DNA of 64,000 bases, taken from IMG/VR virus record IMGVR_UViG_3300036791_000759, positions 1 to 64,000 of that record; one strand, 5' to 3'. The notes under the pieces were generated by a model that was given only the letters and a program-made list of their open reading frames with translations, did not search any database and had not been told where the DNA came from. The stretch comes from a virus. The translations under genes were made by a program, and so were the position numbers. How positions within the stretch are numbered: position 1 is the first letter of the stretch; each line of letters opens with the position of its first letter. Below, in pieces: positions 1 to 64,000 of the stretch.

Positions 1-116
1 TCAAGAAGTACGAAGCGGCGATGCACCATAAGGAATACCCACCCACCCCGTCGGGTCTCTGCGTCAAATACTGCGGGGTGGTGAGCTGTCCCTATCACGG
101 CAAGGGAACGCGGTGA
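1..116 (+). CDS. PD-(D/E)XK exonuclease, 3' fragment
   Basis: This is the last 37 codons of a RecB/Cas4-like nuclease whose full copy lies at 59493-60155. The visible end contains the cysteine pattern CVKYCGVVSCPYHGKG, probably a metal-binding C-terminus as in Cas4/AddB-type nucleases. The window starts inside the gene. It differs from the full copy by a few bases near its end, so it comes from a sister haplotype. Confidence 0.9.
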   Translation, partial: KKYEAAMHHKEYPPTPSGLCVKYCGVVSCPYHGKGTR

Positions 117-349
117 TGGATCTCGAAGAACGCTGGGTTCGCTATTGCCTAACGATGGAGTGTAAGCGGTGCGGCAACCCGATCTTTGATGATGAGGATG
201 CCGCGCGTGAGGAGGTAGAGACGATCATCGCGGCTGACGAGTTTGACGAAGGCACATCGATCGATGCCTTGCGCGACGCATTGAGCTGGTCTGAACACCA
301 AGGTCGGTACTGTTCCTGGTGTACCCACATGATTAACAAGGATTGCTGA
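116..349 (+). CDS. Small CxxC...CxxC putative zinc-binding protein
   Basis: A 77-residue acidic protein with two cysteine pairs (CKRCG near residue 17 and CSWC near residue 69), suggesting one zinc knuckle. Its ATG overlaps the stop of the exonuclease (TGATG), so it is translationally coupled; a GTG three bases upstream is an alternative start. It has no counterpart in the second copy of this region near 60155, where the membrane protein follows the exonuclease directly. It is therefore a presence/absence gene between the two haplotypes. Function unknown. Confidence 0.65.
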   Translation: MDLEERWVRYCLTMECKRCGNPIFDDEDAAREEVETIIAADEFDEGTSIDALRDALSWSEHQGRYCSWCTHMINKDC

Positions 350-350
350 A

Positions 351-509
351 ATGGTCATCGAAATTTTGTTGGTGGTGGATCTCTTCCTGTGGTTCCTCAC
401 CTTGCTGCCGGTGCCACCGGCGGCGCAGTTTAGCTGGGCGTCGAGCTGGTTTGCGTGGATCGCCGCCGTTCTGCTGGCGCTGTTTTTGTTTATCCCTGGT
501 CTGCGATGA
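351..509 (+). CDS. 52-residue two-helix membrane protein
   Basis: Two hydrophobic segments (about residues 4-20 and 31-49) are joined by a short PVPPAAQFSW turn, predicting a small inner-membrane hairpin. A homologue at 60155-60313 has the same length and an almost unchanged second half but a diverged N-terminus. That conservation argues that the frame is real. It sits between nuclease genes in tight coupling with the next ORF (ATGA overlap). A membrane role is inferred; holin is possible but the early-gene context argues against it. Confidence 0.6.
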   Translation: MVIEILLVVDLFLWFLTLLPVPPAAQFSWASSWFAWIAAVLLALFLFIPGLR

Positions 510-673
510 AGGCGCCTGAGCGCATGGTCTCCAAAACGGAGGCCACATTCGAGCATCCGGCCAAGGGACCACACCACTGTTCGCAATGCACCCACTACAA
601 GGTCGGGCGCTGCGAAGTGGTGCGCGGGTTTATCCAGCCAGGTGACTGGTGCAAGTACTGGCAGCGCAAATGA
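506..673 (+). CDS. Small Cys-rich protein (HiPIP-like pattern)
   Basis: A 55-residue protein with the pattern CSQCTHYKVGRCEVVRG followed by a DWCKYW ending: four cysteines spaced as in tiny high-potential iron-sulfur-like or zinc-binding phage proteins. The start overlaps the previous stop. The homologue at 60310-60477 keeps all four cysteines. The metal centre is inferred from spacing only; its role in the replication cluster is unknown. Confidence 0.65.
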   Translation: MKAPERMVSKTEATFEHPAKGPHHCSQCTHYKVGRCEVVRGFIQPGDWCKYWQRK

Positions 674-1011
674 AAACCGTCGTTCCTGAGGCGAGGGTAA
701 AAGTTAAAATCAAAAAAGTCCTCGATAATTATAGGAACTATATATATTATTACATGCCTGTACCAGGTGGGTACGGACGCTCGACGCTGGATTACCTGGG
801 GTTCTGCTGCGGCTTGGGGTTTGCCATCGAGGCAAAGAGCAGTGTTGGCAACCCGACAGATCGCCAGCTGTCAATCATGCAGCAGCTCGCGGCGGTCCAC
901 GTCCCGGTGTTTATCGTGCGCGATGACGCATCGCTGGCGCAGTTGGATCAATGGCTCAACACGGTCACGACCAAATGGCGGGGGCGACATGAACCAGATA
1001 ACGCTGCGTGA
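670..1011 (+). CDS. VRR-NUC domain nuclease
   Basis: A 113-residue protein. Residues 35-100 carry the VRR-NUC (PD-(D/E)XK-type) signature: a glycine-rich GGYGRSTLDYLG segment containing the acidic residue, then GFAIEAKSS (E-x-K), then a Gln near TDRQL and the final strand VPVFIVRD. Such stand-alone VRR-NUC proteins are common beside phage helicases and act as structure-specific nucleases or resolvases. The ATG overlaps the stop of the Cys-rich gene. A motif B palindrome lies inside the coding region at 730-742. Copy 2 (60653-60994) is the same length. Confidence 0.85.
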   Translation: MKTVVPEARVKVKIKKVLDNYRNYIYYYMPVPGGYGRSTLDYLGFCCGLGFAIEAKSSVGNPTDRQLSIMQQLAAVHVPVFIVRDDASLAQLDQWLNTVTTKWRGRHEPDNAA

Positions 1012-1204
1012 ACAGCTGCAGATTGCGATGAACTGGCCGTGGTGTCTGCATCCGGTCTACCGGATCCAGTGGACACGGGGGTTTCACGGTGGGCTGGAGC
1101 ATCGCGCCGGCACCCGCAACGACCGCAGGTTCAAGCGGGTTGCTACCGTAGCAAAGGAAGCGAGCAATGAAGCCGAGACAGGTGAGCATCGTTCCGCTGC
1201 CTAA
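989..1204 (+). CDS. 71-residue phage protein, unknown function
   Basis: It starts inside the end of the VRR-NUC gene and overlaps the start of the next gene, so it is part of the coupled early operon. It is basic with WPWCLHPVYRIQW near the N-terminus and no recognised domain. Its coding sequence contains a perfect motif A palindrome (1140-1154) just upstream of the next start. The copy at 60972-61187 differs at a few N-terminal residues and is identical after base 1032. Overlap on both sides lowers certainty. Confidence 0.5.
   Translation: MNQITLREQLQIAMNWPWCLHPVYRIQWTRGFHGGLEHRAGTRNDRRFKRVATVAKEASNEAETGEHRSAA
1140..1154. promoter_or_regulatory. Motif A palindrome, perfect
   Basis: TTGCTACCGTAGCAA is a 7-1-7 perfect palindrome lying 12 bases before the ATG at 1167 and directly followed by a purine-rich ribosome-binding sequence (AAAGGAAG). 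Confidence 0.7.
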
Positions 1205-1439
1205 GCCCGAGATCGACGAGATGGTCAAAGGGCTCGAAGAGATGACCAAGCAGGTAAAGGCCGGCGAGTTTGTCTCTTACATCATCGGCGCCTTTAGAGA
1301 GGACGCCAAGTTTATTAGCGTCGAGCGCGGCCGGGCGATGAGCCGCCTGCAGATCATCGGGATTTTAGAGTGCTGGAAGGCCGATATGCTCGACACGATG
1401 CCATCCGTCAGTGAGATGAAACTGCCAGACCCTGAATGA
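1167..1439 (+). CDS. 90-residue phage protein, unknown function
   Basis: A mostly helical, charged protein (KPEIDEMVKGLEEMTKQVKAG near the N-terminus) with no domain I recognise. AAAGGAAG precedes the ATG and a motif A palindrome lies in the leader. It ends by overlapping the helicase start (ATGATG), so it is probably co-translated with it. The second copy at 61150-61422 is identical. Confidence 0.75.
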   Translation: MKPRQVSIVPLPKPEIDEMVKGLEEMTKQVKAGEFVSYIIGAFREDAKFISVERGRAMSRLQIIGILECWKADMLDTMPSVSEMKLPDPE

Positions 1440-3916
1440 TGTTTCTCACCGCTGACGCACGACACCTCGTTATGCCGTGGCGACCCGATGTCGCCCGGTT
1501 AATCCCCCATGCACGGGAGTTCACCCATGAAGGACAACGCATGTTAGTACTGCCAAACAAACACGACGAAACCAGACTGGTGCGCAACCTCGGGCTCGCG
1601 GTCCCGCCGCCGGTGCTGACCCGTTATGACTGGCTGGGTCAGACCCCGTGGGCGATCCAGCGCACGACGACAGCGATGCTGACCGAGAACCAGCGGGCCT
1701 TTGTGCTGAACGAGTTTGGTTGTGTCGATGGCAGCACGGAGTATCTGTCGCCCGAAGGGTGGCGACATATATCTGACTATCAAGGCGGCTTAGTTGCGGA
1801 GTATCGCCCCGAGACAGGCTCAATCGGGTTTGTCGAGGCTGAGTATGTAAAGCAGCCATGCGATGAGATGATCCGGTTCAAGACGCGCTATGGCATCGAC
1901 CAGCTTCTGTCGCCCGAGCACCGCGTGCTTTATGTGGATCGTGCTGGCGAGACAAAAGTAGCCTCGGCGCAGTCTCTCTATGACCGCTACGACCGGATGC
2001 GTAACAAAGACGTGAGGTTCATTACGACCTTCCGGGTTGACGATGGCCGTGTCATACCCATGACTGACGCGGAGTTGCGGGTGCATGTCGCACTCACCGC
2101 CGATGGTTATACGCCTTACAACGAGCGCGTAGATGTCCGGCTAAAGAAGCCCCGCAAGATTGCCCGCATGGAGCAACTGCTTAACGATGCCAGCATAACT
2201 TTTACCAGTGTCCCAGTACAACCTGTTGGCTTCTTTAAGTTCACTTTTAACTGGCCCCATAAGAAAGGTTTCCAGTTTGGCTACGACATTTGCCAACATC
2301 AACTCGAAGTCATTGCCGACGAAGTAGTTCATTGGGATGGGTCGCAGCGCAAGGCCGGACTGTTTGAGTTCTCGTCGAGCAAATACGACGAGGCTAACTT
2401 TATCCAATTTGCCTACGCCGCGTCTGGTCGATGCGCATCTATCGGCTTGTCCGAACGTTATCGCCGGGGAGGTGAAGAGTGGGAATGGCGTGTGACGGCG
2501 CGTCGTAAATCCCTGATCGGGTTTACTCAGGCAAGTCAGCGGGCAACTCGCGCTATCACCAAGGAGCCGAGCCCCGACGGGTTTAAGTACTGCTTCATGG
2601 TGCCCAGCACGTTCCTGCTGTTGCGGCGCAATGGTTGCATTTTCGTAACCGGGAATACCGGGAAGACCAGATCGGTGATCTGGGCGGCCGACTGGCTGAA
2701 GCGCAGCGCCAATATCGGTCCGGTGCTGATCACCGCGCCGCTCTCGACCTTGACCCCGGTATGGGAGGCCGAGCTATTTAAACTACTGCCACGCGGCCGG
2801 GTCCAGGTGCTGCACGGCGACCGCGCCACCCGGCTCGAACGCCTGAAGCAAGATGCTGACTTTTATATCATCAACCACCACGGTCTAAAGCTGATCCAGA
2901 AGGAGCTGCTCGCGAAGAAGTTCCGGGTGTTTGTCATCGATGAACTCGCGGTTTTCCGCAACCGGCGCACTGGCCTCTGGAAGGCAGCGGCGGCGATCGT
3001 CGCGCAGACCGAGTGGGCCTGGGGCCTGACCGGCTCACCTACCCCCAAGGCGCCGACCGACGCCTGGGCGCAGATCCACATGCTGACCCCGGGCAACACG
3101 ACGCGGACCTGGGTCAGGTTTCGTGACCTGACCATGCGCCAGATCACCCAGTTCAAGTGGGTACGCCGGTCGGGCGCGCAGGAGCTGATCCACCAGCAGA
3201 TGCAGCCGAGCGTGCGGTTTGCACTGGAGGACGTGACCGAGCTGCCGCCCACCACCCACCGGCAGATCCCGGTGCCGCTGGAGCCCGAGGCCAAGCGAGC
3301 CTACGAGATTATGTTTAATAAGATGCGACTGCTCTACGAGAACCATGAGATCACCGCCGTCAACGAGGGTGTGCTGCAATCCAAGCTTCTCCAGGTGGCG
3401 TGTGGGTCGATCTACACCGATCGCGATGGCAAGGTTGAGCTGCCGGCGGCCGGGCGGCTCGACGCGTTAAAGGACATCGTCGAGAGCACCTCGCGCAAGG
3501 TGATCGTCTTTGTGCCGTTCATCCATGCGCTGGAGCGCGTGGCCGACTACCTGCGGGACACCGAGGAGGTAGCTGTGGTGCATGGCTCAACCCCCGTCGG
3601 GCAGCGCAACAAGATTTTCTCGGGGTTTCAGAACGAAGAGAGACCCCGGGTTATCGTCGCGCACCCGGCCTGCATGTCGCATGGCCTGACCCTGACCGCC
3701 GCCAACACCATCGTCTGGTACTGTCCGACAAACAACTTCGAGACCTACGAGCAGGCGAACGCCCGCGTTCGCCGTCCGGGCCAGACCGCAAAAACCTTGA
3801 TCGCCCACCTGGTGGGGACGCCGATTGAGCGGCTGTGCTACGCCAGGCTGCAGGACCGGGGGATCTTCCAGGGTGTGTTGCTCGATCTGTTCCACCAGCA
3901 GGAACTGGAGTTCTGA
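1436..3916 (+). CDS. SNF2-family DEAD/H helicase interrupted by an intein
   Basis: An 826-residue precursor; removing the intein (residues 96-407) leaves a helicase of about 514 residues. Motif I is rebuilt on splicing as NEFG + TGKTR. Motif II is IDELA (the usual DExx) and motif III is GLTGSPTP. The C-terminal RecA-like lobe has AHPACMSHGLTL and motif VI QANARVRRPGQ. This is the compact SNF2/DEXH helicase common in podovirus and siphovirus replication modules, acting on replicating or recombining DNA. It follows the VRR-NUC gene, a frequent pairing. The second copy (61419-63899) is identical. Confidence 0.93.
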   Translation: MMFLTADARHLVMPWRPDVARLIPHAREFTHEGQRMLVLPNKHDETRLVRNLGLAVPPPVLTRYDWLGQTPWAIQRTTTAMLTENQRAFVLNEFGCVDGSTEYLSPEGWRHISDYQGGLVAEYRPETGSIGFVEAEYVKQPCDEMIRFKTRYGIDQLLSPEHRVLYVDRAGETKVASAQSLYDRYDRMRNKDVRFITTFRVDDGRVIPMTDAELRVHVALTADGYTPYNERVDVRLKKPRKIARMEQLLNDASITFTSVPVQPVGFFKFTFNWPHKKGFQFGYDICQHQLEVIADEVVHWDGSQRKAGLFEFSSSKYDEANFIQFAYAASGRCASIGLSERYRRGGEEWEWRVTARRKSLIGFTQASQRATRAITKEPSPDGFKYCFMVPSTFLLLRRNGCIFVTGNTGKTRSVIWAADWLKRSANIGPVLITAPLSTLTPVWEAELFKLLPRGRVQVLHGDRATRLERLKQDADFYIINHHGLKLIQKELLAKKFRVFVIDELAVFRNRRTGLWKAAAAIVAQTEWAWGLTGSPTPKAPTDAWAQIHMLTPGNTTRTWVRFRDLTMRQITQFKWVRRSGAQELIHQQMQPSVRFALEDVTELPPTTHRQIPVPLEPEAKRAYEIMFNKMRLLYENHEITAVNEGVLQSKLLQVACGSIYTDRDGKVELPAAGRLDALKDIVESTSRKVIVFVPFIHALERVADYLRDTEEVAVVHGSTPVGQRNKIFSGFQNEERPRVIVAHPACMSHGLTLTAANTIVWYCPTNNFETYEQANARVRRPGQTAKTLIAHLVGTPIERLCYARLQDRGIFQGVLLDLFHQQELEF
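1721..2656 (+). other. Intein in helicase P-loop, with degenerate LAGLIDADG region
   Basis: A 312-residue intein begins at Cys96 (CVDGSTEYLSPEGW, block A) and ends with FVTGN before extein Thr. Block B is LLSPEHRVLY; block F/G is YCFMVPSTFLLLRRNG...FVTGN. The terminal pair is Gly-Asn rather than His-Asn, a known but less common variant. The middle contains VHVALTADGY and LEVIADEVVHWDGS, which resemble two LAGLIDADG helices, so a homing endonuclease domain is likely present but possibly decayed. The insertion lies exactly between G and TGKT of Walker A, so the helicase is inactive until splicing. Confidence 0.9.
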
Positions 3917-3918
3917 TC

Positions 3919-4221
3919 ATGACACTACAAGTTGAATGGTTTGATGAGAGACGTGAGCCTCAACACCCGCCTGATCCGCGCTACCCCAATGGGATCGATA
4001 TCGACACGACGACCTTCACACAGATCGATATGAAGAGTGGCGCCGTGATCCCGCATGATGCAGATCGCAAAACGTGTTTTACTTTCTTGCGTCCGTACCC
4101 GGCACCGCGCATCGGCAAATTCCTTGTCAAGTGTGATGTGTGCGGTCAGCTAACGATGGTCACGACCGCTGGGCGACCCGACGATCCGCGCTCCGTGCGC
4201 ATACCCTGCAAGGCCAACTAA
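3919..4221 (+). CDS. 100-residue protein with C-terminal CxxC
   Basis: The start lies just after the helicase stop. The C-terminal part has CDVCGQ and a later single Cys before the stop, a possible incomplete zinc ribbon. The N-terminal half is polar and Pro/Asp-rich (PPDPRYPNGIDIDT). No family recognised. The start of a second copy runs off the window at 63902. Confidence 0.7.
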   Translation: MTLQVEWFDERREPQHPPDPRYPNGIDIDTTTFTQIDMKSGAVIPHDADRKTCFTFLRPYPAPRIGKFLVKCDVCGQLTMVTTAGRPDDPRSVRIPCKAN

Positions 4222-4222
4222 G

Positions 4223-4603
4223 ATGACCCCGGCGAAACTGATCGAGGCGTATCTGCGGTTACGCATGAAAATGAAGGAAATCGAAGAGCACCACAAACAA
4301 GAGCTGATACCGTTCGTCAGCCTCAAGGTCGAGATCGAAACCGCGCTGCTCGCCCATCTTAACGAGGCCGGGACCGACAGCACCAAGTGCAAGGCTGGCA
4401 CCGCGTACAAGTCGACCGTCTCCTCGGTGGTGGTGCGCGACTGGCCGGCGACACTCGACTTTATCAAGTCGCGCGAGGAGTGGGATCTGTTGGAAGCACG
4501 CGTCGGCAAGACCTATGCGCTTGATTTGATGGGTCAGCGCGGCGAGCCGATCCCCGGTGTCGAGGTGAGCCAGGCGACGGTCTTGCGGGTCCGTTCGACA
4601 TAG
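4223..4603 (+). CDS. Conserved phage replication-module protein
   Basis: A 126-residue protein with an N-terminal coiled-coil-like segment (AYLRLRMKMKEIEEHHKQE) followed by a small mixed domain with TKCKAGTAYKSTVSS and WDLLEARVGKTYALDLM. I recognise the pattern from hypothetical proteins placed between helicase and ssDNA-binding-like genes in phages; those have no established activity. It is a host-protein-sized early gene in a tight + strand operon. Confidence 0.8.
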   Translation: MTPAKLIEAYLRLRMKMKEIEEHHKQELIPFVSLKVEIETALLAHLNEAGTDSTKCKAGTAYKSTVSSVVVRDWPATLDFIKSREEWDLLEARVGKTYALDLMGQRGEPIPGVEVSQATVLRVRST

Positions 4604-4610
4604 GTCATTC

Positions 4611-4623
4611 TATAGACCCTATA
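4611..4623. promoter_or_regulatory. Motif B palindrome
   Basis: TATAG-ACC-CTATA lies 17 bases upstream of the ATG at 4640 in the short gap after the previous gene, a promoter or operator position. Confidence 0.6.
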
Positions 4624-4639
4624 AATATGGAGATCCCCA

Positions 4640-5728
4640 ATGGCAGGTCAGTTGATCCCCCTTGACCGCCCGCCGCCTGCGCTCCGCAACCGCCGCTCCA
4701 ACCTCCTCGCCGCCGCCAAGGCCGGTGTCCAGGGTGGCTTTGCCGTGGTCGGTTACAAAGGCCGCGCTTGGAAGCTGCGCTACCGTAGCGCCGACACGCT
4801 GCTGCGTGACGATCGCGGGGCACCGATGCCCAACCTGGAGGTGGTCATCGTCGGGGTCGCCGAGGGGATATCCAAGCAGTACTACGAGAAGAACTATTCC
4901 GAGGGTGATGACAGCGCACCCGACTGCTGGTCGCTCGATGGGGTCAAGCCGGATGCCAGCGTGACTCGCAAGCAGAACGATCTCTGCGGCAACTGCCGCC
5001 ACAATGCGTGGGGATCGAAGATCACCGAGGGCGGCAAGCGTGCCAAGGCGTGCCAGGATACCCGGCGTCTCGCCATCGTCCCGTCGGGTGACATCGAGAA
5101 CGAATCCTTTGGCGGTCCGATGATGCTGCGCCTCCCGCCGATGAGCCTCAACAACCTTGCCAACTATGCAGATCTGCTACAGCGCAAGGACGCATCCTTT
5201 GAGGTTGTCGCGACACGGCTAGGATTTGACTATGACGTGGCGTACCCCCGGATCACCTTTGAGGCAATGGGCTGGCTCTCACCCGAGCAGCTTGCTCTGG
5301 TCCTCGGTCCCGATGGTAACGGCGGTGTCTGCGCCGATCCGTTGATCGAGCGCATGCTGGGTGCTACGCCGGTAGCCGATCCTGACGAAGAGGCAGAGCC
5401 GGCACCGGCACCAAAATCCACACCAAAGAAGCGCGCTGCCGCGACACCGGAGCCACCGCCCGAGCAGCCGGGCGAAGAAGAGAGCGAAGAGACCGAGGTC
5501 GAAGAGGGCGAAGCCGACGATCTCGGCAACACGCCTCCGCCTCCGCCGCCACCGCCTCCTGCGGCCGCGCCAAAGAACCCGTTTGCCGCCGCGACCGCGA
5601 AGGCCGCGCCGGCCGCGCCAAAGCGCGGGCGTCCGCGTGCGAGCGGCGCTACCAACGGAGCCGCTGCTCAGCCGCAGCCCGCGCCGTCAAACATGGAAAG
5701 CGCGATCCACAATCTGCTTGATGCCTAG
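4640..5728 (+). CDS. ssDNA-binding-like phage replication protein
   Basis: A 362-residue protein. The N-terminal 230 residues form a globular domain with NLEVVIVGVAEGISKQYY, PDCWSLDG, a LCGNCRHNAWGS cysteine pair and a later ACQDTRRLAI, a pattern I associate with a phage family found beside PolA, primase and Cas4-like nucleases and thought to bind ssDNA. The C-terminal 120 residues are disordered, rich in Pro, Ala and acidic residues with a run of nine prolines, ending MESAIHNLLDA, reminiscent of SSB acidic tails that recruit partners. The ssDNA-binding role is inferred. Confidence 0.72.
   Translation: MAGQLIPLDRPPPALRNRRSNLLAAAKAGVQGGFAVVGYKGRAWKLRYRSADTLLRDDRGAPMPNLEVVIVGVAEGISKQYYEKNYSEGDDSAPDCWSLDGVKPDASVTRKQNDLCGNCRHNAWGSKITEGGKRAKACQDTRRLAIVPSGDIENESFGGPMMLRLPPMSLNNLANYADLLQRKDASFEVVATRLGFDYDVAYPRITFEAMGWLSPEQLALVLGPDGNGGVCADPLIERMLGATPVADPDEEAEPAPAPKSTPKKRAAATPEPPPEQPGEEESEETEVEEGEADDLGNTPPPPPPPPPAAAPKNPFAAATAKAAPAAPKRGRPRASGATNGAAAQPQPAPSNMESAIHNLLDA
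4777..4791. promoter_or_regulatory. Motif A site inside coding sequence
   Basis: GCGCTACCGTAGCGC keeps the 9-base core and is itself a palindrome with altered flanks. It is read as RYRS in the ssDNA-binding-like gene. Confidence 0.45.
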
Positions 5729-5736
5729 TTAAACTC

Positions 5737-5779
5737 AGGGGGTGCGACCGGGTCCAAACCGCGCCCCCTCTTTTTCTTT
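5737..5779 (+). terminator. Rho-independent terminator
   Basis: A 10-base stem (AGGGGGTGCG / CGCGCCCCCT with one G-T pair) is followed by CTTTTTCTTT. It separates the ssDNA-binding-like gene from the primase gene. Confidence 0.85.
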
Positions 5780-5793
5780 AGGCGGCGCGTGAG

Positions 5794-8712
5794 ATGCTCG
5801 ATGCAGAAGAGTATTTAAACCGCGTCATACCCGCCGGAAACTTCCTCTGCTTTGCCTACAAAGATCCAGCCTGGAAGTTTATGGCGCATCGGTTCTGGCC
5901 CCGCGATCAGGTCGCGGCGGCGGTCAGCTGGATGCGCTACCTCAGTCACAAGCTCGATGTCTGGATCGCTGTCGCGAGCTACCGGGAAGCACGACCCGAC
6001 GGTACTGACCGCATCAAGGTGCCAAAGTTTAAGGGGAGGCGCACGGCTGACAACGCGGCGGCGATCCAGTGTTTCTTTTACGACGCCGACATTAAGCGTG
6101 AGGGTGACGGCAAGCCCCCTGAGAAAGCCTATGCCGACGATGCCGAGCTGACCCTATGGCTCAAGAAGCTGCGCGACGAACACCAGGTGCCACTGCCCAA
6201 TCTGTGGGTCCGCAGCGGTTACGGTGTGCATCTTTACTGGGTGATGGACAAGGCGCTGGAACGTGACCGCTGGGCACCCTACGCAGAGGCGTTCAAGCAG
6301 CTCCTGGTGCGGTCGGGCGCCAAGGGGGACATCGGGGTCAGCGGCGACATCGCGCGCATCCTGCGCACACCGGAGAGCTGGAACCACAAGGTGCCGGAGA
6401 ACCCGGCCCAGTGCTACGACATGACCCCCGAGCAGCTAAACCTACCGGCGTTCTACCCGACGCAGGATATGCTGCAGCTACTCGATAACTACCGTAGCAA
6501 CACTAAAAGCGAGGGGTTGAATGGCGCGGCGCCACCACGTGCCACTCCGCGCCTTGACTTATTGAACGCAGCCAGGGCCGGGCTCGAACGCAGCCCGCAC
6601 GACATGGCGCGGATCGCCGCGCACTGCCCCCAGGTCTGGCGCAGCCACGAGGAGCATGGCGCGGGTGATGGCCGCGAGCTGTGGCACCTGATGGTCAACC
6701 TGGCCTACGCCTGTCGCGACCGCGAGTGGGCCCACCGGCTGGGCGATGCGCACAAGACCTATTCGCGCGGGGACACCGACGCCAAGTACGACCAGACAGA
6801 GGCGGAGCACACCAAGAAGGATTTTGGGGCACCGTTCTGTACCAGCTTTAACACGGCGCGGACGGGGATCTGCACCACCTGCCCGCACTGGGGTCAGATC
6901 GACACCCCGTACTCGCTGGGGATCGAGACTGATGACACCGGGTTGCCGCCAGGTTACCGCCGGCACGACGGGTGGATCGAGGTCGAGGTCGAGCGCAAGG
7001 ATGAAGGCACATTCTGGCAGCGGCTGATCCGTGGGGATGTCGGTGCGCCGCTGCTGCTGGCGCTGTCCGATGGAGCCTATCGGCTGCAGTTCGACTACAC
7101 CCGCGCGGACCGGACGAGCCGCGTCGTCGTCGACGAATCAGAGTTATCGCCCAAGGCCGACACCTTGATGCGATTTTTTGCGAAATGCGGCGTGTCTCTC
7201 AATCGAAGCAATGCTTCGGCATGGGGCGATTTTATGAAATCTTGGATCGAACACCTGCGCGACCAGTGCGCCGCGCAGGAAGCACCGCCATCGTTTGGCT
7301 GGATGCTCGATACAGAAGAAGACGGTTATGCCGGCCTGGCCATCGGGGGCATTTTCTACGCCACCGACGGCACAACAAAGCCTGCCTTGCTGGGTGACCC
7401 AAAGATTCACCAGAGCTACGTCCCGCGCGGCACGCTGGCAGGATGGCAGGATGTCGCCAGCTTTGTCCTCGACGAGCGCCCCGAGCTGCAGGTCATCGTC
7501 GGCGCGGCGTTTGCCGCGCCGATCATGGAGTTTACCGGGGTCTCTGGGTGCATGAGTGTGTGGTCAAGACGGTCGGGAGCGCGCAAGTCGAGCGCCTTTG
7601 CGGTAGGCACCTCGGTGTGGTGCAACCCGCGCACCGGGATGTCGGCGCTGCGCGACACAACCAACGCGGTCCAGCACTCGCTCGCCGAGACCAAGTTTAT
7701 GCCGGTCTACTGGGATGAGATCCACACCATCTCAAAGGATCACCTGGCCCAGATGATCGAGAATTTTTTTAACATCACGCAGGGCCGGGGCCGCGCCAGA
7801 CTGGACTCGCGCATTCAGGCCCGTGAGGTCGGGCAGTGGCGCACGCTCTTTCTCACCAGTTCCAACCGGCCGCTGGCTGAGCTGATCGAGCGCGACAGGG
7901 TAATGACCGACGCCGGCAGCGTGCGGGTGTTCGAGTATCAGATCGAGCCGCAGGGATTTGCCGTCGCCCATGCTGGCACGATCGTCCAGGGTGTCGAGCG
8001 GCACTATGGGCAGGTCGGCCGGGTCTATGCCGCCTGGGTCGCGCAGCACTGGCAAACGGTGCGTGATGCGATCCTCGGTACGATCCAGAGCATTGACCAA
8101 GATTGCGGCGGGGTTGAGCCGTCCGAGCGGTTCTATGTTGCTACGGTAGCAGCAATTATTGTTGGCACCGGCGTCGCTAAGAAGCTCAAGCTCTATGACT
8201 TTGATGTTCAAGGGATCTATCAGCTCCTGATCAATAAGCTCCTGGAGCAGCGCCGAGCACGCATCGAAGCAACCCCGTTGGATGATCGCGAGCAACTTGC
8301 CTTGACTTTTAATCGCTTTTGTGAGGACAACACCGGGGCGCTGCTCGTCACCCAGGCTTTTGCCAAACCGGGCCCGAGAACAGCGACAACGATCAACGGC
8401 GAGAAGTTTATCCTGCATCAGCCACTGCCCAACGTCGCGGCGGCGATGATCCACATCGGGCTCGACGACACCGAGGTGCGCTTTAACCGCACGGCGTTTG
8501 AGAAGTGGTGCTTTGACCACCACATCCCCGCCAAGCCAATGCTCTCGCTCATGTATAAATGCTGGGGAGCCGTCGAGACCAGGGCGGAGATCGCACGCGG
8601 GACCAACTACACGACGGGCAGTATTGTTTACCGTGTGTGTATCTCGCTTACTCAGCCGGAACTACAGCATCATTTATCAATGTGGGGGAAACCAAATGGT
8701 GGTGCCCCATGA
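5794..8712 (+). CDS. Primase-helicase (AEP-type primase + DUF927-like ATPase)
   Basis: A 972-residue replication enzyme. The N-terminal primase-polymerase-like part shows FFYDADIK near residue 94 (metal-binding acidic pair), SGYGVHLYWV, and DIARILRTPESWNHK, as in archaeo-eukaryotic-type primases of phages and plasmids. The C-terminal ATPase has Walker B MPVYWDEIH near 639 and sensor-like LFLTSSNRPL. The expected Walker A (near residue 590) reads SGARKSSA, so the Gly before Lys is Arg. It should prime and unwind the phage genome. It overlaps the excisionase-like gene by ATGA. Confidence 0.87.
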   Translation: MLDAEEYLNRVIPAGNFLCFAYKDPAWKFMAHRFWPRDQVAAAVSWMRYLSHKLDVWIAVASYREARPDGTDRIKVPKFKGRRTADNAAAIQCFFYDADIKREGDGKPPEKAYADDAELTLWLKKLRDEHQVPLPNLWVRSGYGVHLYWVMDKALERDRWAPYAEAFKQLLVRSGAKGDIGVSGDIARILRTPESWNHKVPENPAQCYDMTPEQLNLPAFYPTQDMLQLLDNYRSNTKSEGLNGAAPPRATPRLDLLNAARAGLERSPHDMARIAAHCPQVWRSHEEHGAGDGRELWHLMVNLAYACRDREWAHRLGDAHKTYSRGDTDAKYDQTEAEHTKKDFGAPFCTSFNTARTGICTTCPHWGQIDTPYSLGIETDDTGLPPGYRRHDGWIEVEVERKDEGTFWQRLIRGDVGAPLLLALSDGAYRLQFDYTRADRTSRVVVDESELSPKADTLMRFFAKCGVSLNRSNASAWGDFMKSWIEHLRDQCAAQEAPPSFGWMLDTEEDGYAGLAIGGIFYATDGTTKPALLGDPKIHQSYVPRGTLAGWQDVASFVLDERPELQVIVGAAFAAPIMEFTGVSGCMSVWSRRSGARKSSAFAVGTSVWCNPRTGMSALRDTTNAVQHSLAETKFMPVYWDEIHTISKDHLAQMIENFFNITQGRGRARLDSRIQAREVGQWRTLFLTSSNRPLAELIERDRVMTDAGSVRVFEYQIEPQGFAVAHAGTIVQGVERHYGQVGRVYAAWVAQHWQTVRDAILGTIQSIDQDCGGVEPSERFYVATVAAIIVGTGVAKKLKLYDFDVQGIYQLLINKLLEQRRARIEATPLDDREQLALTFNRFCEDNTGALLVTQAFAKPGPRTATTINGEKFILHQPLPNVAAAMIHIGLDDTEVRFNRTAFEKWCFDHHIPAKPMLSLMYKCWGAVETRAEIARGTNYTTGSIVYRVCISLTQPELQHHLSMWGKPNGGAP
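6486..6500. promoter_or_regulatory. Motif A site inside coding sequence
   Basis: TAACTACCGTAGCAA is read as NYRSN in the primase-helicase gene. Confidence 0.5.
8138..8152. promoter_or_regulatory. Motif A site inside coding sequence
   Basis: TTGCTACGGTAGCAG (opposite central base) is read as VATVAA in the primase-helicase gene. Confidence 0.5.
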
Positions 8713-9107
8713 CTACTGAGATCCTCACCCTAAACGAAGTCGCAACAAAATATAAATTCAGCGAGCGTTGGGTCCGCGACTTCATCCGCGCTCGCAACAT
8801 CCCTGTGCTGCGAAGCAAAAACTTTATCCGCTTTGATCAGCACGCCATCAACCGCTTTGAAGAGGAGCTGCGTACCCCATGTCGCACCTTAAAGTTAGAG
8901 AACGAGCCGATCGCCCCGGCACCTTCCAGATCACGGGAACGGTCCCAGGGTATGACCGCCTACGACAGACTGCTAAATCGACCACCAAGAAACTCGCCAA
9001 CGAAGAAGCCGCCATCCTCGAAGCCCGCATGCTCCGAGAAGCCTTCCACGGCAAGCCCAACGGTCGTGCCGATCGCTGGTTTGCCGAGATTGCCGAAGCT
9101 TACTTGA
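8709..9107 (+). CDS. Excisionase-like helix-turn-helix protein
   Basis: Residues 1-55 (LTLNEVATKYKFSERWVRDFIRARNIPVLRS...) match the winged-helix/MerR-like DNA-binding fold used by Xis/AlpA-type directionality factors. It starts within the stop of the primase gene and lies immediately before integrase, supporting a recombination-directionality or regulatory role. The C-terminal 77 residues are Pro/Ser/Lys-rich and disordered, and overlap the integrase gene by 229 bases in another frame. The tail may be a by-product of an open frame, although no earlier stop exists. Confidence 0.72.
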   Translation: MTTEILTLNEVATKYKFSERWVRDFIRARNIPVLRSKNFIRFDQHAINRFEEELRTPCRTLKLENEPIAPAPSRSRERSQGMTAYDRLLNRPPRNSPTKKPPSSKPACSEKPSTASPTVVPIAGLPRLPKLT

Positions 9108-9991
9108 ACTTTGAAGATCGCCACCCGGCGCAGGAAGCACGGGTCGTGGCGGTCAGCAAGGCGCTAGGTGACATCAAAGCAAGTGCGGTGACCCAGGATG
9201 TCGTAGACGGGTTGCGCGCGACGATGTTCAAGCGAACCAGCAAGCCGGCACGTAACAGCATCAAAGCATTTATCGTGATGCCGATTAGCGTCGTCTTGAA
9301 CTTTGGCTGGCGGCGTGGTTGGTGCAACAAGGTCGGGTTTGAGCTGCCAAAAGAGAGCGCCGAAGAGAAGGAATCTAAACGCCCGAAAGTCCTCCTGCCA
9401 GTCGAGGCATGGGCACTCGTCGACGCCGCCGTACCACATTTGCAGCCGATCCTCATGACCATGTTTGGGATTGGCTCGCGGGTCGCTGAGACGCTCAACA
9501 TTGATTGGAAGAATGTCGACCTGATGGCAGGGAGGGTATCTTATATCCAGAAGGGTGGGCGTTGGCGCCACGGCGTTTTGTTGCCGCCCGCCGTCGTTAC
9601 CGCGCTGGCTAATCTGCCCGGTCCCCGAGAAGGCAAAGTCTTTCTCAACACGCGCGGCCGGGGTACGCGCGGGCGCCATGCGTATAAGCCGCGCCTAACC
9701 GGCGGCCAGATCAGAAGCGGGTTTATCGGGGCACTAAAGCGAGCTGGTCTTTCCGGTCGGGATATCACCCCGCATGACTGCCGCCATAGCTATGCGAGCT
9801 GGCACATGGCGATCTGGAAGAACCCACTCAAGCTAAAGGTTGATGGTGGATGGGACAGCACCGCGACGCTGGAAATTTATATGCACCTCATTCCCGAGGG
9901 GCACGAAGCCGAGATCCTCAAATTTTGGGGCTATCGTGTCGATGACACCAAACTGGCACCAAGCATCCGGGAGATACTATTAAGTGCTTGA
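8879..9991 (+). CDS. int: Tyrosine-family site-specific integrase
   Basis: A 370-residue integrase with an N-terminal arm-binding-like region (GTFQITGTVPGYDRLRQTAKS), a SAM-like core-binding domain (about residues 65-150) and a catalytic domain. The catalytic set is complete: Arg near 200 (GSRVAETLNIDW), Lys in the QKGGRWRHG hairpin, HDCRHSYAS (HxxR) near 298, GGW in place of the usual GH, and Tyr in EIYMHL near 334. It integrates or excises the prophage. The start chosen is the first Met that keeps the arm domain; it lies deep inside the preceding gene. No attP core could be confirmed. Confidence 0.93.
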   Translation: MSHLKVRERADRPGTFQITGTVPGYDRLRQTAKSTTKKLANEEAAILEARMLREAFHGKPNGRADRWFAEIAEAYLNFEDRHPAQEARVVAVSKALGDIKASAVTQDVVDGLRATMFKRTSKPARNSIKAFIVMPISVVLNFGWRRGWCNKVGFELPKESAEEKESKRPKVLLPVEAWALVDAAVPHLQPILMTMFGIGSRVAETLNIDWKNVDLMAGRVSYIQKGGRWRHGVLLPPAVVTALANLPGPREGKVFLNTRGRGTRGRHAYKPRLTGGQIRSGFIGALKRAGLSGRDITPHDCRHSYASWHMAIWKNPLKLKVDGGWDSTATLEIYMHLIPEGHEAEILKFWGYRVDDTKLAPSIREILLSA

Positions 9992-10222
9992 TTATACAAT
10001 AGTAAATCAGACCTACCAACTTATCCTCCCGGTTTGGTAGTCGGCCAGGAGAAATGCCAGGGTTTCGTAGCCTTTGCAATAGTTTATTAGTAAGCAAGGG
10101 CTACGAACACCCACCCAGAAAACCCCTAAAAAGCGTGAACAAACCGTGTCTTTCTACACCAGGCTGGCACCAGGTGTTCGCGCTGTGTACTCATGGTTGA
10201 ATTTATAGGACTTATATACACG
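9992..10222. other. Intergenic region after integrase, candidate attP
   Basis: No gene is seen. It contains an inverted repeat: TTCGTAGCCTTTGC (10064-10077) and GCAAGGGCTACGAA (10094-10107), 14 bases with one G-T pair around a 16-base AT-rich spacer, which may be integrase-related or a transcript end. A further imperfect hairpin (ACACCAGG...CCAGGTGT) and a motif B variant (10204-10216) follow. Integrase on one side and the convergent virion operon on the other make this the likeliest place for attP, but the core was not identified. Confidence 0.45.
10204..10216. promoter_or_regulatory. Motif B variant
   Basis: TATAG-GAC-TTATA has one mismatch in the right arm. It lies between the convergent ends of integrase and the - strand operon. 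Confidence 0.4.
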
Positions 10223-10475
10223 CTAAGCAGTCCCCTTGATCTCCGGCTTCCCCTCGAACCGCGCGATCATCTCGGAGTCATTGGGGGGGCCGCGCCGGCT
10301 TTGGAATGCCGAAGGCTTCGCGGAACACGTCCCCCAGCCGCTTGAAGTCATAGATAGAGAGACGGCGTTTCAGATCGTCGGGCAGCCGAGCGTAGTAGCG
10401 ATCCCAGCCCCCAGTGAGGCGCAAGGCTTCGCGCTCCTCCGCAGTCTCGGGAATGTCTAGTTCGATCTCTTTCAT
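10223..10475 (-). pseudogene. Small acidic phage protein with homopolymer frameshift
   Basis: From the ATG at 10475 the frame encodes 65 residues (MKEIELDIPETAEEREAL...) and stops at 10278, just past a run of seven C (G7 on +, 10283-10289). With six C the protein continues NDSEMIARFEGKPEIKGTA to a stop at 10223, giving 83 residues. The continuation looks coding, so this is a sequencing or assembly error, a real decay mutation, or slippage-based frameshifting. The ATG overlaps the stop of the upstream gene. Function unknown. Confidence 0.6.
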
Positions 10476-10621
10476 CAGAGGATCCTCAAGGTGTGGAGAA
10501 CCAGAAACCAGAGCAGGAGCGAAAACACAAAGGCCCCGAGCAGACCCCATCTGCGGTGGGGCCTGTGCTCATGGTTGTTGTCTTCGTTGACGCTAGCCAG
10601 GTGGAGGGCGAGGCGGCTCAT
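10475..10621 (-). CDS. 48-residue single-pass membrane protein
   Basis: A polar, His/Arg-rich N-terminus (residues 1-23) is followed by one strong transmembrane segment (about 25-45, LLGAFVFSLLLWFLVLHTL). The stop overlaps the next start. It lies at the end of the virion operon, a place where small lysis proteins (holin or spanin components) can occur, but nothing in the sequence shows a lysis function. Confidence 0.55.
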   Translation of the reverse strand: MSRLALHLASVNEDNNHEHRPHRRWGLLGAFVFSLLLWFLVLHTLRIL

Positions 10622-10661
10622 GTGGATCCTCCTAGTGTAGGAGAACTATATTATAGGTCCA

Positions 10662-10811
10662 CTAGAATGACCGCAATGCAGAGCGTCGCCGGCGCCCAAA
10701 GAAGTTGTGGATCGATGGGCGCAGCTCGGCTTCGAGCATGCGCTCCCGCAGCTCGTCGCAATAGCGCCGCTCCTCCTCGATCTCCTCCTCGGTGAGGTCG
10801 TAGTAAGCCAC
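10662..10811 (-). CDS. 49-residue charged protein
   Basis: Starting from a GTG, the product is acidic at first (YYDLTEEEIEEERRYCDELRERMLEAE) and ends very basic (GRRRRSALRSF). It follows the giant polyvalent gene with a 25-base gap. The start is uncertain because no clear ribosome-binding site is visible. Function unknown. Confidence 0.4.
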   Translation of the reverse strand: MAYYDLTEEEIEEERRYCDELRERMLEAELRPSIHNFFGRRRRSALRSF

Positions 10812-10824
10812 CTCGGGAGGGCGG

Positions 10825-10839
10825 TTGCTACCGTAGCTA
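10825..10839. promoter_or_regulatory. Motif A site at the 3' end of the giant gene
   Basis: TTGCTACCGTAGCTA overlaps the stop codon of the polyvalent gene and lies 14 bases upstream of the GTG of the next - strand ORF. Confidence 0.5.
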
Positions 10840-13800
10840 CTGGGCAAAGCGGCCTGCTTGCTGCATGTCGCGCAGCTGCTTCGGCGGCACGCGCAGCCCA
10901 TAAGTGCCGGGGGTCATCACGGCGCGCTGGCGCTGGGTCAGCGCGTCCTTGATCTGCGGCATGGTGATTGGGGTTGACGGGTGGTCGCGGTTGTATTGCC
11001 AGATCATCGTCATCGCCGCGCCCCGGTCCTTCGGGTCGGCGTTGAGGTAGGCGTTCATCGCCCGGCTGCGCCCCTCCAGGGTCTCGTCGCGCAGGTCGAT
11101 CTCAGCCTGGCGTGCCTCGCGACCCGAGGACACATCCGACGGGTTGAACCCAAGCCCCTTGGCGACCGCGTCATAGGCCGAGACCGGCGGCAGGATCTGC
11201 CGGCCCTGCGTGTCGGTGACCCCCTGATTATAAAACCGGTACGCCTGCATCACATCGTGGACCGGGCGCGGCATCAAACTCTCGGCCGCCTTCCCCCAGT
11301 TCCCGCCGTTGAGGATCTGGCTGAGCCCACTCGCGACCTGGGTCAGGTTATCACCCGCCGCGCCGGTCATCGCCGCACCCAGCGTCGCCATCAGGTCTTT
11401 CGACTTGAACGATGTGATCTCTGGCAGGTCCACGGCGTTAGCCAGCTTAAGAGACCGATGCAAATCCACTCTTGCCAGTGTCGGCAAACCGCGAGCGATC
11501 ACTTCGCTCGCGGTTTTTCCGTAATGGTCCCGGGTCCAGTTGCGCACCGCATTTTCCAGGTCAGCCGAAGTGTGCGGCTTCTGGTCGCCGCTAAAGAGAT
11601 CGTAGAGCCCGAGGCCGACCGCGAGAGGCAGCGAGCCAAAGACGCTGGCGGTGACCCCCGAGAGCAGTGCATGGCTCGTCAGGATGGCGCCCAGCGCCTT
11701 GACCGCCTCGCTGCGGCCGCGCCCGCCACCCGTATAGATGTCGTGCGCCAGGTTGCCCATCAGCGAGTACATGTGCATCCCGTAGAGCTTGTACTGCAGG
11801 ATGGGCCCGCCCAGCGCACCCAGCTTGCCGACCAGGCTCGGCCGGTTGTGCAGGTTGTAGTTGGGCATCGCCTCGCGCGCGGTCTGCACCGCGTAGTCAA
11901 CCGCCTTTCCGACATCACCGTTTGATTTGCGCATCTCCAGGTCGAACGCCGCCTTGGCGATCGCCGTGCGGTTCATGCTGTCCACCGCGTGCTCGCCGGC
12001 GGCAAACATATTCATCACGCCGGCGGGCAAGCCTACGGCTTTGCCGTACTTGCCGCCAAAGTCGAACGATCCCGAATCGCTCGCCATGCGCTGGATCTCG
12101 CGCACCATCGAGTGATCGACCAGGCCGGCGGCGTTGAGCGCGTTCATCAGCTGGTTGGCGTGGGCCTCGGGCATGCCGCGCTGAACCATGCGGTCCCGGT
12201 AGAGGGCGCTCGTGTTCCAGTCAGAGTTCTGGATCTCCTGCTTGATTGCTTTCATCGCGTTGCGGCCGCCGGTGCTGAGCGCGGTCCCAGCCAGGTCGCG
12301 AACGGCCTTACCCAACGAAACACTGGCGGCACCAAACCCGTGTCGCGCCCCCATGAGGCTCGTCGCGTTGGAGTGCGCGTCGGCGAGCTGCACCACCATG
12401 TGCGCCGGCCGCATCAGGTTCATGATGAACGAGAAGGTGGAGAGCGCGTGCGGCGCGCGCCCAAGGATGCCGCCCGAGTTATCGACCGGCCGCAGCCGGT
12501 TGCGCATCTCGTCGCGGATCATGCCCGCCCGCTGCAGATCGGCGCTGTTCACGGTGTCGCCGCTCCGGCGCATTCCGTCGAGGTGCCGGTCCATCGCATC
12601 GAGCGCATTAACCTGGGTTGCGCCGTGCTTTAACCACCCCATCCGCGCGCTGTAGGCGAGGAAGTCGTTGGCCAGGTTCCTCGCCTGGTCGGTCGACGCA
12701 CCCAGCACACCCTCGCGTCGGGCACGCAGCGCGTTGGATTGGTTCCGCGTGCCGGCGCGCAACTGCATCTCGGCATAGGCATCGAGCGCACGGTTGCGCT
12801 GCGCCTCGGTGAGCCCCGCCCGATCAAACGCATCGGAGAGCTGACCCAGCGACCCGGCGGAGTTGCGCACCTGGTCCTGCTGCGAACGCAGGAAGACCCG
12901 CGAGACTTCTTCCTCTTTATACCCCTCGCTGTTGAGGAGTTCCTGGCGTCGCGCCTGCGCCTGGCTCTCACGCTCGAAGAACTCGACGCCATAACGCGGA
13001 CCGCCGCGCTCGCCATAGCGGACGATGTAGTCGCCGTACCGGCGCAGCGGGAAGTAATCCCCACGCACATAACCGGCCCGCTGCAAGCGGCCGATCTCGC
13101 GCACCACATTGCGCGAGTTCTGCCATCGCTCACCAAACGCCTGCGCCACCGGCGAGGCGTCGGGGTCGTCGATCATCTTCTGGATACCCTCGCGGGTGCG
13201 CACCTCGCCTGTGATCGACGCGCGCTGCGCCGGTGTGCTGTCGGGCAGGAAACTCTGCATCGCGTGATCCAGCTCGGCCCGGCGCTCGGCGTTATAGGTC
13301 TCGCGGTAGTAATCCCGCAGGTTCCGGTAGGTCTCCTGGCCACGCTGCCCCAACGCCTCATAGCGGTCGTTGAGCTGCTTGAGGCGCGCTTGGCTCTCCT
13401 CGGTCGTCAGGTGCGCGTTGGCGCGCGGGTCGCGATCCCCCAGCCTGGCCTCGGCCAGGGTCGCATCATTCATCAGCTGCGCAACCTTAGCGCCGTCGGC
13501 ACCCTCGCGCAGCCGCCCGACCATGCGCTGGATAAAATTGCCGTATTTGTCGCGCTCGTCCTTGGTCGCCGCCGCCCTGGCTTCGACCGCCGTGCGGTAG
13601 TCGGTGAGGGAATTACCCGGTGCTTCCTTGTCACGGCTCTCGAAGAGCCTCCGACCAAAAGAGTGGATCGCATCCAGATTCGCCACGTTGAGCGCACCCC
13701 GGAAGAGCGGGCGCGAGGCAAAGTCCCTGAGTATCTTCCGCCCCGCCGCTGTCGCCTCAGACGGCGCCATCAACGGGTCATCGACCGCAACCCGGTTCAG

Positions 13801-16800
13801 ATCCTCGGTATGCGATTCGAGATGAGACCCAACAGCTCCCGACTCGGTTATCCCCAGATCACGCGCGTGGATATCCCGATAGAGCGCGCCCGTGCCAACC
13901 ACCTGGGTTGTCGGGTCGAGGACGCGATCGAGAACCGAAGCGTTCTTTAGCCCGAAGATCCTGCCAACCCAGGTCTTGAACCCTTCCCAGGCATTGGTTA
14001 TGCCCTTCGCGGGGCCAAACCCTTCGCGCGACAGCGCGTTACGCAGAATAGGAGACGCCTCGTTGCGCGCGAGCACGGCTTTCAGGCTGGGGTTGGTCAT
14101 CAGCATGGAGACCAGCTCGCGCCGGTTCTGCATGGCGTAATTGAGCCAGTGCCGCTCGGTGCTGGTGAGCTTATCGGAAGCAGCAATGCGCCCTAGCTCA
14201 CTGTGGATTGCGTCCAGCGCCCGTATGTGGCTGCGCTCCAGAGGCGACAGGGTTTCGGGGGGCTTACTCTCCAGCCGACGCAGGTAATGATCAGTCGCTC
14301 CATGAACCAGTTCATGCAGCGCTGTCTCTATATTTGACTGAGACCGTACTCGCCCACCTGCCTGAAGCCTCGCGATGTCCTCAGGGGTGCCGTACTTTGT
14401 GTTTACTTCAATAGCATCCCGGCCGGGATAGTACGCCCCAGCAGCGGTGTCACCTGCCTTTGTCGCTTGGAACGGTATGTCAGGCAGGATGCGTCGCAGC
14501 CGCCGCGCCAGCGCCACCAGGTCAGGCGTGATCGCACGCGGCCCGGTGTGGCCGGTGATCGCATCAAGGACTTCGTGCGCTCCGACCCGCTCGCCGTTGG
14601 CAATGCGATCAAAGATGGCACGCACTGGCGCATTGACTTCCGGCCGCCGGGCAGAAACAGCCGGGTGCTCGGGAGCCGGCTCGGTGGTTGTTCCAGCCTC
14701 GGAGCGTTCCGTGTCGCCAAACTTGGCGAACTCATCCAGCATTCGCTGCTCGGCGGCGGCGCGCTCCTCGGCAGGGTCGGGTAACCGGTCGATAATGTCC
14801 CGCAGCCCCGACTCAGTGTACTTCATCACGTCGGAGCGGTTGATCTCGCGCTCCGCCGCCGACCGCTTGCGCCCGGTCAGCTCGCCGGCCTCGGCCGCGC
14901 GCTGCACCGACGCGATGCGCTCGGGCAGCGACTGACCGGGTGCGGTCATCTTATCGAGAACGTTCTGCACATAGTCGCGGAACGTGGCATGGAGGCGCGG
15001 CCGCCCGGCGCCCGCTGGCTGCTCGCCATAGGTGGCGTGCGCCTCCTCGGGGGTCATCTCACCACTCAAAACCTGGTCGAGATAGTCCTTGGCAAAGCGG
15101 GTTTTGTTGGTGGTCTGCTCGCTGCGCTCACCCACGCCCTCGGCGGTGGCCAGCTCGGGTATCCCTGCGGCCGCCGCTCTGGGCGCCTCTTCGCCCTTGA
15201 CCGGGACCGTGCCCGGTTCGAGGCGTGCGGAGCTGGCTAAACCTTCGGCCTCGGCCCGCGCCTCGTCGGCCATGCCCGACGATCGCCCGCGTGCTGGCAC
15301 TGGTGGTTCCTGCTCGGGTGTCGGCTCAGCGACAAACACATTGCCGCGCTTGGGCGCCGGCTGTGTCTTCTTGGCCTGGCGTGCCTTGAGCTGCTCGCCC
15401 ACTGTCGGGCCACCGGCCTTGGCTGCCTCGACACTCGGCGGTCCCTCGTAGCCCTCGACGTGCTTTTGCAACAGGTCGGTGATCCGCTGGGGGTAGTTGC
15501 GCCTGACAGCCTGTTCGAGCAGCTCGGCGGCGCGCTGCTGCGCGGCGTCGTTGGGTGCCTTCCACGCCTCCTTGCCCGACCCGGCGTCGGCAATCGTGCC
15601 ATCGTCGGCGACAAATTTGCCCGTCGTCTTGCCGGTCTTGGCGTTGGTCATATCGGCCGCGACGGTGCCGTCGTCGTTCTGGCGCACAGAGTAATGCTCA
15701 CCCAGCGGCTTGCTGGGGATCTGCTTTGGTTCCGAGGGTTCCTTGCCCGGAGTAACCCCCGGTGTCTCCGGCGCAGCCCCCTGGGGAGGAGACACCGTTG
15801 GCTGCGCCGGAGCCCGCTCTCCGGCCGGTTCCACCGCGCTGCTGGGTGTAACAGCTTCGGCCGGTGCCCCTTCGGCGGAGGCAAGCTGCACACCCGGTGC
15901 GCGCTGCCGGGCGAACGCCAGCGCCTGTTCGGGTGTGTCCCCCACCGCGATGACGTTGCCGTCGGTGTTCTTGACCACGACCGCACCAGGCGGGCCGGTG
16001 TGGTCGGGCTCGACGGTGAAACCTTCTGGTGTTGCTACCGTAGCACCGGCCCCGCCACCGGGTCCGCCAGCTGTTGGAGGGGCGGGCGGTGGCGGGGACG
16101 GCGGCTCGCCGCCTGCGTCCGTAGGGGGTGGGGGAGGCGGCTCACCTGGGGGAACATCGGGACCGCCGCGAACATCCGGCCGCTGGCCGGCACGCACGGC
16201 GGCAAGGCTCAGATCCGGCGCCTGGATCACCGGGGGTGCGGTCTGCGGCGAAGGCGGCGGGAGCGCCGGCTGCGCTGGTGGTGGCGCCTGATCGGGTGGC
16301 AGTGGCGGAACACCTGGGGGTGATCCCGTCGGCTGCGCTGGCGGCTCGTAGGGAGTTGGGCCCGGCGCCATCTCGGTTGGGGAGACCTGACCGGGACCAG
16401 GCGGCACGTTGACGACATCGGGGCGGTTGCCCGTGCCCGGCGGCGGCAGCTGCGGGGGTGCGGGTGGAGTCGGTGCCGGCGGGTAGCTCGGGACAATGTC
16501 GGACCCCGAGACCTGACCCGGCCCGGTTGGCGGCACATTGATCACATCGGGACGGTTGCCCGGGCCCGGCGCCGGTAACGCCAGCGTGAGCGCGGCCGTG
16601 TTGGCAGGATCAACCGGTGGCGTGTTGTCGGCGGTGTTGGGCACCAGCTTGCCGCCGACATAACGATAGCCGGCGTGCGCTGCCTCGCCTGCCGCCGTGC
16701 CGGTGACTGCACCGATCGCCGCCGACGTTACGTCAGAGCCAATCTCGGCGGCCGTCTTGCCTTGGGAAACATCCTGCAGCGCCGTGCCAGTCGCCGCGAT

Positions 16801-17880
16801 CCCGGGCTGCACCAGCCCGGCCTGCATAAAGACGTTTTTAATGACGCTCTTAAAGGGCGCAAAGCCAAAGGCGGCCTGCGCGACCGCGCCGATCGCACCC
16901 TCCTCGCCGGCTTGTTTTAGCGCGGCGTCAAAGGCCATGTCGGGGTTGTTGGGGTTCTTCTTGAGTTCGGCCGCATATATCGGCCCCAGCGCCTGAAACG
17001 CCGAGGTCAGCCCCGCACCGGCCGCCGCACCGATAAGCCCACCAGCTACCTCAGAGGTGCCAGTCTCGCCGGCCCCCGGTATCGCCGCACCGGCCGCCAT
17101 GCCGGCACCGCCAGCTAATACCGTGCCGGCGATGGTTGGGTACGACTTGGCAAACTGAAAGAGCGTCTTGTCGAGCAGCGTCGAGGGGTGCCACAGATCG
17201 CTCAGGGTTGTCGGTTGCTCGTAGTCGGCCTGGGGCGTCTGGCTCTCGGTCGGTGTCCCGCCACTAACCGTCTGAGCCGATTGTTGCACATTCTCACTGC
17301 CACGCAGGATGCCGCGACCGAGGATTCCAAGATACGTCGCCGGTGGTTGCGGCGCTTCAGGACCGGTGCCATAGGTCATCGCCGACGATTCGCCCGGTGT
17401 AGCCTGCTGCGGGTCGTAGGGCATCGGCGGCGGCTTTTGCGCGTCGCGCAGCTGCTGCAGATTAAACTGGTGCGGCCGGTAACTCTTCAGGTCTTGGGTC
17501 GATACACCCGGCAGGTCACCGGCGTAGGGATCAATCGGCGCAGTCGTTAGTTGCTGTTGGGGTTGGGCAGCGTAGGGACTGGTGGCGCCATAGGGGTTTG
17601 GTGCGTCGGGGTCGTCGGTCACCATCTGGAACTCGGGCATCCCCGTCGACGGGTTGACGCCCTGCGCCGGCGAGCCGGCAGTGTATTGCGCAGCGCTGGC
17701 ACCCTGAGTAGCAAAGGCGCGGTTGAGCGCGGTCATCACCTGCGGTGTCTGGATCTGCGGTGGGACCGCCATCTCGCCGGGTGTCATGTGCGCGACGAGT
17801 GTGTCACCACCACGACCCTGCCGCGCCAGCTGCCGGGTCAGCGGGCCGTACTGCATGGTGTAGGTGTTGTTGACCGGCAT
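10837..17880 (-). CDS. Giant polyvalent ejection protein with PLxRFG-type and zincin domains
   Basis: A 2,347-residue virion protein; the internal Met at 17880 is preferred because it starts four bases after the upstream gene and opens MPVNNTYTMQYG...HMTPGEMAVPP, a typical virion-protein N-terminus. Order: Gly/Ala-rich hydrophobic region (about 240-430) that could insert in a membrane; long Pro-rich linker with two NRPDV.NVPP repeats; a metallopeptidase-like segment with HELVH (14302-14316, about residue 1189); a PLxRFG-like segment (YFPLRRYGDYIVRYGERG, about residue 1610); helical repeats; a hydrophobic stretch near 11600-11700. PLxRFG proteins are large polyvalent proteins of phages thought to be delivered with DNA. 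It is the counterpart in position of T7 gp16. Function is inferred. Confidence 0.82.
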   Translation of the reverse strand: MPVNNTYTMQYGPLTRQLARQGRGGDTLVAHMTPGEMAVPPQIQTPQVMTALNRAFATQGASAAQYTAGSPAQGVNPSTGMPEFQMVTDDPDAPNPYGATSPYAAQPQQQLTTAPIDPYAGDLPGVSTQDLKSYRPHQFNLQQLRDAQKPPPMPYDPQQATPGESSAMTYGTGPEAPQPPATYLGILGRGILRGSENVQQSAQTVSGGTPTESQTPQADYEQPTTLSDLWHPSTLLDKTLFQFAKSYPTIAGTVLAGGAGMAAGAAIPGAGETGTSEVAGGLIGAAAGAGLTSAFQALGPIYAAELKKNPNNPDMAFDAALKQAGEEGAIGAVAQAAFGFAPFKSVIKNVFMQAGLVQPGIAATGTALQDVSQGKTAAEIGSDVTSAAIGAVTGTAAGEAAHAGYRYVGGKLVPNTADNTPPVDPANTAALTLALPAPGPGNRPDVINVPPTGPGQVSGSDIVPSYPPAPTPPAPPQLPPPGTGNRPDVVNVPPGPGQVSPTEMAPGPTPYEPPAQPTGSPPGVPPLPPDQAPPPAQPALPPPSPQTAPPVIQAPDLSLAAVRAGQRPDVRGGPDVPPGEPPPPPPTDAGGEPPSPPPPAPPTAGGPGGGAGATVATPEGFTVEPDHTGPPGAVVVKNTDGNVIAVGDTPEQALAFARQRAPGVQLASAEGAPAEAVTPSSAVEPAGERAPAQPTVSPPQGAAPETPGVTPGKEPSEPKQIPSKPLGEHYSVRQNDDGTVAADMTNAKTGKTTGKFVADDGTIADAGSGKEAWKAPNDAAQQRAAELLEQAVRRNYPQRITDLLQKHVEGYEGPPSVEAAKAGGPTVGEQLKARQAKKTQPAPKRGNVFVAEPTPEQEPPVPARGRSSGMADEARAEAEGLASSARLEPGTVPVKGEEAPRAAAAGIPELATAEGVGERSEQTTNKTRFAKDYLDQVLSGEMTPEEAHATYGEQPAGAGRPRLHATFRDYVQNVLDKMTAPGQSLPERIASVQRAAEAGELTGRKRSAAEREINRSDVMKYTESGLRDIIDRLPDPAEERAAAEQRMLDEFAKFGDTERSEAGTTTEPAPEHPAVSARRPEVNAPVRAIFDRIANGERVGAHEVLDAITGHTGPRAITPDLVALARRLRRILPDIPFQATKAGDTAAGAYYPGRDAIEVNTKYGTPEDIARLQAGGRVRSQSNIETALHELVHGATDHYLRRLESKPPETLSPLERSHIRALDAIHSELGRIAASDKLTSTERHWLNYAMQNRRELVSMLMTNPSLKAVLARNEASPILRNALSREGFGPAKGITNAWEGFKTWVGRIFGLKNASVLDRVLDPTTQVVGTGALYRDIHARDLGITESGAVGSHLESHTEDLNRVAVDDPLMAPSEATAAGRKILRDFASRPLFRGALNVANLDAIHSFGRRLFESRDKEAPGNSLTDYRTAVEARAAATKDERDKYGNFIQRMVGRLREGADGAKVAQLMNDATLAEARLGDRDPRANAHLTTEESQARLKQLNDRYEALGQRGQETYRNLRDYYRETYNAERRAELDHAMQSFLPDSTPAQRASITGEVRTREGIQKMIDDPDASPVAQAFGERWQNSRNVVREIGRLQRAGYVRGDYFPLRRYGDYIVRYGERGGPRYGVEFFERESQAQARRQELLNSEGYKEEEVSRVFLRSQQDQVRNSAGSLGQLSDAFDRAGLTEAQRNRALDAYAEMQLRAGTRNQSNALRARREGVLGASTDQARNLANDFLAYSARMGWLKHGATQVNALDAMDRHLDGMRRSGDTVNSADLQRAGMIRDEMRNRLRPVDNSGGILGRAPHALSTFSFIMNLMRPAHMVVQLADAHSNATSLMGARHGFGAASVSLGKAVRDLAGTALSTGGRNAMKAIKQEIQNSDWNTSALYRDRMVQRGMPEAHANQLMNALNAAGLVDHSMVREIQRMASDSGSFDFGGKYGKAVGLPAGVMNMFAAGEHAVDSMNRTAIAKAAFDLEMRKSNGDVGKAVDYAVQTAREAMPNYNLHNRPSLVGKLGALGGPILQYKLYGMHMYSLMGNLAHDIYTGGGRGRSEAVKALGAILTSHALLSGVTASVFGSLPLAVGLGLYDLFSGDQKPHTSADLENAVRNWTRDHYGKTASEVIARGLPTLARVDLHRSLKLANAVDLPEITSFKSKDLMATLGAAMTGAAGDNLTQVASGLSQILNGGNWGKAAESLMPRPVHDVMQAYRFYNQGVTDTQGRQILPPVSAYDAVAKGLGFNPSDVSSGREARQAEIDLRDETLEGRSRAMNAYLNADPKDRGAAMTMIWQYNRDHPSTPITMPQIKDALTQRQRAVMTPGTYGLRVPPKQLRDMQQAGRFAQ
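16032..16046. promoter_or_regulatory. Motif A site inside coding sequence
   Basis: TTGCTACCGTAGCAC lies within the giant polyvalent gene, in the Pro-rich linker. Confidence 0.5.
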
Positions 17881-17884
17881 GGGC

Positions 17885-20815
17885 TCAACTCGGCGGAGTG
17901 ATCGCGGTCGCTGGCATGGCACCCTGCGGCGGCCTCATCTGACCGGGCGGGATCTGCTGCGGCCCTGGCCGCCCCTGTGGTGCTTGCTGCTGTGGCGCGG
18001 GTGCCGCGATGATCCCGTAATGCTGCGCGAGCGTCGTCGGCAGGTAGGCTTTCTGCTCGCCCGTGGTGCGGTCGATGATGTGGGTGTAACCGTCGGGCAT
18101 CATCATCGGGCGATACCGCGACGGTTGCTGCTGACCGCTTTGGTCTGTGCTCGGCATCAAACCTGTGGCTAGGTCGTGCGCCGTGACGCCGTTCATGCCG
18201 GGGTCGCTCTGCATGATCCCCTTCATGTAGTTGGAAGCGACCGGCGCCGTCGCGGCGTAGGTTTGATCCTGCATTTGTAAATTGTTTGGGCCGTAGTACG
18301 AATTGATCGTGTCGTCGACCTGCTTTACCCGCGCCTGGCGCACCTGTTCCTGACCCTGCACAGCGAGTTCCAACCTCTGCGCCCGGTTCGCCTCCTGCTC
18401 TTGCAGCTGCGCCAGCTTGCGGGCGTTCTGCGCCTCGATCTGGCTTTGCCTATATTGGTTCAGCTCCTCGGCGCGCTGATGAGCTTCCGCGATGCGGGCT
18501 TGCACGTCCTGATACTGAATATCCTGGCCGCGCTGGGTGACATCGCGCCCCTCTTCCGCACCCTGCGCTGTGAGGATCTGACCCTGCTGGGTGATGTTCT
18601 GACCACGCGATGTCAGATATTCGTTCACCATATGCGAGCGCTGGGTCTCGACCTGCGCCTGCTCCTCACGCAGCGTCGAGAGGTACTTCTGCGGGTCGAT
18701 GGTTTGGTTAAGCGCGGTGCGGATCGACGCCGGTGTTACCTGGAAGGGCTGCCCCATCGGCTGCCCAGTGTGCTCGTCAAAGCGCTCACCCCAGATCTGC
18801 CCATTGATCACCTGGAACCCGCCCGCCGTCCCGTCGGGAAAGAAGGTATGTGCCTTGGCCAACAACTGCGCGGCGCTGGTCAGATCGCCACCGCTCATCG
18901 CCGAGTACGCCTGCATGAGGGACTGCGTTGCCCCGACATGCGCCTGCTGAAAGACGTACTCCTGGGCGCGCTGCGCGCCCACCATGTCGCCCGACCGGAT
19001 AAACGCGGCCGCCAGCAAGTTTGCCGAGTGCTGCCACATATCGGTCGTGTTCATACCCGACGGCGCGTTGTTGACCATGTAGGTCATGTAAGACTGCGGC
19101 CCACCACGGGCGGCAGTCACCAATCCCGTGGGCGTCATCGACCCGTTGCCGGTCAGCACATGCGGGGTCGCGTCTGGTGACGAGTAGGGCTGCATACCGG
19201 GGATCGGCGGCGCACCTGGCGGCAGCACCCCCGGCGCGGGGAGACCCGGCGGGACCGTGGGCATCGGCGGGATCGGGTAACCGCGCTGCACCCGAGGGGG
19301 CAGCCCTCCCGGTTGGGCCGGCGCGGGTGCTGGCGCAGGCGCCGCACCCGGTTGAGCTGGCGCCGCCCCTGGTTGGGCAGCCGGTGCCGGCGCGGGCCCG
19401 GGCTGGCCTGCTGGGCCAGCTTGTCCAGCCGGCGCACCCGGTTGGGCCGGTGTAGTCGGTGCCGGTGCTGCAGTTGGCACCGGCGCCCCTTCATCACCGG
19501 ATGGTGCGGCAGGTGCTGAAACTGGCGTGGCAGCTGGCGCAGGCGCGGTAGACGGCACAGCCGTCGCCGGCTTTACCGGTGCGTTGCCGCTCGCGAGATC
19601 GACAAAATCCCGAAAGCCGGGGAGAGCTTTTTCTTGGTCGTCGGGCTCGCCGGTGACGGGATCAGCTGGCGCGGTGGCCCGCCGCGACGCGGCATTGACC
19701 CTGTCGGCGCCGTACTTATAGGCGGCGATCGACGACGCGACGCTGTTGCCAAACTGCCCCTGCAGCTGGTGCATCTTCGCGGCACCGAGTGCTATGTTGG
19801 CGACTAGGTTGCTTGGGTCGTGAGAGAAATGACCCTCCGGGTCGAGAGTGTTCATCTCCTGCGATGTCAGACCCATCAGGTTTGACTGGTCGATCTTAAT
19901 CTTACCGTCATCGGTCGAGCCCGACTGGGCATACATCATATTAAAGAGCGCAACAGGCGATATGTTCTGAGCTTTGGCGGCACCGTTGACCAGGTTAAAC
20001 AGGCTCTGATCTTCCGCGCTCTTTGACTGGCCCAGCTGGTTGTACCGCGTCGGGTTCTGCAGGACGCGCGGGGTCGCATCCGGGTAACCGTCGCGGTCGT
20101 TATCGCCGGCGATACCCGAAGGCTGGTCACCGCGCGCACCTTTTAGCCTGGCTATCGGCTCACCCGTGACGGGATCGCGCGCGCTATAAGGTGACGGTGG
20201 TGGCGCCGCAGTCGGTGGCTCGCTGACAGCGGTGGTTGGGGTCGGCGTCGTGACCGCCGCGCCACCGACAGCAGTCTGCTTTGGCTGCGGCACATTCGTG
20301 TCAGTGACCGGAGATGGTGCTTCAGCAGGCGGGCTCGCCGCCATGCGCTCCTGGATCACCTGCTGCACCGGCACACCGCGCCTCGCTGCCTCCTGCGACG
20401 ATGTTTCCGAAGGTGATGGCTGGCCCGACGCACCTGCAATAAACTCCTTACCGGCACCACCGATAGCCTGCCCTGCAGCTTGAGCGCTCTCTTGCTGCGC
20501 AGCAGATATATCAGCTTCGGACTGCCCCCCAGCCGACGTGACCGCGCCTATAGCCGAGCCAATAGCCTGGGTGCCTTCGCGAGCCGCTGCGCCGATCTGA
20601 TAAGGCACCGACATCTGCGACATCGTGCCCGCCGGCTGCAGCGCCGTCGATGCCTGCGATCCCTGCGGTGGCGCCGTCGGCGGCGCTGTCGGTATCGGCG
20701 TCGGTGTTGTCTCGGGATCCTGCAGCGCAGTCTGCGGGTACGCCATCGGTGCGTTTGGCGGCACCATCGGGTATGGCGCGACACCCGGATAGTTAGGATC
20801 CTGGTAGCCGGTCAT
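17885..20815 (-). CDS. Internal virion protein with degenerate SLT-like domain
   Basis: A 976-residue protein. The N-terminal 260 residues are Pro/Ala/Gln-rich. Around 270-400 is a soluble-lytic-transglycosylase-like fold (AKAQNISPVALFNMMYAQSGS ... SNLMGLTSQEM ... VANIALGAAKMHQLQGQFG ... AYKYGADRVNAA). The usual ESG reads QSG, so the catalytic Glu is replaced. A very Pro-rich linker follows, then a helical domain and a coiled coil rich in Gln/Arg/Glu (about 690-850). It sits between the giant polyvalent protein and the tail-lysozyme protein, so it probably forms part of the ejected core. The enzymatic role is doubtful. Confidence 0.75.
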   Translation of the reverse strand: MTGYQDPNYPGVAPYPMVPPNAPMAYPQTALQDPETTPTPIPTAPPTAPPQGSQASTALQPAGTMSQMSVPYQIGAAAREGTQAIGSAIGAVTSAGGQSEADISAAQQESAQAAGQAIGGAGKEFIAGASGQPSPSETSSQEAARRGVPVQQVIQERMAASPPAEAPSPVTDTNVPQPKQTAVGGAAVTTPTPTTAVSEPPTAAPPPSPYSARDPVTGEPIARLKGARGDQPSGIAGDNDRDGYPDATPRVLQNPTRYNQLGQSKSAEDQSLFNLVNGAAKAQNISPVALFNMMYAQSGSTDDGKIKIDQSNLMGLTSQEMNTLDPEGHFSHDPSNLVANIALGAAKMHQLQGQFGNSVASSIAAYKYGADRVNAASRRATAPADPVTGEPDDQEKALPGFRDFVDLASGNAPVKPATAVPSTAPAPAATPVSAPAAPSGDEGAPVPTAAPAPTTPAQPGAPAGQAGPAGQPGPAPAPAAQPGAAPAQPGAAPAPAPAPAQPGGLPPRVQRGYPIPPMPTVPPGLPAPGVLPPGAPPIPGMQPYSSPDATPHVLTGNGSMTPTGLVTAARGGPQSYMTYMVNNAPSGMNTTDMWQHSANLLAAAFIRSGDMVGAQRAQEYVFQQAHVGATQSLMQAYSAMSGGDLTSAAQLLAKAHTFFPDGTAGGFQVINGQIWGERFDEHTGQPMGQPFQVTPASIRTALNQTIDPQKYLSTLREEQAQVETQRSHMVNEYLTSRGQNITQQGQILTAQGAEEGRDVTQRGQDIQYQDVQARIAEAHQRAEELNQYRQSQIEAQNARKLAQLQEQEANRAQRLELAVQGQEQVRQARVKQVDDTINSYYGPNNLQMQDQTYAATAPVASNYMKGIMQSDPGMNGVTAHDLATGLMPSTDQSGQQQPSRYRPMMMPDGYTHIIDRTTGEQKAYLPTTLAQHYGIIAAPAPQQQAPQGRPGPQQIPPGQMRPPQGAMPATAITPPS

Positions 20816-20818
20816 GAC

Positions 20819-22570
20819 TTAGCTCCCCCGCACATTGCTACCGTAGTAACCCACATCGGGATGCACGACGGCGGGGAGCGGGCCACCCCACTGAACACCC
20901 GTCTTGGCGGCGATGCGCGCCAGCTGGGGATTGAGCGGCGCCAGGTTGTAGTGATGAGTGCCCTCGGACCCGGCCCGATTGCCAACACCCACCAGCCGGA
21001 TGCGGTTAGCCGGGACACCGGCGCGCTTCAATTCGCCGATCTGCTTTTCAACCTCGCCAATCGCCCCCGGGCTGTTGCTCAAGCCGGTCGACAGCACGAC
21101 ACCGGGGACGCCGGCAAGCGACCCGTCGGGTATTTTTGCCAGACGCTTGGTCACATTGGCCGCCGACCGGCCGTCGGCCGTCGCGGCATCGGGATCGTTG
21201 GGGTTGCCGCTGGCGTTCCCGGCGAGGCCGCCGTGGCGGATAAAGCCGCCGCCGATGCTGTCGCCAAAGGCCAGTGATCCCTGGGGGATCGGAGCGGTGG
21301 ACACAGGCGCCATCGGCCCCTGATCGTAGCTGACCGGCTGTACCGCCGACCCCGGCACAACCCCGTTCGGGTTAGTGTTGGCACCTACCGGCCCTGGAGC
21401 CGCCGGAGCCTGCGAGCCGGCAGGGGCGACAGTCGGCCGTTGCTGCATAGAATCGCGCCACTCCTGCACCCCGGTGGGAGTTGCGGGATACCCAGCTCTG
21501 GCGGCGGCAGCGGCTTCCGCCGGCGACCCCACAGGCGGCAGAGCTGCTTGCTGCGGGGCTATCGCCGTTCGCGGTGCTGTCGGCGGTTGTGCAGGCGCTG
21601 GCTGTGCCGGTGCCGGTGCCGGTGCCGGTGCCGGTGCTGCTGGCGCCGGCACCATCGCGCCGCCTTCGCCCTGTACCATCTGCGGCGCGGCAGCGGGCGC
21701 CGACGGGACCACGACCCCGCCTTCGCCAGTCACCGGGCCCGGCGCGTTGCCCTCAGACCCAGTTGGCATCTGGCCCTGTAGTCCCGGTGTCGCCAGCGCG
21801 GTCTGCGGCGGCGCCCCCGGGGTCGGTGGCGCGGCATAGCCGCCACCCTCGCCACCGTGCATGTAGCGCTGCACCGTCGCGAGTTGGCCATAGCGCGCAC
21901 CGGGGTAATTATACTGCGCCGCCGGGCGCTCGAACTGCGACAGAAACTGATCGGTCGCGGCCTTGGGATCCTGGATCTTCAGGTAATCCGGCATGTTGGT
22001 CTTGATCCAGTTGTCGAGATACTGCATCTGCGGCTGGAACTGGGTGTAGTCTTTGACGCCGTTTTGAGCTGCCCAGTTCTGATAAGGCCCCAGCTCGCCA
22101 CCCTGGTGAAACTGCCACGGCCCAAAGCTCGCTTCCCCCTTGATGCCGCTAGGCGCCCACGAGGAATTAAACCCACCTTCGCCAAGACCGTTGGCCAGGA
22201 TCCCCTGGATCGCTGCTTCGCTGTAGCCCTGGCCCCGAAAGTAGTCAGCCGCCTGATACGCTAGCGGTCCCCAACCTCCAGCACCGCTACCGCTACCGCT
22301 ACCGCCACCGCCACCACCGCCTCCACTTCCATCACCACCACCCCCGCCACCACCACTTCCATCACCAGTGCCAGTCGTACCAAACCCCGGCTGCTGCGTC
22401 CCCTGCGGCAGCGCAGTCTGTGGCTGCTGGTTCCCCTGCTTCATCAAATCAGCAGCGGCTTGGTCCCTCATAAACTGCGTCTGCAAATCGTCGTACTGTT
22501 TGCGCAGATCTCCCACCGACTTGGCGCCGCTGAACAGCCCATCGACAAAGGAACCAAACCCCGCACCCAT
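20819..22570 (-). CDS. Virion lysozyme fused to SGNH-hydrolase-like domain
   Basis: A 583-residue protein. A short N-terminal coil and a poly-Gly/Ser linker (about residues 65-98) lead into a phage tail lysozyme domain (YSEAAIQGILANGLGEGGFN ... FGPWQFHQGGEL) with candidate catalytic Glu131. After a Pro/Ala linker, residues 431-583 look like an SGNH/GDSL hydrolase: AFGDSIGGG (nucleophile Ser438), VVLSTGLSNSP, LVGVGNR, and VHPDVGYY near the end. The block-V Asp expected three residues before His is not obvious. A dual peptidoglycan-degrading and de-esterifying or deacetylating virion enzyme is inferred; it should open the cell wall during entry. Confidence 0.78.
   Translation of the reverse strand: MGAGFGSFVDGLFSGAKSVGDLRKQYDDLQTQFMRDQAAADLMKQGNQQPQTALPQGTQQPGFGTTGTGDGSGGGGGGGDGSGGGGGGGGSGSGSGAGGWGPLAYQAADYFRGQGYSEAAIQGILANGLGEGGFNSSWAPSGIKGEASFGPWQFHQGGELGPYQNWAAQNGVKDYTQFQPQMQYLDNWIKTNMPDYLKIQDPKAATDQFLSQFERPAAQYNYPGARYGQLATVQRYMHGGEGGGYAAPPTPGAPPQTALATPGLQGQMPTGSEGNAPGPVTGEGGVVVPSAPAAAPQMVQGEGGAMVPAPAAPAPAPAPAPAQPAPAQPPTAPRTAIAPQQAALPPVGSPAEAAAAARAGYPATPTGVQEWRDSMQQRPTVAPAGSQAPAAPGPVGANTNPNGVVPGSAVQPVSYDQGPMAPVSTAPIPQGSLAFGDSIGGGFIRHGGLAGNASGNPNDPDAATADGRSAANVTKRLAKIPDGSLAGVPGVVLSTGLSNSPGAIGEVEKQIGELKRAGVPANRIRLVGVGNRAGSEGTHHYNLAPLNPQLARIAAKTGVQWGGPLPAVVHPDVGYYGSNVRGS
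20835..20849. promoter_or_regulatory. Motif A site near gene end
   Basis: TTGCTACCGTAGTAA lies in the last codons of the lysozyme/SGNH gene, about 20 bases upstream of the next - strand ATG (20815). Confidence 0.55.
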
Positions 22571-22574
22571 TCTC

Positions 22575-22587
22575 TATAGCTCCTATA
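22575..22587. promoter_or_regulatory. Motif B palindrome
   Basis: TATAG-CTC-CTATA, extended to CTATAG-CTC-CTATAG, sits in the 20-base gap between two - strand genes, directly before the ATG at 22570. Confidence 0.65.
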
Positions 22588-22590
22588 GAA

Positions 22591-23718
22591 TTAGAATAAT
22601 CCTCCAGCGCCCCCGCCAATGCCCGCGCCAACGCTCGCACCGGCCGGGCCACCAAGCGCAAACCCGACCCCACCACCCACCAGCTTGCCAACCCCACCCC
22701 ACAGTGCCTGTTGCTGCTGGACCTGCGCGTTGTAGACCGACATCTGGTTCGAGAAGCTGTCGTTAAGCGCGCTAACACCAGGATAAAGCGCGGTGCCGGC
22801 ATTACCCAACGCAGCATTGCCGCCGCTAAAGAGGCTGCCCGCGAGTGAGCCGTAGGTGCCGGAGAGTGACGTATAGGGGTTGGCCAGCGCCGCGTAGGAG
22901 GTGGGCGAGCCGATCGCGTTAACGCCGGCCCCGATAGTTTGATTAGCCCCGCCAATACCAGCACCACCAACACTGCCGGTCTGAAGACCGGCAGTCGATG
23001 CCGTCGTCCCGGCGCCAAGCTGTGCGATCGCTGTTGGCGGCAGCTTCTGACCGACCTCGATCGCCGCCTGCTGCAGCGCGAGCCCGGTCTGCTCCTGCTG
23101 CCGCCTGGCCTGCGTGCCGGCGGCGGCCGAGGCAGCCGCCTGCTGCGACGACATGATGGCGTTGACACCCTGGTAGCGCGACTGGGATGGGTCGATGCCA
23201 TAGCCGCGCAGGGCGTTCCGGTTGGCTTCGGCGATCCCGGCGAAGTTTGACGCGACATCGGCCTGTGCCGCCCCTGAGGCTGCCGCCGCCCGCGCCGGGG
23301 TGTTGTACCCCGTCGCCGTTGCCGCGAACTGGTTCTCGATCGGGGCAAACGTCCCCATGTAACGGTTGTAAGTATCAGTCGCTTCCTGGCGCTGCTGCTG
23401 CGCGGTGGCAAGCGCCTCGGTGGCGTTCTGCCCGGCAAGCTGGTTTAGCGAATCCTGTGACTGCAGGTAGTTCTGAGCGTAAGGCCATACCTGGTCAAAC
23501 TGCTGCTTACCCCAATCCGCCTGCTGTTGGCTCAGATTGTAATAAGCATCGGCCCGGGCACCCGACTGCTGAGCGTATTGCTGTTGAGCTGCGAGCTGCT
23601 GCTGACCAAGGGAATACTGAAGATCCGCCGCGTGTGCATCGGCCGCCGATGTCTGCAACGACGCCTGGGCAAAAGGCGTATAGTCAGGCGCTGGAGGAGG
23701 AGATTTGCCGCCACCCAT
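22591..23718 (-). CDS. Internal virion / DNA ejection protein (gp14-like)
   Basis: A 375-residue Ala/Gln-rich protein. The first 130 residues form a Gln-rich helix set, and the last 30 are a Gly-rich hydrophobic segment (LVGGGVGFALGGPAGASVGAG) suited to membrane insertion. Size, composition and place in the ejection-protein cluster resemble T7 gp14-like outer-membrane channel proteins; this is by analogy, not clear sequence homology. Confidence 0.65.
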   Translation of the reverse strand: MGGGKSPPPAPDYTPFAQASLQTSAADAHAADLQYSLGQQQLAAQQQYAQQSGARADAYYNLSQQQADWGKQQFDQVWPYAQNYLQSQDSLNQLAGQNATEALATAQQQRQEATDTYNRYMGTFAPIENQFAATATGYNTPARAAAASGAAQADVASNFAGIAEANRNALRGYGIDPSQSRYQGVNAIMSSQQAAASAAAGTQARRQQEQTGLALQQAAIEVGQKLPPTAIAQLGAGTTASTAGLQTGSVGGAGIGGANQTIGAGVNAIGSPTSYAALANPYTSLSGTYGSLAGSLFSGGNAALGNAGTALYPGVSALNDSFSNQMSVYNAQVQQQQALWGGVGKLVGGGVGFALGGPAGASVGAGIGGGAGGLF

Positions 23719-24173
23719 CAGGCTGCCTCCTGCTTACCCGGTCTCCAGTGTTTCGGCTCGTAGTCAAGCCAGCGGCACTGCTCCTTGGTCATGGTGAGGA
23801 CCATCATGTGGATCCCCGGAGCAAACATATCACGAAGTACAGCTTCGAGCACCCACCCGCCGCGCAGATTAGTCGCCATCGCACGATGGTTATTTGACGG
23901 CACAAGACCAACCACCTTAGTGCATTTGCACTGCTCGAAGGCGTAGTGAAACGCCAGCCATAATAATTCGCGCGAGCACCAGCGCGGGTCGATCCCCGCC
24001 TGGTGCATCGTCCAGCTCGCCCCAAAAAACCCCGCCAGCACAAACCCACCGATGATGTTGCCGTCCTTGTAGGACGCAAAGCAATGGTCACCAAAGGGGT
24101 TGAATGTCCCGCCCGAGCGGTCCATCACCCACTCACCGGCGCCCGGCGCGTCTATACGGATATCAAGCGTCAT
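23718..24173 (-). CDS. GNAT-like acetyltransferase fold protein
   Basis: A 151-residue protein. The central strands (IIGGFVLAGFFG) and the later LVPSNNHRAMATNLRGGWVLEAVLRDMF recall GNAT motifs: acetyl-CoA site, then an N-x-x-A helix and a GF-like turn. GNAT-like proteins commonly sit in podovirus virion operons between fibre and ejection genes; substrate unknown. It shares an end with the next gene by direct adjacency. Confidence 0.65.
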   Translation of the reverse strand: MTLDIRIDAPGAGEWVMDRSGGTFNPFGDHCFASYKDGNIIGGFVLAGFFGASWTMHQAGIDPRWCSRELLWLAFHYAFEQCKCTKVVGLVPSNNHRAMATNLRGGWVLEAVLRDMFAPGIHMMVLTMTKEQCRWLDYEPKHWRPGKQEAA

Positions 24174-24647
24174 TTAACGCGGCATCGGCGGCATGAGCGG
24201 GATTGCCATCGTCGCTGGCCCGGTGCCGAGATCAGGCGGCAGCGGATAGCCGTTCGCGTCGCACCAATTGGCGACATCCTGATCGCTGACCATCGTGACG
24301 GCGACCTTCGGCATCACCACCGCCAGAGCGCTGTCGATGTCCGCCACCAGATCGGTCTCCGTCGTCTCGTCATTCCAGGCGTTGAGGTGCGAGCGGATTT
24401 TCTGGGTGATCTGCGGCACCTGAACCACATAGGGCGAGACATAGAGCAGCGTGTTGTAGGCTTGCGATGGCAGCCTCTCGGCATAGAGACGCTGCTTTAC
24501 CCACTCGATATCGGGCGCGGTATCGGTCGGCGGCATCGGCAGCGCCGTGATGTATCCCGACCAGGAAAGCAGGCGCGAATAGAGGCGATCGTTGCACACC
24601 GCCTGGCGCGGGAACTGCGCGACGCACTCATCCTGTGATGCGGCCAT
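24174..24647 (-). CDS. 157-residue virion-operon protein, unknown
   Basis: It starts inside the end of the S74 tail-fibre gene (20-base overlap) and abuts the GNAT-like gene. It is acidic, with [21 protein letters not shown] in the middle and a Pro-rich C-terminus (PPDLGTG...PPMPR). No family recognised. Placement directly after a fibre gene could suit a tail-fibre assembly or accessory role, but this is only context. Confidence 0.65.
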
Positions 24648-26700
24648 CTCTCAACTCCGCTACTTGGGTGGTTAGCTCTTGGACTGCCTTCCAGAGGACG
24701 GCGACCAGTTCGTTGTAATTAAGGCCTAACTCCGCTACTTGGGTGGTTAGCTCTTGGACTGCCTTCCAGAGGACGGCGACCAGTTCGTTGTAATTAAGGC
24801 CCTGCGAGATACCTCGGCGATCGGTTCGATGACCGCCAAAATTATGCTCTTTGAAAACTTCGCCGACATGCTGGGCGACAAAACCCCAGTGGACGATGCC
24901 CCTGTCCTCTCTCGGGCCGTTGTTGAAGCGGTAGCGTTTTGGCGCTAACGCCTGTACAAAATCGAGACAATCGGGCAGCTCAGCAATATCGGTCTTTTGG
25001 CTGATGTCGCTCACCGTGTTGAAAGTATAAGCCGACACACCGTACCAAGAATTGCCGTTAGCCGGATAAGGCAGACCGCACCAATAGGTGTTGTTGGCGG
25101 CTGGCGTCAGATGCGGGTTGATGAATATTACATTACCATCTCTACTGTTCCATATAAGCGCTTGCCCGCCTGTCGCATAAAGTTGCCAATTGACCGGGGC
25201 TGCTCCGCCACGATCGGCAAAAGTAAAGGAAGCGGTTCCCCCCGTCGTAGTTATTGCATTGAAGGCGGTCAGCGCGCCGTTATTAGCAATACTGACGAGC
25301 GTTGCCGCCCCGCCAGCATTATAAAAATAGTAAGCACCGTTACCCGAAGGTAGAAGAAACACATAGTTGGTATTAGTGCTCTCGACATAAATCTGTCCAG
25401 GTCCAGTTGCGCTTGGACCAAGATAAATAGGCAATTTCGCAACAAGCGCGCCCCCGACCGACAGCGAGCCAGTCATCGAGCTATTGCCGTTCACCGTCAG
25501 CGTGCCGGTAGTGCCGAGATTGCCACCCGACAGGTTGCCTGGAACGTTAAGTGCGCCTGCCCCGGTCAGGGAGAAAATTTGCAGTGGAGTGCCCGATGTA
25601 TTCGGGAAGTCGTAAATATTCAGCCCGCCGCCACCGCCGCCGTTGCGGTTGATAAAGAAATCCGTTTCGCCGCCGCCAGCCGAGTAATTCCAGCCAATAC
25701 CCATCGCGCCGCTGTTGGCGAGCGTGTTGAACGTCGTGTTGAGTTGCGCCCAAGTAAAGCTGCCGACATTGGCGGGGCCGCCGCTGGCGCGCAGCGTCCC
25801 GCCGGTTTGGGAGAACCCGCTAAATACCGCCGTGGTCCCGGCCAGCCCTCCCGAGAGTGTCCCGCCGGTTAGCGGCAGATACGGTCCGCCGGTCACGACG
25901 CCAGCCGGCAGATCGGCCAGCACCAGGGCGCGAAATGTGGGCACCGAGCCGCCAGGACCGGTCGCCGGGCCAGCGTAGACGGTATTGAGGCCCTGGTTGT
26001 TCTTGCTGACCGTCAGCGTGCCGCTTGCTGTCACCGGGCTGTTGGTGACTTGAAACTCGCCGGGCATCGACAGCCCGACACTGGTGACCGTGCCGCTGCC
26101 CGTTCCAGGCGCCCCTGTAGCGCCGGTTGCCCCGGTCGGCCCCGCCGGTCCCTGCGGCCCTGTCCCGCCGGTTGGCCCTGCGACGCCCTGTGCGCCCGTG
26201 CTACCCGTGGGACCAGCAGGCCCCGGCACGGTCGATGCTGCTCCCGTAGCGCCCGTTGGCCCGGTCGGCCCCGCCGGTCCTACGCTACCCGCCGTGCCAG
26301 TGTTACCCGTTGCGCCCGTTGGCCCGGTCGGCCCCGCCGGTCCTGCGCTACCCGTCGTGCCAGTGTTACCCGTTGCGCCCGTTGGCCCGGTCGGCCCGGT
26401 CGGCCCTGCCGGCCCCACCGGCCCACCACCGCCAACAAACTGACCGTTGCTGCTCTTCACCGCACTAGGCGACAACACCCCATAGCCTACCAAATCGGTA
26501 AACGTCACCGCACGATCGGGCGGCGAACCACGCTGCCCGGTCAAGTTCTCGACATTCAGCTTTAATGCCATTACGCAAGCAGCGAGGTTTTCAAGGTTAG
26601 CCGCTGGCTGCGGAATCGGCTGGGTATAGGGATTGAGCGCGGGGAACTTAGCGCCGCTGAGGTTAGATGAGAAGGTCAACGCGGGTGAGCGCGTCTGCAT
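24628..26700 (-). CDS. Tail fibre with collagen-like repeats and S74 chaperone domain
   Basis: About 690 residues from the ATG at 26700, which overlaps the upstream stop (TGATG). After an 85-residue N-terminal region there is a collagen-like GPT/GAT triplet tract (about 90-200), then beta-rich repeats with LxVxGN motifs. The C-terminal peptidase-S74 intramolecular chaperone contains [35 protein letters not shown] and [18 protein letters not shown]74 domains trimerise fibres and then cleave themselves off. The final coiled-coil unit is duplicated exactly in tandem. It probably binds the host receptor. Confidence 0.88.
24653..24802. repeat. Perfect 75-bp tandem duplication
   Basis: Two adjacent 75-base units (24653-24727 and 24728-24802) look identical. 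They encode the same 25 residues of the C-terminal helix of the S74 chaperone, in frame. Identity at DNA level indicates a very recent duplication. Confidence 0.9.
26090..26430. repeat. Collagen-like coding repeats
   Basis: GC-rich 9-base-based repeats coding Gly-Pro-Thr/Gly-Ala-Thr triplets, including near-identical larger blocks of about 63 bases around 26250-26310 and 26313-26373. Such tracts form triple helices in fibre trimers and vary in length by recombination. Confidence 0.8.
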
Positions 26701-28448
26701 CACACGCCCTTCAGTTCTTCGAGCGTCGTAGCCAGCTGGATCGAATAGATCTTGATGCAGCTCACGATCTCGCACTGATGATCAAACGCCTTAAACCCTG
26801 CTGGCAGGCGAAAGATCTCCTGCGGCCGGGTCAGGTTACGCGACATGATCAACTGAAAATTTGGCCCAGCATAATAATTAAACACCGCGTTTATACCCGA
26901 CGGTAGCACCAAGGTCGGATCGCCGTTATCGAGTGGTGCCGGCGGCATCGAGTATGTTTCGAGGATCTCAGGATCGATCGTGATCTGAATTGCCCCAAGG
27001 CTAATCGGCAACGGCGTAAAGAACCGCTTTGAACGCCAACGAAAAATCAATGCCTGCGCCGTGACATCGTCCCACAGATAAATTTTCTTATCCGCGCAAA
27101 TGTAAGTGTCACCATAATACTCATCATTCCAGATACACACTGCGTCCTTGAACGTATTAAGATCGTGAAAACCTAACCGTTGCTCAGCATAATCAATAAC
27201 AAAAGCCGAGTCTGTCTGATTGATCGCCATGAAATAAGTGCGGTGCCGGCAAGCGATGAGGTTTGGTGCCTTGTAGCGATTGAGCCAGTCGTCCTTCTCA
27301 ACCATGCCCTGCGTCGCGTTGATGTACGAATACCCAGTAGTCTGGATAAGACCGTTCTGCGAGGCATAATAGATCCCACCGAGATCAACCACGACAGAGC
27401 CTCGGGCGATGCACGGCTCCGAGACCTGGCTCTGCACCAGGATAAAATTAGCCGGGCTGTTCCCCGACCCAGTGGACGGATAACCCTTGGTCAACACCAC
27501 CAGGTATTGCTGCAACACGGCGAGCGCGACGATGTCATAATGGACCGACAAATCGTAGATATCGGGCCAGGTATGTGGATGATCCGGTTCGCAGAAATGA
27601 ACGGTGTTGCCGGTGAACCCAAGCATCATCCCGCCCTGCATCGCGACGAGCCCGTCAAGAAAATCAGGCGGGTTGGCCCATGCCTGCGATTCCAGCACCA
27701 GGTTGTTTACTACCGTAGTATCAGGAATCGTGTCATTGTAGGTGACCGGTGGCGGAGAGCTAGCATAGTTGAACCGTGTCACCTCGTAGAACTGCGCCCC
27801 GGTCGTAGCGCCGGTCACCGTGCGGTAGAGAATAAGCCCGGTCGTTGGCGGGTAGTTGACACCGCCGGGATTGGGTGGGGCCGTCGCCGGCAAACCGGTG
27901 ATCGTCCAAGTCGCATCGGGCGGCCCGTCAAGCGAATTACTAGGAGCACAAGGAGCCGTCTCCTCGCCATACTGATTGATAAAGGTATAGACGTAGACCC
28001 GGGTAATCTCCGGCACTGTCGTATCACCGCCGGTCGTGCTGATGATAGTCAGAGGCGTTGACGGCTGAACCGTGCCAAGGTCGTAAGGTGGCGTCCCCGC
28101 CTGAATGCCAGCGTAGGTGTTCCACTGCGGGCGCTGCTGACCAGGGGAGGTATAATAGATCCTTCCCAGGTCATCATTGGCCAGTGGCGAGCGCACGACC
28201 GAGCTGTACCGCGAGGGGAGGGGCAGCCAAACCTGGCCAGTGCCATTGGGATTGGGAAAGAGGTAGGCACGCTCGACGGGGTTAGGGTTGGAACTAAAAT
28301 CCTGCTTTAAGGTCGGCTGGGTCAGCGGGTGGAGGTTGCCGTTGGTGAGGTCAGTATTGATCGCCTCCTCGGCCATGTTGTCCGCCAACAGCCGAAGATC
28401 GGTGCGGGGGATCATGCCCCCCATAGCCTGGATCTGCCACGCCGGCAT
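26700..28448 (-). CDS. Podovirus tail nozzle-like protein
   Basis: A 582-residue beta-rich protein. It opens with [33 protein letters not shown], the N-terminal pattern of podovirus proteins that strip along the tail tube (nozzle, T7 gp12-like beta propellers). Repeated Trp/Tyr-rich blades ([32 protein letters not shown]) follow. It lies directly upstream of the fibre gene in the virion operon. The nozzle assignment is inferred from order and composition. Confidence 0.68.
27707..27721. promoter_or_regulatory. Motif A site inside coding sequence
   Basis: TTACTACCGTAGTAT is read on the - strand as TTVV in the nozzle-like gene. Confidence 0.5.
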
Positions 28449-28453
28449 CTACC

Positions 28454-28681
28454 TCACTTCTTCCCAATGCCAGGGAACTTGCTTCTGACCTTGGCACGTA
28501 CCGCCGCCTTCTCCGCCGGAGAACCATGCTGCGCGACCCTAGAGAGGGCGTTGCGTGCGTGGGAAGCGTCGGGAATGGGGTAAGACCCCGACCCCTTTCC
28601 CTGTGGCCCAGTGCCCTTACCAGGCAGCGCAAAGCTGGCTGACGGCAGCTTCTTGCGGCCACCTGCCGTCAGTCGGGCCAT
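28454..28681 (-). CDS. Small basic virion-operon protein (DUF6582-like)
   Basis: A 75-residue, Lys/Gly-rich protein with LPSASFALPG, YPIPDASHARNALSRVAQ and VRSKFPGIGKK. The pattern resembles the small DUF6582 proteins common in phage structural operons, whose role is not established. The ATG shares a base with the next stop. Confidence 0.7.
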   Translation of the reverse strand: MARLTAGGRKKLPSASFALPGKGTGPQGKGSGSYPIPDASHARNALSRVAQHGSPAEKAAVRAKVRSKFPGIGKK

Positions 28682-28902
28682 CAGGGTAGCCCGGTGCGCA
28701 TCTTAGCGGTGCGGTTGGCCTTCACCTGACGAGCGATCTTCACCCGGTCGATGATGCCCTGGGTCGCATTGGCGGCGCCGGCAGCAGCACCCCTCTGAGC
28801 GCCCATCTGCGCACCCATCAGGGCCCCAGCCCGCGCACCACCAACGGCACCGCCGGCGGCGCCGGCAGCGACCGCCCGCCGGGCCGGCGCCTTCCGCGCC
28901 AT
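28681..28902 (-). CDS. Small Ala/Gly-rich basic protein
   Basis: A 73-residue protein: a basic start, an Ala/Gly-rich hydrophobic centre (residues 11-48, repeated GAQMGAQRGAAAGAA) that could be a weak membrane segment, and a basic end. It overlaps its neighbours by one base each. Function unknown. Confidence 0.6.
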   Translation of the reverse strand: MARKAPARRAVAAGAAGGAVGGARAGALMGAQMGAQRGAAAGAANATQGIIDRVKIARQVKANRTAKMRTGLP

Positions 28903-29108
28903 TACTGGATCCTCCCAGGGAAGTCCTTGCCTCCGCCGGTGATCGGCTTTTTGGCAAGCGCCTTCTTCATCGAGATCGGCAGCCCGGGGTTCTCCGGCCC
29001 GGGGATCGGGCGCTGCGGCATCGACCGGCCGGCGGTTCCCCCGCTGTTAAAGACCGTGTTGTTTGCCTCGGCACCCTTGATATCGGTGTCGTGACCACCC
29101 TTGGCCAT
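28902..29108 (-). CDS. 68-residue virion-operon protein
   Basis: A polar Gly/Pro-rich protein (MAKGGHDTDIKGAEANNTVFN...) with PGPENPGLP in the centre. No domain recognised. It is tightly packed between two other small ORFs in the tail region. Confidence 0.6.
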   Translation of the reverse strand: MAKGGHDTDIKGAEANNTVFNSGGTAGRSMPQRPIPGPENPGLPISMKKALAKKPITGGGKDFPGRIQ

Positions 29109-29110
29109 AG

Positions 29111-29521
29111 CTATTTCCTCTCCTGGCTTCGCGACGGCGTATGGGTCGTCGAAGCATGCGCCGTCGAAGCATGCTCGGCCGGCTTTGCCTCCGCTTTAGG
29201 TGTCGATGCCGGTGCCGGTGGCGACGTTGCTTCCAATACCGTTGGCGGAGGGTTATGGTATCCCGGCGGCAGCGAATCGAACATCGAACCGACCGCGATT
29301 TCGCCAGGCTTGAGAACAATCAGGTAACCGCCATCCGCAGGCGAAAGCCACGGATCGGCCTTGTTGCCCTGGGCATACCAATCCATGTAGTCATGCCAAT
29401 CACTCTGCCCCGCCGGATGAAACGCGCAGGGGCACCAAGAGCCGTCGGATTTGATCACCCCCGAAAAGGCTTCGCCCCAAAACCCATCCGAAGCCAACTG
29501 AAACAGAGCAGTGCTAGCCAT
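29111..29521 (-). CDS. 136-residue virion-operon protein
   Basis: It starts at MASTALFQLASDGFWGEAF; a longer upstream frame would run back over the preceding gene. The first 85 residues look globular, with CPCAFHP and LIVLKPGEIAVGSMFDSLPPGY. The tail is Ala/Pro/Thr/His-rich and disordered. No known family. Confidence 0.65.
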   Translation of the reverse strand: MASTALFQLASDGFWGEAFSGVIKSDGSWCPCAFHPAGQSDWHDYMDWYAQGNKADPWLSPADGGYLIVLKPGEIAVGSMFDSLPPGYHNPPPTVLEATSPPAPASTPKAEAKPAEHASTAHASTTHTPSRSQERK

Positions 29522-29523
29522 GA

Positions 29524-29763
29524 CTAACCTCCCGACAGAGAGTTGATAGATCCAGGTGGCCCAAGCTGCCCGTTGGGCGCCGGACCAGGCGCCAGACCAG
29601 GCGCCCCGGCTAGAGCTTCGGCCTGCTGAGCCTGCTGCGCCTGCTCCATAATCTTCTGGATGAGCGGGTTGGCGGCACGCCAAGGCCCGTTCATCAGTAT
29701 CTCAATAGCCTGTTGCCACTCCTGCATCTGCAGAGTGATCGAGATAGGCGAAGTGGGTTCCAT
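29524..29763 (-). CDS. 79-residue helical protein
   Basis: An N-terminal amphipathic helix (SITLQMQEWQQAIEILMNGPWRAANPLIQKIMEQAQQAQQAEAL) is followed by a Gly/Pro-rich tail. It overlaps the fibre gene start by one base. Function unknown; it may be a small fibre or virion accessory protein. Confidence 0.6.
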   Translation of the reverse strand: MEPTSPISITLQMQEWQQAIEILMNGPWRAANPLIQKIMEQAQQAQQAEALAGAPGLAPGPAPNGQLGPPGSINSLSGG

Positions 29764-31352
29764 CAGTTCAATCTCCCTTTAAGCTCCTCGATCTCATCTT
29801 TCAGTTGTTGGATCGCACGAAAAACATACGGGGTTAAATTCTGATCAAGGATATGCCTCATATCATTGGCAAGCGACGCTACGCCTACTCCGACAGATAT
29901 CACCTCCTCAAGTTCCTGCGCGACAAGGCCGCATTCCACCGCTGGCTCAGCGTATGGCATCCGCTTACGGCCTTCCGCGTTCCACTCAAAAGCCCGTACC
30001 GGGGTCGCGCAGATCATCGCCAGGGCATCAACCTCGCTATTGCGGATATTGTCCTTCAGCCGAGCGTCGGAGAAGTTGGTGCCAATGACATAAAAACCAT
30101 CGGTTCCGCTGTCTGGGCTGAAGTACATCGCGCCGCCGCTTTCGGCGAATGAAAAGAAATCCCAGTCGCCACCATAGCATTCCATGCGAGCGCCCTTGAC
30201 CCCGACGCCGACCGGGAAGCGGCGAAAGGCGCCGCGCGCATTGACATCATTCTGTACGTCGAGGTTCTGGGTAATAGCACCGCTGCCATTAAGTTGTAAG
30301 CCGGTGGCCGTGAGGCCACCAGTGATGGTCTCGCCTCCATTGACCTGGAGGGTGGTAGTCGTAAACGTACCAGTGACAGTCCCACCGCCGTTGACCTGCA
30401 GCCCAGTGGTCGTGATGCCGGCGCTGGCGGTATTGATGCCGCCCGGCGAGAACGTCATGCCAGCGACGTTCAGCGTGCCAGTGATGGCGGCGCTGCCGTT
30501 GACCTGCAGCCCAGTGGTCGTGATGCCAGCGCTGGCAGTATTGATACCGCTCGCCGAGAATGTTAAGCCGGCGACATTCAGCGTGCCGGTGACGGCGACA
30601 TTGCCGTTGACCTGCAGGCCCGTGGTCGTGATACCGCCGCTGTTAAGGCTGCCGATAACGGTTAGGTTGCCGCTATTATCCACGGTCAGCAGATTGGTCG
30701 CGTTATAGCCCTCCACGACAAACCCGCCGATCCCGCCGCCCAGCCGGGCGATGAGGTAGTTGGGACCGCCATAGAAGAACGGCCCGCCGGACGACCCAGT
30801 GTTGCCGGTGCTGTTGGCAAAATAAAAATAATTACCGGCGAGCGTCATATCACCGGCGGTATCAATATTAAGCACTGCGCCAGTGCCAGAAAACGCCAGA
30901 CGTGCCACACTGTTAGTATCGGCATACCAAGCCCAGTAAACACTGTTATTATTGCGATCTTCAAAAAATATGGCGGCAGTTGTACCCGTAAGGGTAATCT
31001 GGGGGGTATAAATATAACCTGCAACGTTCATACTGCCAGTTACGCCAAGATTACCAGTTATTGTACTACTTCCTGCCAATGGCACATAAACACCGGAACC
31101 TATCGTACTACCGCCGGGAACCGGACCAAAATTAAACCACTCGGCAGGGTTATAAACCGGGTTCGCCGAGGGCACCACGCACAGGCGTAACGCCGGAGGG
31201 GCCACACTGGTATCGAGCCACAACTTACCAAGATGCGTATGGGCCAGGCCCGCTACGTCCGCCGGGGAAGTGCCCGGAGTGCTCTCCATGCCAAAATCGA
31301 GCTGTGCCGCGTAGAGGCGGTCCTGGGCTTGAAAGGGGTATTTGCCAGCCAT
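29763..31352 (-). CDS. Second tail fibre/spike with S74 chaperone
   Basis: A 529-residue beta-rich protein. The N-terminal 80 residues resemble a virion-anchoring head (AHTHLGKLWLDTSVAPPALRLC). Repeats of about 37 residues follow, each with ITTTGLQVNG and TLNVAG segments typical of a beta-helical shaft. The C-terminal S74-like chaperone has FSDARLKDNIR, VECGLVAQELEEVI and PYVFRAIQQLKDEIEELKGRL. Together with the 24.6-26.7 kb gene the phage encodes two self-processing fibres, which may allow two receptors or a branched fibre. Confidence 0.85.
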   Translation of the reverse strand: MAGKYPFQAQDRLYAAQLDFGMESTPGTSPADVAGLAHTHLGKLWLDTSVAPPALRLCVVPSANPVYNPAEWFNFGPVPGGSTIGSGVYVPLAGSSTITGNLGVTGSMNVAGYIYTPQITLTGTTAAIFFEDRNNNSVYWAWYADTNSVARLAFSGTGAVLNIDTAGDMTLAGNYFYFANSTGNTGSSGGPFFYGGPNYLIARLGGGIGGFVVEGYNATNLLTVDNSGNLTVIGSLNSGGITTTGLQVNGNVAVTGTLNVAGLTFSASGINTASAGITTTGLQVNGSAAITGTLNVAGMTFSPGGINTASAGITTTGLQVNGGGTVTGTFTTTTLQVNGGETITGGLTATGLQLNGSGAITQNLDVQNDVNARGAFRRFPVGVGVKGARMECYGGDWDFFSFAESGGAMYFSPDSGTDGFYVIGTNFSDARLKDNIRNSEVDALAMICATPVRAFEWNAEGRKRMPYAEPAVECGLVAQELEEVISVGVGVASLANDMRHILDQNLTPYVFRAIQQLKDEIEELKGRLN

Positions 31353-31359
31353 CAGCGCC

Positions 31360-32148
31360 TCACGCCAAGAATGTGTAACGGCTCGCCAGGACGATCCAGT
31401 GATCGCCTACCCACTCGAAAATCAAATCGTCATAGTTGACGTCGCTGACAAACGACGGAGCTGTGTAAATCAAATCCCCCGTCGCAGCCGCGTAGGTGAT
31501 GTGATAGGTCGCCGCATTGCCATTGATGTCCACCGGGGCAACACGCTGACCTTCAGTCGGCGTAATCGGGAGAGTAATGGTAATACCGGCACTTGAACCA
31601 TTCTCCACATAGACCCGGCCGTTAAAACCCAACGGCAGCGTCGTGTCCCCGCTCACCGTCATCGGCGGCGATACGTCGGTGATGTCAGGCGCCGACTGGG
31701 CGAGAAGATTGGGATTAAGTGGCTCCTCAATCGTAACCAGAGTATCGACCTGCTTGCGCCGCTTTGTCGTCGCCGAGCTAGCAATCACCGAAACGACATA
31801 GGTAATCCCCGGCGTCCCTGCTGAAACCCTGACCTCAATCTCTGTGGCTGAACTGGCAATAGCTACGGACTGTATCGAAAGCGGATAATCATCAGAGATC
31901 GGCGTCGGTGTTGCATTGCTGCCAAGCGGATAATCAACTTGCCAGTCCCTACCCAAATTGCTTTCGACACCGACGATCGGATACGAGACGGCAGAGATCG
32001 GCTCGCTCGTCCCTTCATCTTCTTCGGCAAGCCAGCAAGTGAAATCATAAACTAATCTCGTTATGTCCAAGTTCTCCTTAAACACTGGACCAAACGGATC
32101 CATCGTGTCGGACTCGACATAAAAGGTATAATCAGGATCCGCAGCCAT
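31360..32148 (-). CDS. Fibre-tail adaptor-like protein
   Basis: A 262-residue protein. The region with LDITRLVYDFTCWL followed by an Ig-like segment (IEVRVSAGTPGITYVVSVIASSAT) resembles phage fibre-tail adaptor proteins. A second beta domain with VENGSSAGITITLPI and WVGDHWIVLA ends the protein. It precedes the second fibre gene, as expected for an anchor. Confidence 0.65.
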   Translation of the reverse strand: MAADPDYTFYVESDTMDPFGPVFKENLDITRLVYDFTCWLAEEDEGTSEPISAVSYPIVGVESNLGRDWQVDYPLGSNATPTPISDDYPLSIQSVAIASSATEIEVRVSAGTPGITYVVSVIASSATTKRRKQVDTLVTIEEPLNPNLLAQSAPDITDVSPPMTVSGDTTLPLGFNGRVYVENGSSAGITITLPITPTEGQRVAPVDINGNAATYHITYAAATGDLIYTAPSFVSDVNYDDLIFEWVGDHWIVLASRYTFLA

Positions 32149-32155
32149 TCTCAGC

Positions 32156-32809
32156 TCACGAGTTTTTCACCCGGCCCGGCGCGAAGAGCGGATACCGCCA
32201 CGACGCACCGTCGGTGATGTTGTTGGCCTGCACCAAAGCTCGCGCCCCAGCACAACCCGAGACGTATTGAACACCATAAAGATGCGCCGACTGCATGTTG
32301 GAATAGGGCTTCCCCGGCTGCATGCAGAGCCGGTACATCATCCCCGCCTGCAAGCACTCGAACCACATCGTCCAGACATCGTAAGGCAACTTTGTCGCCA
32401 AGCTCTCAGGCTTTAAAGCCAGCAGGATCTCACCGTTGCGCGTGCTGGGCGGCGGGGTCGCGTTCAGATCGCGAATCCGGCCGGGGGGCTCGAACTTGAA
32501 ATTATCAGGACCACGAAACCATAAAAACCGAAACGTTCGCCAGTCATTATCCCACGGATCAAAATTCAGCGTGTAGACCCCCGAATCCATCCGCCAATAA
32601 ACATGCTCACGGCGATAAGTCGTTCGTTGGTAAAAATCCTGAATTGTATTCCACGCTACTAACGCAATCATATCGGTAGTGACGCCAGGCACCTGTGCCA
32701 TGACGTTATCGTAGAGCCGCGCCAGATCGGGATCATCCGATAAAAACGGCGGAAGCTCGCACGGACCACCGGTGATCGCAGGTATCTGGATGGTTCGGGT
32801 GCGGGCCAT
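32156..32809 (-). CDS. Head-tail/tail structural protein
   Basis: A 217-residue protein rich in aromatic residues (NTIQDFYQRTTYRREHVYW, YTLNFDPWDNDWRTFRFLWFRGP). This order, capsid then DUF6682-like adaptor then this protein, recurs in podovirus operons where it is taken as a tail tube or adaptor component. The ATG at 32809 overlaps the upstream stop. Exact role is inferred from position. Confidence 0.62.
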   Translation of the reverse strand: MARTRTIQIPAITGGPCELPPFLSDDPDLARLYDNVMAQVPGVTTDMIALVAWNTIQDFYQRTTYRREHVYWRMDSGVYTLNFDPWDNDWRTFRFLWFRGPDNFKFEPPGRIRDLNATPPPSTRNGEILLALKPESLATKLPYDVWTMWFECLQAGMMYRLCMQPGKPYSNMQSAHLYGVQYVSGCAGARALVQANNITDGASWRYPLFAPGRVKNS

Positions 32810-33201
32810 CACGCGGTCGCCGACATCAACATAGAAACAAACTTATTCATCAGCGTAATCGCGCGCCCACTATCCGAGAACGTATCCTCGACCAGCTCGC
32901 TGCGACCCACGACATAGAACAGAAGCGGCGAATAAAACTGATCGTCAAACGGCAACACCGTCCCCGTATCGGCCGGCATCTGATAGATCGGCATCGGGTT
33001 GCGCAGCCCAAAAAACAAGAATGCATCGGGGCGCTTTGAACGGATCTGCAGCATACCTTCGTTGAGCGTCGTAACCAGCGCAGCATCGGTAAACCGAGGC
33101 AGCCCGCTGATCGGCGTCGTGTCGTTCAGCAGCTGACGTGCTTCGGTCAGCAAACTGCCCACGCTGCGTGTGCTAACGATGTATGGCGTCGGCGCCGGCA
33201 T
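32809..33201 (-). CDS. DUF6682-like head-tail adaptor
   Basis: A 130-residue protein with VGSLLTEARQLLND, LVTTLNEGMLQIRSKRPDAF, LPFDDQFYSPLLFYVVGRSEL and a C-terminal helix, matching the DUF6682 pattern of small adaptor-like proteins coded just downstream of phage capsid genes. It likely contributes to the connector. Its start abuts the stop of the preceding small gene (TAGATG). Confidence 0.7.
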   Translation of the reverse strand: MPAPTPYIVSTRSVGSLLTEARQLLNDTTPISGLPRFTDAALVTTLNEGMLQIRSKRPDAFLFFGLRNPMPIYQMPADTGTVLPFDDQFYSPLLFYVVGRSELVEDTFSDSGRAITLMNKFVSMLMSATA

Positions 33202-33366
33202 CTATTTCTTCCGGCGAGCATTCATCTTAGCCTGGCCGCGAGCATCCTGGCGCTTGTCGGCCGCGCTGCGCTCATAAGCTTTCAGGCTCTGACCTGACTT
33301 CTTAGCGCCGCGCGTATCCTCGCGGATATCAGCAGGCGAGCCCTCGTAACGCTTTCCTCGTGCCAT
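33202..33366 (-). CDS. 54-residue highly basic protein
   Basis: Lys/Arg-rich throughout (MARGKRYEGSPADIREDTRGAKKSG ... NARRKK), likely nucleic-acid-contacting or disordered. It sits between the major capsid and adaptor genes. It is short but has an ATG and perfect adjacency to the next gene. Confidence 0.6.
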   Translation of the reverse strand: MARGKRYEGSPADIREDTRGAKKSGQSLKAYERSAADKRQDARGQAKMNARRKK

Positions 33367-33424
33367 ATCAGCCTCCGGTAAAAAGGGTCAGCGGCGCAGC
33401 CCCATGATCCACTCCGCTGACCAG

Positions 33425-33439
33425 TTACTACCGTAGCAA
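33425..33439. promoter_or_regulatory. Motif A site after the capsid gene
   Basis: TTACTACCGTAGCAA lies in the gap between the capsid stop and the next gene, 22-23 bases centre to centre from a motif B element. Confidence 0.65.
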
Positions 33440-33442
33440 CGG

Positions 33443-33467
33443 CTAATCTATAATACCTATAGATTAG
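33443..33467. promoter_or_regulatory. Extended motif B inverted repeat
   Basis: Ten-base arms CTAATCTATA / TATAGATTAG flank a 5-base spacer and overlap the capsid stop codon. It contains TATAA-TAC-CTATA at 33449-33461. It could also act as a weak hairpin in the transcript after the capsid gene. Confidence 0.6.
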
Positions 33468-34435
33468 CTCGCCGCACAATAAAGCTCGACAAGCGTCTTG
33501 CCGTCGAGAACTTTTGTACCAAACACCTGCAACCCGCGCAGAATATTGCCAAAGGTCAGCTCGGAACGCAGTGTCTCGACATTGCTGATCTGACTGGCAA
33601 ACGTCAGCCCAGCCGGATGTCCTGCGAAGATACGCGTACAGTGATGCGTACCGTCGGTCACCGCCGGCAGCAGATTCGAGCTGTAGAGCGTAAACCGGTC
33701 GATCATACCAAGCCGGCCATTTCTCGCGAGAGAAACACCGTCGCCCGAGATCGACGCATTACGCAGGTCAGACTTCTTGATCATCGACCCAAACCACGGC
33801 GGAATGACAAGCCAACGTCCCGTCTCCGGGATGTTATACTCATCGAGGCATTGACCCATATTGACGATCTGGTCAACGACGTTGCCTGCCGTGCCTGAAG
33901 CACCGCCAACAACGATAACCGGCGTCCCCGTCACCCCCAGGTTGATGTTCTGCGAAATCGCCCCGGCTGTCGCCCCCTTGTTAAACGTATCGATGCCCGC
34001 ATCGATCGTACCCAAGACGGTCGTGTCGATCTGGATCTTCATCTGCTCGGATGCATCGTCCGCCCACATCGACAGCAGCTCCATATCCGACTGGAACTTC
34101 ATCACATCATCGAGCACCAGGTTGAAGTACTTGGCATAGTCGATGGTCAGCTCGACCGTCGAACCCGACGGGCGATCAACCGTCAACGCCATATCCAGCT
34201 GGTAATCGTGGATGGTAATGGTCGGCTTGGTGCGGATCTTGACCTTGTCGCCCATGTTCCTGATCTCGCCCTCATAGTCGGTGTTTGAGATGGCGTTCAG
34301 AACAGTCGCGGCATAGAACTTCTCGATCAGCTTGCCCGCCCAGATTTCTGGTACGAACACACCACCGGCCGGCGCCCCCGTATAGGCTGGGTTAGCCGCT
34401 ACACCGGAATACGGTGTACCTTGTGAAATAGCCAT
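33464..34435 (-). CDS. Major capsid protein
   Basis: A 323-residue protein directly after the scaffold gene. It starts MAISQGTPYSGVAANPAYTG and has VPEIWAGKLIEKFYAATVLNAISN, then GDKVKIRTKPTITIHDYQ, and a late IFAGHPAGLTFASQISNVETLRSE. This is the usual layout of HK97-fold coat proteins of podoviruses (N-arm, E-loop, A and P domains). No obvious cleaved prodomain. It forms the head shell. Confidence 0.88.
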   Translation of the reverse strand: MAISQGTPYSGVAANPAYTGAPAGGVFVPEIWAGKLIEKFYAATVLNAISNTDYEGEIRNMGDKVKIRTKPTITIHDYQLDMALTVDRPSGSTVELTIDYAKYFNLVLDDVMKFQSDMELLSMWADDASEQMKIQIDTTVLGTIDAGIDTFNKGATAGAISQNINLGVTGTPVIVVGGASGTAGNVVDQIVNMGQCLDEYNIPETGRWLVIPPWFGSMIKKSDLRNASISGDGVSLARNGRLGMIDRFTLYSSNLLPAVTDGTHHCTRIFAGHPAGLTFASQISNVETLRSELTFGNILRGLQVFGTKVLDGKTLVELYCAAS

Positions 34436-34450
34436 CGCGGCCCTCCGAAG

Positions 34451-35488
34451 TTATGCATTGCGCACGCGCCCTTCGGAGGCCGCATCGAAGATATCCCGTT
34501 CTAGCCGCTCGGCTTCATCCTCCCGGCCCCGGTACTTTCCCCGCGTGCGATCTTCGTAGAACGCAGTGATGTCGCGGTTAGTCCAGATGCGCTTCTCGGG
34601 AGCGCCGCCACCGGGTGTCGCGCGTGATGCGCGGCCAGGTGCAGCAAAATCCTCCAACCTCGGCGGCTGCCCCGTGTCAACGTAGCCATTAGCTCCGTTG
34701 TACGTCTGGGGAGGTGACGAAGGTGGCGGATTGCGGTCGGTGTGCTCTCTCATATACGCTTTGAAGAATCTTCCGGTGCGGTCCGCATCCCCACCAGAAT
34801 AGGCGTGGTTGAGCATCACATAACGTGACACCCCACTAAACGGATCGATCTCCTGTAGCCATTGAATAAAGTTCGGGTCGTGATTGAGCCGTTGCCAATT
34901 TCCATTGGCCAGCTCGGGATCACTATCAAGTTCACGCTCAAGACGGTTTGTCGCCGTCTGCGCCGTCTGTCGGTCCTGCCCGGCGCGCAAGTTCCTGATC
35001 TCACCACGCAGCTCATTCAGCTCAGCCTGAACCTCACCGCGCGCCCAGCGACGCGACGCCTCGATCAGCTCGGGCCCATATGCCTGCTGGTCCTCCTCCG
35101 ACACCGGCGAATACGCTGGCACCGATTCCGGCGCCGGCATCTGTGGTGGCGGCGGTGCCGTCCGCATCGTGGCAATAAGGTTCTCCAGGGACTGGACCTG
35201 CGCCCGCATCTGCGGAATTTCACGATCGTATTTGCCCTGCAGTGTCCGGTAACGCTGCTCCCATTCAGCCGGTGGCTGCGCATCCTGCGCCGGCGGTTCC
35301 TGGATCGGCGGACGCTCGCTGCCCTCCTGCGGCGGCGTTTCCTGCGGCGCCTCACCACCCTCCGGCTGACCACCTTCCTGCTCGGCAATCTGCTTTTGCA
35401 GCTCCTCGGCCTGGCGTGCCCGTCGGCGCACCTGCGGCGGGATCGGCGGTGCGTAAGGATCGACTTCTGTCGTGCGCGGTTCAGCCAT
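34451..35488 (-). CDS. Capsid scaffold protein
   Basis: About 345 residues from the ATG at 35488; the longer frame overlaps the upstream gene. It is Pro/Glu/Gln-rich and disordered over residues 1-75, with a coiled coil (QRYRTLQGKYDREIPQMRAQVQSLENLIATM) and a second helix set (AELNELRGEIRNLRAGQDRQ). A C-terminal basic/acidic helical end may contact the coat protein. Composition and location immediately before the capsid gene identify it as the assembly scaffold. Confidence 0.82.
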   Translation of the reverse strand: MAEPRTTEVDPYAPPIPPQVRRRARQAEELQKQIAEQEGGQPEGGEAPQETPPQEGSERPPIQEPPAQDAQPPAEWEQRYRTLQGKYDREIPQMRAQVQSLENLIATMRTAPPPPQMPAPESVPAYSPVSEEDQQAYGPELIEASRRWARGEVQAELNELRGEIRNLRAGQDRQTAQTATNRLERELDSDPELANGNWQRLNHDPNFIQWLQEIDPFSGVSRYVMLNHAYSGGDADRTGRFFKAYMREHTDRNPPPSSPPQTYNGANGYVDTGQPPRLEDFAAPGRASRATPGGGAPEKRIWTNRDITAFYEDRTRGKYRGREDEAERLERDIFDAASEGRVRNA

Positions 35489-35753
35489 TGAACCGCCTCG
35501 CATGTTCGAGTGACGGTGTTGGCTTACCCTTGCGCGGCCCGGTCGGCCCCGCCTCGGCGATCTCAATAAAGATGATCAGATCACGCAAGGCGCGCGCATA
35601 GCCACAGACATCGGGCGTGCCGGTCTCGACGGCGGCGTTCATAAACTTGCCCATCTGCTCAGTCAGCCCTGCCTTTACCTGCGCCCAGTCACTAGTCGTT
35701 CGCAGATTGAGGATCGCCTCGACGGCGGCTGAACCGAGATTGACAATGCTCAT
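35481..35753 (-). CDS. 90-residue virion-operon protein
   Basis: Helical N-terminal two thirds (VEAILNLRTTSDWAQVKAGLTEQMGKFMNAAVE) with a Cys-containing ALRDLIIFIEIAEAG helix and a polar tail. It overlaps the scaffold start by eight bases and touches the next gene by one. Function unknown. Confidence 0.65.
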   Translation of the reverse strand: MSIVNLGSAAVEAILNLRTTSDWAQVKAGLTEQMGKFMNAAVETGTPDVCGYARALRDLIIFIEIAEAGPTGPRKGKPTPSLEHARRFNG

Positions 35754-36013
35754 CAGAACATCCCACCTCCACCACCATCGAGCCCGGGCAACCCACCCTT
35801 GCCGTAGTGGTTGAAGCTATGTGACAGCTGATTCTCGCCGGTGATGTTCGACATCCCGGCGCCGCGCCGGCCGACGATCGACCCGAGACGCTGGACGTGA
35901 ATCGACTTACCCAGCGGGCGTAGCGCGCCCTTTACCGGCGGCTCCTCGCCCATCATCCCCATCGACCCACCCGACGACAGGTAGACCATCGAGGGCTGCG
36001 AAGAACGCGCCAT
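35753..36013 (-). CDS. 86-residue Gly/Met-rich protein
   Basis: A polar protein with SSGGSMGMMGEE near the start and LPGLDGGGGGMF at the end, and no predicted domain. It sits between portal and scaffold in a string of one-base overlaps, which supports translation. Function unknown. Confidence 0.6.
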   Translation of the reverse strand: MARSSQPSMVYLSSGGSMGMMGEEPPVKGALRPLGKSIHVQRLGSIVGRRGAGMSNITGENQLSHSFNHYGKGGLPGLDGGGGGMF

Positions 36014-36270
36014 CAGCCGCCCTCCTCCGGCCCGACACCACCGACATAAACATCAGTCGTTGGGCGGATAAAATCCGCCGACATATCGATCGCGGAACCC
36101 TTCGGATAGCTCCGATCCGACCCGGTCGGGCCAGTGTCCTCACCATGCGGCGGGCCGCCGCTGATACGGTCAGTTTCGGTATGCACCGAGGTCTGCTTGG
36201 TGCCAGGTGAAGCAGCACTCTTTGGGTAAGTGCGACGTTCGACACCGCTGTCAGGGCTCATCAAGGCCAT
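36013..36270 (-). CDS. 85-residue polar protein
   Basis: The ATG at 36270 follows a good ribosome-binding site (GAGGAGG). The product is Ser/Thr/Pro/Gly-rich and probably disordered (MALMSPDSGVERRTYPKSAA...). Function unknown. Confidence 0.65.
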   Translation of the reverse strand: MALMSPDSGVERRTYPKSAASPGTKQTSVHTETDRISGGPPHGEDTGPTGSDRSYPKGSAIDMSADFIRPTTDVYVGGVGPEEGG

Positions 36271-36280
36271 AGAAACCTCC

Positions 36281-36784
36281 TCACTGCGGAGTTTTGTAGT
36301 ACTTCGACCTGTCTGGCGGAGAATCGTCAGACAAAGTCGGACTGTAAAAATCGCCAAACAAAGTCTTTGGGTATTCGCGACTGCCAGGGAGAACCACGGT
36401 GTTGCCTGGCTCGGCACGCTGAAAGTAATCCTGCAGCGCATCAGGGCCCATCATGTTGGTTGGACCGGGAGTGAACGTCCAATTCTGGCCGTCCTGAGAC
36501 CAATGCCCGCCAACATAACCATCAGCGCTGCTATACTGTGACTGATCAGAAAACGTCGGGTGGTTTGGCTTCTTGAAAGTATCCGGGTAGTGCCCGTTTG
36601 CCGCCGCACCGGCGTCGTTCAAAAACGCGCCGCGCAAATCGTAATCGTAAGTGTCCCCACTCATGTCGCGGTTGTTTTGCGCTGACTGAGCCTGCAGCCA
36701 TTGCTGATACTGCTGCTCCTGATCAGCCGTCAGGGCAGTGTTGTAGCGATCGCTAAAATCGTTGGGATCGTTCGGATCGGCCAT
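36281..36784 (-). CDS. 167-residue conserved phage virion protein
   Basis: Starts MADPNDPNDFSDRYNTALTADQE and has the recognisable block YDYDLRGAFLNDAG ... GHYPDTFKKPNHPTFSDQSQYS, a sequence I know from uncharacterised proteins in podovirus-like operons between portal and capsid. The start overlaps the stop of the metallopeptidase gene. Confidence 0.72.
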   Translation of the reverse strand: MADPNDPNDFSDRYNTALTADQEQQYQQWLQAQSAQNNRDMSGDTYDYDLRGAFLNDAGAAANGHYPDTFKKPNHPTFSDQSQYSSADGYVGGHWSQDGQNWTFTPGPTNMMGPDALQDYFQRAEPGNTVVLPGSREYPKTLFGDFYSPTLSDDSPPDRSKYYKTPQ

Positions 36785-38277
36785 CACTGCGTCACCGTGT
36801 TGACCGGTTGCACCATCGGCTGGTCCTGCGGCATCGGTGGCTGGTTGCCCTGCGCCTGCGCCGCCAGATCAGATGTCGACGTGATCGCCGTCGCCGGCAT
36901 GACCGGAACGGGCATCTGCGACTGCGAAGGCAGCGACGTGTTTGGCATCGCGAAGGGGTCTTGATCGACCGGGGTCAGCGTCACCGGACCCGGCGGCGCA
37001 GACTGGGTGAAGGGATCGTGGCCGACCGGGGTGAGCTGGATCGACGAGCCGGCAGGCGCAGCAAAAGGGTCGTGGTCGACCGAGACCAGGTCGTACTGTT
37101 TGCCAGGAGTCGTCAGGATCGGTTGATGATACGGGGCACTGGGATCGCGGATCAGTTGCTGATTACCCGGCACAAAACCCGGCATGTCCGGTGGATACTG
37201 GTCCCAGTTCTGCCCTTCATATTCTGCCTGAACCTTCCGGGACTGCGTCTCACCGGCAAGATTTTGGTATTTCTGAAATGCGCTATCTTCATCAAGCTCA
37301 AGCGGATACTGTGCAGCAGCCGCTTTCGTCGCCTGGTCATACACATCCGCCGGTAATTTAGAACGAAGCCGATTTAGATTTTCTTGAATACTTGGGTCGT
37401 TATCGCTGTAAACCAATTTTCTCCGCAGGTAATACATCAAGTAATTAGCATCATCCTGACCCAGCGTCTTAGCAGCTTCAGCTTTCGCAGTGTCTTGGCT
37501 TTTCAGCACAGCATCCAACTGGCTGTAATGGCCGGTTGGCAGGAACATTGAATCGCCACCGCCGGGAGCAAACCCCTCAATCTTCTGCACCCCATGCTCC
37601 AACTCGTGCAGTAACGTCGATGTCAGTTCCTGCTCGCTACGGCCGGACGCCAACCGGACCTTGTTGGTCGCAGGGTTGTAGTCAGCCATAAGAGAACCCT
37701 TGTCCTCCCTGGCAGGCAGCGGTGAAACAGTCGCATCCGCCAGCTTTGGGTAAGCCTGATAAAGAGCAGGATGCTGAAGCACGTCGGGGAGCTTGTACTC
37801 CCCGGGACGTAGCGCCAGCGTCTCCGGTGTCCCCGGTCTGGTGTAACCCGAGTCCATCGCACCCGAAGCATGCTTGTAAGGGGCGACGATGACTTTCGGC
37901 GGCACTGCCGGTGTGACATCAAAATTACTACGATTGAGCGCAGCCCCCCGATCGGGCAGCACCCACTGCCACGTCCCGTCAGCCCCGCGAAACCACCCGG
38001 TCTGATAGAAAATATTCTTGTCGGGCACACCCTGCGACGCCAACTGCTTCGCCGCCGTCACCGGCATCCCCGGCCCAACTTGAGTGGGTGGACCGGCAAC
38101 AGTAGCTGTCCCCGCCAATGCCGAAGCCCATGTAGGGGTATCATTAGCACCCGCTGAAGCCACCGAAGTCGGCGGAATCAAAACTGTCGGGCTAACCCGC
38201 GCCGCACCCTGCTCGCCGCCAAACATGACCGGCTGAAGCGCGGTCCTCGGCTGTGTGGGTATGGAGATGCCGCGCAT
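36784..38277 (-). CDS. LPD23-like virion metallopeptidase
   Basis: A 497-residue protein. The central domain has VRLASGRSEQELTSTLLHELEHGVQKIEGFAPGG with the zinc-binding HELEH at residues 224-228, and AGETQSRKVQAEYEGQ later, which supplies a third-ligand-like Glu. This matches the LPD23 peptidase domain of large polyvalent phage proteins. The C-terminus has three DPF-containing repeats (VDHDPF, VGHDPF, VDQDPF) and a Pro/Gln tail. Lying next to portal, it may be packaged in the head and act on host or capsid proteins; the target is unknown. Confidence 0.75.
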   Translation of the reverse strand: MRGISIPTQPRTALQPVMFGGEQGAARVSPTVLIPPTSVASAGANDTPTWASALAGTATVAGPPTQVGPGMPVTAAKQLASQGVPDKNIFYQTGWFRGADGTWQWVLPDRGAALNRSNFDVTPAVPPKVIVAPYKHASGAMDSGYTRPGTPETLALRPGEYKLPDVLQHPALYQAYPKLADATVSPLPAREDKGSLMADYNPATNKVRLASGRSEQELTSTLLHELEHGVQKIEGFAPGGGDSMFLPTGHYSQLDAVLKSQDTAKAEAAKTLGQDDANYLMYYLRRKLVYSDNDPSIQENLNRLRSKLPADVYDQATKAAAAQYPLELDEDSAFQKYQNLAGETQSRKVQAEYEGQNWDQYPPDMPGFVPGNQQLIRDPSAPYHQPILTTPGKQYDLVSVDHDPFAAPAGSSIQLTPVGHDPFTQSAPPGPVTLTPVDQDPFAMPNTSLPSQSQMPVPVMPATAITSTSDLAAQAQGNQPPMPQDQPMVQPVNTVTQ

Positions 38278-38278
38278 C

Positions 38279-40495
38279 TCACTGCACCATCAGGTACTTC
38301 CCCTGCCGCCCAGGACGGGGGTCAGGGACATAGTGATTGCCGTCTGGTGCCATGCGGGCACCGGGAAGCGGCGGCTGACCGGACGGTGCCTGCGGCGGCT
38401 GCGGCGGCTGCGGTGGCTGCGGTGGCTGCGGGCCTGCCGCTGCGGCAGGCCCGATCTGACCGCCGGCCTGGTTGCGCGCCATCGCCTGCTGCGCCTCCAT
38501 CGCCAGCTGTGCCGCCTGCTGTGCCTTCTGCTGCTCGGCCTGCTGCTGCACCGTGTCGTCGTCGGGCACGATGTCGTCGGGCAACCCCAGCCCCTTGGCC
38601 AAGGCACGCAGCACACGACCCCGGCCGACCTCGCCGACAATCTGCGAGTCGAGCGGGTTCATCGTAATCTGGAGGAACTGCAGCTGCTTCTGCTGCTCGG
38701 TCTCTTTTTGCAGCGCCACGACGACGCCATTGACCTCGATCTGCTCGTTACCGGTCAGCAGTCCTGACCGGTCGGTCAGCATGATCATGTCGTAGAGCCG
38801 GTCGAGCACACCGCGCAGCACATCGTCATCGATGTTGGCGGCGACCGTTTGTAAGACCTTCTGAGCGTTGCCCATCAGCATCGAAAGACCGGAAGCGGTG
38901 CGGCCAGCGCCGCCCTTCAAGCTCTCGCCGGTGATGTAGCGCGGGATCGCCGAGATATCGTCGGCGAGGCCCGTCACCGCCTGGTAGATGCCGATCAGCT
39001 CCTGGGCGTTGGACGACGGCTGAAAGAAGGTCACCGGCTCCCGGGTCGAGCCCAACGGGTCCGACAGGATCTTCCAGCGCTTCCAAGGATAGAGATTGTC
39101 TTCGTTAGTCGTCGGGTCGAGGAGTTCAGTATTGACGACAACCTGGGGACCGCTAGCGATCGACATATTGTTGACCAATGCTCGGAGCGTCGCATTAGCG
39201 ACTTCCTGCAGATCTTCAAGGATGTCAGTCAGCCCGTGCCCAGCGACGGTGCCCGGCACCTTCTCAAAACTGGTCAGGTAATAGGGGTGCCGCTGGCGCG
39301 GGCTCGGGCTGATCTGGGTCTTGAGCGTGTGCTGCCCGACGACCCAGCTCTCCACCAGGTAATCCCGATCAAGGTCGGGCACCTGTTGTCGCGCAACACC
39401 GTTCTCCAGGAGCATCCGCCCCTGGATGTGTCCGTGGTACTCGATGCAGTCAATCAGCTGCGAATAGTTCATAAACGGCGATTCGCGGTTGCGCAGCAGT
39501 GCCGCCTCGGTATCCGGCGCGTCGAGCCAGTCTCTGAGGCCATGCGCGTAGTCTTCGAGCGAAGCGAGCACCGCCGCGTTGTTGTAGCCGGGCAGCCCGA
39601 TCAGCGCGTTGAGGTCGGCCCGGGTTAATTTTTTGCGCTCGATGATCTCGGCGCTTTCCAGCGAGACCGCACCGGGATCCCAGTAGAGGTTAAAGGGGTC
39701 AACCCGCTCCCAGAACATCTGCGGGATGTTCTGGATCGACGGTGTGTTGCCCTGCCACTGCAGCTTGGGCACCATCCGAACCGTCGGCCCCTTGATGCAG
39801 GCGAAAGGGTAGAGCGGCAGATCGACCAGGAACTCCGCCAGGGCATCGTAGAAATGCCCCTGCATCAGGATGTCGTCGATCTTGTTAGAGGCGGCCTCGG
39901 CCTGGTTCTGCGCCTGACGCAACGCTGTCTGCTGCGCCTGGTGAACCAGGTTGACGTAGCGCATATGCGCCGAGTCGGGGTCAGGCGGGGTGCCCATCGC
40001 GTGTTGCTGCGCCGCCTCGGACGCGACAACCTGGGCAATCGCCGACATGATCTGTGGCGGGATCGGCGGGTCGGGCTGCGACTCGATCGTCCACGGCCGG
40101 TCGCCCCCAAGATAGACATCACGCAGCAGTGATGTCGCGCCGCGACACTTGACCGCCACCAGGCGAGAATACACCACCGACCCGCCGAACTTTAAAATCT
40201 CCTGGCGCTTATCGGGATCGTATTGACCCTCGAACACACGCTGCGCCCGTAGTAATCTCTGATTCAGGGGATTGTTACCGGTGTTCCGATGATTGCGGAA
40301 CATCTGCCAGCGATTGCGTATGTACTTGGATAGGTCTTCGACTGTCGGTGGACGGTTTCTTTGCGACTGCGCAGCCAGATTGTCGGCGTCTTGTTGATCC
40401 AACTCAGCGGGGGAGACAACGCGCAGGAAGCCCGGCGCCATCCGATTAGCGGCGGGCGGCGAGGAGGAGGTTCTCCCCGGTATCGCCTGCGGCAC
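38279..40495 (-). CDS. Portal protein
   Basis: A 738-residue portal with the expected segments: YIRNRWQMFRNHRNT, LNQRLLRAQRVFEGQYDPDKRQEI, DPFNLYWDPGAVSLESAEII, IEYHGHIQGRMLL, and the long crown-helix part FLQITMNPLDSQIVGEV and LAMEAQQAMARNQ, ending in PPQ repeats. It forms the dodecameric DNA gateway and the head-tail attachment. It is the first gene of the - strand virion operon and is divergent from the terminase genes. Confidence 0.9.
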   Translation of the reverse strand: MPQAIPGRTSSSPPAANRMAPGFLRVVSPAELDQQDADNLAAQSQRNRPPTVEDLSKYIRNRWQMFRNHRNTGNNPLNQRLLRAQRVFEGQYDPDKRQEILKFGGSVVYSRLVAVKCRGATSLLRDVYLGGDRPWTIESQPDPPIPPQIMSAIAQVVASEAAQQHAMGTPPDPDSAHMRYVNLVHQAQQTALRQAQNQAEAASNKIDDILMQGHFYDALAEFLVDLPLYPFACIKGPTVRMVPKLQWQGNTPSIQNIPQMFWERVDPFNLYWDPGAVSLESAEIIERKKLTRADLNALIGLPGYNNAAVLASLEDYAHGLRDWLDAPDTEAALLRNRESPFMNYSQLIDCIEYHGHIQGRMLLENGVARQQVPDLDRDYLVESWVVGQHTLKTQISPSPRQRHPYYLTSFEKVPGTVAGHGLTDILEDLQEVANATLRALVNNMSIASGPQVVVNTELLDPTTNEDNLYPWKRWKILSDPLGSTREPVTFFQPSSNAQELIGIYQAVTGLADDISAIPRYITGESLKGGAGRTASGLSMLMGNAQKVLQTVAANIDDDVLRGVLDRLYDMIMLTDRSGLLTGNEQIEVNGVVVALQKETEQQKQLQFLQITMNPLDSQIVGEVGRGRVLRALAKGLGLPDDIVPDDDTVQQQAEQQKAQQAAQLAMEAQQAMARNQAGGQIGPAAAAGPQPPQPPQPPQPPQAPSGQPPLPGARMAPDGNHYVPDPRPGRQGKYLMVQ

Positions 40496-40549
40496 TTTTA
40501 TGTTCCCCTATGAGTTTATAGGCCCTATAGATATACCACAGGTCAGGAA
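40496..40549. promoter_or_regulatory. Divergent promoter region between virion and terminase operons
   Basis: A 54-base gap between the portal start (-) and TerS start (+) contains motif B TATAG-GCC-CTATA at 40517-40529 and AT-rich flanks. It must hold promoters for both directions, with the palindrome placed to control both. Confidence 0.65.
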
Positions 40550-41155
40550 ATGCGCAATACCCCAGGAAATTCGCGCGTGAATGGCTCCTCAATCGACGCC
40601 CTGATCGACGAAGTTATCGTGCTGGATGACAACCCGGCAGTCGATGACGCGCTGATCCTCAAACTACAATATGACCTGGCACTGCAGCTCCACCCATTTG
40701 ACGAGATCGCCATCCGCTACGGGCTCAGAACACCGGAGCGGCTTTACAAATATCTCAAGGGCCACCCCAACATCGTCGCCGGTGTAAAGAAGCTCCGCGC
40801 CAACCTCGAAAGCGAAGAGGGTGTCGAAGCCCGGGTGCGCCTAAAAGCCCTCGCCGCCACCGAGAACCTCATCATCCCCACCGCGTCGATCGCCGCCGAT
40901 CCCCGGATCCCGGCGCAGCAACGGATCGATGCGTTTAAGCAGCTCAACCGCGTCGGCGGTGTCGATGGCAGTCAGGCCGCCAATAAAAACGCCAGCACGA
41001 TCGGCGCAAACTTTGTTCTTAATATTCACTTCCGCAACGGTAGTGACGAAACCATCGTTGCTACGGTAGCACCCCCCGACGAACCTCGTAAGACCACAAG
41101 GTCACCAACCCTCGAAGACGATGATGATCCAGAGTTCGAGGACGAGGACATCTAG
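40550..41155 (+). CDS. Terminase small subunit-like protein
   Basis: A 201-residue protein immediately before TerL. The central HTH-like region (FDEIAIRYGLRTPERLYKYLKGHPNIVAGVKKL) could recognise DNA, followed by a helical oligomerisation part and a strongly acidic tail (DDDDPEFEDEDI). This layout is typical of TerS proteins. A motif A palindrome lies within the gene at 41058-41072. Confidence 0.75.
   Translation: MRNTPGNSRVNGSSIDALIDEVIVLDDNPAVDDALILKLQYDLALQLHPFDEIAIRYGLRTPERLYKYLKGHPNIVAGVKKLRANLESEEGVEARVRLKALAATENLIIPTASIAADPRIPAQQRIDAFKQLNRVGGVDGSQAANKNASTIGANFVLNIHFRNGSDETIVATVAPPDEPRKTTRSPTLEDDDDPEFEDEDI
41058..41072. promoter_or_regulatory. Motif A site inside coding sequence
   Basis: TTGCTACGGTAGCAC is read as ATVAP near the 3' end of the TerS-like gene, about 85 bases before the TerL start. 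Confidence 0.5.
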
Positions 41156-43351
41156 GTGGAATACGTTCCACCACCCACCGTCGAAGCCTTTATGCGGGAC
41201 ACGCACCGCATCCGCGTCATCGTCGGGCCCTTGGGCTCCGGCAAGACGATGGGTTGTATTATGGAGCTGGTGCGCTGGGCCTGTGCCCAGCCGGCGTGGA
41301 ACAAGACGCGCTATACCCGCTTCGCCCTCATAAGAAACACCCTGCAACAACTCCGCCAGACCGTGCTCGCCGACGCGGTGAGCTATCTCCAGGGTGTGGT
41401 GCATTTCTACACCACCGACTCGACCCTGCAGCTGCGATTAAATCTCCCCGACGGGACGCATGTCCACTCGGACTGGCCGCTCATCCCGCTCGACAGCAAG
41501 GAAGACGTTCGGCGCTTGCTATCCATGCAACTCACCGGCGCCTACATCAACGAGCTGCGCGAAGTCCCGTTTGACATCATCCGGCCGCTGCTTGGTAGGT
41601 GCGGCCGCTACCCCTCCAAGGCAATGGGCGGCGCCGCCAAGCGCGGGATCATCGCCGATACCAACCCGTGGGACACCGACGCGCCCTACCACGACCGTCT
41701 GGTGCTCAATCCCCACCCGGCGTGGAAGCTCTTTCACCAGCCCTCGGGTCTGAGCCCCCTGGCGGAGAACATCGAAAACCTCGCCGAGGGTTATTACGAC
41801 GAGCTGATGGACGATAAGGATCTCGACTGGGCAGCGGTCCACGTCGAATCGCAGTGGGGCACGTCCAACGCCGGCCAGGCGGTTTTTAGAAAGAGCTTTC
41901 ACGCCCCCAGCCACGTCCGCGACATGAAGGTGGTGGTCAACCCGGCCAAGCCGATCATGGTTGGTCTCGATTTTGGCCGCACCCCCTGCGCGGTCATTGG
42001 CCAGCACGACAATTACGGCCGCGCGATCATCATGAAGGAGGTGGTCACCGAGGGGATGGGGCTCATCCAGATGGTGGAGGAGCACCTCAAACCAGTCCTC
42101 TTAGCGCCACCCTTTGCCGGAAAGCGAGTTTTTATCGTTGGCGACCCCGCCGGCCGGGCACGCAGCCAGGTCTCCGAGTCGACCCCGTTTGACGATCTCA
42201 ATGATCTCGGGTTTCTGGCTTATCCGGCATCGACCAACGCGATCGACGCACGTTTGACTGCTGTCGAGAAGCTGATGCGCTCGACAATCATGGAGCAGCC
42301 GGCGCTGCAGATCTCGCGCGAGGGCTGCCCCATCCTGGTGCAGTCCCTCGGAAATAAATATCGCTATCGCCGCCGGCGCGACGGCCAGCTCGACGATCTG
42401 CCCGACAAGCAGCACCCGTGGTCGGACGTATGTTTTGTCGCCGGGACACCGATCGCGACGCCTATGGGCGATGTACCCATCGAGACACTGCGTCCCGGCC
42501 ATCTAGTAGCAACGCCGGCCGGGGCGCGCCGGATCGAAGTCACTGGCGCCCGCGAAGTGGCCGTTACGGTGGAAGTTAAATTAAGCGACGGACGCACTGT
42601 GCGCTGCACGCCCGAGCACCCGTTTGCCTGTCAAGGGCAGTGGGTTCCGGCATTCATGCTCCGGCAGGGAGACGTATTAGAATGCCAACAACGAAACAGA
42701 AGTTCCTCGGTAAATGGTATTACCGATACGGCGGTAACCAATACTTCTGGAACAAAAACGGCGGCAAATCGACCTCGCTGCACCGGGCCGTCTGGGAACA
42801 CCATAACGGACCGCCTCCGCCAGGCTGCCACGTCCATCACAAGGACGGTGACCCAGCTAACAACGACATTGCCAACCTGGAAATTTACACGGCTAGCGAC
42901 CACGCCCGCAAACATTGGGCCGGCACTATTCCAGAGGAGTTTACCTGCGTTCGCTGTGGGAAGCCCTACAAGGTCATTGCTCAAGCCCGCAAGCGGGGGT
43001 TCTGCTCACCGTATTGTCAATCCAGGACACGACTCGAAAGCGGGATCGACCACGAAGCCAGGATCTGCGTCCAATGCGGCGTACCTTTTTTCGTCAACAA
43101 ATACACCCCGATTAAAACCTGTTCCCGTCGTTGCGGAACTAAAATATCTGCAAGAAAGCGTAATAGTAATAAATCTAAGAGTAGCTAACACTCATTGCTA
43201 TTATGCCAACTCATTACTTGTTCATAACTGTGACGCCCTACAATACTTCTGTTTAGGCACCCAGTCTAACTACACCGCGCGGGTCATGCGGCGCGACCGG
43301 CCGCGTGTCACCCAATCCCGAGAACTCGTCACCGCCGCCGGGTGGACCTGA
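41156..43351 (+). CDS. terL: Terminase large subunit interrupted by an intein
   Basis: A 731-residue precursor; removing the intein (residues 426-691) leaves about 465 residues. The N-terminal ATPase has Walker A GPLGSGKT (residues 24-31), the Q-like motif IRNTLQQLRQT, and Walker B-like AYINELREV. The RNase H-like nuclease has VGLDFGRTP (Asp near 271) and VGDPAGRARSQ. The spliced extein reads SDV + CDALQYF, where the last catalytic Asp of the nuclease lies. The GTG start directly follows the TerS stop. It packages the genome into proheads. Confidence 0.92.
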   Translation: MEYVPPPTVEAFMRDTHRIRVIVGPLGSGKTMGCIMELVRWACAQPAWNKTRYTRFALIRNTLQQLRQTVLADAVSYLQGVVHFYTTDSTLQLRLNLPDGTHVHSDWPLIPLDSKEDVRRLLSMQLTGAYINELREVPFDIIRPLLGRCGRYPSKAMGGAAKRGIIADTNPWDTDAPYHDRLVLNPHPAWKLFHQPSGLSPLAENIENLAEGYYDELMDDKDLDWAAVHVESQWGTSNAGQAVFRKSFHAPSHVRDMKVVVNPAKPIMVGLDFGRTPCAVIGQHDNYGRAIIMKEVVTEGMGLIQMVEEHLKPVLLAPPFAGKRVFIVGDPAGRARSQVSESTPFDDLNDLGFLAYPASTNAIDARLTAVEKLMRSTIMEQPALQISREGCPILVQSLGNKYRYRRRRDGQLDDLPDKQHPWSDVCFVAGTPIATPMGDVPIETLRPGHLVATPAGARRIEVTGAREVAVTVEVKLSDGRTVRCTPEHPFACQGQWVPAFMLRQGDVLECQQRNRSSSVNGITDTAVTNTSGTKTAANRPRCTGPSGNTITDRLRQAATSITRTVTQLTTTLPTWKFTRLATTPANIGPALFQRSLPAFAVGSPTRSLLKPASGGSAHRIVNPGHDSKAGSTTKPGSASNAAYLFSSTNTPRLKPVPVVAELKYLQESVIVINLRVANTHCYYANSLLVHNCDALQYFCLGTQSNYTARVMRRDRPRVTQSRELVTAAGWT
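42431..43228 (+). other. TerL intein
   Basis: A 266-residue intein starts CFVAGTPIATPMGDVPIETL (block A) and has CTPEHPFACQGQWV (block B). It ends INLRVANTHCYYANSLLVHN before extein Cys (blocks F and G), so all splice residues are present. The 170 codons between blocks B and F are low-complexity Ser/Thr/Pro/Arg with no endonuclease in frame; that DNA encodes an HNH protein in another frame. Insertion is at the TerL nuclease active-site loop. Confidence 0.93.
42682..43188 (+). CDS. HNH homing endonuclease nested out of frame in the intein
   Basis: A 168-residue protein in the -1 (+2) frame relative to TerL. From the ATG with an upstream AGGGAG it reads MPTTKQKFLGKWYYRYGG, then an HNH domain (LHRAVWEHHNGPPPPG, CHVHHKDGDPANNDIANLE, DHARKHW). 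Two zinc ribbons follow (CVRCGKPYK...FCSPYC and CVQCGVPF...CSRRC), and it ends in a basic Ser/Lys tail. The first ORF Met lies 42 bases further upstream, but the chosen start fits the ribosome-binding site. It overlaps the intein through block F coding DNA. Confidence 0.88.
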   Translation: MPTTKQKFLGKWYYRYGGNQYFWNKNGGKSTSLHRAVWEHHNGPPPPGCHVHHKDGDPANNDIANLEIYTASDHARKHWAGTIPEEFTCVRCGKPYKVIAQARKRGFCSPYCQSRTRLESGIDHEARICVQCGVPFFVNKYTPIKTCSRRCGTKISARKRNSNKSKSS

Positions 43352-43554
43352 TGTTTACCGTCACCAAACAGATGCGCCAGGAACTGCGGAAGCAGGTCGG
43401 CGACATCATGCGCGGCGAGCGCAAGCTAGCACGCCCGCTGCGGATCCCGACCTATCTCGGCGGGGATTTTGTCAGGCCGGGGAAGAACCCGCGCTCGACG
43501 GAAGCCCTGCTCAACCCCGTCGACCCTAAACCGGGCCCGCCAATGGAGGACTGA
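43351..43554 (+). CDS. 67-residue protein after TerL
   Basis: The ATG overlaps the TerL stop (TGATG). The product is basic (MFTVTKQMRQELRKQVGDIMRGERKLARPLRIP) with a Pro-rich end. No family recognised; co-translation with TerL suggests a small packaging or assembly role. Confidence 0.65.
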   Translation: MFTVTKQMRQELRKQVGDIMRGERKLARPLRIPTYLGGDFVRPGKNPRSTEALLNPVDPKPGPPMED

Positions 43555-43560
43555 ACAACG

Positions 43561-43806
43561 GTGACAACCCTCGCCGCCACAGCGGTGTGCATGTTGACAT
43601 TCCACAGCCCGGACGGCGGCGCGTTGCTGATCTCAAGCGACGCCATCAAGGCCATCAAGCCAGCGGCGGTTGAGCATCACAAGCATCTCACCGAGGGGAC
43701 AAACGCGGTGATCTATATCGGTGTTCGGTCAAGCGGGTTTGGCGTCCACGAGACACTGGAGCAAGCCATGCAGATCATCCGGGATTGCGAGGCTCACGGT
43801 CCATGA
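43561..43806 (+). CDS. 81-residue conserved-type small protein
   Basis: A GTG start. The product is a small beta-rich protein: VCMLTFHSPDGGALLISSDAIKAIKPA, then TNAVIYIGVRSSGFGVHETLEQAMQII. The pattern resembles tiny phage proteins with a short beta-sheet plus helix, without known activity. Confidence 0.65.
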   Translation: MTTLAATAVCMLTFHSPDGGALLISSDAIKAIKPAAVEHHKHLTEGTNAVIYIGVRSSGFGVHETLEQAMQIIRDCEAHGP

Positions 43807-44012
43807 CACACCCTGACCGCAACCGCGCACGCGCGCGGATCATCATCACCGACCCCGAGGAAGTGATCCACGTTACCATCTACCGCGACGGCGAGCTTCC
43901 GGTCAGGGTCGAGCAGACCGCACTGCAAAGTCTGATAATCGCCAAACAGCTGCTCGACGCCGCGCTGCGCCGGCTGGTGCGCGACCCCTGCGTGCGAACC
44001 CAGTACCTATAA
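43803..44012 (+). CDS. 69-residue protein
   Basis: It starts inside the stop of the preceding gene. IIITDPEEVIHVTIYRDGELPV suggests a small beta-hairpin and ALQSLIIAKQLLDAALRRLV a C-terminal helix. Convergent with the next - strand gene. Function unknown. Confidence 0.6.
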   Translation: MTHPDRNRARARIIITDPEEVIHVTIYRDGELPVRVEQTALQSLIIAKQLLDAALRRLVRDPCVRTQYL

Positions 44013-44014
44013 GA

Positions 44015-44329
44015 TCAGGGCTGCACCGCCAGCCTGCGTTCAAGTTCCTCAATGGCGCGCTGGTGACCGGCGAGTGCATCTTCCCGACTGGTGTAACGCT
44101 CGCACGCAATATCACCATAGTCGTTAAACACCATCGTCTCCCACAGCACCGGCGGTCCCGACCCAAAACTGTGGTTGAGCCCAAGGAACACCGTGGAGAC
44201 GCGGTGCCCCTGTGCAAACACATCAAGCGCGACCTGGCGATCGGCATGCTCGAACCATAGCGCCCATTTTAACAAACTGGGTTCGCGGACCGGGTTGCCA
44301 TCGGAATCGAGAACATATTTGTCGTTCAC
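44015..44329 (-). CDS. Conserved 104-residue phage protein
   Basis: GTG at 44329 overlaps the upstream stop (GTGA) and starts at VNDKYVLDSDG; an alternative TTG lies upstream. It has VALDVFAQGHRVSTVFLGLNHSFGSGPPVLWETMVF and CERYTSREDALAGHQ, a block well known in uncharacterised phage and plasmid proteins. Function not established. Confidence 0.75.
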   Translation of the reverse strand: MNDKYVLDSDGNPVREPSLLKWALWFEHADRQVALDVFAQGHRVSTVFLGLNHSFGSGPPVLWETMVFNDYGDIACERYTSREDALAGHQRAIEELERRLAVQP

Positions 44330-44562
44330 GGGCAGCCTGCGTACCAACGCCAAACCATGTAGCCGAGATTGATCGCACCCATGACGAAGCAGAAGATCGC
44401 GCTCAGCCTGGCGAAACGCTGCAAGTCGCGCAGCCGCCGGCGCTCCTCCTCGACAACCAGACGCAGCTCGGCTTCGGTCCGATTGTAGTGCCCCAGCAGG
44501 TCGATGCTGGCTTGCTTGTAGGCACCCACCACATCGATCTCGCTGAGGTGGATCCCGTTCAT
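44326..44562 (-). CDS. 78-residue coiled-coil membrane protein
   Basis: A charged helix (YKQASIDLLGHYNRTEAELRLVVEEERRRLRDLQ, residues 15-48) precedes one transmembrane segment (LSAIFCFVMGAINLGYMVWRWY, about 53-74). It could be a holin- or spanin-like component, as such small membrane proteins often are in phages without a recognised lysis cassette, but no direct signature is present. Confidence 0.6.
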   Translation of the reverse strand: MNGIHLSEIDVVGAYKQASIDLLGHYNRTEAELRLVVEEERRRLRDLQRFARLSAIFCFVMGAINLGYMVWRWYAGCP

Positions 44563-44642
44563 CGGCGCACGATGTCCATATGCTTGAGCGTCATCGCCCG
44601 CTTAAGCCGATCGCGCATCGGCACCGCCCTGGAGAACGGCAT
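44559..44642 (-). CDS. Possible 27-residue peptide
   Basis: A short basic ORF (MPFSRAVPMRDRLKRAMTLKH...) ends in overlap with the next ATG, the same coupling style as its neighbours. Too short to be certain. Confidence 0.3.
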   Translation of the reverse strand: MPFSRAVPMRDRLKRAMTLKHMDIVRR

Positions 44643-44690
44643 GCTGGGTGGTAGAAACACACCCCACCATAATATGAAAACACCCGCAGA

Positions 44691-45044
44691 TCAGATTTTC
44701 CTGATCAATTCAGCCATGAGGTTTGTTTTGCCGCCGCCGGTGTCCGCGCGGACCGTGTACGGCCCCACCCTGGCAAGCGCCTCCATGAAATGCTCGAAGA
44801 TCGGCCGCATATCCGGCTCGGTGCGGATCGTGCCGTCGGGGTATTGGTAAACCGCAAACACCTGCTCGGGCTCGACCAGGTCCAGGATATCCACCGCGAA
44901 CTCGCCCCCGCACGCGGCACAATCCCAGATATCGTCGTCGATCGTCGGGTAGGCCGGGACGATCAACCCATCCTTGAAGCGGTTGTACCAGACCTGGCGC
45001 ACATCGGTCGAACCGCAGCGCGGACACACTAGCTCAACCGCCAT
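44691..45044 (-). CDS. Zinc-ribbon protein with P-loop-like C-terminus
   Basis: Starting at MAVELVCPRCGSTDV, this 117-residue protein has a four-cysteine zinc ribbon (CPRCG ... CAACGGEF). A segment of about 40 residues follows (VFAVYQYPDGTIRTEPDMRPIFEHFMEALARVG). The end, RADTGGGKTNLMAELIRKI, looks like a Walker A loop plus helix but has no Walker B after it. The loop may be coincidental or a remnant. It is divergently transcribed from the HTH gene at 45165. Confidence 0.6.
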   Translation of the reverse strand: MAVELVCPRCGSTDVRQVWYNRFKDGLIVPAYPTIDDDIWDCAACGGEFAVDILDLVEPEQVFAVYQYPDGTIRTEPDMRPIFEHFMEALARVGPYTVRADTGGGKTNLMAELIRKI

Positions 45045-45164
45045 CTCGCACCCCGCAAAATTTCGCGACGACAACCCCTACGATAGCAGCAAAACATTCA
45101 CACATGACATAAAAAACCCAACGAGTTGTCTCCAACGCCCGAATCATGCGTTGAGATATCCGAG

Positions 45165-45398
45165 ATGATCACCGGCGCCCAGATCCGCGCGGCCCGTGCC
45201 CTCCTGGGGTGGACCGCCGCTAAATTAGCAGAACAGTCCGGTCTGAGCAGTTCATCGATCCAACGAGCGGAAGCCGGAGCGGTGGGCGCGATGCGTGCCG
45301 AAAACCTCTTCCGCATCCAGCGCGCGCTCGAACAGGCAGGGATCATCTTTCTGTACCCCGGCGACACCGGGGGTGCGGGGGTACGGCTCAGCGCCTAA
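45165..45398 (+). CDS. XRE-family helix-turn-helix regulator
   Basis: A 77-residue protein, essentially one HTH domain: MITGAQIRAARALLGWTAAKLAEQSGLSSSSIQRAEAG ... LFRIQRALEQAGIIFL. This is a very common short XRE type in proteobacterial phages. A TTG-started form would add 13 residues. It may bind one of the two dispersed palindromes or an operator in its own upstream gap (45045-45164). It converges with the next gene, overlapping by a few bases. Confidence 0.82.
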   Translation: MITGAQIRAARALLGWTAAKLAEQSGLSSSSIQRAEAGAVGAMRAENLFRIQRALEQAGIIFLYPGDTGGAGVRLSA

Positions 45399-45859
45399 AC
45401 TTCCTCCCTGCGACGGCGCCGTGGCTTCATCGCGGCCTGGGCGGCGCGGTCTTCCTCGACCGCGCCCAGCACCAACTTGATCATCTCCTTGTTGGTCGGG
45501 ATCACGATGCGGAACTTGATGGTGGACACACGCTGCTGGACGTTGCCTTTTTTGAGGCGGGAGACGATGCGAATGTCCTTGGTGCCTTGACGTTGTGATA
45601 ACACAACGTCAACCGAGGGCACACTGATCCCGAGATGAGCAGCCAGCTGCGGCCTGGTGGGAAAGGGCAACCGCTTCTCATACGCCAGTATGATAAACGC
45701 CAGCACCTTTGCCGTGGCCTCCGGCGGGCGCTGCATCTGCTCCCGGTCCTTTAGCCAGTCGACCAACTTCTGCACGACGTGGTTGGAAACCACCGGCAGA
45801 TTTGTGCCCCCCTCAGGCACCCCAAAATGTCCTTTTGCCACGCGCAGCTCCACGATCAT
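45395..45859 (-). CDS. Winged-helix DNA-binding protein beside putative origin
   Basis: About 154 residues from the ATG at 45859; GTG at 45883 would lie on top of a DnaA box. A helical N-terminal part, then an HTH (TRPQLAAHLGISVPSVDVVLSQRQ) and a basic tail (KPRRRRREE). Two DnaA-type boxes and a motif B variant lie immediately upstream. It could be a replication initiator-like or partition/transcription regulator of this region; sequence alone does not decide. Confidence 0.62.
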   Translation of the reverse strand: MIVELRVAKGHFGVPEGGTNLPVVSNHVVQKLVDWLKDREQMQRPPEATAKVLAFIILAYEKRLPFPTRPQLAAHLGISVPSVDVVLSQRQGTKDIRIVSRLKKGNVQQRVSTIKFRIVIPTNKEMIKLVLGAVEEDRAAQAAMKPRRRRREEV

Positions 45860-46159
45860 TTTATTTATCCACCGGTTATCCACAGTCAGCCCGTGGACCG
45901 ATTATATATCACCTATAATTACAAAATGCCAGCATTAGGGTTAAAGTTCCATGAACGGGTATATCGGATCAGGGGATATTTTTTCAACAACAGTATAGTA
46001 ACGATTTAGGGCGGTTTTGTTAAGAGTTCGCGGGTTATCCACAGTGGTTTCCCTATAACAGCATGAAAACAAACCGGGAAGCAACAGCTCCCCTGCGACA
46101 GCCCGTCGCAGGGGATACAAAATAAATTTTATTAAATGAGCCTGACCGTAAGGTCGATA
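45860..46159. other. Putative replication origin region with DnaA boxes
   Basis: No gene is seen. Three DnaA-type boxes on the same strand: TTATCCACC (45865-45873), TTATCCACA (45876-45884) and TTATCCACA (46035-46043). Between them are AT-rich stretches (45901-45925, 45975-45982), and a motif B variant TATAT-CAC-CTATA lies at 45905-45917. A perfect 10-base stem hairpin CCCCTGCGAC / GTCGCAGGGG with loop AGCCC sits at 46090-46114. It could also act as a transcription end for the - strand gene at 46160, although no T-run follows. Confidence 0.6.
45905..45917. promoter_or_regulatory. Motif B variant in the putative origin
   Basis: TATAT-CAC-CTATA has one left-arm mismatch and lies 46 bases upstream of the winged-helix gene start. 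Confidence 0.45.
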
Positions 46160-46879
46160 TCAGCAACCGGCTAAACGGCGCAGATCGGTCCCGTTAAAAT
46201 CCCAGACATCACACGGATGATAAGCCTGTTCGAGCGACAGACCTGGATTGTGCAGCCGCAGCTCCAGTATCACCGGCCCGACGGGATCCTCCAACAACTC
46301 CGAGCCGTGGAACAACCCCGGGCTCACCAATAAACAACCCCCGTCCCACTGGTAATCATGCCGGCGCCGGCCGCCAACGACGATCACCCCATCGGTAAAA
46401 CCAGGACTGCGGTAACGCACAAAATCAATATCGTCAGAAGCAGCGCCATTGCCGGCTGCCGTATCATCCCAGACAAACACCAGCGGCACACCCGACGATG
46501 AACCAGGCCGGCGCAGCTGCACGACCGCCGCAGCCGTATCCGGTCCTGCGGCAAAATCAAGCCAGTCCACCCGCCCGGCGGCGCGCATCGCCGCTTCCGC
46601 CTGGCTGTTATGCCCGACCAGGGCATGTGTCACCACCCCCACTTCGTGGGGGTAATTATCCGCCAGGTAGCGCAGCCGCTGCCCTTTGCTCAAATTTGCG
46701 TGAGGATCAAACAAGGGCCCGATGACAATCACATTCCCGACCCGCTCAAACACCAACTCGCGATAGAACAAGGCCAGATCCGCCCGCCGCTCCTCCGCAC
46801 CCCCCAGCATCGGCGCGGCGATCACCGCGACCCGGATATGGCCAAACTCGTCGGTAAACAGCTCCCTGCTCTCACTCAT
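46160..46879 (-). CDS. Metallophosphoesterase-like protein
   Basis: About 239 residues from the ATG at 46879. It runs IRVAVIAAPMLGGAEE, NVIVIGPLFDPHANL, VVTHALVGHNSQAEAA, then DGVIVVGGRRRHDYQWDGGCLLVSPGLF. The order of strands and the GH/H and G-x-R-R-H endings recall the calcineurin-like phosphoesterase fold (GDxxD, GNHD, GHxH), but several metal ligands are not canonical. It may be a degenerate enzyme or a different fold. It lies between the putative origin and the 46.9-47.4 kb regulatory gap. Confidence 0.5.
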   Translation of the reverse strand: MSESRELFTDEFGHIRVAVIAAPMLGGAEERRADLALFYRELVFERVGNVIVIGPLFDPHANLSKGQRLRYLADNYPHEVGVVTHALVGHNSQAEAAMRAAGRVDWLDFAAGPDTAAAVVQLRRPGSSSGVPLVFVWDDTAAGNGAASDDIDFVRYRSPGFTDGVIVVGGRRRHDYQWDGGCLLVSPGLFHGSELLEDPVGPVILELRLHNPGLSLEQAYHPCDVWDFNGTDLRRLAGC

Positions 46880-46977
46880 TCTTGGCCTCGGCGGCGGGTA
46901 TGTGCTTGTCCCCCAAAGCACGTCTTTTTGCAGAGATAGTAAGCTAGCTGTACGATTCGGGGTCGTCAACCCGAAAT

Positions 46978-46990
46978 GATAGCTGCTATA
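46978..46990. promoter_or_regulatory. Motif B palindrome
   Basis: GATAG-CTG-CTATA (one mismatch) lies directly beside the 46992-47022 hairpin. Confidence 0.5.
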
Positions 46991-46991
46991 A

Positions 46992-47022
46992 TTACAGCGA
47001 CCGCAACGAGCGGTCGCTGTAA
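46992..47022. other. Perfect 13-base inverted repeat
   Basis: TTACAGCGACCGC and GCGGTCGCTGTAA flank the 5-base loop AACGA. There is no T-run, so it may be a structured leader or protein-binding site rather than a simple terminator. Confidence 0.65.
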
Positions 47023-47297
47023 ACGCCCCGACGTGCCAGGGCGTTCCTCGCCAGTCGCTTCGCAATCGTTAATTTTCATTTCGTTGAGGGGCTGTGTGTT
47101 CGCTAACAGGCTAAAAGTTAATTTTGCTCGGGGTCATCTTCCCCACGATACACCAAGGGGTAATGCCAGTGAGGCAAAGGTTAATTTTTCCTACGAGTGT
47201 AGTCACGGCGTGGCCTTACGTGGGCGCCGGGCTGGCCGCCCACCCTTGGACAGCTACCCCGCCCGGTTGGCCGCTCGGCCGCTTGGCCATCCGCGCG

Positions 47298-47312
47298 TTG
47301 CTACGGTAGCAC
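47298..47312. promoter_or_regulatory. Motif A site upstream of 47394 gene
   Basis: TTGCTACGGTAGCAC lies 81 bases before the ATG of the isolated 268-residue gene. Confidence 0.6.
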
Positions 47313-47393
47313 GCTGGCCATGCTGTAGCAGTAATAACAACCGCCGTTCCCTATGAGTGCGCATGGGCGCGCTAGTCACATAGGAGTACCAAA

Positions 47394-48200
47394 ATGTCAG
47401 TTATCATCGCAGAGCAAAAGGCAGCGGCCGCGCAAAGCGTGGCCAGTTTCCTGGCGCAGTTCTCCGATATCGCTGGCCAGCAAAAGGTTGCCAATGACGC
47501 GTTGGTAGAAGCGTCGAACGCCACCAATTCCAAGCGCGAAGCCTTGCTTCGTGGCGCGGCGCAGATTGCGTTCGCGAGCAATTGGGTTGATGACGCGTGC
47601 GACGGAGCGGTTGATGTGGCGTTAGCCGCGCGGAACGATCAGAAATCCGCGACGCTCAAAACGTTCGCCTCACAGCTGCGGCTCGCGATGCATTCCCAGG
47701 TTCGGCAGGTTCTGCCGTCAATTTTCGACCTGGGAACGGCAGCATGGGATAAGGAACGCGAGGCAGTCGCGGCGAACGATGAAGCGCCGCAGCCGCTCGC
47801 CAAAGCGTTCCGCCGTCGGACGCATATGCTCGTAACACTGTTGCGGCAGGTTCGCGAGCATGGTGCGTCGTTTCCTGATCAGGAAAGCATCGTGCGCTTT
47901 GGCATGGCGAGCGATCCTACCAAGGATGACGCGAAGATCGCTGCGAAGCTGAAGGCAATGCGGAAGGTGTTCAGTGCGTTCCACGCTGAGTTCCCTGTTG
48001 AAGCGTTCAAGTCGATCGACGCGTTCCTAGGCAAGATCGACGCTAAGACGCTTCGCGAGGCGCGCGACGCGGCGAACAAAAAGCCGGAACCCGCGCCTAG
48101 CAACCTGCGCAAGCCAGAACCTGCGCCGGCGCCGGAGCCAGCGAACGACGCGGCCAGCGACGTGCTAACCGATGCTATCGCAGAGTTCAACGCAGCCTAA
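47394..48200 (+). CDS. Isolated helical protein, unknown (cargo-like gene)
   Basis: A 268-residue, Ala-rich helical protein (AEQKAAAAQSVASFLAQFSDIAGQQ...) with a Lys/Pro/Ala linker (KKPEPAPSNLRKPEPAPAPEP) and a short C-terminal helix. It has GGAG in the leader. It stands alone between a 500-base regulatory gap and two strong terminators, the layout of an independently expressed cargo gene (moron). No family is recognised; the helical head plus flexible tail would suit a protein-protein interaction or DNA-coating role. Confidence 0.75.
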   Translation: MSVIIAEQKAAAAQSVASFLAQFSDIAGQQKVANDALVEASNATNSKREALLRGAAQIAFASNWVDDACDGAVDVALAARNDQKSATLKTFASQLRLAMHSQVRQVLPSIFDLGTAAWDKEREAVAANDEAPQPLAKAFRRRTHMLVTLLRQVREHGASFPDQESIVRFGMASDPTKDDAKIAAKLKAMRKVFSAFHAEFPVEAFKSIDAFLGKIDAKTLREARDAANKKPEPAPSNLRKPEPAPAPEPANDAASDVLTDAIAEFNAA

Positions 48201-48221
48201 GCGCCGCACACTTCCATAAGC

Positions 48222-48250
48222 AAAACGCCAGCGCGCTGCGCTGGCGTTTT
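48222..48250 (+). terminator. Strong rho-independent terminator
   Basis: AAAACGCCAGCGC / GCGCTGGCGTTTT, 13-base stem with a 3-base loop, followed by CTTTTG. It lies 21 bases after the 47394 gene and closes it. Confidence 0.93.
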
Positions 48251-48269
48251 CTTTTGCCTACCGTACGCT

Positions 48270-48303
48270 AAACGGCCGCGCCAGTGCTCTGGCGCGGCCG
48301 TTT
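48270..48303. terminator. Second large GC-rich hairpin
   Basis: AAACGGCCGCGCCAG / CTGGCGCGGCCGTTT, a perfect 15-base stem with loop TGCT. Ends in A3/T3 and could work in both directions; it backs up the preceding terminator. Confidence 0.75.
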
Positions 48304-48497
48304 GCCGTGCGCACATACCTACAAAGCTAGTGCGCCGTGCGCCAGTGCGCGAGCGATTACAACGCGTTAGCCTAGCGTCCCGCTGGCTTGGTGCCAGTAT
48401 GGTGTCAGATAGTGCGCGGCGACTGCCCGACAATTCCACAGCGATAGCAACGCTTTAATCTGGTTATGCGCCGCGATTTCTCGACCGGTAGCAAGGA

Positions 48498-48512
48498 TTG
48501 CTACCGTAGTAA
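48498..48512. promoter_or_regulatory. Motif A site
   Basis: TTGCTACCGTAGTAA is intergenic, just before the AT-rich tract. A partial echo, TTACTGTAGTAC, follows at about 48518. Confidence 0.6.
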
Positions 48513-48803
48513 TACACTTACTGTAGTACATAAAGCGCTAACCTCTTCTAAACACATATAGAAAGATATATATAATATAATATAATAATAATAATAATAA
48601 TTAATTACATATATATCATGATTCAAACAGGACCATGAGTGTTTTGGCCAACGCGAGACGCTAGACTTCGCGCCCGCTACACTCTCCGTCTCACCCGCGA
48701 AAAAAACCGCGCAAATCATGAAATTAATTATAACCTGTTGATATAACGCGACAATTCACGCTAATCTCGTCGCGACCGTCAGCAATTTTTGCACTAAAAC
48801 AGA

Positions 48804-48839
48804 TTGCTACGGTAGTAAGCCAAGATTATAGTTCCTATA
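48804..48839. promoter_or_regulatory. Paired motif A and motif B before the RHH gene
   Basis: TTGCTACGGTAGTAA (48804-48818) and TATAG-TTC-CTATA (48827-48839) are about 22 bases apart centre to centre and end 28 bases before the ATG. This is an operator-like arrangement suggesting autoregulation. Confidence 0.65.
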
Positions 48840-48867
48840 CAACAGTGTGTCTTATTAGGAGGGTAAT

Positions 48868-49104
48868 ATGCGCCGCATACAGATCTCGCTTTCAGCCGAT
48901 TTGGAACGTCGCGCCCGCTTAGCAAAGGCTTCTGTCGGGAACACAAAGCCGTTTTCACGATTTCTGATCCTGCTTATCGAGCGCGGTTTGGCGGAACTCG
49001 ATAGGGAAATCTTGCTCGGGATCAAAGCGGACGCCGTAGCGGAACACCTAGACGGCCTCGCGGAACACCTAGAGGAGTTACTCGATGTAGAAGACAGTGA
49101 ATAA
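48868..49104 (+). CDS. Ribbon-helix-helix regulator
   Basis: A 78-residue protein. The N-terminus MRRIQISLSADLERRARLAKASVGNTKPFSRFLILLIERGLAEL fits a ribbon-helix-helix DNA-binding domain (one strand, two helices). A second acidic helical part with a duplicated AEHLDGL/AEHLEEL unit follows and may mediate oligomerisation. It has the best ribosome-binding site in the area and paired motif A/B palindromes upstream. It is the leading candidate to bind one of these palindromes. Confidence 0.72.
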   Translation: MRRIQISLSADLERRARLAKASVGNTKPFSRFLILLIERGLAELDREILLGIKADAVAEHLDGLAEHLEELLDVEDSE

Positions 49105-49138
49105 AAACCAGCACACAACAGTGTAACTACGGTAGCAA
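49099..49138 (+). promoter_or_regulatory. Shared leader module 1 with motif A
   Basis: GAATAAAAACCAGCACAC is followed by TAACTACGGTAGCAA (49124-49138), shortly upstream of the ATG at 49156. It is a diverged member of the leader seen before the genes at 50086 and 53420. Confidence 0.6.
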
Positions 49139-49155
49139 CCTAATGAGGTGAAAAA

Positions 49156-49416
49156 ATGACGTCAAAACGATATGCAGACGCACTGATGATCGACAATGGT
49201 GCGTGTAACCCGTCGGGAATTGCCCATGCGATCATCGAAGCATGCAATGAAATGCGCAGCGAAGAGGGGTTCGCCGGCACCGATGCGCTACGCCACGACC
49301 CCGCCATACGCCTGATGGTCAACCAATTGTCGTTTCTGATGGGCGGCAAGGAGATATCACCGGTCGAGCACATGAAATACGTGCTTCTCTGCGAAAAACT
49401 GAAAGGTGCGAAATGA
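49156..49416 (+). CDS. 86-residue early protein
   Basis: MTSKRYADALMIDNGACNPSGIAHAIIEACNEM... suggests a helical protein with a Cys pair in distant positions and IRLMVNQLSFLMGGKEISPVEHMKYVL. This resembles small accessory proteins of early regions of many phages; I know no activity. Preceded by AGGTGAAAAA and the shared leader. Confidence 0.65.
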   Translation: MTSKRYADALMIDNGACNPSGIAHAIIEACNEMRSEEGFAGTDALRHDPAIRLMVNQLSFLMGGKEISPVEHMKYVLLCEKLKGAK

Positions 49417-49496
49417 ACGACATTCTGCATTACGCCGGCTTGTGCATGTTCGCGCTATGGGTGGTGTTCACAGCCACCCTCTTCGCAATCTTATAG
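49413..49496 (+). CDS. 27-residue membrane peptide
   Basis: MNDILHYAGLCMFALWVVFTATLFAIL is almost wholly hydrophobic, predicting one transmembrane helix. The ATG overlaps the previous stop, and an AGGAGG for the next gene overlaps its end, which supports translation. Confidence 0.5.
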   Translation: MNDILHYAGLCMFALWVVFTATLFAIL

Positions 49497-49505
49497 GAGG
49501 CGAAA

Positions 49506-49781
49506 TTGAGAACAAGTGACTGTTCCTGCGGGTCGGGCCTGTTGATCGCTGTCGGGCTCACGCTGGCGCTAGTGACACCAGCGCACGCGTCGTGTCTGAC
49601 CGAAGAAGGCGATATCTGGGCATGTCACGAGCGCGAGCATCGCGAGAGCCAGCAGCGCATATACCAGCAGGACCAGCTAAACGCCTTGCGCGACCTGCAA
49701 TGGCAGCAACAGCAGCAGATGCAGGAGCAGCAGAACCAGTTTAACCAGCTGCAATGGCAGCTGCAGCAGCTTGGGAGGTGA
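49506..49781 (+). CDS. Exported Gln-rich coiled-coil protein
   Basis: A TTG start after AGGAGGCGAAA. Residues 1-28 form a signal peptide (LLIAVGLTLALVTPAHAS, cleavage likely after AHA). The mature part has two Cys (CLTEEGDIWACHE), then a Gln-rich coiled coil (QQQQQMQEQQNQFNQLQWQLQQL). It is probably periplasmic. It could act on the cell envelope as a superinfection-exclusion or spanin-like factor, but this is speculative. Confidence 0.65.
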   Translation: MRTSDCSCGSGLLIAVGLTLALVTPAHASCLTEEGDIWACHEREHRESQQRIYQQDQLNALRDLQWQQQQQMQEQQNQFNQLQWQLQQLGR

Positions 49782-49784
49782 ATT

Positions 49785-49964
49785 ATGAAGCATGTTTATC
49801 TGGTTTATGCCGAGTTCGATCCCGGCGAATACGAGATCGTCGGCGCCTACAGCACGCGTGAGTTGGCCGAGGCCGGTCGCGACAAGCTGGCCAATGATCC
49901 CGATGGGGCTCATAGCCGTGACCGTATGCGCATCGAGTCATTCCGGCTTGACGCCGAGGATTAA
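49785..49964 (+). CDS. 59-residue acidic protein
   Basis: MKHVYLVYAEFDPGEYEIVGAYSTRELAEAGRDKL... reads as a small alpha/beta protein common in phages (a YAEFDPGEYEIVGAY strand pair and a helix). It has GGGAGGTG upstream. Function unknown. Confidence 0.6.
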   Translation: MKHVYLVYAEFDPGEYEIVGAYSTRELAEAGRDKLANDPDGAHSRDRMRIESFRLDAED

Positions 49965-49973
49965 TCGCAGAGG

Positions 49974-50020
49974 ACAGCGCGCAAGCGCTGTAATGCGGCA
50001 GACAGGTTCCAAGCCCTGTC
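49974..50020 (+). other. Two tandem RNA hairpins in leader
   Basis: ACAGCGC-GCAA-GCGCTGT (49974-49991, a GNRA-type tetraloop) and GACAGG / CCTGTC (50001-50020) lie between the small acidic gene and the shared leader of the MoxR-like gene. They may be a processed or attenuating leader RNA. Confidence 0.5.
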
Positions 50021-50028
50021 AGAAGGCA

Positions 50029-50065
50029 TAATAAAAACGACCGCACATTAGTACTACCGTAGCAA
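50029..50065 (+). promoter_or_regulatory. Shared leader module 2 with motif A
   Basis: AATAAAAACGACCGCACAT then GTACTACCGTAGCAA (50051-50065), 20 bases upstream of the MoxR-like ATG. It is nearly the same as the element before 53420. Confidence 0.7.
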
Positions 50066-50085
50066 CAGGAAAGGAAGTATTTAAC

Positions 50086-51267
50086 ATGAACTTGGAACAA
50101 GCCAAGCGGGTGCTGCTGCGCACCCATGTGTCGGCGTTAGCTCTGGGTGAGCGTGCGTCGGGCATGGTGCTGCAGTCATCACCGGGCGTCGGCAAAACCG
50201 AGGGTGGGTTTCAGTATGTTGAGGATTTGTGCCTCACCCTGAATGAGCCCGTTGGGATGACGCAGTTTATGCTGGCGACGATCCAGTCAGCCGATGTTCG
50301 CGGGTTCGGCATTCCGGTCAAAGCCGCCGATGGCGGGTCCATACCGGACTTTGTGTTCTCGCGGCCGCCATGGGCGCCGGTGCGTGCCAATACGTGGGTG
50401 TGTGAACCCACGGGCAACCCGGAGAAGCCGGTGCGCTGGTACGCCGAGGGCGAGTGGACCGGCGAGATGCCCAGGGTGGGTGTGCTGTTCCTCGATGAGT
50501 TTGGCCAGGCGGAGGAAGATGTTAAAAAACCTGCGGCTGAGCTGATCTACAAGGGGAACGTCGGCGCGTGGAAGCTGCCGGTCGGCTGGCGGGTGATCGC
50601 GGCGACGAACCGGGTGTCGGATCGTAGCGGCGTCATGCGCGAGCTGATGTTTATCGTCAACCGGCGGTGCTTGCTCAATATCCAGCCGCAGCTGCAACCG
50701 TGGCTCGACTGGGCCGCGCGAAAGAAGATTCACTATATGAGCGTGTCGTTCGCGCGGCAGCATCCTGGGGTCGTCTTTCATGAGGATGTTCCCGAGGGTA
50801 CCGATCCGTTCTGCACACCGCGATCGTTGGTTTTGATGGATCGCGATCTGCAGGCCATACGTGGGCCCGAGGAGATCGCCAACGACAAGATGCCCATCGA
50901 CGAGGTCGCGCGCGAGGTCTGCGCCGGCTGGGTCGGGAACGCGACGATGGGGCAGTATTTTACCCATCTGAAGTATTCCGACTTGTTGCCGGACCCTGAC
51001 GATATCGCCAGTGATCCGGGTCGGGCAAAACTGCCCGACACGATGGACGCGCAGATGGTGACGGCGTTTATGCTCTCACATCATGTGAGAGAAGAAACTT
51101 CCGCTCAGTTCCAGCGCTACATCAACCGCATGCACATCGAGATGCAGCATCTTGCCGTGCGCACGATCAAGGGCGATCCCCTAAAGGCCAAGTTCTTCAC
51201 GCTGACCCAGGAGCACCGCGACTGGCTGATGAAGAACAAGGATACGTTCATCGCATCGCGTTCGTAA
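50086..51267 (+). CDS. MoxR/CobS-like AAA+ ATPase
   Basis: A 393-residue single AAA+ module: Walker A SSPGVGKTE (residues 31-39), Walker B VLFLDEFGQ (about 134-142), sensor-1 region IAATNRVSDRS and a helical lid. MoxR-family ATPases work with VWA-domain partners to remodel proteins or metal complexes (for example RavA-ViaA, CobS-CobT). A zincin/VWA protein is encoded 2.2 kb downstream. Motif B and a long hairpin lie just after this gene. Target unknown. Confidence 0.85.
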   Translation: MNLEQAKRVLLRTHVSALALGERASGMVLQSSPGVGKTEGGFQYVEDLCLTLNEPVGMTQFMLATIQSADVRGFGIPVKAADGGSIPDFVFSRPPWAPVRANTWVCEPTGNPEKPVRWYAEGEWTGEMPRVGVLFLDEFGQAEEDVKKPAAELIYKGNVGAWKLPVGWRVIAATNRVSDRSGVMRELMFIVNRRCLLNIQPQLQPWLDWAARKKIHYMSVSFARQHPGVVFHEDVPEGTDPFCTPRSLVLMDRDLQAIRGPEEIANDKMPIDEVAREVCAGWVGNATMGQYFTHLKYSDLLPDPDDIASDPGRAKLPDTMDAQMVTAFMLSHHVREETSAQFQRYINRMHIEMQHLAVRTIKGDPLKAKFFTLTQEHRDWLMKNKDTFIASRS

Positions 51268-51269
51268 TC

Positions 51270-51282
51270 TATAGCTGCTATA
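51270..51282. promoter_or_regulatory. Motif B palindrome
   Basis: TATAG-CTG-CTATA starts two bases after the MoxR-like stop, in the leader of the DUF3150-like gene. Confidence 0.6.
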
Positions 51283-51315
51283 GTATGAGCATCGCCGGGT
51301 GCGTTCGCGCCCGGC

Positions 51316-51363
51316 GGTGATCAGCCTCAGACGTAGCCGAGGTTACGCCTGAGGGTGATCACC
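51316..51363 (+). other. Long leader hairpin
   Basis: GGTGATCAGCCTCAG (51316-51330) pairs with CTGAGGGTGATCACC (51349-51363) with one mismatch, and the loop itself folds as CGTAGC-CGAG-GTTACG, giving a rod of about 20 pairs. An extra GC hairpin (CGCCGGG ... CCCGGCG) precedes it. It looks like a structured RNA or processing site in the 159-base leader of the next gene. Confidence 0.6.
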
Positions 51364-51376
51364 CCCGATCACCTTA

Positions 51377-51391
51377 ATGCTACCGTAGCAA
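51377..51391. promoter_or_regulatory. Motif A site in leader of DUF3150-like gene
   Basis: ATGCTACCGTAGCAA lies 35 bases upstream of the ATG at 51427. Confidence 0.6.
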
Positions 51392-51426
51392 CGCTGCGCC
51401 CGGTAGGCGCAGTAGAGAGGGAGAAC

Positions 51427-52323
51427 ATGAACGACATAGCAGTACATACGCAGGATGTCGGCGACGCGGTGCGCAACGCCGGGCTTCTCGCCAGTGTCCA
51501 GATTTCGGTCTGGGAGGGCATGAAGCTCGACAAGAAATCCTTGGAGGAACTTAAGAAACTCCACGGCGCATCGGGTGATATCGGCCGGGTCAACATTAAC
51601 CTGTTGACCGGGCACGATGGCTTGCTGAGGGACACGCACAGCGCGTTCTTTAGTGTCCGCACCCGCCACTACGAGCTGACGCTGCCGTGGGTGAGCGATC
51701 CCCACGCACCGCGCCAGCGCGGTCCCCGGCTGTTGTCTCATCTGCTGTTCGAGCAATATGTCAAGGAGCTGAGCGTGCTCAAAAAGAGCGCGATCGACCT
51801 GTTGGAGGGTAGTTTCCTTCCGGCGTATCCCGGGCTCGTGCAGGGCGCGCAGGGCAATTTGGGGACCATCGCCCAAGGGTTCCACTACCCGACGGTGGAT
51901 GAGATTAGGAAAGCCTTCCGCGTGCATTTCGACTTCGAGCCGATCCCCGAGGGCGCCGGCTTTCGCGGGTTGGACGGGCACACGCTCGACCAGCTGGGTA
52001 AGCTGCTCGCCAAGAAGCAGGAGCGCCAGGTTGCGGAGGCAACGCGTGCCATGTGGATCGAGACCCGCGCGCGGATCGAGGCATTGATCGCCGCCACCAA
52101 GAAGCCCAACGCGGCGACGGTGGGCAACGTGCGCGAGCTGTTGACGCTCTTGCCGGGGTGGAACATCACCGGCAACCCGGTGGTGAGCGAGGTGGCGCAG
52201 GATATCGACGAGCTGCTCATGGGCATCGAGGCCGAGGATCTGCGCAAGGATGAAAAGCTGCGCAGCGATACCGCCGCGAGCGCGCAGAAGATCGTCGATA
52301 AGATGGCCCGATGGGGGCTGTGA
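51427..52323 (+). CDS. DUF3150-like partner of MoxR ATPase
   Basis: A 298-residue protein. It starts with two helices and VQISVWEGMKLDKKSLEELKKLHG, then RTRHYELTLPWVS, YPTVDEIRKAFRVHFDFEPIPEG and a long C-terminal helical region. The layout matches the DUF3150 proteins that phages encode next to CobS/MoxR and VWA genes. AGAGGGAG precedes the ATG. It probably forms a complex or serves as an adaptor with the ATPase; family assignment is by pattern. Confidence 0.65.
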   Translation: MNDIAVHTQDVGDAVRNAGLLASVQISVWEGMKLDKKSLEELKKLHGASGDIGRVNINLLTGHDGLLRDTHSAFFSVRTRHYELTLPWVSDPHAPRQRGPRLLSHLLFEQYVKELSVLKKSAIDLLEGSFLPAYPGLVQGAQGNLGTIAQGFHYPTVDEIRKAFRVHFDFEPIPEGAGFRGLDGHTLDQLGKLLAKKQERQVAEATRAMWIETRARIEALIAATKKPNAATVGNVRELLTLLPGWNITGNPVVSEVAQDIDELLMGIEAEDLRKDEKLRSDTAASAQKIVDKMARWGL

Positions 52324-52342
52324 CAACACCAGGGCAGGGGCT

Positions 52343-52657
52343 GTGACGCAGGGAACCCCGAAGGCGAATTATGTCTTTATCACCCACGCCAAGCCCTACG
52401 ACGATGGCCAGCTGCGTGTGGTTATCGAGGTCGGGCGACTTGCCCGGGTCAATTATCGCTGGGGTCCATTTTATCAGTCGGAGCTGATGCTGTGGATTGA
52501 AGCCGAGCCCATCGTCGAGCGCGCCGAGCGGGTGTGCGAGAGGCTAAACCGCTCGATACTCGCCGTCGCGGCCGCCGAGCTAAAGCGCGCCGGGTTGAAG
52601 CGTCTCTTTAAACATTGTTGGGAGGAGGATGAGCATGACTATGAGAATGGTGATTAG
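52343..52657 (+). CDS. 104-residue protein
   Basis: The GTG start follows GGGCAGGGG. It has KANYVFITHAKPYDDGQLRVVIEVGRLARVNYRWGPFYQSELMLWI, a beta-rich fold, then a helix with ERVCERLNRSILAVAA. The end is acidic. Function unknown; within the MoxR/VWA cluster. Confidence 0.6.
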   Translation: MTQGTPKANYVFITHAKPYDDGQLRVVIEVGRLARVNYRWGPFYQSELMLWIEAEPIVERAERVCERLNRSILAVAAAELKRAGLKRLFKHCWEEDEHDYENGD

Positions 52658-52724
52658 CGCCGTAGTGCTGATTGCGAGCCAAGCGACGGCTCATGCCTGC
52701 ACGTTGGGATGGGGTGCGCTATGA
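52629..52724 (+). CDS. 31-residue exported peptide
   Basis: It has a strong GGAGGAGG site and an ATG. The peptide MSMTMRMVISAVVLIASQATAHAC... looks like a signal sequence ending in AHA before a short Cys-containing mature part. It overlaps both neighbours. Too short for firm assignment. Confidence 0.4.
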   Translation: MSMTMRMVISAVVLIASQATAHACTLGWGAL

Positions 52725-52951
52725 GCGCGCGCACGCTGACCCTCTATCGCGACGACAGCACCGTACAGGTGGTCTACGAGCGCGTGAAGGCGGTCTTTTG
52801 GACAGCCAACAACACTGTGCTCGTGGTGTCTCAGTTCACCGACGAGGCAAGCGGCGCACATCGCTACATCCACTGGCCGCGCGAACGGTTCTGCTGGTTC
52901 AAAGACGAGCCTGGCAAGGCTGATGCGCTGGCCGATGGAGGGGCGGCATAA
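52721..52951 (+). CDS. 76-residue beta-rich protein
   Basis: MSARTLTLYRDDSTVQVVYERVKAVFWTANNTVLVVSQF... predicts five short strands with HRYIHWPRERFCWFKDE near the end. It is coupled to the previous ORF by ATGA. Function unknown. Confidence 0.6.
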   Translation: MSARTLTLYRDDSTVQVVYERVKAVFWTANNTVLVVSQFTDEASGAHRYIHWPRERFCWFKDEPGKADALADGGAA

Positions 52952-52989
52952 CAACCGTCCTGATTCATCGCCATTGGAAGGAAACGGAC

Positions 52990-53268
52990 ATGACCGCAAT
53001 TGATGATCTGAAAAACAAAGTGACGCGCCTCAGGGATGAGCTTCAAGACGCCGAAACAAAATTGATTAATGCAGTCCGCGAAACCGCACCGTTTAAAGTC
53101 GGCGATGTATGGGTCGACAATCGACGTCGCCAAGGCAAAATAACGAGAATTTTGGTTTCCTATAACTTCAAGCCAGAAGCGCATCTGACACTATACAAGA
53201 AAGACGGCAGCCTCGGCGTTCGCGAAATACCCGCTTTCTCGTGGGATGGCTGGAAGCCACTGCCATGA
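52990..53268 (+). CDS. 92-residue protein with N-terminal coiled coil
   Basis: The helix MTAIDDLKNKVTRLRDELQDAETKLINAV is followed by a small SH3-like beta domain (FKVGDVWVDNRRRQGKITRILVSY ... WDGWKPLP). GGAAGGAAA lies upstream. Function unknown. Confidence 0.65.
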   Translation: MTAIDDLKNKVTRLRDELQDAETKLINAVRETAPFKVGDVWVDNRRRQGKITRILVSYNFKPEAHLTLYKKDGSLGVREIPAFSWDGWKPLP

Positions 53269-53419
53269 CCGCCTCTATCACCGGGCGACAGACTGAGCAA
53301 GCCTATCGGCGTTAGTTCTGCTGAACTGCCCATCCATAGTGGTGGGCAGCTAGCAGCACTAAAGACTGCGAATAAAAACCGCCACACATAAGTACTACCG
53401 TAGCAACTGGAGAAACAAA
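53269..53419. promoter_or_regulatory. Leader of the VWA gene with shared module 3
   Basis: It contains a nested hairpin (TGCTG ... CTGCCCA ... TGGGCAG ... CAGCA at about 53317-53358). The shared module follows: AATAAAAACCGCCACACAT then GTACTACCGTAGCAA (53392-53406). CTGGAG and the ATG at 53420 come next. The module matches the one before 50086 at most positions. Confidence 0.65.
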
Positions 53420-54775
53420 ATGGAGAGGTTACCAAAGTTGGCGAAGCTAACGCCAGCTCAGGAACAGGCAATGGTCGAGGGCCGCATGGCCTTTATGGAT
53501 GATTGCCCGTTCTTTGCCCATTATTACTGGGACCAGCTGAAGGAATATCCGACGTATGACTTTGATACGGCGGCGACCGACAGCCGGCGGGTGTTCTTTA
53601 ACCCCGAGTATATGGCCAAGCTCACGCCGCTCGAACGGGCGTTTGTGCTGGCGCATGAAACCGATCATGCGATCAGCAATCACCCGACGCGGATGAAGTA
53701 TTACCGTGAGACGACGATCCTGCGCGGATTGCCGTTTGATGGTCAGTTCTTCAATGTCTGCGCCGACTATTCGATCAACGCCCGTCTGATCACAGCCAAG
53801 GTCGGGTCGTGCAATCCCGAGTGGCTCTACGCGCCCGATGTGGACGGCACAGAGCTGCCCGAGGATGTCTACGTCAAGAAGTGGCAGAAGCCGCCACCGC
53901 AGCAGCCGCAGCAGCCGACACAGCCCGGTCAGGGACAAGGCGGCGGCGGTCAGTCGGGACAGGGACAAGGCGGTAGTTCTCAACCGCCAGGCCAGACCTA
54001 TGGCCAGGTTAAGAAGGGCGCCAACCCCGACAAAATCGCCAAGGCCAATGGCGGCAGCTTTGATCAGGTGCTCGAACCGTTCACCGATCCGGTGACCGGC
54101 GCGGAGGATATCCCGGGAGAGACCGAGTTCAAGGAAGCCATCGGCAGGGCCGCTGCGGCGGCCAAGGCGGTGGGAAAGATGCCCGGGGTGTTCCAGACGA
54201 TGGTGGACGAGATACTCGAACCACAGGTTACCTGGACCGAGCATATCCGCATGCTGCTGACCGGCACCATCGGCCGGCGCAACGAGACCTGGAACACGCC
54301 CAACCGCAGATATCTGCCGCTGGGGGCGCCGTTCCCGGGTCGGCCGCCGATGATCTTTCTGCCGAGTAAGCGCGGGTATGGCGCGGACTTGGTAGCAGTG
54401 GCGATCGATTGTTCGGGATCGGTCAGCAACGACGAGCTGCGGGTGTTTCTCTCCGAGGTCGGTGGGGTGATCGCCGACTGCAAGCCGCGCCGGGTCATGC
54501 TGATCTGGTGCGATGCGCGGATCCAGCGGATCGACGAAGCCAGATCATTGGACGATCTCGCGGATATCCGGGTCAAGGGTGCGCCGGGTCGTGGGGGAAC
54601 GAGCTTTCATCCACCGTTCGCGTATCTCGACGAAGAGGGGATCGTGCCCGACACGATGATCTACCTCACCGACATGATGGGTAGCTTTCCCGAGGAGCCG
54701 AGGTATCCAACAGTGTGGTGCGCGACCAGCGACATCAAGGCGCCGTTTGGTGAAACCGTAAGGGTAAAGGTGTGA
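53420..54775 (+). CDS. DUF2201-like zincin + VWA protein (MoxR partner)
   Basis: A 451-residue protein. The N-terminal metallopeptidase-like domain has FVLAHETDHAISNH (HETDH at residues 79-83) and NVCADYSINARL, as in DUF2201_N. A Gln/Gly/Pro-rich linker (about 155-195) leads to a helical part. The VWA-like domain has the metal-site motif DCSGS (from residue 330), a Thr in GRGGTSFHPP and LTDMMG, so the MIDAS set is complete. Such proteins pair with MoxR AAA+ ATPases, here encoded at 50086. A metal-dependent remodelling or maturation complex is inferred. Confidence 0.82.
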   Translation: MERLPKLAKLTPAQEQAMVEGRMAFMDDCPFFAHYYWDQLKEYPTYDFDTAATDSRRVFFNPEYMAKLTPLERAFVLAHETDHAISNHPTRMKYYRETTILRGLPFDGQFFNVCADYSINARLITAKVGSCNPEWLYAPDVDGTELPEDVYVKKWQKPPPQQPQQPTQPGQGQGGGGQSGQGQGGSSQPPGQTYGQVKKGANPDKIAKANGGSFDQVLEPFTDPVTGAEDIPGETEFKEAIGRAAAAAKAVGKMPGVFQTMVDEILEPQVTWTEHIRMLLTGTIGRRNETWNTPNRRYLPLGAPFPGRPPMIFLPSKRGYGADLVAVAIDCSGSVSNDELRVFLSEVGGVIADCKPRRVMLIWCDARIQRIDEARSLDDLADIRVKGAPGRGGTSFHPPFAYLDEEGIVPDTMIYLTDMMGSFPEEPRYPTVWCATSDIKAPFGETVRVKV

Positions 54776-54776
54776 G

Positions 54777-55583
54777 ATGCCGAATTTCGAGCTGAGCGAC
54801 GACCATCGGTCGTCGCTGCGAGGTGTGTGCCGCCGTCTGTGCGAGGTGCGTACCCTGACAATGGAGCAGGGATTTCCACTATCACAGGAGGATGTCCAGC
54901 AGGGGATCTTACCAGCGGAGATGCGCGATCTGTTTAACAGGCTGAAGGCGATGGGCGCCGAGTCGGTGCGAAACACCAGGAGCCCGTCGTTCTTTGTCGG
55001 TGGCGAGGGGATCGATCGCGAGGTGGCGATCAATATCACCGGTGTGCAAAACCTGTGGTATGCCTACGAAATCCAGGATGGCGCCTATGTGGCCGGGGAA
55101 CAGATCAAGCAGCGAAACGAGAAGTTTGACAAAAAGCTGTTCTTCAACAACGCGGTGTTAGCTCCCGAGACCTATAAGAAACTGGTCAGGTGGATTAACT
55201 TAGGTGTTCGCGAGCATCGCCAGGCGGCACTGTTGAACGAAACCCTGGTTAGATTTCTGCATCATTCAGGCATGACACTGGGGCACATCATCGCGCGCTG
55301 GCCGGGGTTGACCCTGGTGTTCGACGAGATGGACCGGGGGGGCTATATTAGCAGCCGCTCAAAGAACAGCTGGCGCGACCGGGTACGCCAGCTCCCGGCC
55401 ACTAAGAACCGCTGGGGCTGGCCGGCTTACGGCGATGCTGCAGTGTGGTACGAGAAGAACAAAAAGATACTGGCGGTGTGCGATGAGATGCTGGTCGGCG
55501 CGGCGCAGCTCGACCGCCCCCACACGCCGGGCATGGCGGCGCGGATCGTCGGTTGGCGCCGCAAGGAGGGAGAAAAGATATGA
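54777..55583 (+). CDS. 268-residue protein of the MoxR/VWA cluster
   Basis: It starts one base after the VWA stop, so it is in the same transcript. It is a helical protein with LRGVCRRLCEVRTLTMEQGFPLSQEDVQQGILPAEMRDLFNRL, EVAINITGVQNLWYAYEIQDGAYV and LLNETLVRFLHHSGMTLGHIIARWPGLTLVFDEM. No domain is recognised. Position suggests a dedicated partner or substrate of the ATPase/VWA pair. Confidence 0.7.
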   Translation: MPNFELSDDHRSSLRGVCRRLCEVRTLTMEQGFPLSQEDVQQGILPAEMRDLFNRLKAMGAESVRNTRSPSFFVGGEGIDREVAINITGVQNLWYAYEIQDGAYVAGEQIKQRNEKFDKKLFFNNAVLAPETYKKLVRWINLGVREHRQAALLNETLVRFLHHSGMTLGHIIARWPGLTLVFDEMDRGGYISSRSKNSWRDRVRQLPATKNRWGWPAYGDAAVWYEKNKKILAVCDEMLVGAAQLDRPHTPGMAARIVGWRRKEGEKI

Positions 55584-55786
55584 CGGCAAATGAAGAGGAC
55601 TATCTCAAACGCGAGCTGCTGCGGCTCGACGTGCTGCTGCGCAAGAAGCAAGCCTGGTGGGAGCATCCGCGCAACGCCGCACTGATCCTCGGCGTCGTCA
55701 TCGCCGCTGCTGGCCTGCTCGGCTACAAGATCGGCTCGACGCCGCAGCAGATCATTGTCCACCTCGATCAGCCACTAAAGCCATGA
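55580..55786 (+). CDS. 68-residue single-pass membrane protein
   Basis: An N-terminal charged coil (YLKRELLRLDVLLRKKQAWW) is followed by a transmembrane helix (NAALILGVVIAAAGLLGYKIG, about residues 33-52) and a short periplasmic tail. GGAGGGAGAAAAG lies before the ATG, which overlaps the previous stop. It could anchor the ATPase/VWA complex or be a holin-like protein. Confidence 0.62.
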   Translation: MTANEEDYLKRELLRLDVLLRKKQAWWEHPRNAALILGVVIAAAGLLGYKIGSTPQQIIVHLDQPLKP

Positions 55787-55915
55787 GAACCCACGAATGA
55801 GCACCTCGCGTGGTGCCGCTCGAATATCGACGGGTTTCGCTAGTTTTCTCTCGACGCCGAAATTATAGGTCGTATAGACTGGGGGCCTGACCAAGCGAGC
55901 GCGGAGCCCCCTACC
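55787..55915. other. Gap before HNH gene with motif B
   Basis: It contains TATAG-GTC-GTATA at 55864-55876 (one mismatch) and otherwise no clear signal. It is likely the promoter region for the HNH-PolA unit. Confidence 0.5.
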
Positions 55916-56383
55916 GTGGCTGTGTCTGGTGATCTACTCATAGACCATGACGGGTACTACGCGCCGGCTTGGCGTGGGTCAGCAGGCGCCAGGCCGCCGC
56001 TTTACCGGCTTTGGACTAATATCAGGAACCGCTGCAATAACATGCGTACCCACGATTACCGTTATTACGGTGGTCGTGGGATTAAAGTCTGTGCCCGATG
56101 GGACAACTTTGATGCGTTCGCGCACGACGTAGGTGACTATCCCGGTAAAGGGTGGACGCTCGATCGCATTAACAACGACGGCAACTATGAACTGGGCAAT
56201 GTGCGCTGGGCAACGCGGCGTACTCAGGCGCGCAATAGAAATTATTGTGTATTAACTAAATATGACGCAGACAAAATACGTAGATTGTATGATGAAGGTA
56301 TAATTCAAACTGAACTTGCAGTAATGTTTAATGTGCATCAAGCACATATTAGTGCTATTATTAGAAGGATTATTTGGAAATGA
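55916..56383 (+). CDS. HNH-type putative homing endonuclease upstream of PolA
   Basis: A 155-residue protein (GTG start). RLWTNIRNRCNNMRTHDYRYYGGRGIKVCARWDNFDAFAHDVG, then LDRINNDGNYELGNVRWATRRTQARN, is the block of small phage endonucleases usually called HNH-like homing nucleases. A C-terminal HTH-like part (DADKIRRLYDEGIIQTELAVMFNVHQAHISAIIRR) probably gives DNA specificity. It overlaps the polymerase start by ATGA. The AT-rich 3' half differs from its neighbours, a sign of transfer. Confidence 0.75.
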   Translation: MAVSGDLLIDHDGYYAPAWRGSAGARPPLYRLWTNIRNRCNNMRTHDYRYYGGRGIKVCARWDNFDAFAHDVGDYPGKGWTLDRINNDGNYELGNVRWATRRTQARNRNYCVLTKYDADKIRRLYDEGIIQTELAVMFNVHQAHISAIIRRIIWK

Positions 56384-58260
56384 TAATCAGTGGGGATTTC
56401 GAGACGACTTTTACAAAAGAGTATTCGCTCTCGAAACTCTCCGAGGTCGAGTACATCCTCGACCCCCGCTTTCAAGCGATCATGCTCAGCCTCAAGTTTG
56501 GTGATCGTCCTTCGCAGGTGCATATCGGCGAAGCAGCGATCGCCAAAGCGCTTGCAGAGATCGACTGGGCCAACGTTGCCTGGCTTTCTCACAACACCAG
56601 ATTTGATGGCGCCATCCTCGCATGGCGCTTTGGCCATGTGCCCAAGATGTACCTGGACACGCTGTCGATGGCGCGGGCCACGACGCACTGGTATCTCGGC
56701 AGCTCCAGCCTCCGCCGGGTCAGCGACTGCCTTGGCTTGCCGCCCAAGGGCAACGAGGTTGAGAACGCCATCGGCAAGCGGCTGGAGGATTTCACCCCCG
56801 CCGAGCTGGACCGCTACGCGATGTACTGCATGCGGGATAACGATAACTGCCGGGAGATCTTTGACCAGCTGCGGGCGTATTTCTGCGGCGAGGAACTGCG
56901 TCTTATCGACCTGGTGATGCGCATGTTTATCCTGCCGCAGATCCAGCTCGATACCGAGATCCTCAAGGATCACCACGCCCATGTCGTGCGCGAGAAGCAG
57001 AAGCTCTTAGCCTATGTGGAGACCATCGATCCGATAAGGTTTAGCTCGAACCAGCAGTTTAAGCAGCTGCTCGAAGAATACGGCGTCGAGGTGCCGATGA
57101 AAACCTCGCCCACCACCGGCGAGGCAATCCCGGCGTTGGCGCGGGGCGACTGGCAGTTTAAGGAATTACTGGCCGACCAGTCTCAGCCTCATGAGGTTCA
57201 GGCCATCCTGGCAGCGCGTGTCGCGGTCAAATCAACATTGGAAGAGACCCGCAGCTTCAAGCTGTGGGAGTTGTCTAAGACCGACTGGCCGCGTCAGGGA
57301 CGGGGCTGGGCCCCGGTGCCGCTAAAGTATTATGGCGCGCGGCCGGGCCGGCTCGCCGGCGACGGCGGGATGAACTGGCAGAACATCATGCGCGGCTCGC
57401 CCATACGTAAGGCGATCAAGGCGCCCCCGGGCATGCGCATAATCCACCGTGATGCGTCGCAGATCGAAGCCAGGATGGTGGCCTGGCTGGCGGTGTGCAT
57501 CCCCCTCGTCGAGGCGTTCGCCGCCAGGCGCGATGTCTACTGCGAGTTCGCGTCGATCGTCTACCAGCGCCCGATTACCCCTAAGGATGTGAAGGAGCGC
57601 TTTGTCGGCAAGACCTGCATCCTGGGGCTGGGCTATGGCTGCGGGCCGCCACGCTTTCGCCACATGCTCTTTATCGGTAACGGCGGCATATCGGTGGCGA
57701 TCGAGCCCGAGGAGGCTCAGCGGATCGTCTATAGCTACCGTAGCAACTACCCCGAGATACCGGATCTGTGGGGCCAGGCGCAGACCCTGCTGCGCCTCAT
57801 GGCCGAGAACGACCGGGCCGATCCCAAGACGCTTGAGCGGTTGCTGTTTGGCCGGGCCAAGCTGACACCGCTTGAGGCGATGCTGCAGCTGCCCAACCGG
57901 ATGAAGATCTACTACCCCGAGCTGCACTGGCAGGACGACCAGATGGTCTACAAGAGCGCGCACGGGGCATGGCGCAAGATCTATGGCGCCAAAGCTATCG
58001 AGAACATCTGCCAGGCGCTGGCGCGGATCGTCGTGACCGACGCTGCGGTGCGCGTCTACGAAGAGACTGGCTACTACCCGTTCCTCACCACCCACGACAG
58101 CTTGGACTACTGCGTACCCTTGGACGAGGCCGAGGCAATGGATGCCGAGCTGGAGCGCCAGTTCGCGCTGGTGCCGACATGGGCCCAGGGGCTGCCGCTG
58201 GCCAGCGAGGGCGGTTGGGGCGCGACACTGCACGATGCCGAGCAGAAGGTGAACGCATGA
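56380..58260 (+). CDS. Family A DNA polymerase with 3'-5' exonuclease
   Basis: A 626-residue polymerase. The exonuclease domain shows ISGDFETTF (Exo I), WLSHNTRFDGAIL (Exo II) and RYAMYCMRDNDNC (Exo III). The polymerase domain has motif A RDASQIEARMVAW (about residue 358), an O-helix-like motif B FVGKTCILGLGYG, and motif C THDSLDY (near 572), where Ser replaces the usual Glu of HDE. There is no 5' nuclease domain, as in T7-like enzymes. The ATG at 56380, overlapping the HNH stop, is preferred over TTG at 56374. It replicates the phage genome. Confidence 0.9.
   Translation: MIISGDFETTFTKEYSLSKLSEVEYILDPRFQAIMLSLKFGDRPSQVHIGEAAIAKALAEIDWANVAWLSHNTRFDGAILAWRFGHVPKMYLDTLSMARATTHWYLGSSSLRRVSDCLGLPPKGNEVENAIGKRLEDFTPAELDRYAMYCMRDNDNCREIFDQLRAYFCGEELRLIDLVMRMFILPQIQLDTEILKDHHAHVVREKQKLLAYVETIDPIRFSSNQQFKQLLEEYGVEVPMKTSPTTGEAIPALARGDWQFKELLADQSQPHEVQAILAARVAVKSTLEETRSFKLWELSKTDWPRQGRGWAPVPLKYYGARPGRLAGDGGMNWQNIMRGSPIRKAIKAPPGMRIIHRDASQIEARMVAWLAVCIPLVEAFAARRDVYCEFASIVYQRPITPKDVKERFVGKTCILGLGYGCGPPRFRHMLFIGNGGISVAIEPEEAQRIVYSYRSNYPEIPDLWGQAQTLLRLMAENDRADPKTLERLLFGRAKLTPLEAMLQLPNRMKIYYPELHWQDDQMVYKSAHGAWRKIYGAKAIENICQALARIVVTDAAVRVYEETGYYPFLTTHDSLDYCVPLDEAEAMDAELERQFALVPTWAQGLPLASEGGWGATLHDAEQKVNA
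57732..57746. promoter_or_regulatory. Motif A site inside coding sequence
   Basis: TAGCTACCGTAGCAA is read as SYRSN in the polymerase gene, next to a half motif B (CTATAG at 57728-57733). Confidence 0.5.
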
Positions 58261-58745
58261 GCGACGATTACGACCCCAATACGACGGACGACGAGTTTAA
58301 GCTGGTCGCTGTCCGTAAGGCGGCGGCGAACGACATCAACGATGAAATTTATACTGGCACGCTCGAAGACAAAGGATTTACCCACCAACAATGCGAGGAA
58401 GTATTCGAGTATTTCCGAGAGATCATTGGTGCGTACAAGTTAGAATTTGACTGGGGCTGTAGCCTTTGGGTTGACAACGACCATACTAAACATGAGGGAT
58501 TTAGCTACACAGGTTTTAAAGATTACGACGACAATGCGCTGACTGTGTGGTGGCAAGACCCGCCGGTCAGTATAAGGTTTGGCATGGACGACATGCGTCG
58601 GGCAGTTCGTGAGTACGCCACTTCTTATGATGAGGATAAAGACGGATCCGAAATACTAGTGCGACGCGAAACATTACAGATGCTTAGGTCATGGTATGAC
58701 TGCATTAATACTTTGATAGTCGAGATTGAGGATGAACTGAAATGA
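58257..58745 (+). CDS. 162-residue acidic protein
   Basis: It overlaps the polymerase stop (ATGA). It is very acidic (MSDDYDPNTTDDEF...), with WGCSLWVDNDHTKHEGFSYTGF in the centre and a helical end. The more AT-rich middle differs from the surrounding genes. Function unknown; it could be a DNA-mimic-type inhibitor given charge and size, but this is only composition. Confidence 0.65.
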   Translation: MSDDYDPNTTDDEFKLVAVRKAAANDINDEIYTGTLEDKGFTHQQCEEVFEYFREIIGAYKLEFDWGCSLWVDNDHTKHEGFSYTGFKDYDDNALTVWWQDPPVSIRFGMDDMRRAVREYATSYDEDKDGSEILVRRETLQMLRSWYDCINTLIVEIEDELK

Positions 58746-58954
58746 TATCGATGGAAGAGTGGGAAGCGCGCATCAACGCAGTCGCGGAGCAGCTCCAGGG
58801 GCTCTCGGTGATCGACGCGGTGGCTGTGCTCAACACCATGCTGGTGCGTCTGATCAACACCGCGCCGCCCGAGCTGCAGCACATCCTGTCGATGAAGGTG
58901 GCGGCGCTGATGATCGGCGCCAAATCAGAGGAAGAATCAAGGGAGCTGCACTGA
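58742..58954 (+). CDS. 70-residue helical protein
   Basis: MISMEEWEARINAVAEQLQGLSVIDAVAVLNTMLVRLINTAPPELQHILSMKVAALMIGAKSEEE forms a compact helical bundle of a type often seen in small phage proteins. It overlaps its neighbours by a few bases. Function unknown. Confidence 0.65.
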   Translation: MISMEEWEARINAVAEQLQGLSVIDAVAVLNTMLVRLINTAPPELQHILSMKVAALMIGAKSEEESRELH

Positions 58955-59496
58955 TGGCGTGCTACGCGGATGATCTGACAACGCAAATTCGCAAACTAGC
59001 CGAAACCTTCGCATACCCTCTCCTCAGCGGGCGTGATGGACAATGGACGGCCGAGGAACTTGAGCCTGTTTTGAGCGAGTTCGTGACCGCCGTCCGCGCC
59101 GCACCCGGCCCGCCGAGTGAGGCAGATGTCGAGCGCGTCAGAAGTGCCATCATGGGGGTGGGCGGTTGGTATCCGGCACAGGAAACCAATGTTGCAGTGG
59201 CAACCCGTATAGCCCGCGCCGCCATCGCTGCTATGGGGCAAGTAACAGACCCGACCCCGCCAGCGAGTGATCTGAGTGATGCCGCAAAGGCTTGGTACAC
59301 ATACATTGATCTTGAGCCGACCGTTCACGGGAAAATCCAAGGTCTTGCCGCCGTCCGCGCCGAAGCCAAGGCCGAGCAGCACGCAGCGGATGTGAAGATG
59401 CTGCGAGACAATATGCACCTGTTCCTTCCCATTCATGAGGGCCTGGATGTGGCGCGGCGCATCGCCGACTTCCTCGAACAGAGAGGGCCAAAATGA
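58954..59496 (+). CDS. 180-residue protein
   Basis: The ATG at 58954 overlaps the previous stop (TGATG). It contains TQIRKLAETFAYPLL, AEELEPVLSEFVTAV and ATRIARAAIAAMG helices and a second helical part (AKAWYTYIDLEPTVHGKIQGLAAVRAEAKAEQHAADVKML). Function unknown; overlaps the exonuclease gene start. Confidence 0.65.
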   Translation: MACYADDLTTQIRKLAETFAYPLLSGRDGQWTAEELEPVLSEFVTAVRAAPGPPSEADVERVRSAIMGVGGWYPAQETNVAVATRIARAAIAAMGQVTDPTPPASDLSDAAKAWYTYIDLEPTVHGKIQGLAAVRAEAKAEQHAADVKMLRDNMHLFLPIHEGLDVARRIADFLEQRGPK

Positions 59497-60155
59497 GTTT
59501 CGCCTGGAGCTACTCGCGCCTCAAAAATTTCGAGACCTGCCCGAAGCGGCACTACCACTACGACATCGCCAAGGATATCACCGAGGAGGAGTCGGGCGCG
59601 CTGCTCGAAGGGCACGACACCCACAAAGCGTTTGAGCTGCGGGTCTCACGCAAGCAGAAGCTGCCACCAAACCTGGCGCGGCACGAGAGCTGGATCCAGA
59701 TGCTGGTGAAGCCACCGGGTTTTGCCTATGCCGAGCAGAAGCTGGCACTCAACAGCTTTTTTGAGCCGGTCGGGTTCTTTGCCGACAATGTGTGGTTCCG
59801 CTGCGTGCTCGACTTCACCAAGGTGATGGACAGCTTTGCCGTGGTCGTCGACTACAAGACCGGCAAGGTGGGCGACGACGACACCCAGCTGTCGCTGCAG
59901 GCGGCGACGGTCTTTCACACCATCCCGGCGATCAACCGGGTGCGATCGGGGATGGCCTTTGTCAACTACGATAAAGTTGTCAGCAAGGTTTATCATCGTA
60001 GCGATATCCCGTTGATCTGGAACAAGATGTTGCCGCGCGTCAAGAAGTACGAAGCGGCGATGCACCATAAGGAATACCCACCCACCCCGTCGGGTCTCTG
60101 CGTCAAATACTGCGGGGTGGTGAGCTGTCCCTATCATGGGAAAGGAACGCGGTGA
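59493..60155 (+). CDS. RecB/Cas4-like PD-(D/E)XK exonuclease
   Basis: A 220-residue nuclease: SYSRLKNFETCPKRHYHYD at the N-terminus (the conserved Cys and Tyr/Arg of Cas4/RecB nucleases), HDTHKAFE, CVLDFTK and VVDYKTGK (Asp and Glu/Lys motif III), QLSLQAATVF (Gln motif), and a C-terminal CVKYCGVVSC cluster. The pattern fits an Fe-S or zinc-containing ssDNA exonuclease of the phage recombination and replication module. The last part is repeated at the start of the window. Confidence 0.87.
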   Translation: MSFAWSYSRLKNFETCPKRHYHYDIAKDITEEESGALLEGHDTHKAFELRVSRKQKLPPNLARHESWIQMLVKPPGFAYAEQKLALNSFFEPVGFFADNVWFRCVLDFTKVMDSFAVVVDYKTGKVGDDDTQLSLQAATVFHTIPAINRVRSGMAFVNYDKVVSKVYHRSDIPLIWNKMLPRVKKYEAAMHHKEYPPTPSGLCVKYCGVVSCPYHGKGTR

Positions 60156-60313
60156 TGATAATCGAGGTGATTCTGATCGTTGATCTATTTTTGTGGTTCC
60201 TCACCTTGTTGCCGGTGCCGCCGGCGGCGCAGTTTAGCTGGGCGTCGAGCTGGTTTGCCTGGATCGCCGCTGTGCTGCTGGCACTCTTCCTCTTTATCCC
60301 TGGCCTTAGATGA
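60155..60313 (+). CDS. Two-helix membrane protein, copy 2
   Basis: Homologue of the protein at 351-509, same length (52 residues). The N-terminal third is diverged (MIIEVILIVDLFLWF) and the rest nearly identical. It directly follows the exonuclease because the zinc-binding gene of copy 1 is absent here. Confidence 0.65.
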   Translation: MIIEVILIVDLFLWFLTLLPVPPAAQFSWASSWFAWIAAVLLALFLFIPGLR

Positions 60314-60477
60314 AGGCGCCTGACCGCATGGTCTCAAAGACCGAGGCTGCGTTCGAGCACCCGGCCAAGGGGCCACACCACTGTTCGCAGTGTACTCACT
60401 TCAAGGTCGGGCGCTGCGAAGTGGTGCGCGGGTTTATCTCGCCGCTTGACTGGTGCAAGTACTGGCAACGGAAATGA
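60310..60477 (+). CDS. Small Cys-rich protein, copy 2
   Basis: 55 residues, homologous to 506-673 with several substitutions (SPLDWCKYW in place of QPGDWCKYW) but all cysteines kept. Confidence 0.65.
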   Translation: MKAPDRMVSKTEAAFEHPAKGPHHCSQCTHFKVGRCEVVRGFISPLDWCKYWQRK

Positions 60478-60656
60478 TGCACGATGCACTACCGATAGAA
60501 GCTACGCTTATCCGCGCAGCAAAGGCGCGGATTCTCTCGCTTGAAAGTGAGATTGAGAGTTACCGTGTCGATGACCCTGAGCGACGCCGATTACAAACTC
60601 GTTTGACTGAAGAACGAAATAATCTCACCTGGCAACTTCGGAGACTCCAGGTATGA
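60474..60656 (+). CDS. 60-residue coiled-coil protein unique to copy 2
   Basis: MMHDALPIEATLIRAAKARILSLESEIESYRVDDPERRRLQTRL... is a single long amphipathic helix. The ATG overlaps the previous stop and its end overlaps the VRR-NUC start. It has no counterpart in copy 1, where the two neighbours are fused by ATGA overlap. Function unknown. Confidence 0.6.
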   Translation: MMHDALPIEATLIRAAKARILSLESEIESYRVDDPERRRLQTRLTEERNNLTWQLRRLQV

Positions 60657-60994
60657 AAACCGTCGTTTCCGAGGCGAGAGTAAAAGTTAAAATCAAAAAA
60701 GTCCTCGATAATTATAGGAGCTATATATATTATTACATGCCCGTACCAGGTGGGTACGGGCGATCGACACTGGATTACTTGGGGTTCTGCTGCGGCTTGG
60801 GGTTTGCCATTGAGGCAAAGAGCAGTGTTGGCAACCCGACAGAGCGCCAGCTGGCAATCATGCAGCAGATCACGGCGGTACACGTCCCGGTGTTTATCGT
60901 GCGCGATGACGCATCACTGGCGCAGTTGGATCAATGGCTCAACACGGTCACGACCAAATGGCGGGGGCGACATGAACCAAATAATGCTGCGTGA
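60653..60994 (+). CDS. VRR-NUC domain nuclease, copy 2
   Basis: 113 residues with the same catalytic pattern as 670-1011 (GGYGRSTLDYLG, FAIEAKSS) and a few substitutions. It contains motif B TATAG-GAG-CTATA at 60713-60725. Confidence 0.85.
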   Translation: MKTVVSEARVKVKIKKVLDNYRSYIYYYMPVPGGYGRSTLDYLGFCCGLGFAIEAKSSVGNPTERQLAIMQQITAVHVPVFIVRDDASLAQLDQWLNTVTTKWRGRHEPNNAA

Positions 60995-61187
60995 GCAGCT
61001 GCAGATTGCGATTGACTGGCCGTGGTGTCTGCATCCGGTCTACCGGATCCAGTGGACACGGGGGTTTCACGGTGGGCTGGAGCATCGCGCCGGCACCCGC
61101 AACGACCGCAGGTTCAAGCGGGTTGCTACCGTAGCAAAGGAAGCGAGCAATGAAGCCGAGACAGGTGAGCATCGTTCCGCTGCCTAA
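60972..61187 (+). CDS. 71-residue protein, copy 2
   Basis: Differs from 989-1204 only in the first 15 residues. Sequence identity between the two window ends becomes complete inside this gene, from 61015 on. Confidence 0.5.
   Translation: MNQIMLREQLQIAIDWPWCLHPVYRIQWTRGFHGGLEHRAGTRNDRRFKRVATVAKEASNEAETGEHRSAA
61123..61137. promoter_or_regulatory. Motif A palindrome, duplicate of 1140-1154
   Basis: Perfect TTGCTACCGTAGCAA in the identical repeated section. Confidence 0.7.
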
Positions 61188-61422
61188 GCCCGAGATCGAC
61201 GAGATGGTCAAAGGGCTCGAAGAGATGACCAAGCAGGTAAAGGCCGGCGAGTTTGTCTCTTACATCATCGGCGCCTTTAGAGAGGACGCCAAGTTTATTA
61301 GCGTCGAGCGCGGCCGGGCGATGAGCCGCCTGCAGATCATCGGGATTTTAGAGTGCTGGAAGGCCGATATGCTCGACACGATGCCATCCGTCAGTGAGAT
61401 GAAACTGCCAGACCCTGAATGA
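61150..61422 (+). CDS. 90-residue protein, copy 2
   Basis: Identical to 1167-1439; same leader and coupling to the helicase gene. Confidence 0.75.
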   Translation: MKPRQVSIVPLPKPEIDEMVKGLEEMTKQVKAGEFVSYIIGAFREDAKFISVERGRAMSRLQIIGILECWKADMLDTMPSVSEMKLPDPE

Positions 61423-63899
61423 TGTTTCTCACCGCTGACGCACGACACCTCGTTATGCCGTGGCGACCCGATGTCGCCCGGTTAATCCCCCATGCACGGG
61501 AGTTCACCCATGAAGGACAACGCATGTTAGTACTGCCAAACAAACACGACGAAACCAGACTGGTGCGCAACCTCGGGCTCGCGGTCCCGCCGCCGGTGCT
61601 GACCCGTTATGACTGGCTGGGTCAGACCCCGTGGGCGATCCAGCGCACGACGACAGCGATGCTGACCGAGAACCAGCGGGCCTTTGTGCTGAACGAGTTT
61701 GGTTGTGTCGATGGCAGCACGGAGTATCTGTCGCCCGAAGGGTGGCGACATATATCTGACTATCAAGGCGGCTTAGTTGCGGAGTATCGCCCCGAGACAG
61801 GCTCAATCGGGTTTGTCGAGGCTGAGTATGTAAAGCAGCCATGCGATGAGATGATCCGGTTCAAGACGCGCTATGGCATCGACCAGCTTCTGTCGCCCGA
61901 GCACCGCGTGCTTTATGTGGATCGTGCTGGCGAGACAAAAGTAGCCTCGGCGCAGTCTCTCTATGACCGCTACGACCGGATGCGTAACAAAGACGTGAGG
62001 TTCATTACGACCTTCCGGGTTGACGATGGCCGTGTCATACCCATGACTGACGCGGAGTTGCGGGTGCATGTCGCACTCACCGCCGATGGTTATACGCCTT
62101 ACAACGAGCGCGTAGATGTCCGGCTAAAGAAGCCCCGCAAGATTGCCCGCATGGAGCAACTGCTTAACGATGCCAGCATAACTTTTACCAGTGTCCCAGT
62201 ACAACCTGTTGGCTTCTTTAAGTTCACTTTTAACTGGCCCCATAAGAAAGGTTTCCAGTTTGGCTACGACATTTGCCAACATCAACTCGAAGTCATTGCC
62301 GACGAAGTAGTTCATTGGGATGGGTCGCAGCGCAAGGCCGGACTGTTTGAGTTCTCGTCGAGCAAATACGACGAGGCTAACTTTATCCAATTTGCCTACG
62401 CCGCGTCTGGTCGATGCGCATCTATCGGCTTGTCCGAACGTTATCGCCGGGGAGGTGAAGAGTGGGAATGGCGTGTGACGGCGCGTCGTAAATCCCTGAT
62501 CGGGTTTACTCAGGCAAGTCAGCGGGCAACTCGCGCTATCACCAAGGAGCCGAGCCCCGACGGGTTTAAGTACTGCTTCATGGTGCCCAGCACGTTCCTG
62601 CTGTTGCGGCGCAATGGTTGCATTTTCGTAACCGGGAATACCGGGAAGACCAGATCGGTGATCTGGGCGGCCGACTGGCTGAAGCGCAGCGCCAATATCG
62701 GTCCGGTGCTGATCACCGCGCCGCTCTCGACCTTGACCCCGGTATGGGAGGCCGAGCTATTTAAACTACTGCCACGCGGCCGGGTCCAGGTGCTGCACGG
62801 CGACCGCGCCACCCGGCTCGAACGCCTGAAGCAAGATGCTGACTTTTATATCATCAACCACCACGGTCTAAAGCTGATCCAGAAGGAGCTGCTCGCGAAG
62901 AAGTTCCGGGTGTTTGTCATCGATGAACTCGCGGTTTTCCGCAACCGGCGCACTGGCCTCTGGAAGGCAGCGGCGGCGATCGTCGCGCAGACCGAGTGGG
63001 CCTGGGGCCTGACCGGCTCACCTACCCCCAAGGCGCCGACCGACGCCTGGGCGCAGATCCACATGCTGACCCCGGGCAACACGACGCGGACCTGGGTCAG
63101 GTTTCGTGACCTGACCATGCGCCAGATCACCCAGTTCAAGTGGGTACGCCGGTCGGGCGCGCAGGAGCTGATCCACCAGCAGATGCAGCCGAGCGTGCGG
63201 TTTGCACTGGAGGACGTGACCGAGCTGCCGCCCACCACCCACCGGCAGATCCCGGTGCCGCTGGAGCCCGAGGCCAAGCGAGCCTACGAGATTATGTTTA
63301 ATAAGATGCGACTGCTCTACGAGAACCATGAGATCACCGCCGTCAACGAGGGTGTGCTGCAATCCAAGCTTCTCCAGGTGGCGTGTGGGTCGATCTACAC
63401 CGATCGCGATGGCAAGGTTGAGCTGCCGGCGGCCGGGCGGCTCGACGCGTTAAAGGACATCGTCGAGAGCACCTCGCGCAAGGTGATCGTCTTTGTGCCG
63501 TTCATCCATGCGCTGGAGCGCGTGGCCGACTACCTGCGGGACACCGAGGAGGTAGCTGTGGTGCATGGCTCAACCCCCGTCGGGCAGCGCAACAAGATTT
63601 TCTCGGGGTTTCAGAACGAAGAGAGACCCCGGGTTATCGTCGCGCACCCGGCCTGCATGTCGCATGGCCTGACCCTGACCGCCGCCAACACCATCGTCTG
63701 GTACTGTCCGACAAACAACTTCGAGACCTACGAGCAGGCGAACGCCCGCGTTCGCCGTCCGGGCCAGACCGCAAAAACCTTGATCGCCCACCTGGTGGGG
63801 ACGCCGATTGAGCGGCTGTGCTACGCCAGGCTGCAGGACCGGGGGATCTTCCAGGGTGTGTTGCTCGATCTGTTCCACCAGCAGGAACTGGAGTTCTGA
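61419..63899 (+). CDS. SNF2-family helicase with intein, copy 2
   Basis: Identical to 1436-3916, including the intein and all motifs. It belongs to the redundant end of the window rather than to a second functional gene. Confidence 0.93.
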   Translation: MMFLTADARHLVMPWRPDVARLIPHAREFTHEGQRMLVLPNKHDETRLVRNLGLAVPPPVLTRYDWLGQTPWAIQRTTTAMLTENQRAFVLNEFGCVDGSTEYLSPEGWRHISDYQGGLVAEYRPETGSIGFVEAEYVKQPCDEMIRFKTRYGIDQLLSPEHRVLYVDRAGETKVASAQSLYDRYDRMRNKDVRFITTFRVDDGRVIPMTDAELRVHVALTADGYTPYNERVDVRLKKPRKIARMEQLLNDASITFTSVPVQPVGFFKFTFNWPHKKGFQFGYDICQHQLEVIADEVVHWDGSQRKAGLFEFSSSKYDEANFIQFAYAASGRCASIGLSERYRRGGEEWEWRVTARRKSLIGFTQASQRATRAITKEPSPDGFKYCFMVPSTFLLLRRNGCIFVTGNTGKTRSVIWAADWLKRSANIGPVLITAPLSTLTPVWEAELFKLLPRGRVQVLHGDRATRLERLKQDADFYIINHHGLKLIQKELLAKKFRVFVIDELAVFRNRRTGLWKAAAAIVAQTEWAWGLTGSPTPKAPTDAWAQIHMLTPGNTTRTWVRFRDLTMRQITQFKWVRRSGAQELIHQQMQPSVRFALEDVTELPPTTHRQIPVPLEPEAKRAYEIMFNKMRLLYENHEITAVNEGVLQSKLLQVACGSIYTDRDGKVELPAAGRLDALKDIVESTSRKVIVFVPFIHALERVADYLRDTEEVAVVHGSTPVGQRNKIFSGFQNEERPRVIVAHPACMSHGLTLTAANTIVWYCPTNNFETYEQANARVRRPGQTAKTLIAHLVGTPIERLCYARLQDRGIFQGVLLDLFHQQELEF
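61704..62639 (+). other. Intein in helicase, copy 2
   Basis: Identical to the intein at 1721-2656 (Cys start, Gly-Asn end). Confidence 0.9.
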
Positions 63900-63901
63900 T
63901 C

Positions 63902-64000
63902 ATGACACTACAAGTTGAATGGTTTGATGAGAGACGTGAGCCTCAACACCCGCCTGATCCGCGCTACCCCAATGGGATCGATATCGACACGACGACCTTC
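63902..64000 (+). CDS. 100-residue CxxC protein, 5' fragment, copy 2
   Basis: The first 33 codons of the gene seen complete at 3919-4221. The window ends inside it. Confidence 0.7.
   Translation, partial: MTLQVEWFDERREPQHPPDPRYPNGIDIDTTTF

Follow-up and report, generated by a model that had tools for sequence, protein, structure and literature searches.

A phage terminase intein with an HNH endonuclease gene nested in its −1 reading frame, and the occurrence of similar arrangements

The window analysed here is a stretch of 64,000 nucleotides of viral DNA (positions 1 to 64,000 of IMG/VR record IMGVR_UViG_3300036791_000759). Its gene for the terminase large subunit (TerL) contains a complete intein, and the DNA between the two splicing halves encodes an HNH endonuclease in the −1 frame, as a separate gene with its own start. 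The architecture is conserved, selection acts both for an intact HNH protein and for an open intein frame, and signals for internal initiation are present. We consider it very probable that the two form a composite mobile element, in which a protein-splicing TerL intein is combined with an internally initiated HNH gene that drives homing. In the mechanism that we propose, the intein, a splicing domain with a disordered linker at a conserved TerL site, would be spliced out of the protein. The HNH protein would be translated from the terL mRNA via its own internal start, a Shine-Dalgarno (SD) sequence and ATG just after block B, and would cut intein-less terL alleles during co-infection; repair of the cut allele would then copy the intein and the HNH gene together. 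All that would be required of the intein frame where it crosses the HNH gene is that it contain no stop codon. Splicing, empty-site cleavage and homing are what the sequences lead us to expect.

The terL open reading frame (ORF) is continuous from 41156 to 43351 on the + strand, with the intein at 42431–43228. The N-extein (41156–42430, with a GTG start) was identified from its relatives and from its match to phrog_2, terminase large subunit (E=3.7e-21). The C-extein (43229–43351) starts with Cys+1 in the sequence CDALQYF; the insertion is at the conserved TerL site SDV/CDALQYF, which is empty in intein-less homologues. The intein is 266 amino acids long, from Cys1 at 42431 to Asn266 at 43226–43228. 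Its N-terminal splicing half, comprising blocks A and B (residues 1–88, 42431–42694, + strand), has invariant Cys1 and TxxH, the latter being TPEH (T60xxH63) in block B. The C-terminal half, comprising blocks F and G (residues 229–266, 43115–43228, + strand), contains the sequence VINLRVANTHCYYANSLLVHN, ending in VHN and followed by C, and shares its DNA up to 43188 with the 3′ end of the HNH gene. C1, T60xxH63, N266 and C+1 are all present, and are kept in relatives. Both halves lie in the one ORF, and not in separate ORFs as in a split intein.

Pfam identifies Hint_2 in the intein (E=2.8e-9, above the Pfam cutoff); Intein_splicing spans residues 45–266 with a score below its cutoff. Models of the intein and the HNH protein were built with AlphaFold2 using alignments gathered in this analysis. 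The intein model has a Hint fold, with pLDDT of about 95–98 in residues 1–88 and 229–266, and Foldseek gave a probability of 1.0 to the gp41-1, BIL and RecA inteins; the fold is like that of mini-inteins such as gp41-1 and of the RecA intein. The linker between the halves (residues 90–228, 42698–43114, + strand) is stop-free and predicted to be disordered: it has no secondary structure and a pLDDT of mostly 32–54. The preliminary description, made from the sequence alone, had proposed an intein with intact splice blocks around a low-complexity stretch; the first part is borne out, and the second is a fair account of the linker. The intein is probably removed from the TerL protein by splicing.

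The nested HNH gene (42682–43188, + strand, −1 frame) encodes 168 amino acids. It starts at the ATG at 42682, and 10 nt upstream of this is the SD-like AGGGAG (42666–42671), a position at which SDs are enriched among homologous starts. The HNH_3 catalytic core (PF13392; residues 33–76, 42778–42909) was matched with E=2.4e-16 and 59.5 bits against a cutoff of 24.8, and H52, H53, N61, N65 and H74 are invariant in 43 homologues. Two zinc ribbons follow, recognised from the sequence: C89/C92/C108/C112 (42946–43017), where the four Cys are invariant among homologues, and C129/C132/C147/C151 (43066–43134). The stop codon falls at intein residues 252–253, within block F. The frame, ATG, AGGGAG and two four-Cys clusters, and the end of the gene inside the DNA for block F, are thus as first described. 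The AlphaFold2 model has a mean pLDDT of 93.7, and its best match in the PDB is the HNH homing enzyme I-HmuI (1u3e), with a probability of 0.99 but an E value of 0.012 and a TM score of 0.34.

We then scanned viral and genome contigs with two alignments, one of six HNHs (A1) and one of six inteins (A2), used local HMMs to assign the ORFs of all six frames to classes, and removed HNHs more than 80% identical. Among the non-redundant loci, at least 138 have an uninterrupted intein ORF in which the HNH is nested at −1, one has it nested at +1, one has it in frame (L191), and 13 are split inteins in which the HNH has a cistron of its own between the two halves. Since nested cases served to train the HMMs used for classification, and the loci are top-scoring samples, these frequencies are not census values. 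The +1 case (L170:1530-3596, on a Planctomycetota contig) is the one TerL intein found with this frame. When the HNH query was used alone, it was nested at −1 in 57 of the best 80 viral loci and in 19 of 51 genome loci. The splicing N-domain query alone (five intein N-terminal splicing halves) gave nested −1 in 47 of its best 80 loci; 11 of the 80 are mini-inteins, and an HNH in frame with the intein was found in none of them. In 106 nested loci the N-extein belongs to a terminase large subunit, with phrog_2 matched in 84 and further TerL families in others, and the intein junctions lie at several TerL sites. Cys1 is present in 134/138 loci and TxxH in 136/138, and Asn is followed by C, S or T at 126/126 detected ends. 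Nested −1 HNHs also occur in the Tetrasphaera phage TJE1, the Acinetobacter phage Highwayman, the Rhodobacteraceae phage MD07, MT838676 and the Halobacterium plasmid pGSL19_54.9, and in all of these the host ORF continues through the HNH gene.

A second class of nested nuclease was found in inteins without HNH in phage DNA helicases (phrog_62), where the +1 frame encodes a nuclease that matches DUF559 above the Pfam cutoff. There are at least 83 such loci, 43 of them non-redundant and none in frame, and 4 further loci are apparently cut by contig ends. The class includes L292:3501-4356, L319, L325, L336, L337 and L364–L442, and the +1 enzyme is also found in the helicase genes of Pseudomonas phage MR14 and Vibrio phages CP-T1 and 159E43-1b. 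The intein frame contains no stops, against 315 expected. We take the residue pattern of the nuclease to resemble that of the Vsr-like/EDxHD homing family; when solved structures were searched by sequence with the DUF559-type enzyme, no useful match came up. The L319 and L325 nucleases contain segments similar to the zinc-ribbon part of the HNH family (phrog_15471). We note that the helicase mini-intein at L310:248-750 has a short remnant of a DUF559-type nuclease in the +1 frame, apparently from decay of a nested gene. The window itself has an SNF2-type helicase ORF with an apparent intein at both of its ends (1436–3916 and 61419–63899), which is end redundancy with a period of about 60 kb; Pfam shows only helicase domains in the ORF at 1436–3916.

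The intein is absent from most TerL relatives: among 37 loci of close relatives there is one intein-plus TerL and one free HNH, and intein-plus and intein-minus TerLs were found in one sample, 3300036846. The close relative L001 (IMG/VR 3300036846_001535) has the insert, with the same two frames open. Free-standing HNH relatives adjoin terL or terS in cultured phages, and are found beside terL in L027, FBPa53, SN1, CL2, EauM-23 and PhiSTP1. The nearest non-nested HNH to that of the window is in L027 (44% identity over 185 alignment columns), where it stands free immediately downstream of an intein-less terL belonging to the same phage group; the HNHs of the window, L001 and L027 form a clade with 99% SH-aLRT support. 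The window also contains a small ORF (55916–56383) resembling a free-standing HNH-type gene, which overlaps the start of a downstream DNA polymerase-like ORF and has no Pfam match at E 0.01.

This patchy distribution is what suggests that the HNH enzyme cuts the empty target site and causes homing. The alternative that fares best is that the HNH protein is a packaging partner of the terminase, as in HK97, and that it is kept with TerL for that function and is not a homing enzyme. HK97-type HNH proteins do act with terminase (discussed in PMC10448857), and the present family is tied to terL, whether nested in it or free-standing beside it; furthermore, HNH distances follow those of TerL (Mantel r=0.28, compared with 0.14 for HNH and intein and 0.08 for intein and TerL). 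A packaging partner would nevertheless hardly be expected in so few close TerL relatives or to reside inside inteins; the best fold match is to a homing enzyme, and an unrelated nuclease is similarly nested in helicase genes. We therefore regard a packaging role as improbable, and homing as the better reading.

The signals at the start of the HNH gene indicate how it is expressed. An SD is found at the most upstream HNH ATG of the expected zone in 58/99 loci (59%), compared with 20% for control ATGs in the same frame within the N-extein (P=1.5e-12); the window has an SD of moderate strength, and in 41% of relatives the first ATG lacks a clear one. In 110/113 loci the HNH frame meets an upstream stop that is still within the intein, at a median of 4 codons before the ATG. 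Because there is a stop just before the ATG and SDs are enriched, internal initiation is favoured over frameshifting. Programmed −1 ribosomal frameshifting, which would produce the HNH without its own start as a fusion of TerL, intein N-half and HNH, would account for the offset in the TerL class being nearly always −1, the commonest direction of programmed frameshifting. It is nonetheless very unlikely, since the upstream stop leaves hardly any space for a slip site, SDs are enriched at the ATG, and the helicase class sits at +1. Moreover, in the split relatives the HNH has a separate start with its own SD, mostly of 6 nt, and all three frames occur relative to the N-half, from which it follows that a fixed frame is a property of the nested state. 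The composition of the HNH gene by itself favours −1: free-standing and split HNH genes contain 3.3 stops per 100 codons in the frame needed for −1 nesting and 9.0 in the other, so that the −1 frame can be held open more easily. Its prevalence may in part also reflect common descent.

Selection on the two frames was assessed from stop codons and from substitutions. The expected number of stops was obtained by synonymous codon shuffling within each gene, which keeps the protein and its codon usage. For the stretch of intein frame that runs across the HNH gene, 323 stops are expected over the 138 non-redundant nested loci and 0 are observed, a count to be read with the facts that “nested” is defined by an open frame and that interruptions occur in only 13 of about 150 loci, these 13 being organised split inteins. 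The third, unused forward frame in the same loci has 2233 stops, against 2348 expected. For the window alone the test is weak (0 stops observed, 0.87 expected), so that the strength of stop avoidance comes from the relatives.

Substitutions between the window and L001 follow the HNH codons, with counts of 37/26/75 at HNH codon positions 1, 2 and 3, and over 24 listed pairs, one of which is a duplicate, the figures are 1052/873/1990. HNH position 3 is position 2 of the intein frame, and for this reason the residues of the linker are not conserved. The HNH frame is thus selected as a protein, and the intein frame is selected for openness only. Codon-level comparison of both frames, which had been put forward as a check, therefore supports the original claim that the two share DNA with the intein frame kept open, as do the open frames of L001. 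The HNH gene (window 42682–43188, L001:1962-2468) is only 72.8% identical at the nucleotide level (27% divergence), falling to 43% in one 60-nt stretch, with no indel and both frames open, compared with 93.5% for the N-extein, 92.8% for the intein N-half and 97–100% on the C side; this reflects either fast evolution or module exchange. The weak statistics of the window would allow the HNH to be a decaying relic with a frame that is open by chance, but its catalytic and zinc residues are intact, the codon-position bias fits selection on the HNH, and the arrangement is conserved over about 140 non-redundant loci, making this highly unlikely.

A displacement of an originally in-frame HNH domain by sequencing or assembly frameshifts has nothing to recommend it beyond the out-of-frame position itself, and would need two compensating shifts in each of many independent genomes, cultured phages included, so it can be dismissed. 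A search for in-frame relatives that covered viral, genome and phage collections yielded just L191, an unrelated archaeal ribonucleotide-reductase (RNR) intein; within the TerL family there were none among the loci examined. Both observations that the preliminary description had named as fatal to it, a frameshift error and relatives with the HNH fused in frame, therefore failed to appear.

That description had also suggested that a free-standing HNH gene invaded a mini-intein. The L027 gene, free beside an intein-less terL, agrees with this; however, the arrangement is old and widespread, and the event need not have taken place in this phage. The HNH tree has many weak nodes and does not resolve the direction of change between nested, free and split forms. 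The Acinetobacter phages Highwayman (L060, HNH nested) and BP10 (L282, free HNH before terS) have flanks that are 93–96% identical, between which the terS–terL modules have been exchanged, and their HNHs are 51% identical. The distance correlations between HNH, intein and TerL are weak, so intein and HNH may not always travel together, modules may be exchanged, and the arrangement may have arisen once or have been assembled repeatedly. The pattern of free and nested HNHs would fit a history in which collaborative homing came first and the intein later captured the HNH.

The split TerL inteins (L079, L083, L099, L119, L121, L128, L136, L142, L152, L156, L157, L167, L175 and L181) consist of an N-half that terminates at a stop codon of its own, an independent HNH cistron, in most cases preceded by a strong SD, and a C-half with a new start. 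They are candidate new natural split inteins. An unstructured linker can gain a stop to give such a three-cistron split intein, and we therefore see the nested state as a bridge. We think it reasonably probable that phage inteins commonly have their homing endonuclease encoded by a distinct gene that overlaps the intein in a fixed frame other than its own, that at least two unrelated nuclease families are encoded in this way (HNH in TerL at −1, DUF559/Vsr-like in helicases at +1), both using the frame in which fewer stops must be avoided, and that the nested state bridges free-standing endonucleases, mini-inteins and split inteins. The preliminary description had not seen the split forms, the second nuclease family or how common the arrangement is. 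There would then be a concrete route by which an endonuclease that stands free next to its target comes to lie within an intein, and the intein in turn becomes split; each of these states has natural examples. The nested arrangement could allow the level of the enzyme to be set independently of the host protein, and the loci form large natural collections of gene pairs that overlap completely, where the absence of stops is all that is required of one frame.

In textbook inteins the endonuclease is fused in frame. Annotation and intein surveys based on this model read one frame, and would class the present cases as inteins with a long unrecognised linker; in TJE1, Highwayman, CP-T1 and MR14 the annotation names just the terminase or helicase, and the nested nuclease was missed. 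The accessible part of a survey of mycobacteriophage TerL inteins makes no mention of nested frames (PMC5050341). In the literature searched, which covered few subscription papers, we found no description of an out-of-frame endonuclease inside a true intein, and the nested design in phage inteins is seemingly undescribed.

The nearest precedent found is the ShiLan domain, reported together with the Pacc40 gp60 insertion (Arsenault, Gosselin, Gogarten 2025, PMC11855218). As in the window, an out-of-frame HNH lies in a phage gene whose own frame stays free of stops; the ShiLan HNH is likewise in the third (−1) frame, has zinc fingers and is thought to home (PMC11855218). In contrast, its authors found no intein or intron, and the insert is believed to remain in the host protein (PMC11855218), whereas the window intein has a complete splicing domain. 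The ShiLan host is a dispensable methylase; the host in the window is TerL with an intact intein, from which the insert should be removable by splicing. Free-standing phage homing endonucleases beside their targets, and collaborative homing, are discussed in PMC10448857. The free-standing relatives of the window HNH beside terL resemble these, but the window HNH itself sits within the splicing element.

I-HmuI, the best structural match to the HNH model, is encoded in a group I intron, unlike the window HNH. Canonical large inteins with LAGLIDADG or HNH endonucleases share with the window intein the Hint domain, C1, TxxH, the terminal N and C+1, and the position of the endonuclease DNA between the splicing halves; they differ in that the endonuclease is an in-frame domain, and the contrast first drawn with them holds, since the HNH is at −1 in both the window and L001, as a separate overlapping gene. 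Fractured genes, in which a free endonuclease gene lies between the halves of a split intein, were reportedly described by Dassa and colleagues in 2009. The 13 split relatives fit this description, with an HNH as the endonuclease; in the window, by contrast, an uninterrupted intein frame runs over the nuclease gene, and trans-splicing is not needed.

Follow-up and report, generated by a model that had tools for sequence, protein, structure and literature searches.

Among AAA+ motors that work with a VWA partner, NorQD shows how the two parts can divide the labour: a VWA finger reaches into the pore of the ring, and the MIDAS is required for client activation and not for ring binding, according to the accessible parts of two reports (PMC9976466, PMC13036017). 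In phages, gp24 and gp25 of N4 are two of the 14 core genes present in all 25 N4-like phages compared, and both are given as middle-gene transcripts in the accessible text of that comparison (PMC4193335). Few genes of this large phage family are as well conserved, and a search of the open-access literature found no functional test of either. A MoxR and metallopeptidase-vWA pair in jumbo phages appears in the accessible text of Iyer et al. 2021 (PMC7824862).

We analysed a gene cluster at 50086-55786 of a 64,000-nt stretch of viral DNA (IMG/VR record IMGVR_UViG_3300036791_000759, positions 1 to 64,000), referred to here as the window. The features are listed in Table 1. All the genes named in a preliminary description of the cluster are present as open frames, and they lie among polymerase, nuclease and helicase genes of the virus. 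It is well supported that the cluster is a conserved phage gene set and that this set encodes a MoxR-VWA type of machine, which remodels proteins with energy from ATP. The preliminary description had called it an undescribed system, which is correct in part. The ATPase/VWA pair is not undescribed, because the N4 core genes and the MoxR/metallopeptidase-vWA pair are already in print. The three-part form with DUF3150 looks undescribed, and DUF3150 is named in no paper found in the open-access literature search. We found no description of DUF3150 between the pair, of a CobT-like sister version in RecT/YqaJ loci, or of the P268 family after the VWA gene.

Table 1 Features of the cluster and its conserved neighbours. 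Column Evidence denotes the basis of the assignment.
Feature	Position	Strand	Evidence
Leader palindrome upstream of ATPase	50053..50066	.	genome-wide motif
MoxR/midasin-type AAA+ ATPase (N4 gp24 family, phrog_1297), 393 aa	50086..51267	+	phrog_1297, midasin profile match, catalytic residues
Leader palindrome upstream of DUF3150-like gene	51379..51392	.	
DUF3150-like protein, 298 aa from preferred ATG, C-terminal helical bundle	51427..52323	+	homologs, sub-cut-off PF11348, model
Small ORF, 135 aa as called, start uncertain	52250..52657	+	blastp to L003, L004
Small ORF, 80 aa, no family matched	52709..52951	+	
Small ORF, 92 aa, no family matched	52990..53268	+	
Leader palindrome upstream of zincin-VWA gene	53394..53407	.	
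Zincin + VWA protein (N4 gp25 family, phrog_1314; DUF2201_N + DUF2201), 451 aa	53420..54775	+	Pfam, phrog, motifs
268-aa partner (P268), fast-evolving family downstream of zincin-VWA gene	54777..55583	+	homologs
Candidate 77-aa ORF, one hydrophobic stretch, overlaps P268 end	55553..55786	+	open frame
Family A DNA polymerase, conserved neighbour downstream of P268	56374..58260	+	PF00476 1.2e-16; phrog_17 1.1e-69
PD-(D/E)XK (RecB-like) exonuclease, conserved neighbour	59493..60155	+	PF12705 3.2e-10; phrog_69 2.3e-14

Protein families of the cluster

The ATPase matches phrog_1297, annotated as ATPase, with an E value of 2.5e-52 over profile positions 26-353 of 356. Midasin is the top PDB match of its profile, and no Pfam family was matched at E up to 0.1. 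The Walker A lysine (K37), Walker B pair (D137/E138), sensor (N175) and arginines (R193/R246) are intact and are kept in all 35 distinct viral relatives, which confirms the complete AAA+ ATPase claimed earlier. Among plasmid and genome relatives, the Walker B glutamate is replaced by aspartate in 46 of 51 ATPases; judging from this residue, hydrolysis in the Burkholderiales branch may therefore be weak. A single-sequence scan of viral contigs with the ATPase returned one contig, at 98%, and the same scan with the zincin-VWA protein found nothing.

The zincin-VWA protein matches PF13203 (DUF2201_N; 3.8e-34, 119 bits against a curated cut-off of 23.2), PF09967 (DUF2201; 6.9e-20, 71.9 bits, cut-off 26.4) and phrog_1314 (1.7e-77, profile positions 6-391 of 394). 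HETDH occupies residues 79-83 and the MIDAS (DxSxS...T...D) residues 330/332/334/394/418, so that a zincin and a full MIDAS VWA are indeed combined in one protein. We surveyed both motifs in 93 sequences, 88 of them distinct. HExxH is found in 36 of the 37 distinct viral sequences and the complete MIDAS in all 37. In the plasmid and genome set, the MIDAS is complete in 48/51 (two have S for T and one sequence is truncated) and HExxH is lost in 6/51. The MIDAS is thus almost never lost. The zincin motif, by contrast, has decayed in several lineages, one of them that of the jumbo-phage pair. This argues that remodelling, and not cutting, is the indispensable step. Phrog_1314 and RefSeq phage proteins carry the label HNH endonuclease, which we rejected: Pfam gives only DUF2201_N, DUF2201 and a weak M48 match. 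The widespread label conceals a zincin-VWA family in the databases. The MoxR-VWA reading of the two genes is supported: the AAA+ motifs are accompanied by a MIDAS-VWA partner encoded next to the ATPase.

The DUF3150-like protein itself matched no Pfam family. Its close homologs in L003 and L004 match PF11348 at 0.0014 and 0.0061 (18.5 and 16.3 bits), under the curated cut-off of 24.9, and 7 of 31 relatives give such matches; a homolog was also found in L006. An AlphaFold model from 31 sequences reached a pLDDT of 85.5 and replaced an earlier three-sequence model (50.5). It matches viral predicted structures, among them a BFVD entry named DUF3150 (5.5e-13). The fold search of PDB with this model gave no match at E 0.001, the PDB sequence search with the profile gave nothing useful, and the VIA-align rows (best Z 9.8) were generic helix bundles. 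A profile link (3.2e-7) joins the family to the PF11348 sister family. With the gene order described below, these results bear out the likeness to DUF3150. We use the name DUF3150-like rather than PF11348 member because the score is below the curated cut-off, though fold and place agree. The ATG at 51427 is a more likely start than the GTG at 51355, where the reading frame opens, since homologs begin there and the leader motif lies at 51379-51392. Gp569 of phage G, considered as the DUF3150 of that phage, was rejected; it is a coiled-coil protein with no DUF3150 profile match.

P268 has direct homologs in L003, L004, L071, L094 and L095, and hhalign finds remote homology (probability 95.1, E 3.3e-8) to the protein that occupies this position in two-gene loci. 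A scan of viral contigs with P268 alone, and tblastn of its L003 homolog against phages, gave no match. The C-terminal half of the 135-residue ORF is conserved in L003 and L004, in the equivalent position (blastp 7e-07 and 2.5e-06). Pfam, PHROG and PADLOC profile searches gave no family above chance level for the 77-residue ORF.

It had been proposed that a shared leader, motif A, ties the genes together. The motif, a TTGCTACCGTAGCAA-like palindrome, is real and far beyond chance, with 24 strand matches where 0.10 are expected. However, its 18 sites are scattered across the whole window and it is absent from the relatives L003 and L004; we therefore rejected it as a cluster-specific signal.

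Gene order and genomic neighbourhood

In all 24 VWA-anchored viral loci the ATPase gene is upstream of the VWA gene on the same strand, and this survey shows that the unit is not a random association; the count includes near-duplicates (L069/L070 repeat L003/L004, and the same matches recur within L072/L073 and within L078/L079). DUF3150 is preceded by the ATPase and followed by the VWA gene in 9 of the 10 viral loci that carry it, a count that leaves out the duplicates L069, L070 and L093 and keeps L088, despite about 6 kb between DUF3150 and VWA, and L047, with the ATPase 5 kb upstream. In the remaining locus, L086, DUF3150 follows the VWA gene. Frames are broken in L054 and L067, and the VWA gene is cut in L039. 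The order ATPase-DUF3150-VWA holds in 44/44 DUF3150-anchored Burkholderiales loci, and five plasmids with the three-gene order were inspected in detail. PF11348 occurs at 9 places in 8 of 398 genomes, and 7 of these places were read with their flanks.

The polymerase downstream of P268 is in an order shared with L003, L004 and L005. We typed 101 of 158 candidate neighbour ORFs from 20 viral loci, the rest having been dropped by hand, among them near-duplicate loci and antisense ORFs. They include 15 DNA polymerases, 10 exonucleases (phrog_69) and 6 DNA helicases (phrog_62), and of the 89 neighbour families, the 25 commonest all belong to DNA metabolism or are unknown. The sister DUF3150/CobT-like loci L105 and L109 adjoin RecT and YqaJ recombination genes, L105 also a Toprim/primase gene. 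In Phosso and XaC1 no annotated replisome gene lies within 5 kb of the pair, and several plasmid loci are beside conjugation or PRTRC genes and not replication genes.

Possible roles of the cluster

The third gene, and the fact that plasmids of bacteria share the set, suggest a function not described before, probably the handling of DNA replication proteins. The reading we favour, at slightly less than an even chance, is a MoxR-VWA machine with DUF3150 as third subunit that services the replication and recombination proteins of the element itself, or competing host proteins. The AAA+ protein would form the motor ring. By analogy with NorQD, the VWA protein would dock on it and its MIDAS metal site would grip clients, with the N-terminal zincin as an extra head that in most members could probably also cut. 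DUF3150 would serve as the third subunit, dedicated to this machine and probably acting as a helical adaptor or scaffold that links motor, VWA and client. Because of the polymerase, exonuclease and helicase neighbours and the RecT/YqaJ sister loci, the clients are most likely DNA replication or recombination proteins of the element, or host proteins competing with them, and the machine may load, strip or clear proteins at phage replication forks.

A role in host takeover or counter-defence, where the pair would unfold and cleave a host nucleoid, polymerase or defence protein and so aid DNA establishment, is rather unlikely. Phages and plasmids face establishment alike and both carry the genes, the viral proteins nearly all retain HExxH, and copies in Synechocystis pSYSA and Sphaerotilus are near DUF262 genes. 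Nevertheless, core-gene status and fixed order beside the polymerase do not resemble the patchiness of counter-defence genes, several plasmid lineages keep the MIDAS as their zincin decays, and PADLOC gives no match. This last result (0 matches for eight cluster ORFs at E up to 0.1) also led us to reject a known anti-phage defence system, and the inter-phage defence suggested in the preliminary description received no positive support. MoxR-vWA couples are the core of predicted conflict systems of multicellular bacteria in the accessible text of PMC7159879. However, the fixed position and order beside replication genes, and conservation in all N4-like phages compared, in the available part of PMC4193335, differ from an accessory defence island; no swapping of effector-like genes among relatives was observed, and a defence module at the inter-phage or host level is very improbable.

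As functions of the cluster, defence, cobalt chelation and virion processing are less convincing, and our model weakens two guesses in print. One is virion morphogenesis, with the pair as chaperone and processing protease for structural proteins (Iyer et al. 2021). As far as the accessible texts go, it was proposed for the pair of Atu_ph07 with reference to MoxR-vWA in tail growth of Acidianus two-tailed virus (PMC7824862), and roseophage RPP1 has a second structural module near its gp24/gp25 homologs (PMC4193335). We consider it improbable: the three genes are found as well on plasmids that carry conjugation genes and in all the DUF3150-anchored Burkholderiales loci, with no virion evident in the annotations seen, and the Atu_ph07 protein behind the proposal carries HQILH in place of HExxH. 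The window cluster is among replication genes, and the middle transcripts gp24 and gp25 are not named in the N4 virion column in the accessible text of PMC4193335. The other guess, cobalamin synthesis, has a viral CobS-CobT pair hijack host CobN and raise cobalamin supply. It was proposed for archaeal tailed viruses and cyanophages, with clusters said to be widespread in tailed viruses, in the accessible text of PMC8651126, and sister DUF3150 loci do encode proteins matching PF06213 (CobT). However, the window VWA protein matches DUF2201 with no PF06213 or PF11775 at E up to 0.1, the ATPase has no Pfam match, the profile link to CobT-like proteins spans the VWA domain only, and CobT-like sisters with typed neighbours sit in RecT/YqaJ and not cobalamin loci. 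We rejected a cobaltochelatase identity, and find this role the hardest of all to credit.

Comparison with known systems

Escherichia phage N4 gp24/gp25 belong to the identical two families in the identical order. N4 has no DUF3150 between them and its polymerase is about 10 kb away, whereas in the window DUF3150 separates the two genes, and P268 and the polymerase come after them. The adjacent pair of Agrobacterium phage Atu_ph07 (ASV44729.1/ASV44728.2) is homologous (26% identity for the ATPase, 22% for the zincin-VWA protein) and has no DUF3150 beside it. The operon of Burkholderiales and Rhodovastum plasmids has the same three genes in the same order; it differs in the mostly aspartate Walker B, conjugation or PRTRC neighbours in several cases, and a decayed zincin in some. 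AAA-DUF3150 (PF11348)-CobT-like loci beside RecT/YqaJ share the three-part plan (profile comparisons of 5.1e-12 for AAA, 3.2e-7 for DUF3150 and 2e-6 for VWA), and HExxH precedes the VWA domain in 5 of 6 among the CobT-like proteins listed. They differ in having an ATPase of the NorQ/CbbQ C-terminal type and a VWA protein of the CobT type, and they form clearly separate sequence families.

NorQ-NorD, RavA-ViaA and midasin likewise combine an AAA+ motor with a MIDAS-VWA partner. In the part of the literature covered, no DUF3150 or zincin head is described for them, and they act on respiratory enzymes or the pre-60S ribosome. A concrete, testable model emerges from the DUF3150 subunit, from the versions on plasmids and at RecT loci, and from the contrast of a near-invariant MIDAS with a dispensable zincin. 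We suggest, tentatively and with less confidence than in the machine itself, a new class of three-part AAA+ machine (motor, DUF3150, zincin-MIDAS) servicing the replication-recombination apparatus of mobile elements. Such a class, equally tentative, would be common to phages, conjugative plasmids and RecT/YqaJ loci, and would be the mobile-element counterpart of midasin and NorQD, with gripping essential and proteolysis optional.

Cluster genes and their assignments

The source record is an IMG/VR virus sequence of 66,413 bases, of which 64 kb were analysed, and all ORFs named in the preliminary description were found in the window. The cluster ATPase matched phrog_1297 at 2.5e-52, and the VWA protein matched phrog_1314 at 1.7e-77 as well as the Pfam families DUF2201_N and DUF2201, far over the cut-off. 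PHROGs, like many phage entries in RefSeq, names the family of this zincin-VWA protein and its relatives 'HNH endonuclease'; since the domain search of the window protein gave no HNH domain, the label is probably a misannotation that spread. The DUF3150 label given earlier holds as a remote likeness and not as a direct Pfam match: the Pfam search gave no match for the window protein, its relatives score slightly under the PF11348 cut-off, and 7 of 31 relatives match PF11348 at E up to 0.01. A structure model of good quality for the protein (pLDDT 85.5, pTM 0.56) matched viral predicted structures at 3.6e-14 to 5.5e-13, one of them named DUF3150. ATG 51427 is the best start for this gene, since homolog alignments begin there and the leader motif lies closely upstream.

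Positions of the features discussed
Feature	Position	Strand	Remarks
Leader palindrome TTGCTACCGTAGCAA	1140, 8138, 20835, 33425, 48498, 61123		examples from 18 window-wide sites
ATPase	50086-51267	+	
Inverted repeat	51315-51370		hairpin-forming, found by eye
DUF3150-like protein	51427-52323	+	
Zincin-VWA protein	53420-54775	+	
P268	54777-55583	+	268 aa
HNH/HTH-type endonuclease	55916-56383		155 aa, homing-endonuclease-like
DNA polymerase, family A	56374-58260		
SNF2-type helicase	61419-63899		826 aa; PF00176/PF00271
Long repeat	670-4017; 60653-64000		99.4%
Regions including weaker matches	1-4017; 60040-64000		

The palindrome TTGCTACCGTAGCAA had 26 matches in the window at up to 2 mismatches, compared to 0.41 expected. 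It precedes the ATPase, DUF3150-like and VWA genes, but it occurs at 15 other window sites too, several sites lying immediately 5' of start codons. It is absent from L003 and L004, two related viral loci. The motif is probably a regulatory site used phage-wide, and may be an operator or promoter element specific to the window phage. Between the ATPase and the DUF3150-like gene, an inverted repeat is followed by the palindrome, which suggests that the two genes are under separate transcription control.

The start of the window is repeated at its end, with weaker matches preceding the long repeat. The record seems to extend beyond one genome length, so that the true genome would be a circular or circularly permuted molecule of some 60 kb. 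Some 300 aa are inserted at the P-loop of the SNF2-type helicase, and its 515-aa homolog in L004 lacks them. The insert is bordered by a Cys following NEFG and a GN preceding TGKT, residues which resemble intein borders and make it a putative intein.

Association of the genes in viruses, plasmids and genomes

By tblastn against 50,697 phage records, homologs of the ATPase were found in 348, of the VWA protein in 497 and of the DUF3150-like protein in only 3. L003 and L004, both from IMG/VR, carry ATPase, DUF3150, a small gene, zincin-VWA, P268 and polymerase, with 50-65% identity to the window for the large conserved genes and only 25-27% for P268. Rhizobium phage RHph_TM3_14A shares the window's backbone, with small genes separating the ATPase from the zincin-VWA gene, followed by a 257-aa protein and DNA polymerase, then RecB-like exonuclease, VRR-NUC and SNF2 helicase. 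In the window, the HNH/HTH-type endonuclease lies between the cluster and the polymerase. With an iterated profile, P268 was recovered from six viral loci that carry DUF3150 (window, L003, L004, L071, L094 and L095), and the protein at its position in two-gene loci forms a separate family linked to it by profile (probability 95.1, E 3.3e-8). These matches indicate that P268 is a conserved, fast-evolving component of the module in the window's lineage and not a chance neighbour. No P268-type gene was found in the viral loci L006, L086, L088, L089 and L092.

The DUF3150 protein of L003 matched 42 plasmids, chiefly from Burkholderiales, and in 5/5 inspected in detail ATPase, DUF3150 and zincin-VWA were consecutive. 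In the DUF3150-anchored genome scan, the ATPase came before and the VWA gene after DUF3150 in 44/44 loci. The pair occurs without DUF3150 on Synechocystis pSYSA, one Rhodococcus plasmid and one Sphaerotilus plasmid. True PF11348 was matched in 8 of 398 genomes, the whole set of 398 coming from one phylum. Where flanks were read (n=7), a CobT-like gene was present in 7/7 and an ATPase in 6/7 (absent at L108); gene order at L110 departs from the others. In five of six CobT-like proteins checked, HExxH likewise precedes the VWA domain, some 60-70 residues in from the N-terminus. Profile comparison linked these sister components to the window type for the ATPase (5.1e-12), DUF3150 (3.2e-7) and VWA (2e-6, spanning the VWA domain only).

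Motif conservation and possible role

Residues were surveyed in 88 distinct VWA proteins, 37 viral and 51 from plasmids or genomes. MIDAS was complete in 37/37 and 48/51, respectively (two with S replacing T, one truncated), and HExxH was intact in 36/37 and 45/51. The replacements differ between sequences (HQ, LK..Q, HD, AT), so the losses look, from the residues, like several separate events. In a Paraburkholderia branch (L017, L025, L026, L027), LKVMQ replaces HExxH and the remaining triad is intact. The ATPase catalytic set was intact in 35/35 viral sequences; in 46/51 plasmid or genome ATPases the Walker B glutamate is aspartate. In NorQD, according to an extract of PMC9976466, MIDAS is needed for client activation and not for ring binding. 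By this analogy, the nearly invariant function of the zincin-VWA protein would be gripping and remodelling of clients, with cutting optional.

It is very likely that the machine itself is of the MoxR-VWA kind. As to where it acts, we lean tentatively towards DNA replication or recombination. The commonest types among 101 neighbouring ORFs, taken from 20 viral loci, were DNA polymerase (15), exonuclease phrog_69 (10) and DNA helicase phrog_62 (6), and the 25 most frequent of 89 neighbour families were all DNA metabolism or unknown. Two sister loci, L105 and L109, lie beside genes of recombination type (RecT and YqaJ); typing of neighbours at L107 and L111 returned HipA and no family. The module also occurs on plasmids, which have no virion assembly. 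This last point bears on virion morphogenesis, which we consider unlikely; Atu_ph07, the example behind proposed peptidolytic virion processing, is itself among the HExxH-loss sequences. Host takeover or counter-defence is a somewhat better prospect, though still doubtful. A role in defence is very improbable, and cobalt chelation slightly more so.

Comparison with described pairs

The ATPase/VWA pair is N4 gp24/gp25. In an extract of PMC4193335, 25 N4-like phages are compared and this pair, of unknown function and transcribed as middle genes, is counted among their 14 core genes. In the part of PMC7824862 consulted, Iyer et al. (2021) describe a MoxR and metallopeptidase-vWA pair in jumbo phages and name Atu_ph07 proteins, whose accessions we confirmed. 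Related archaeal-virus pairs are interpreted by their authors as CobST, in an excerpt of PMC8651126.
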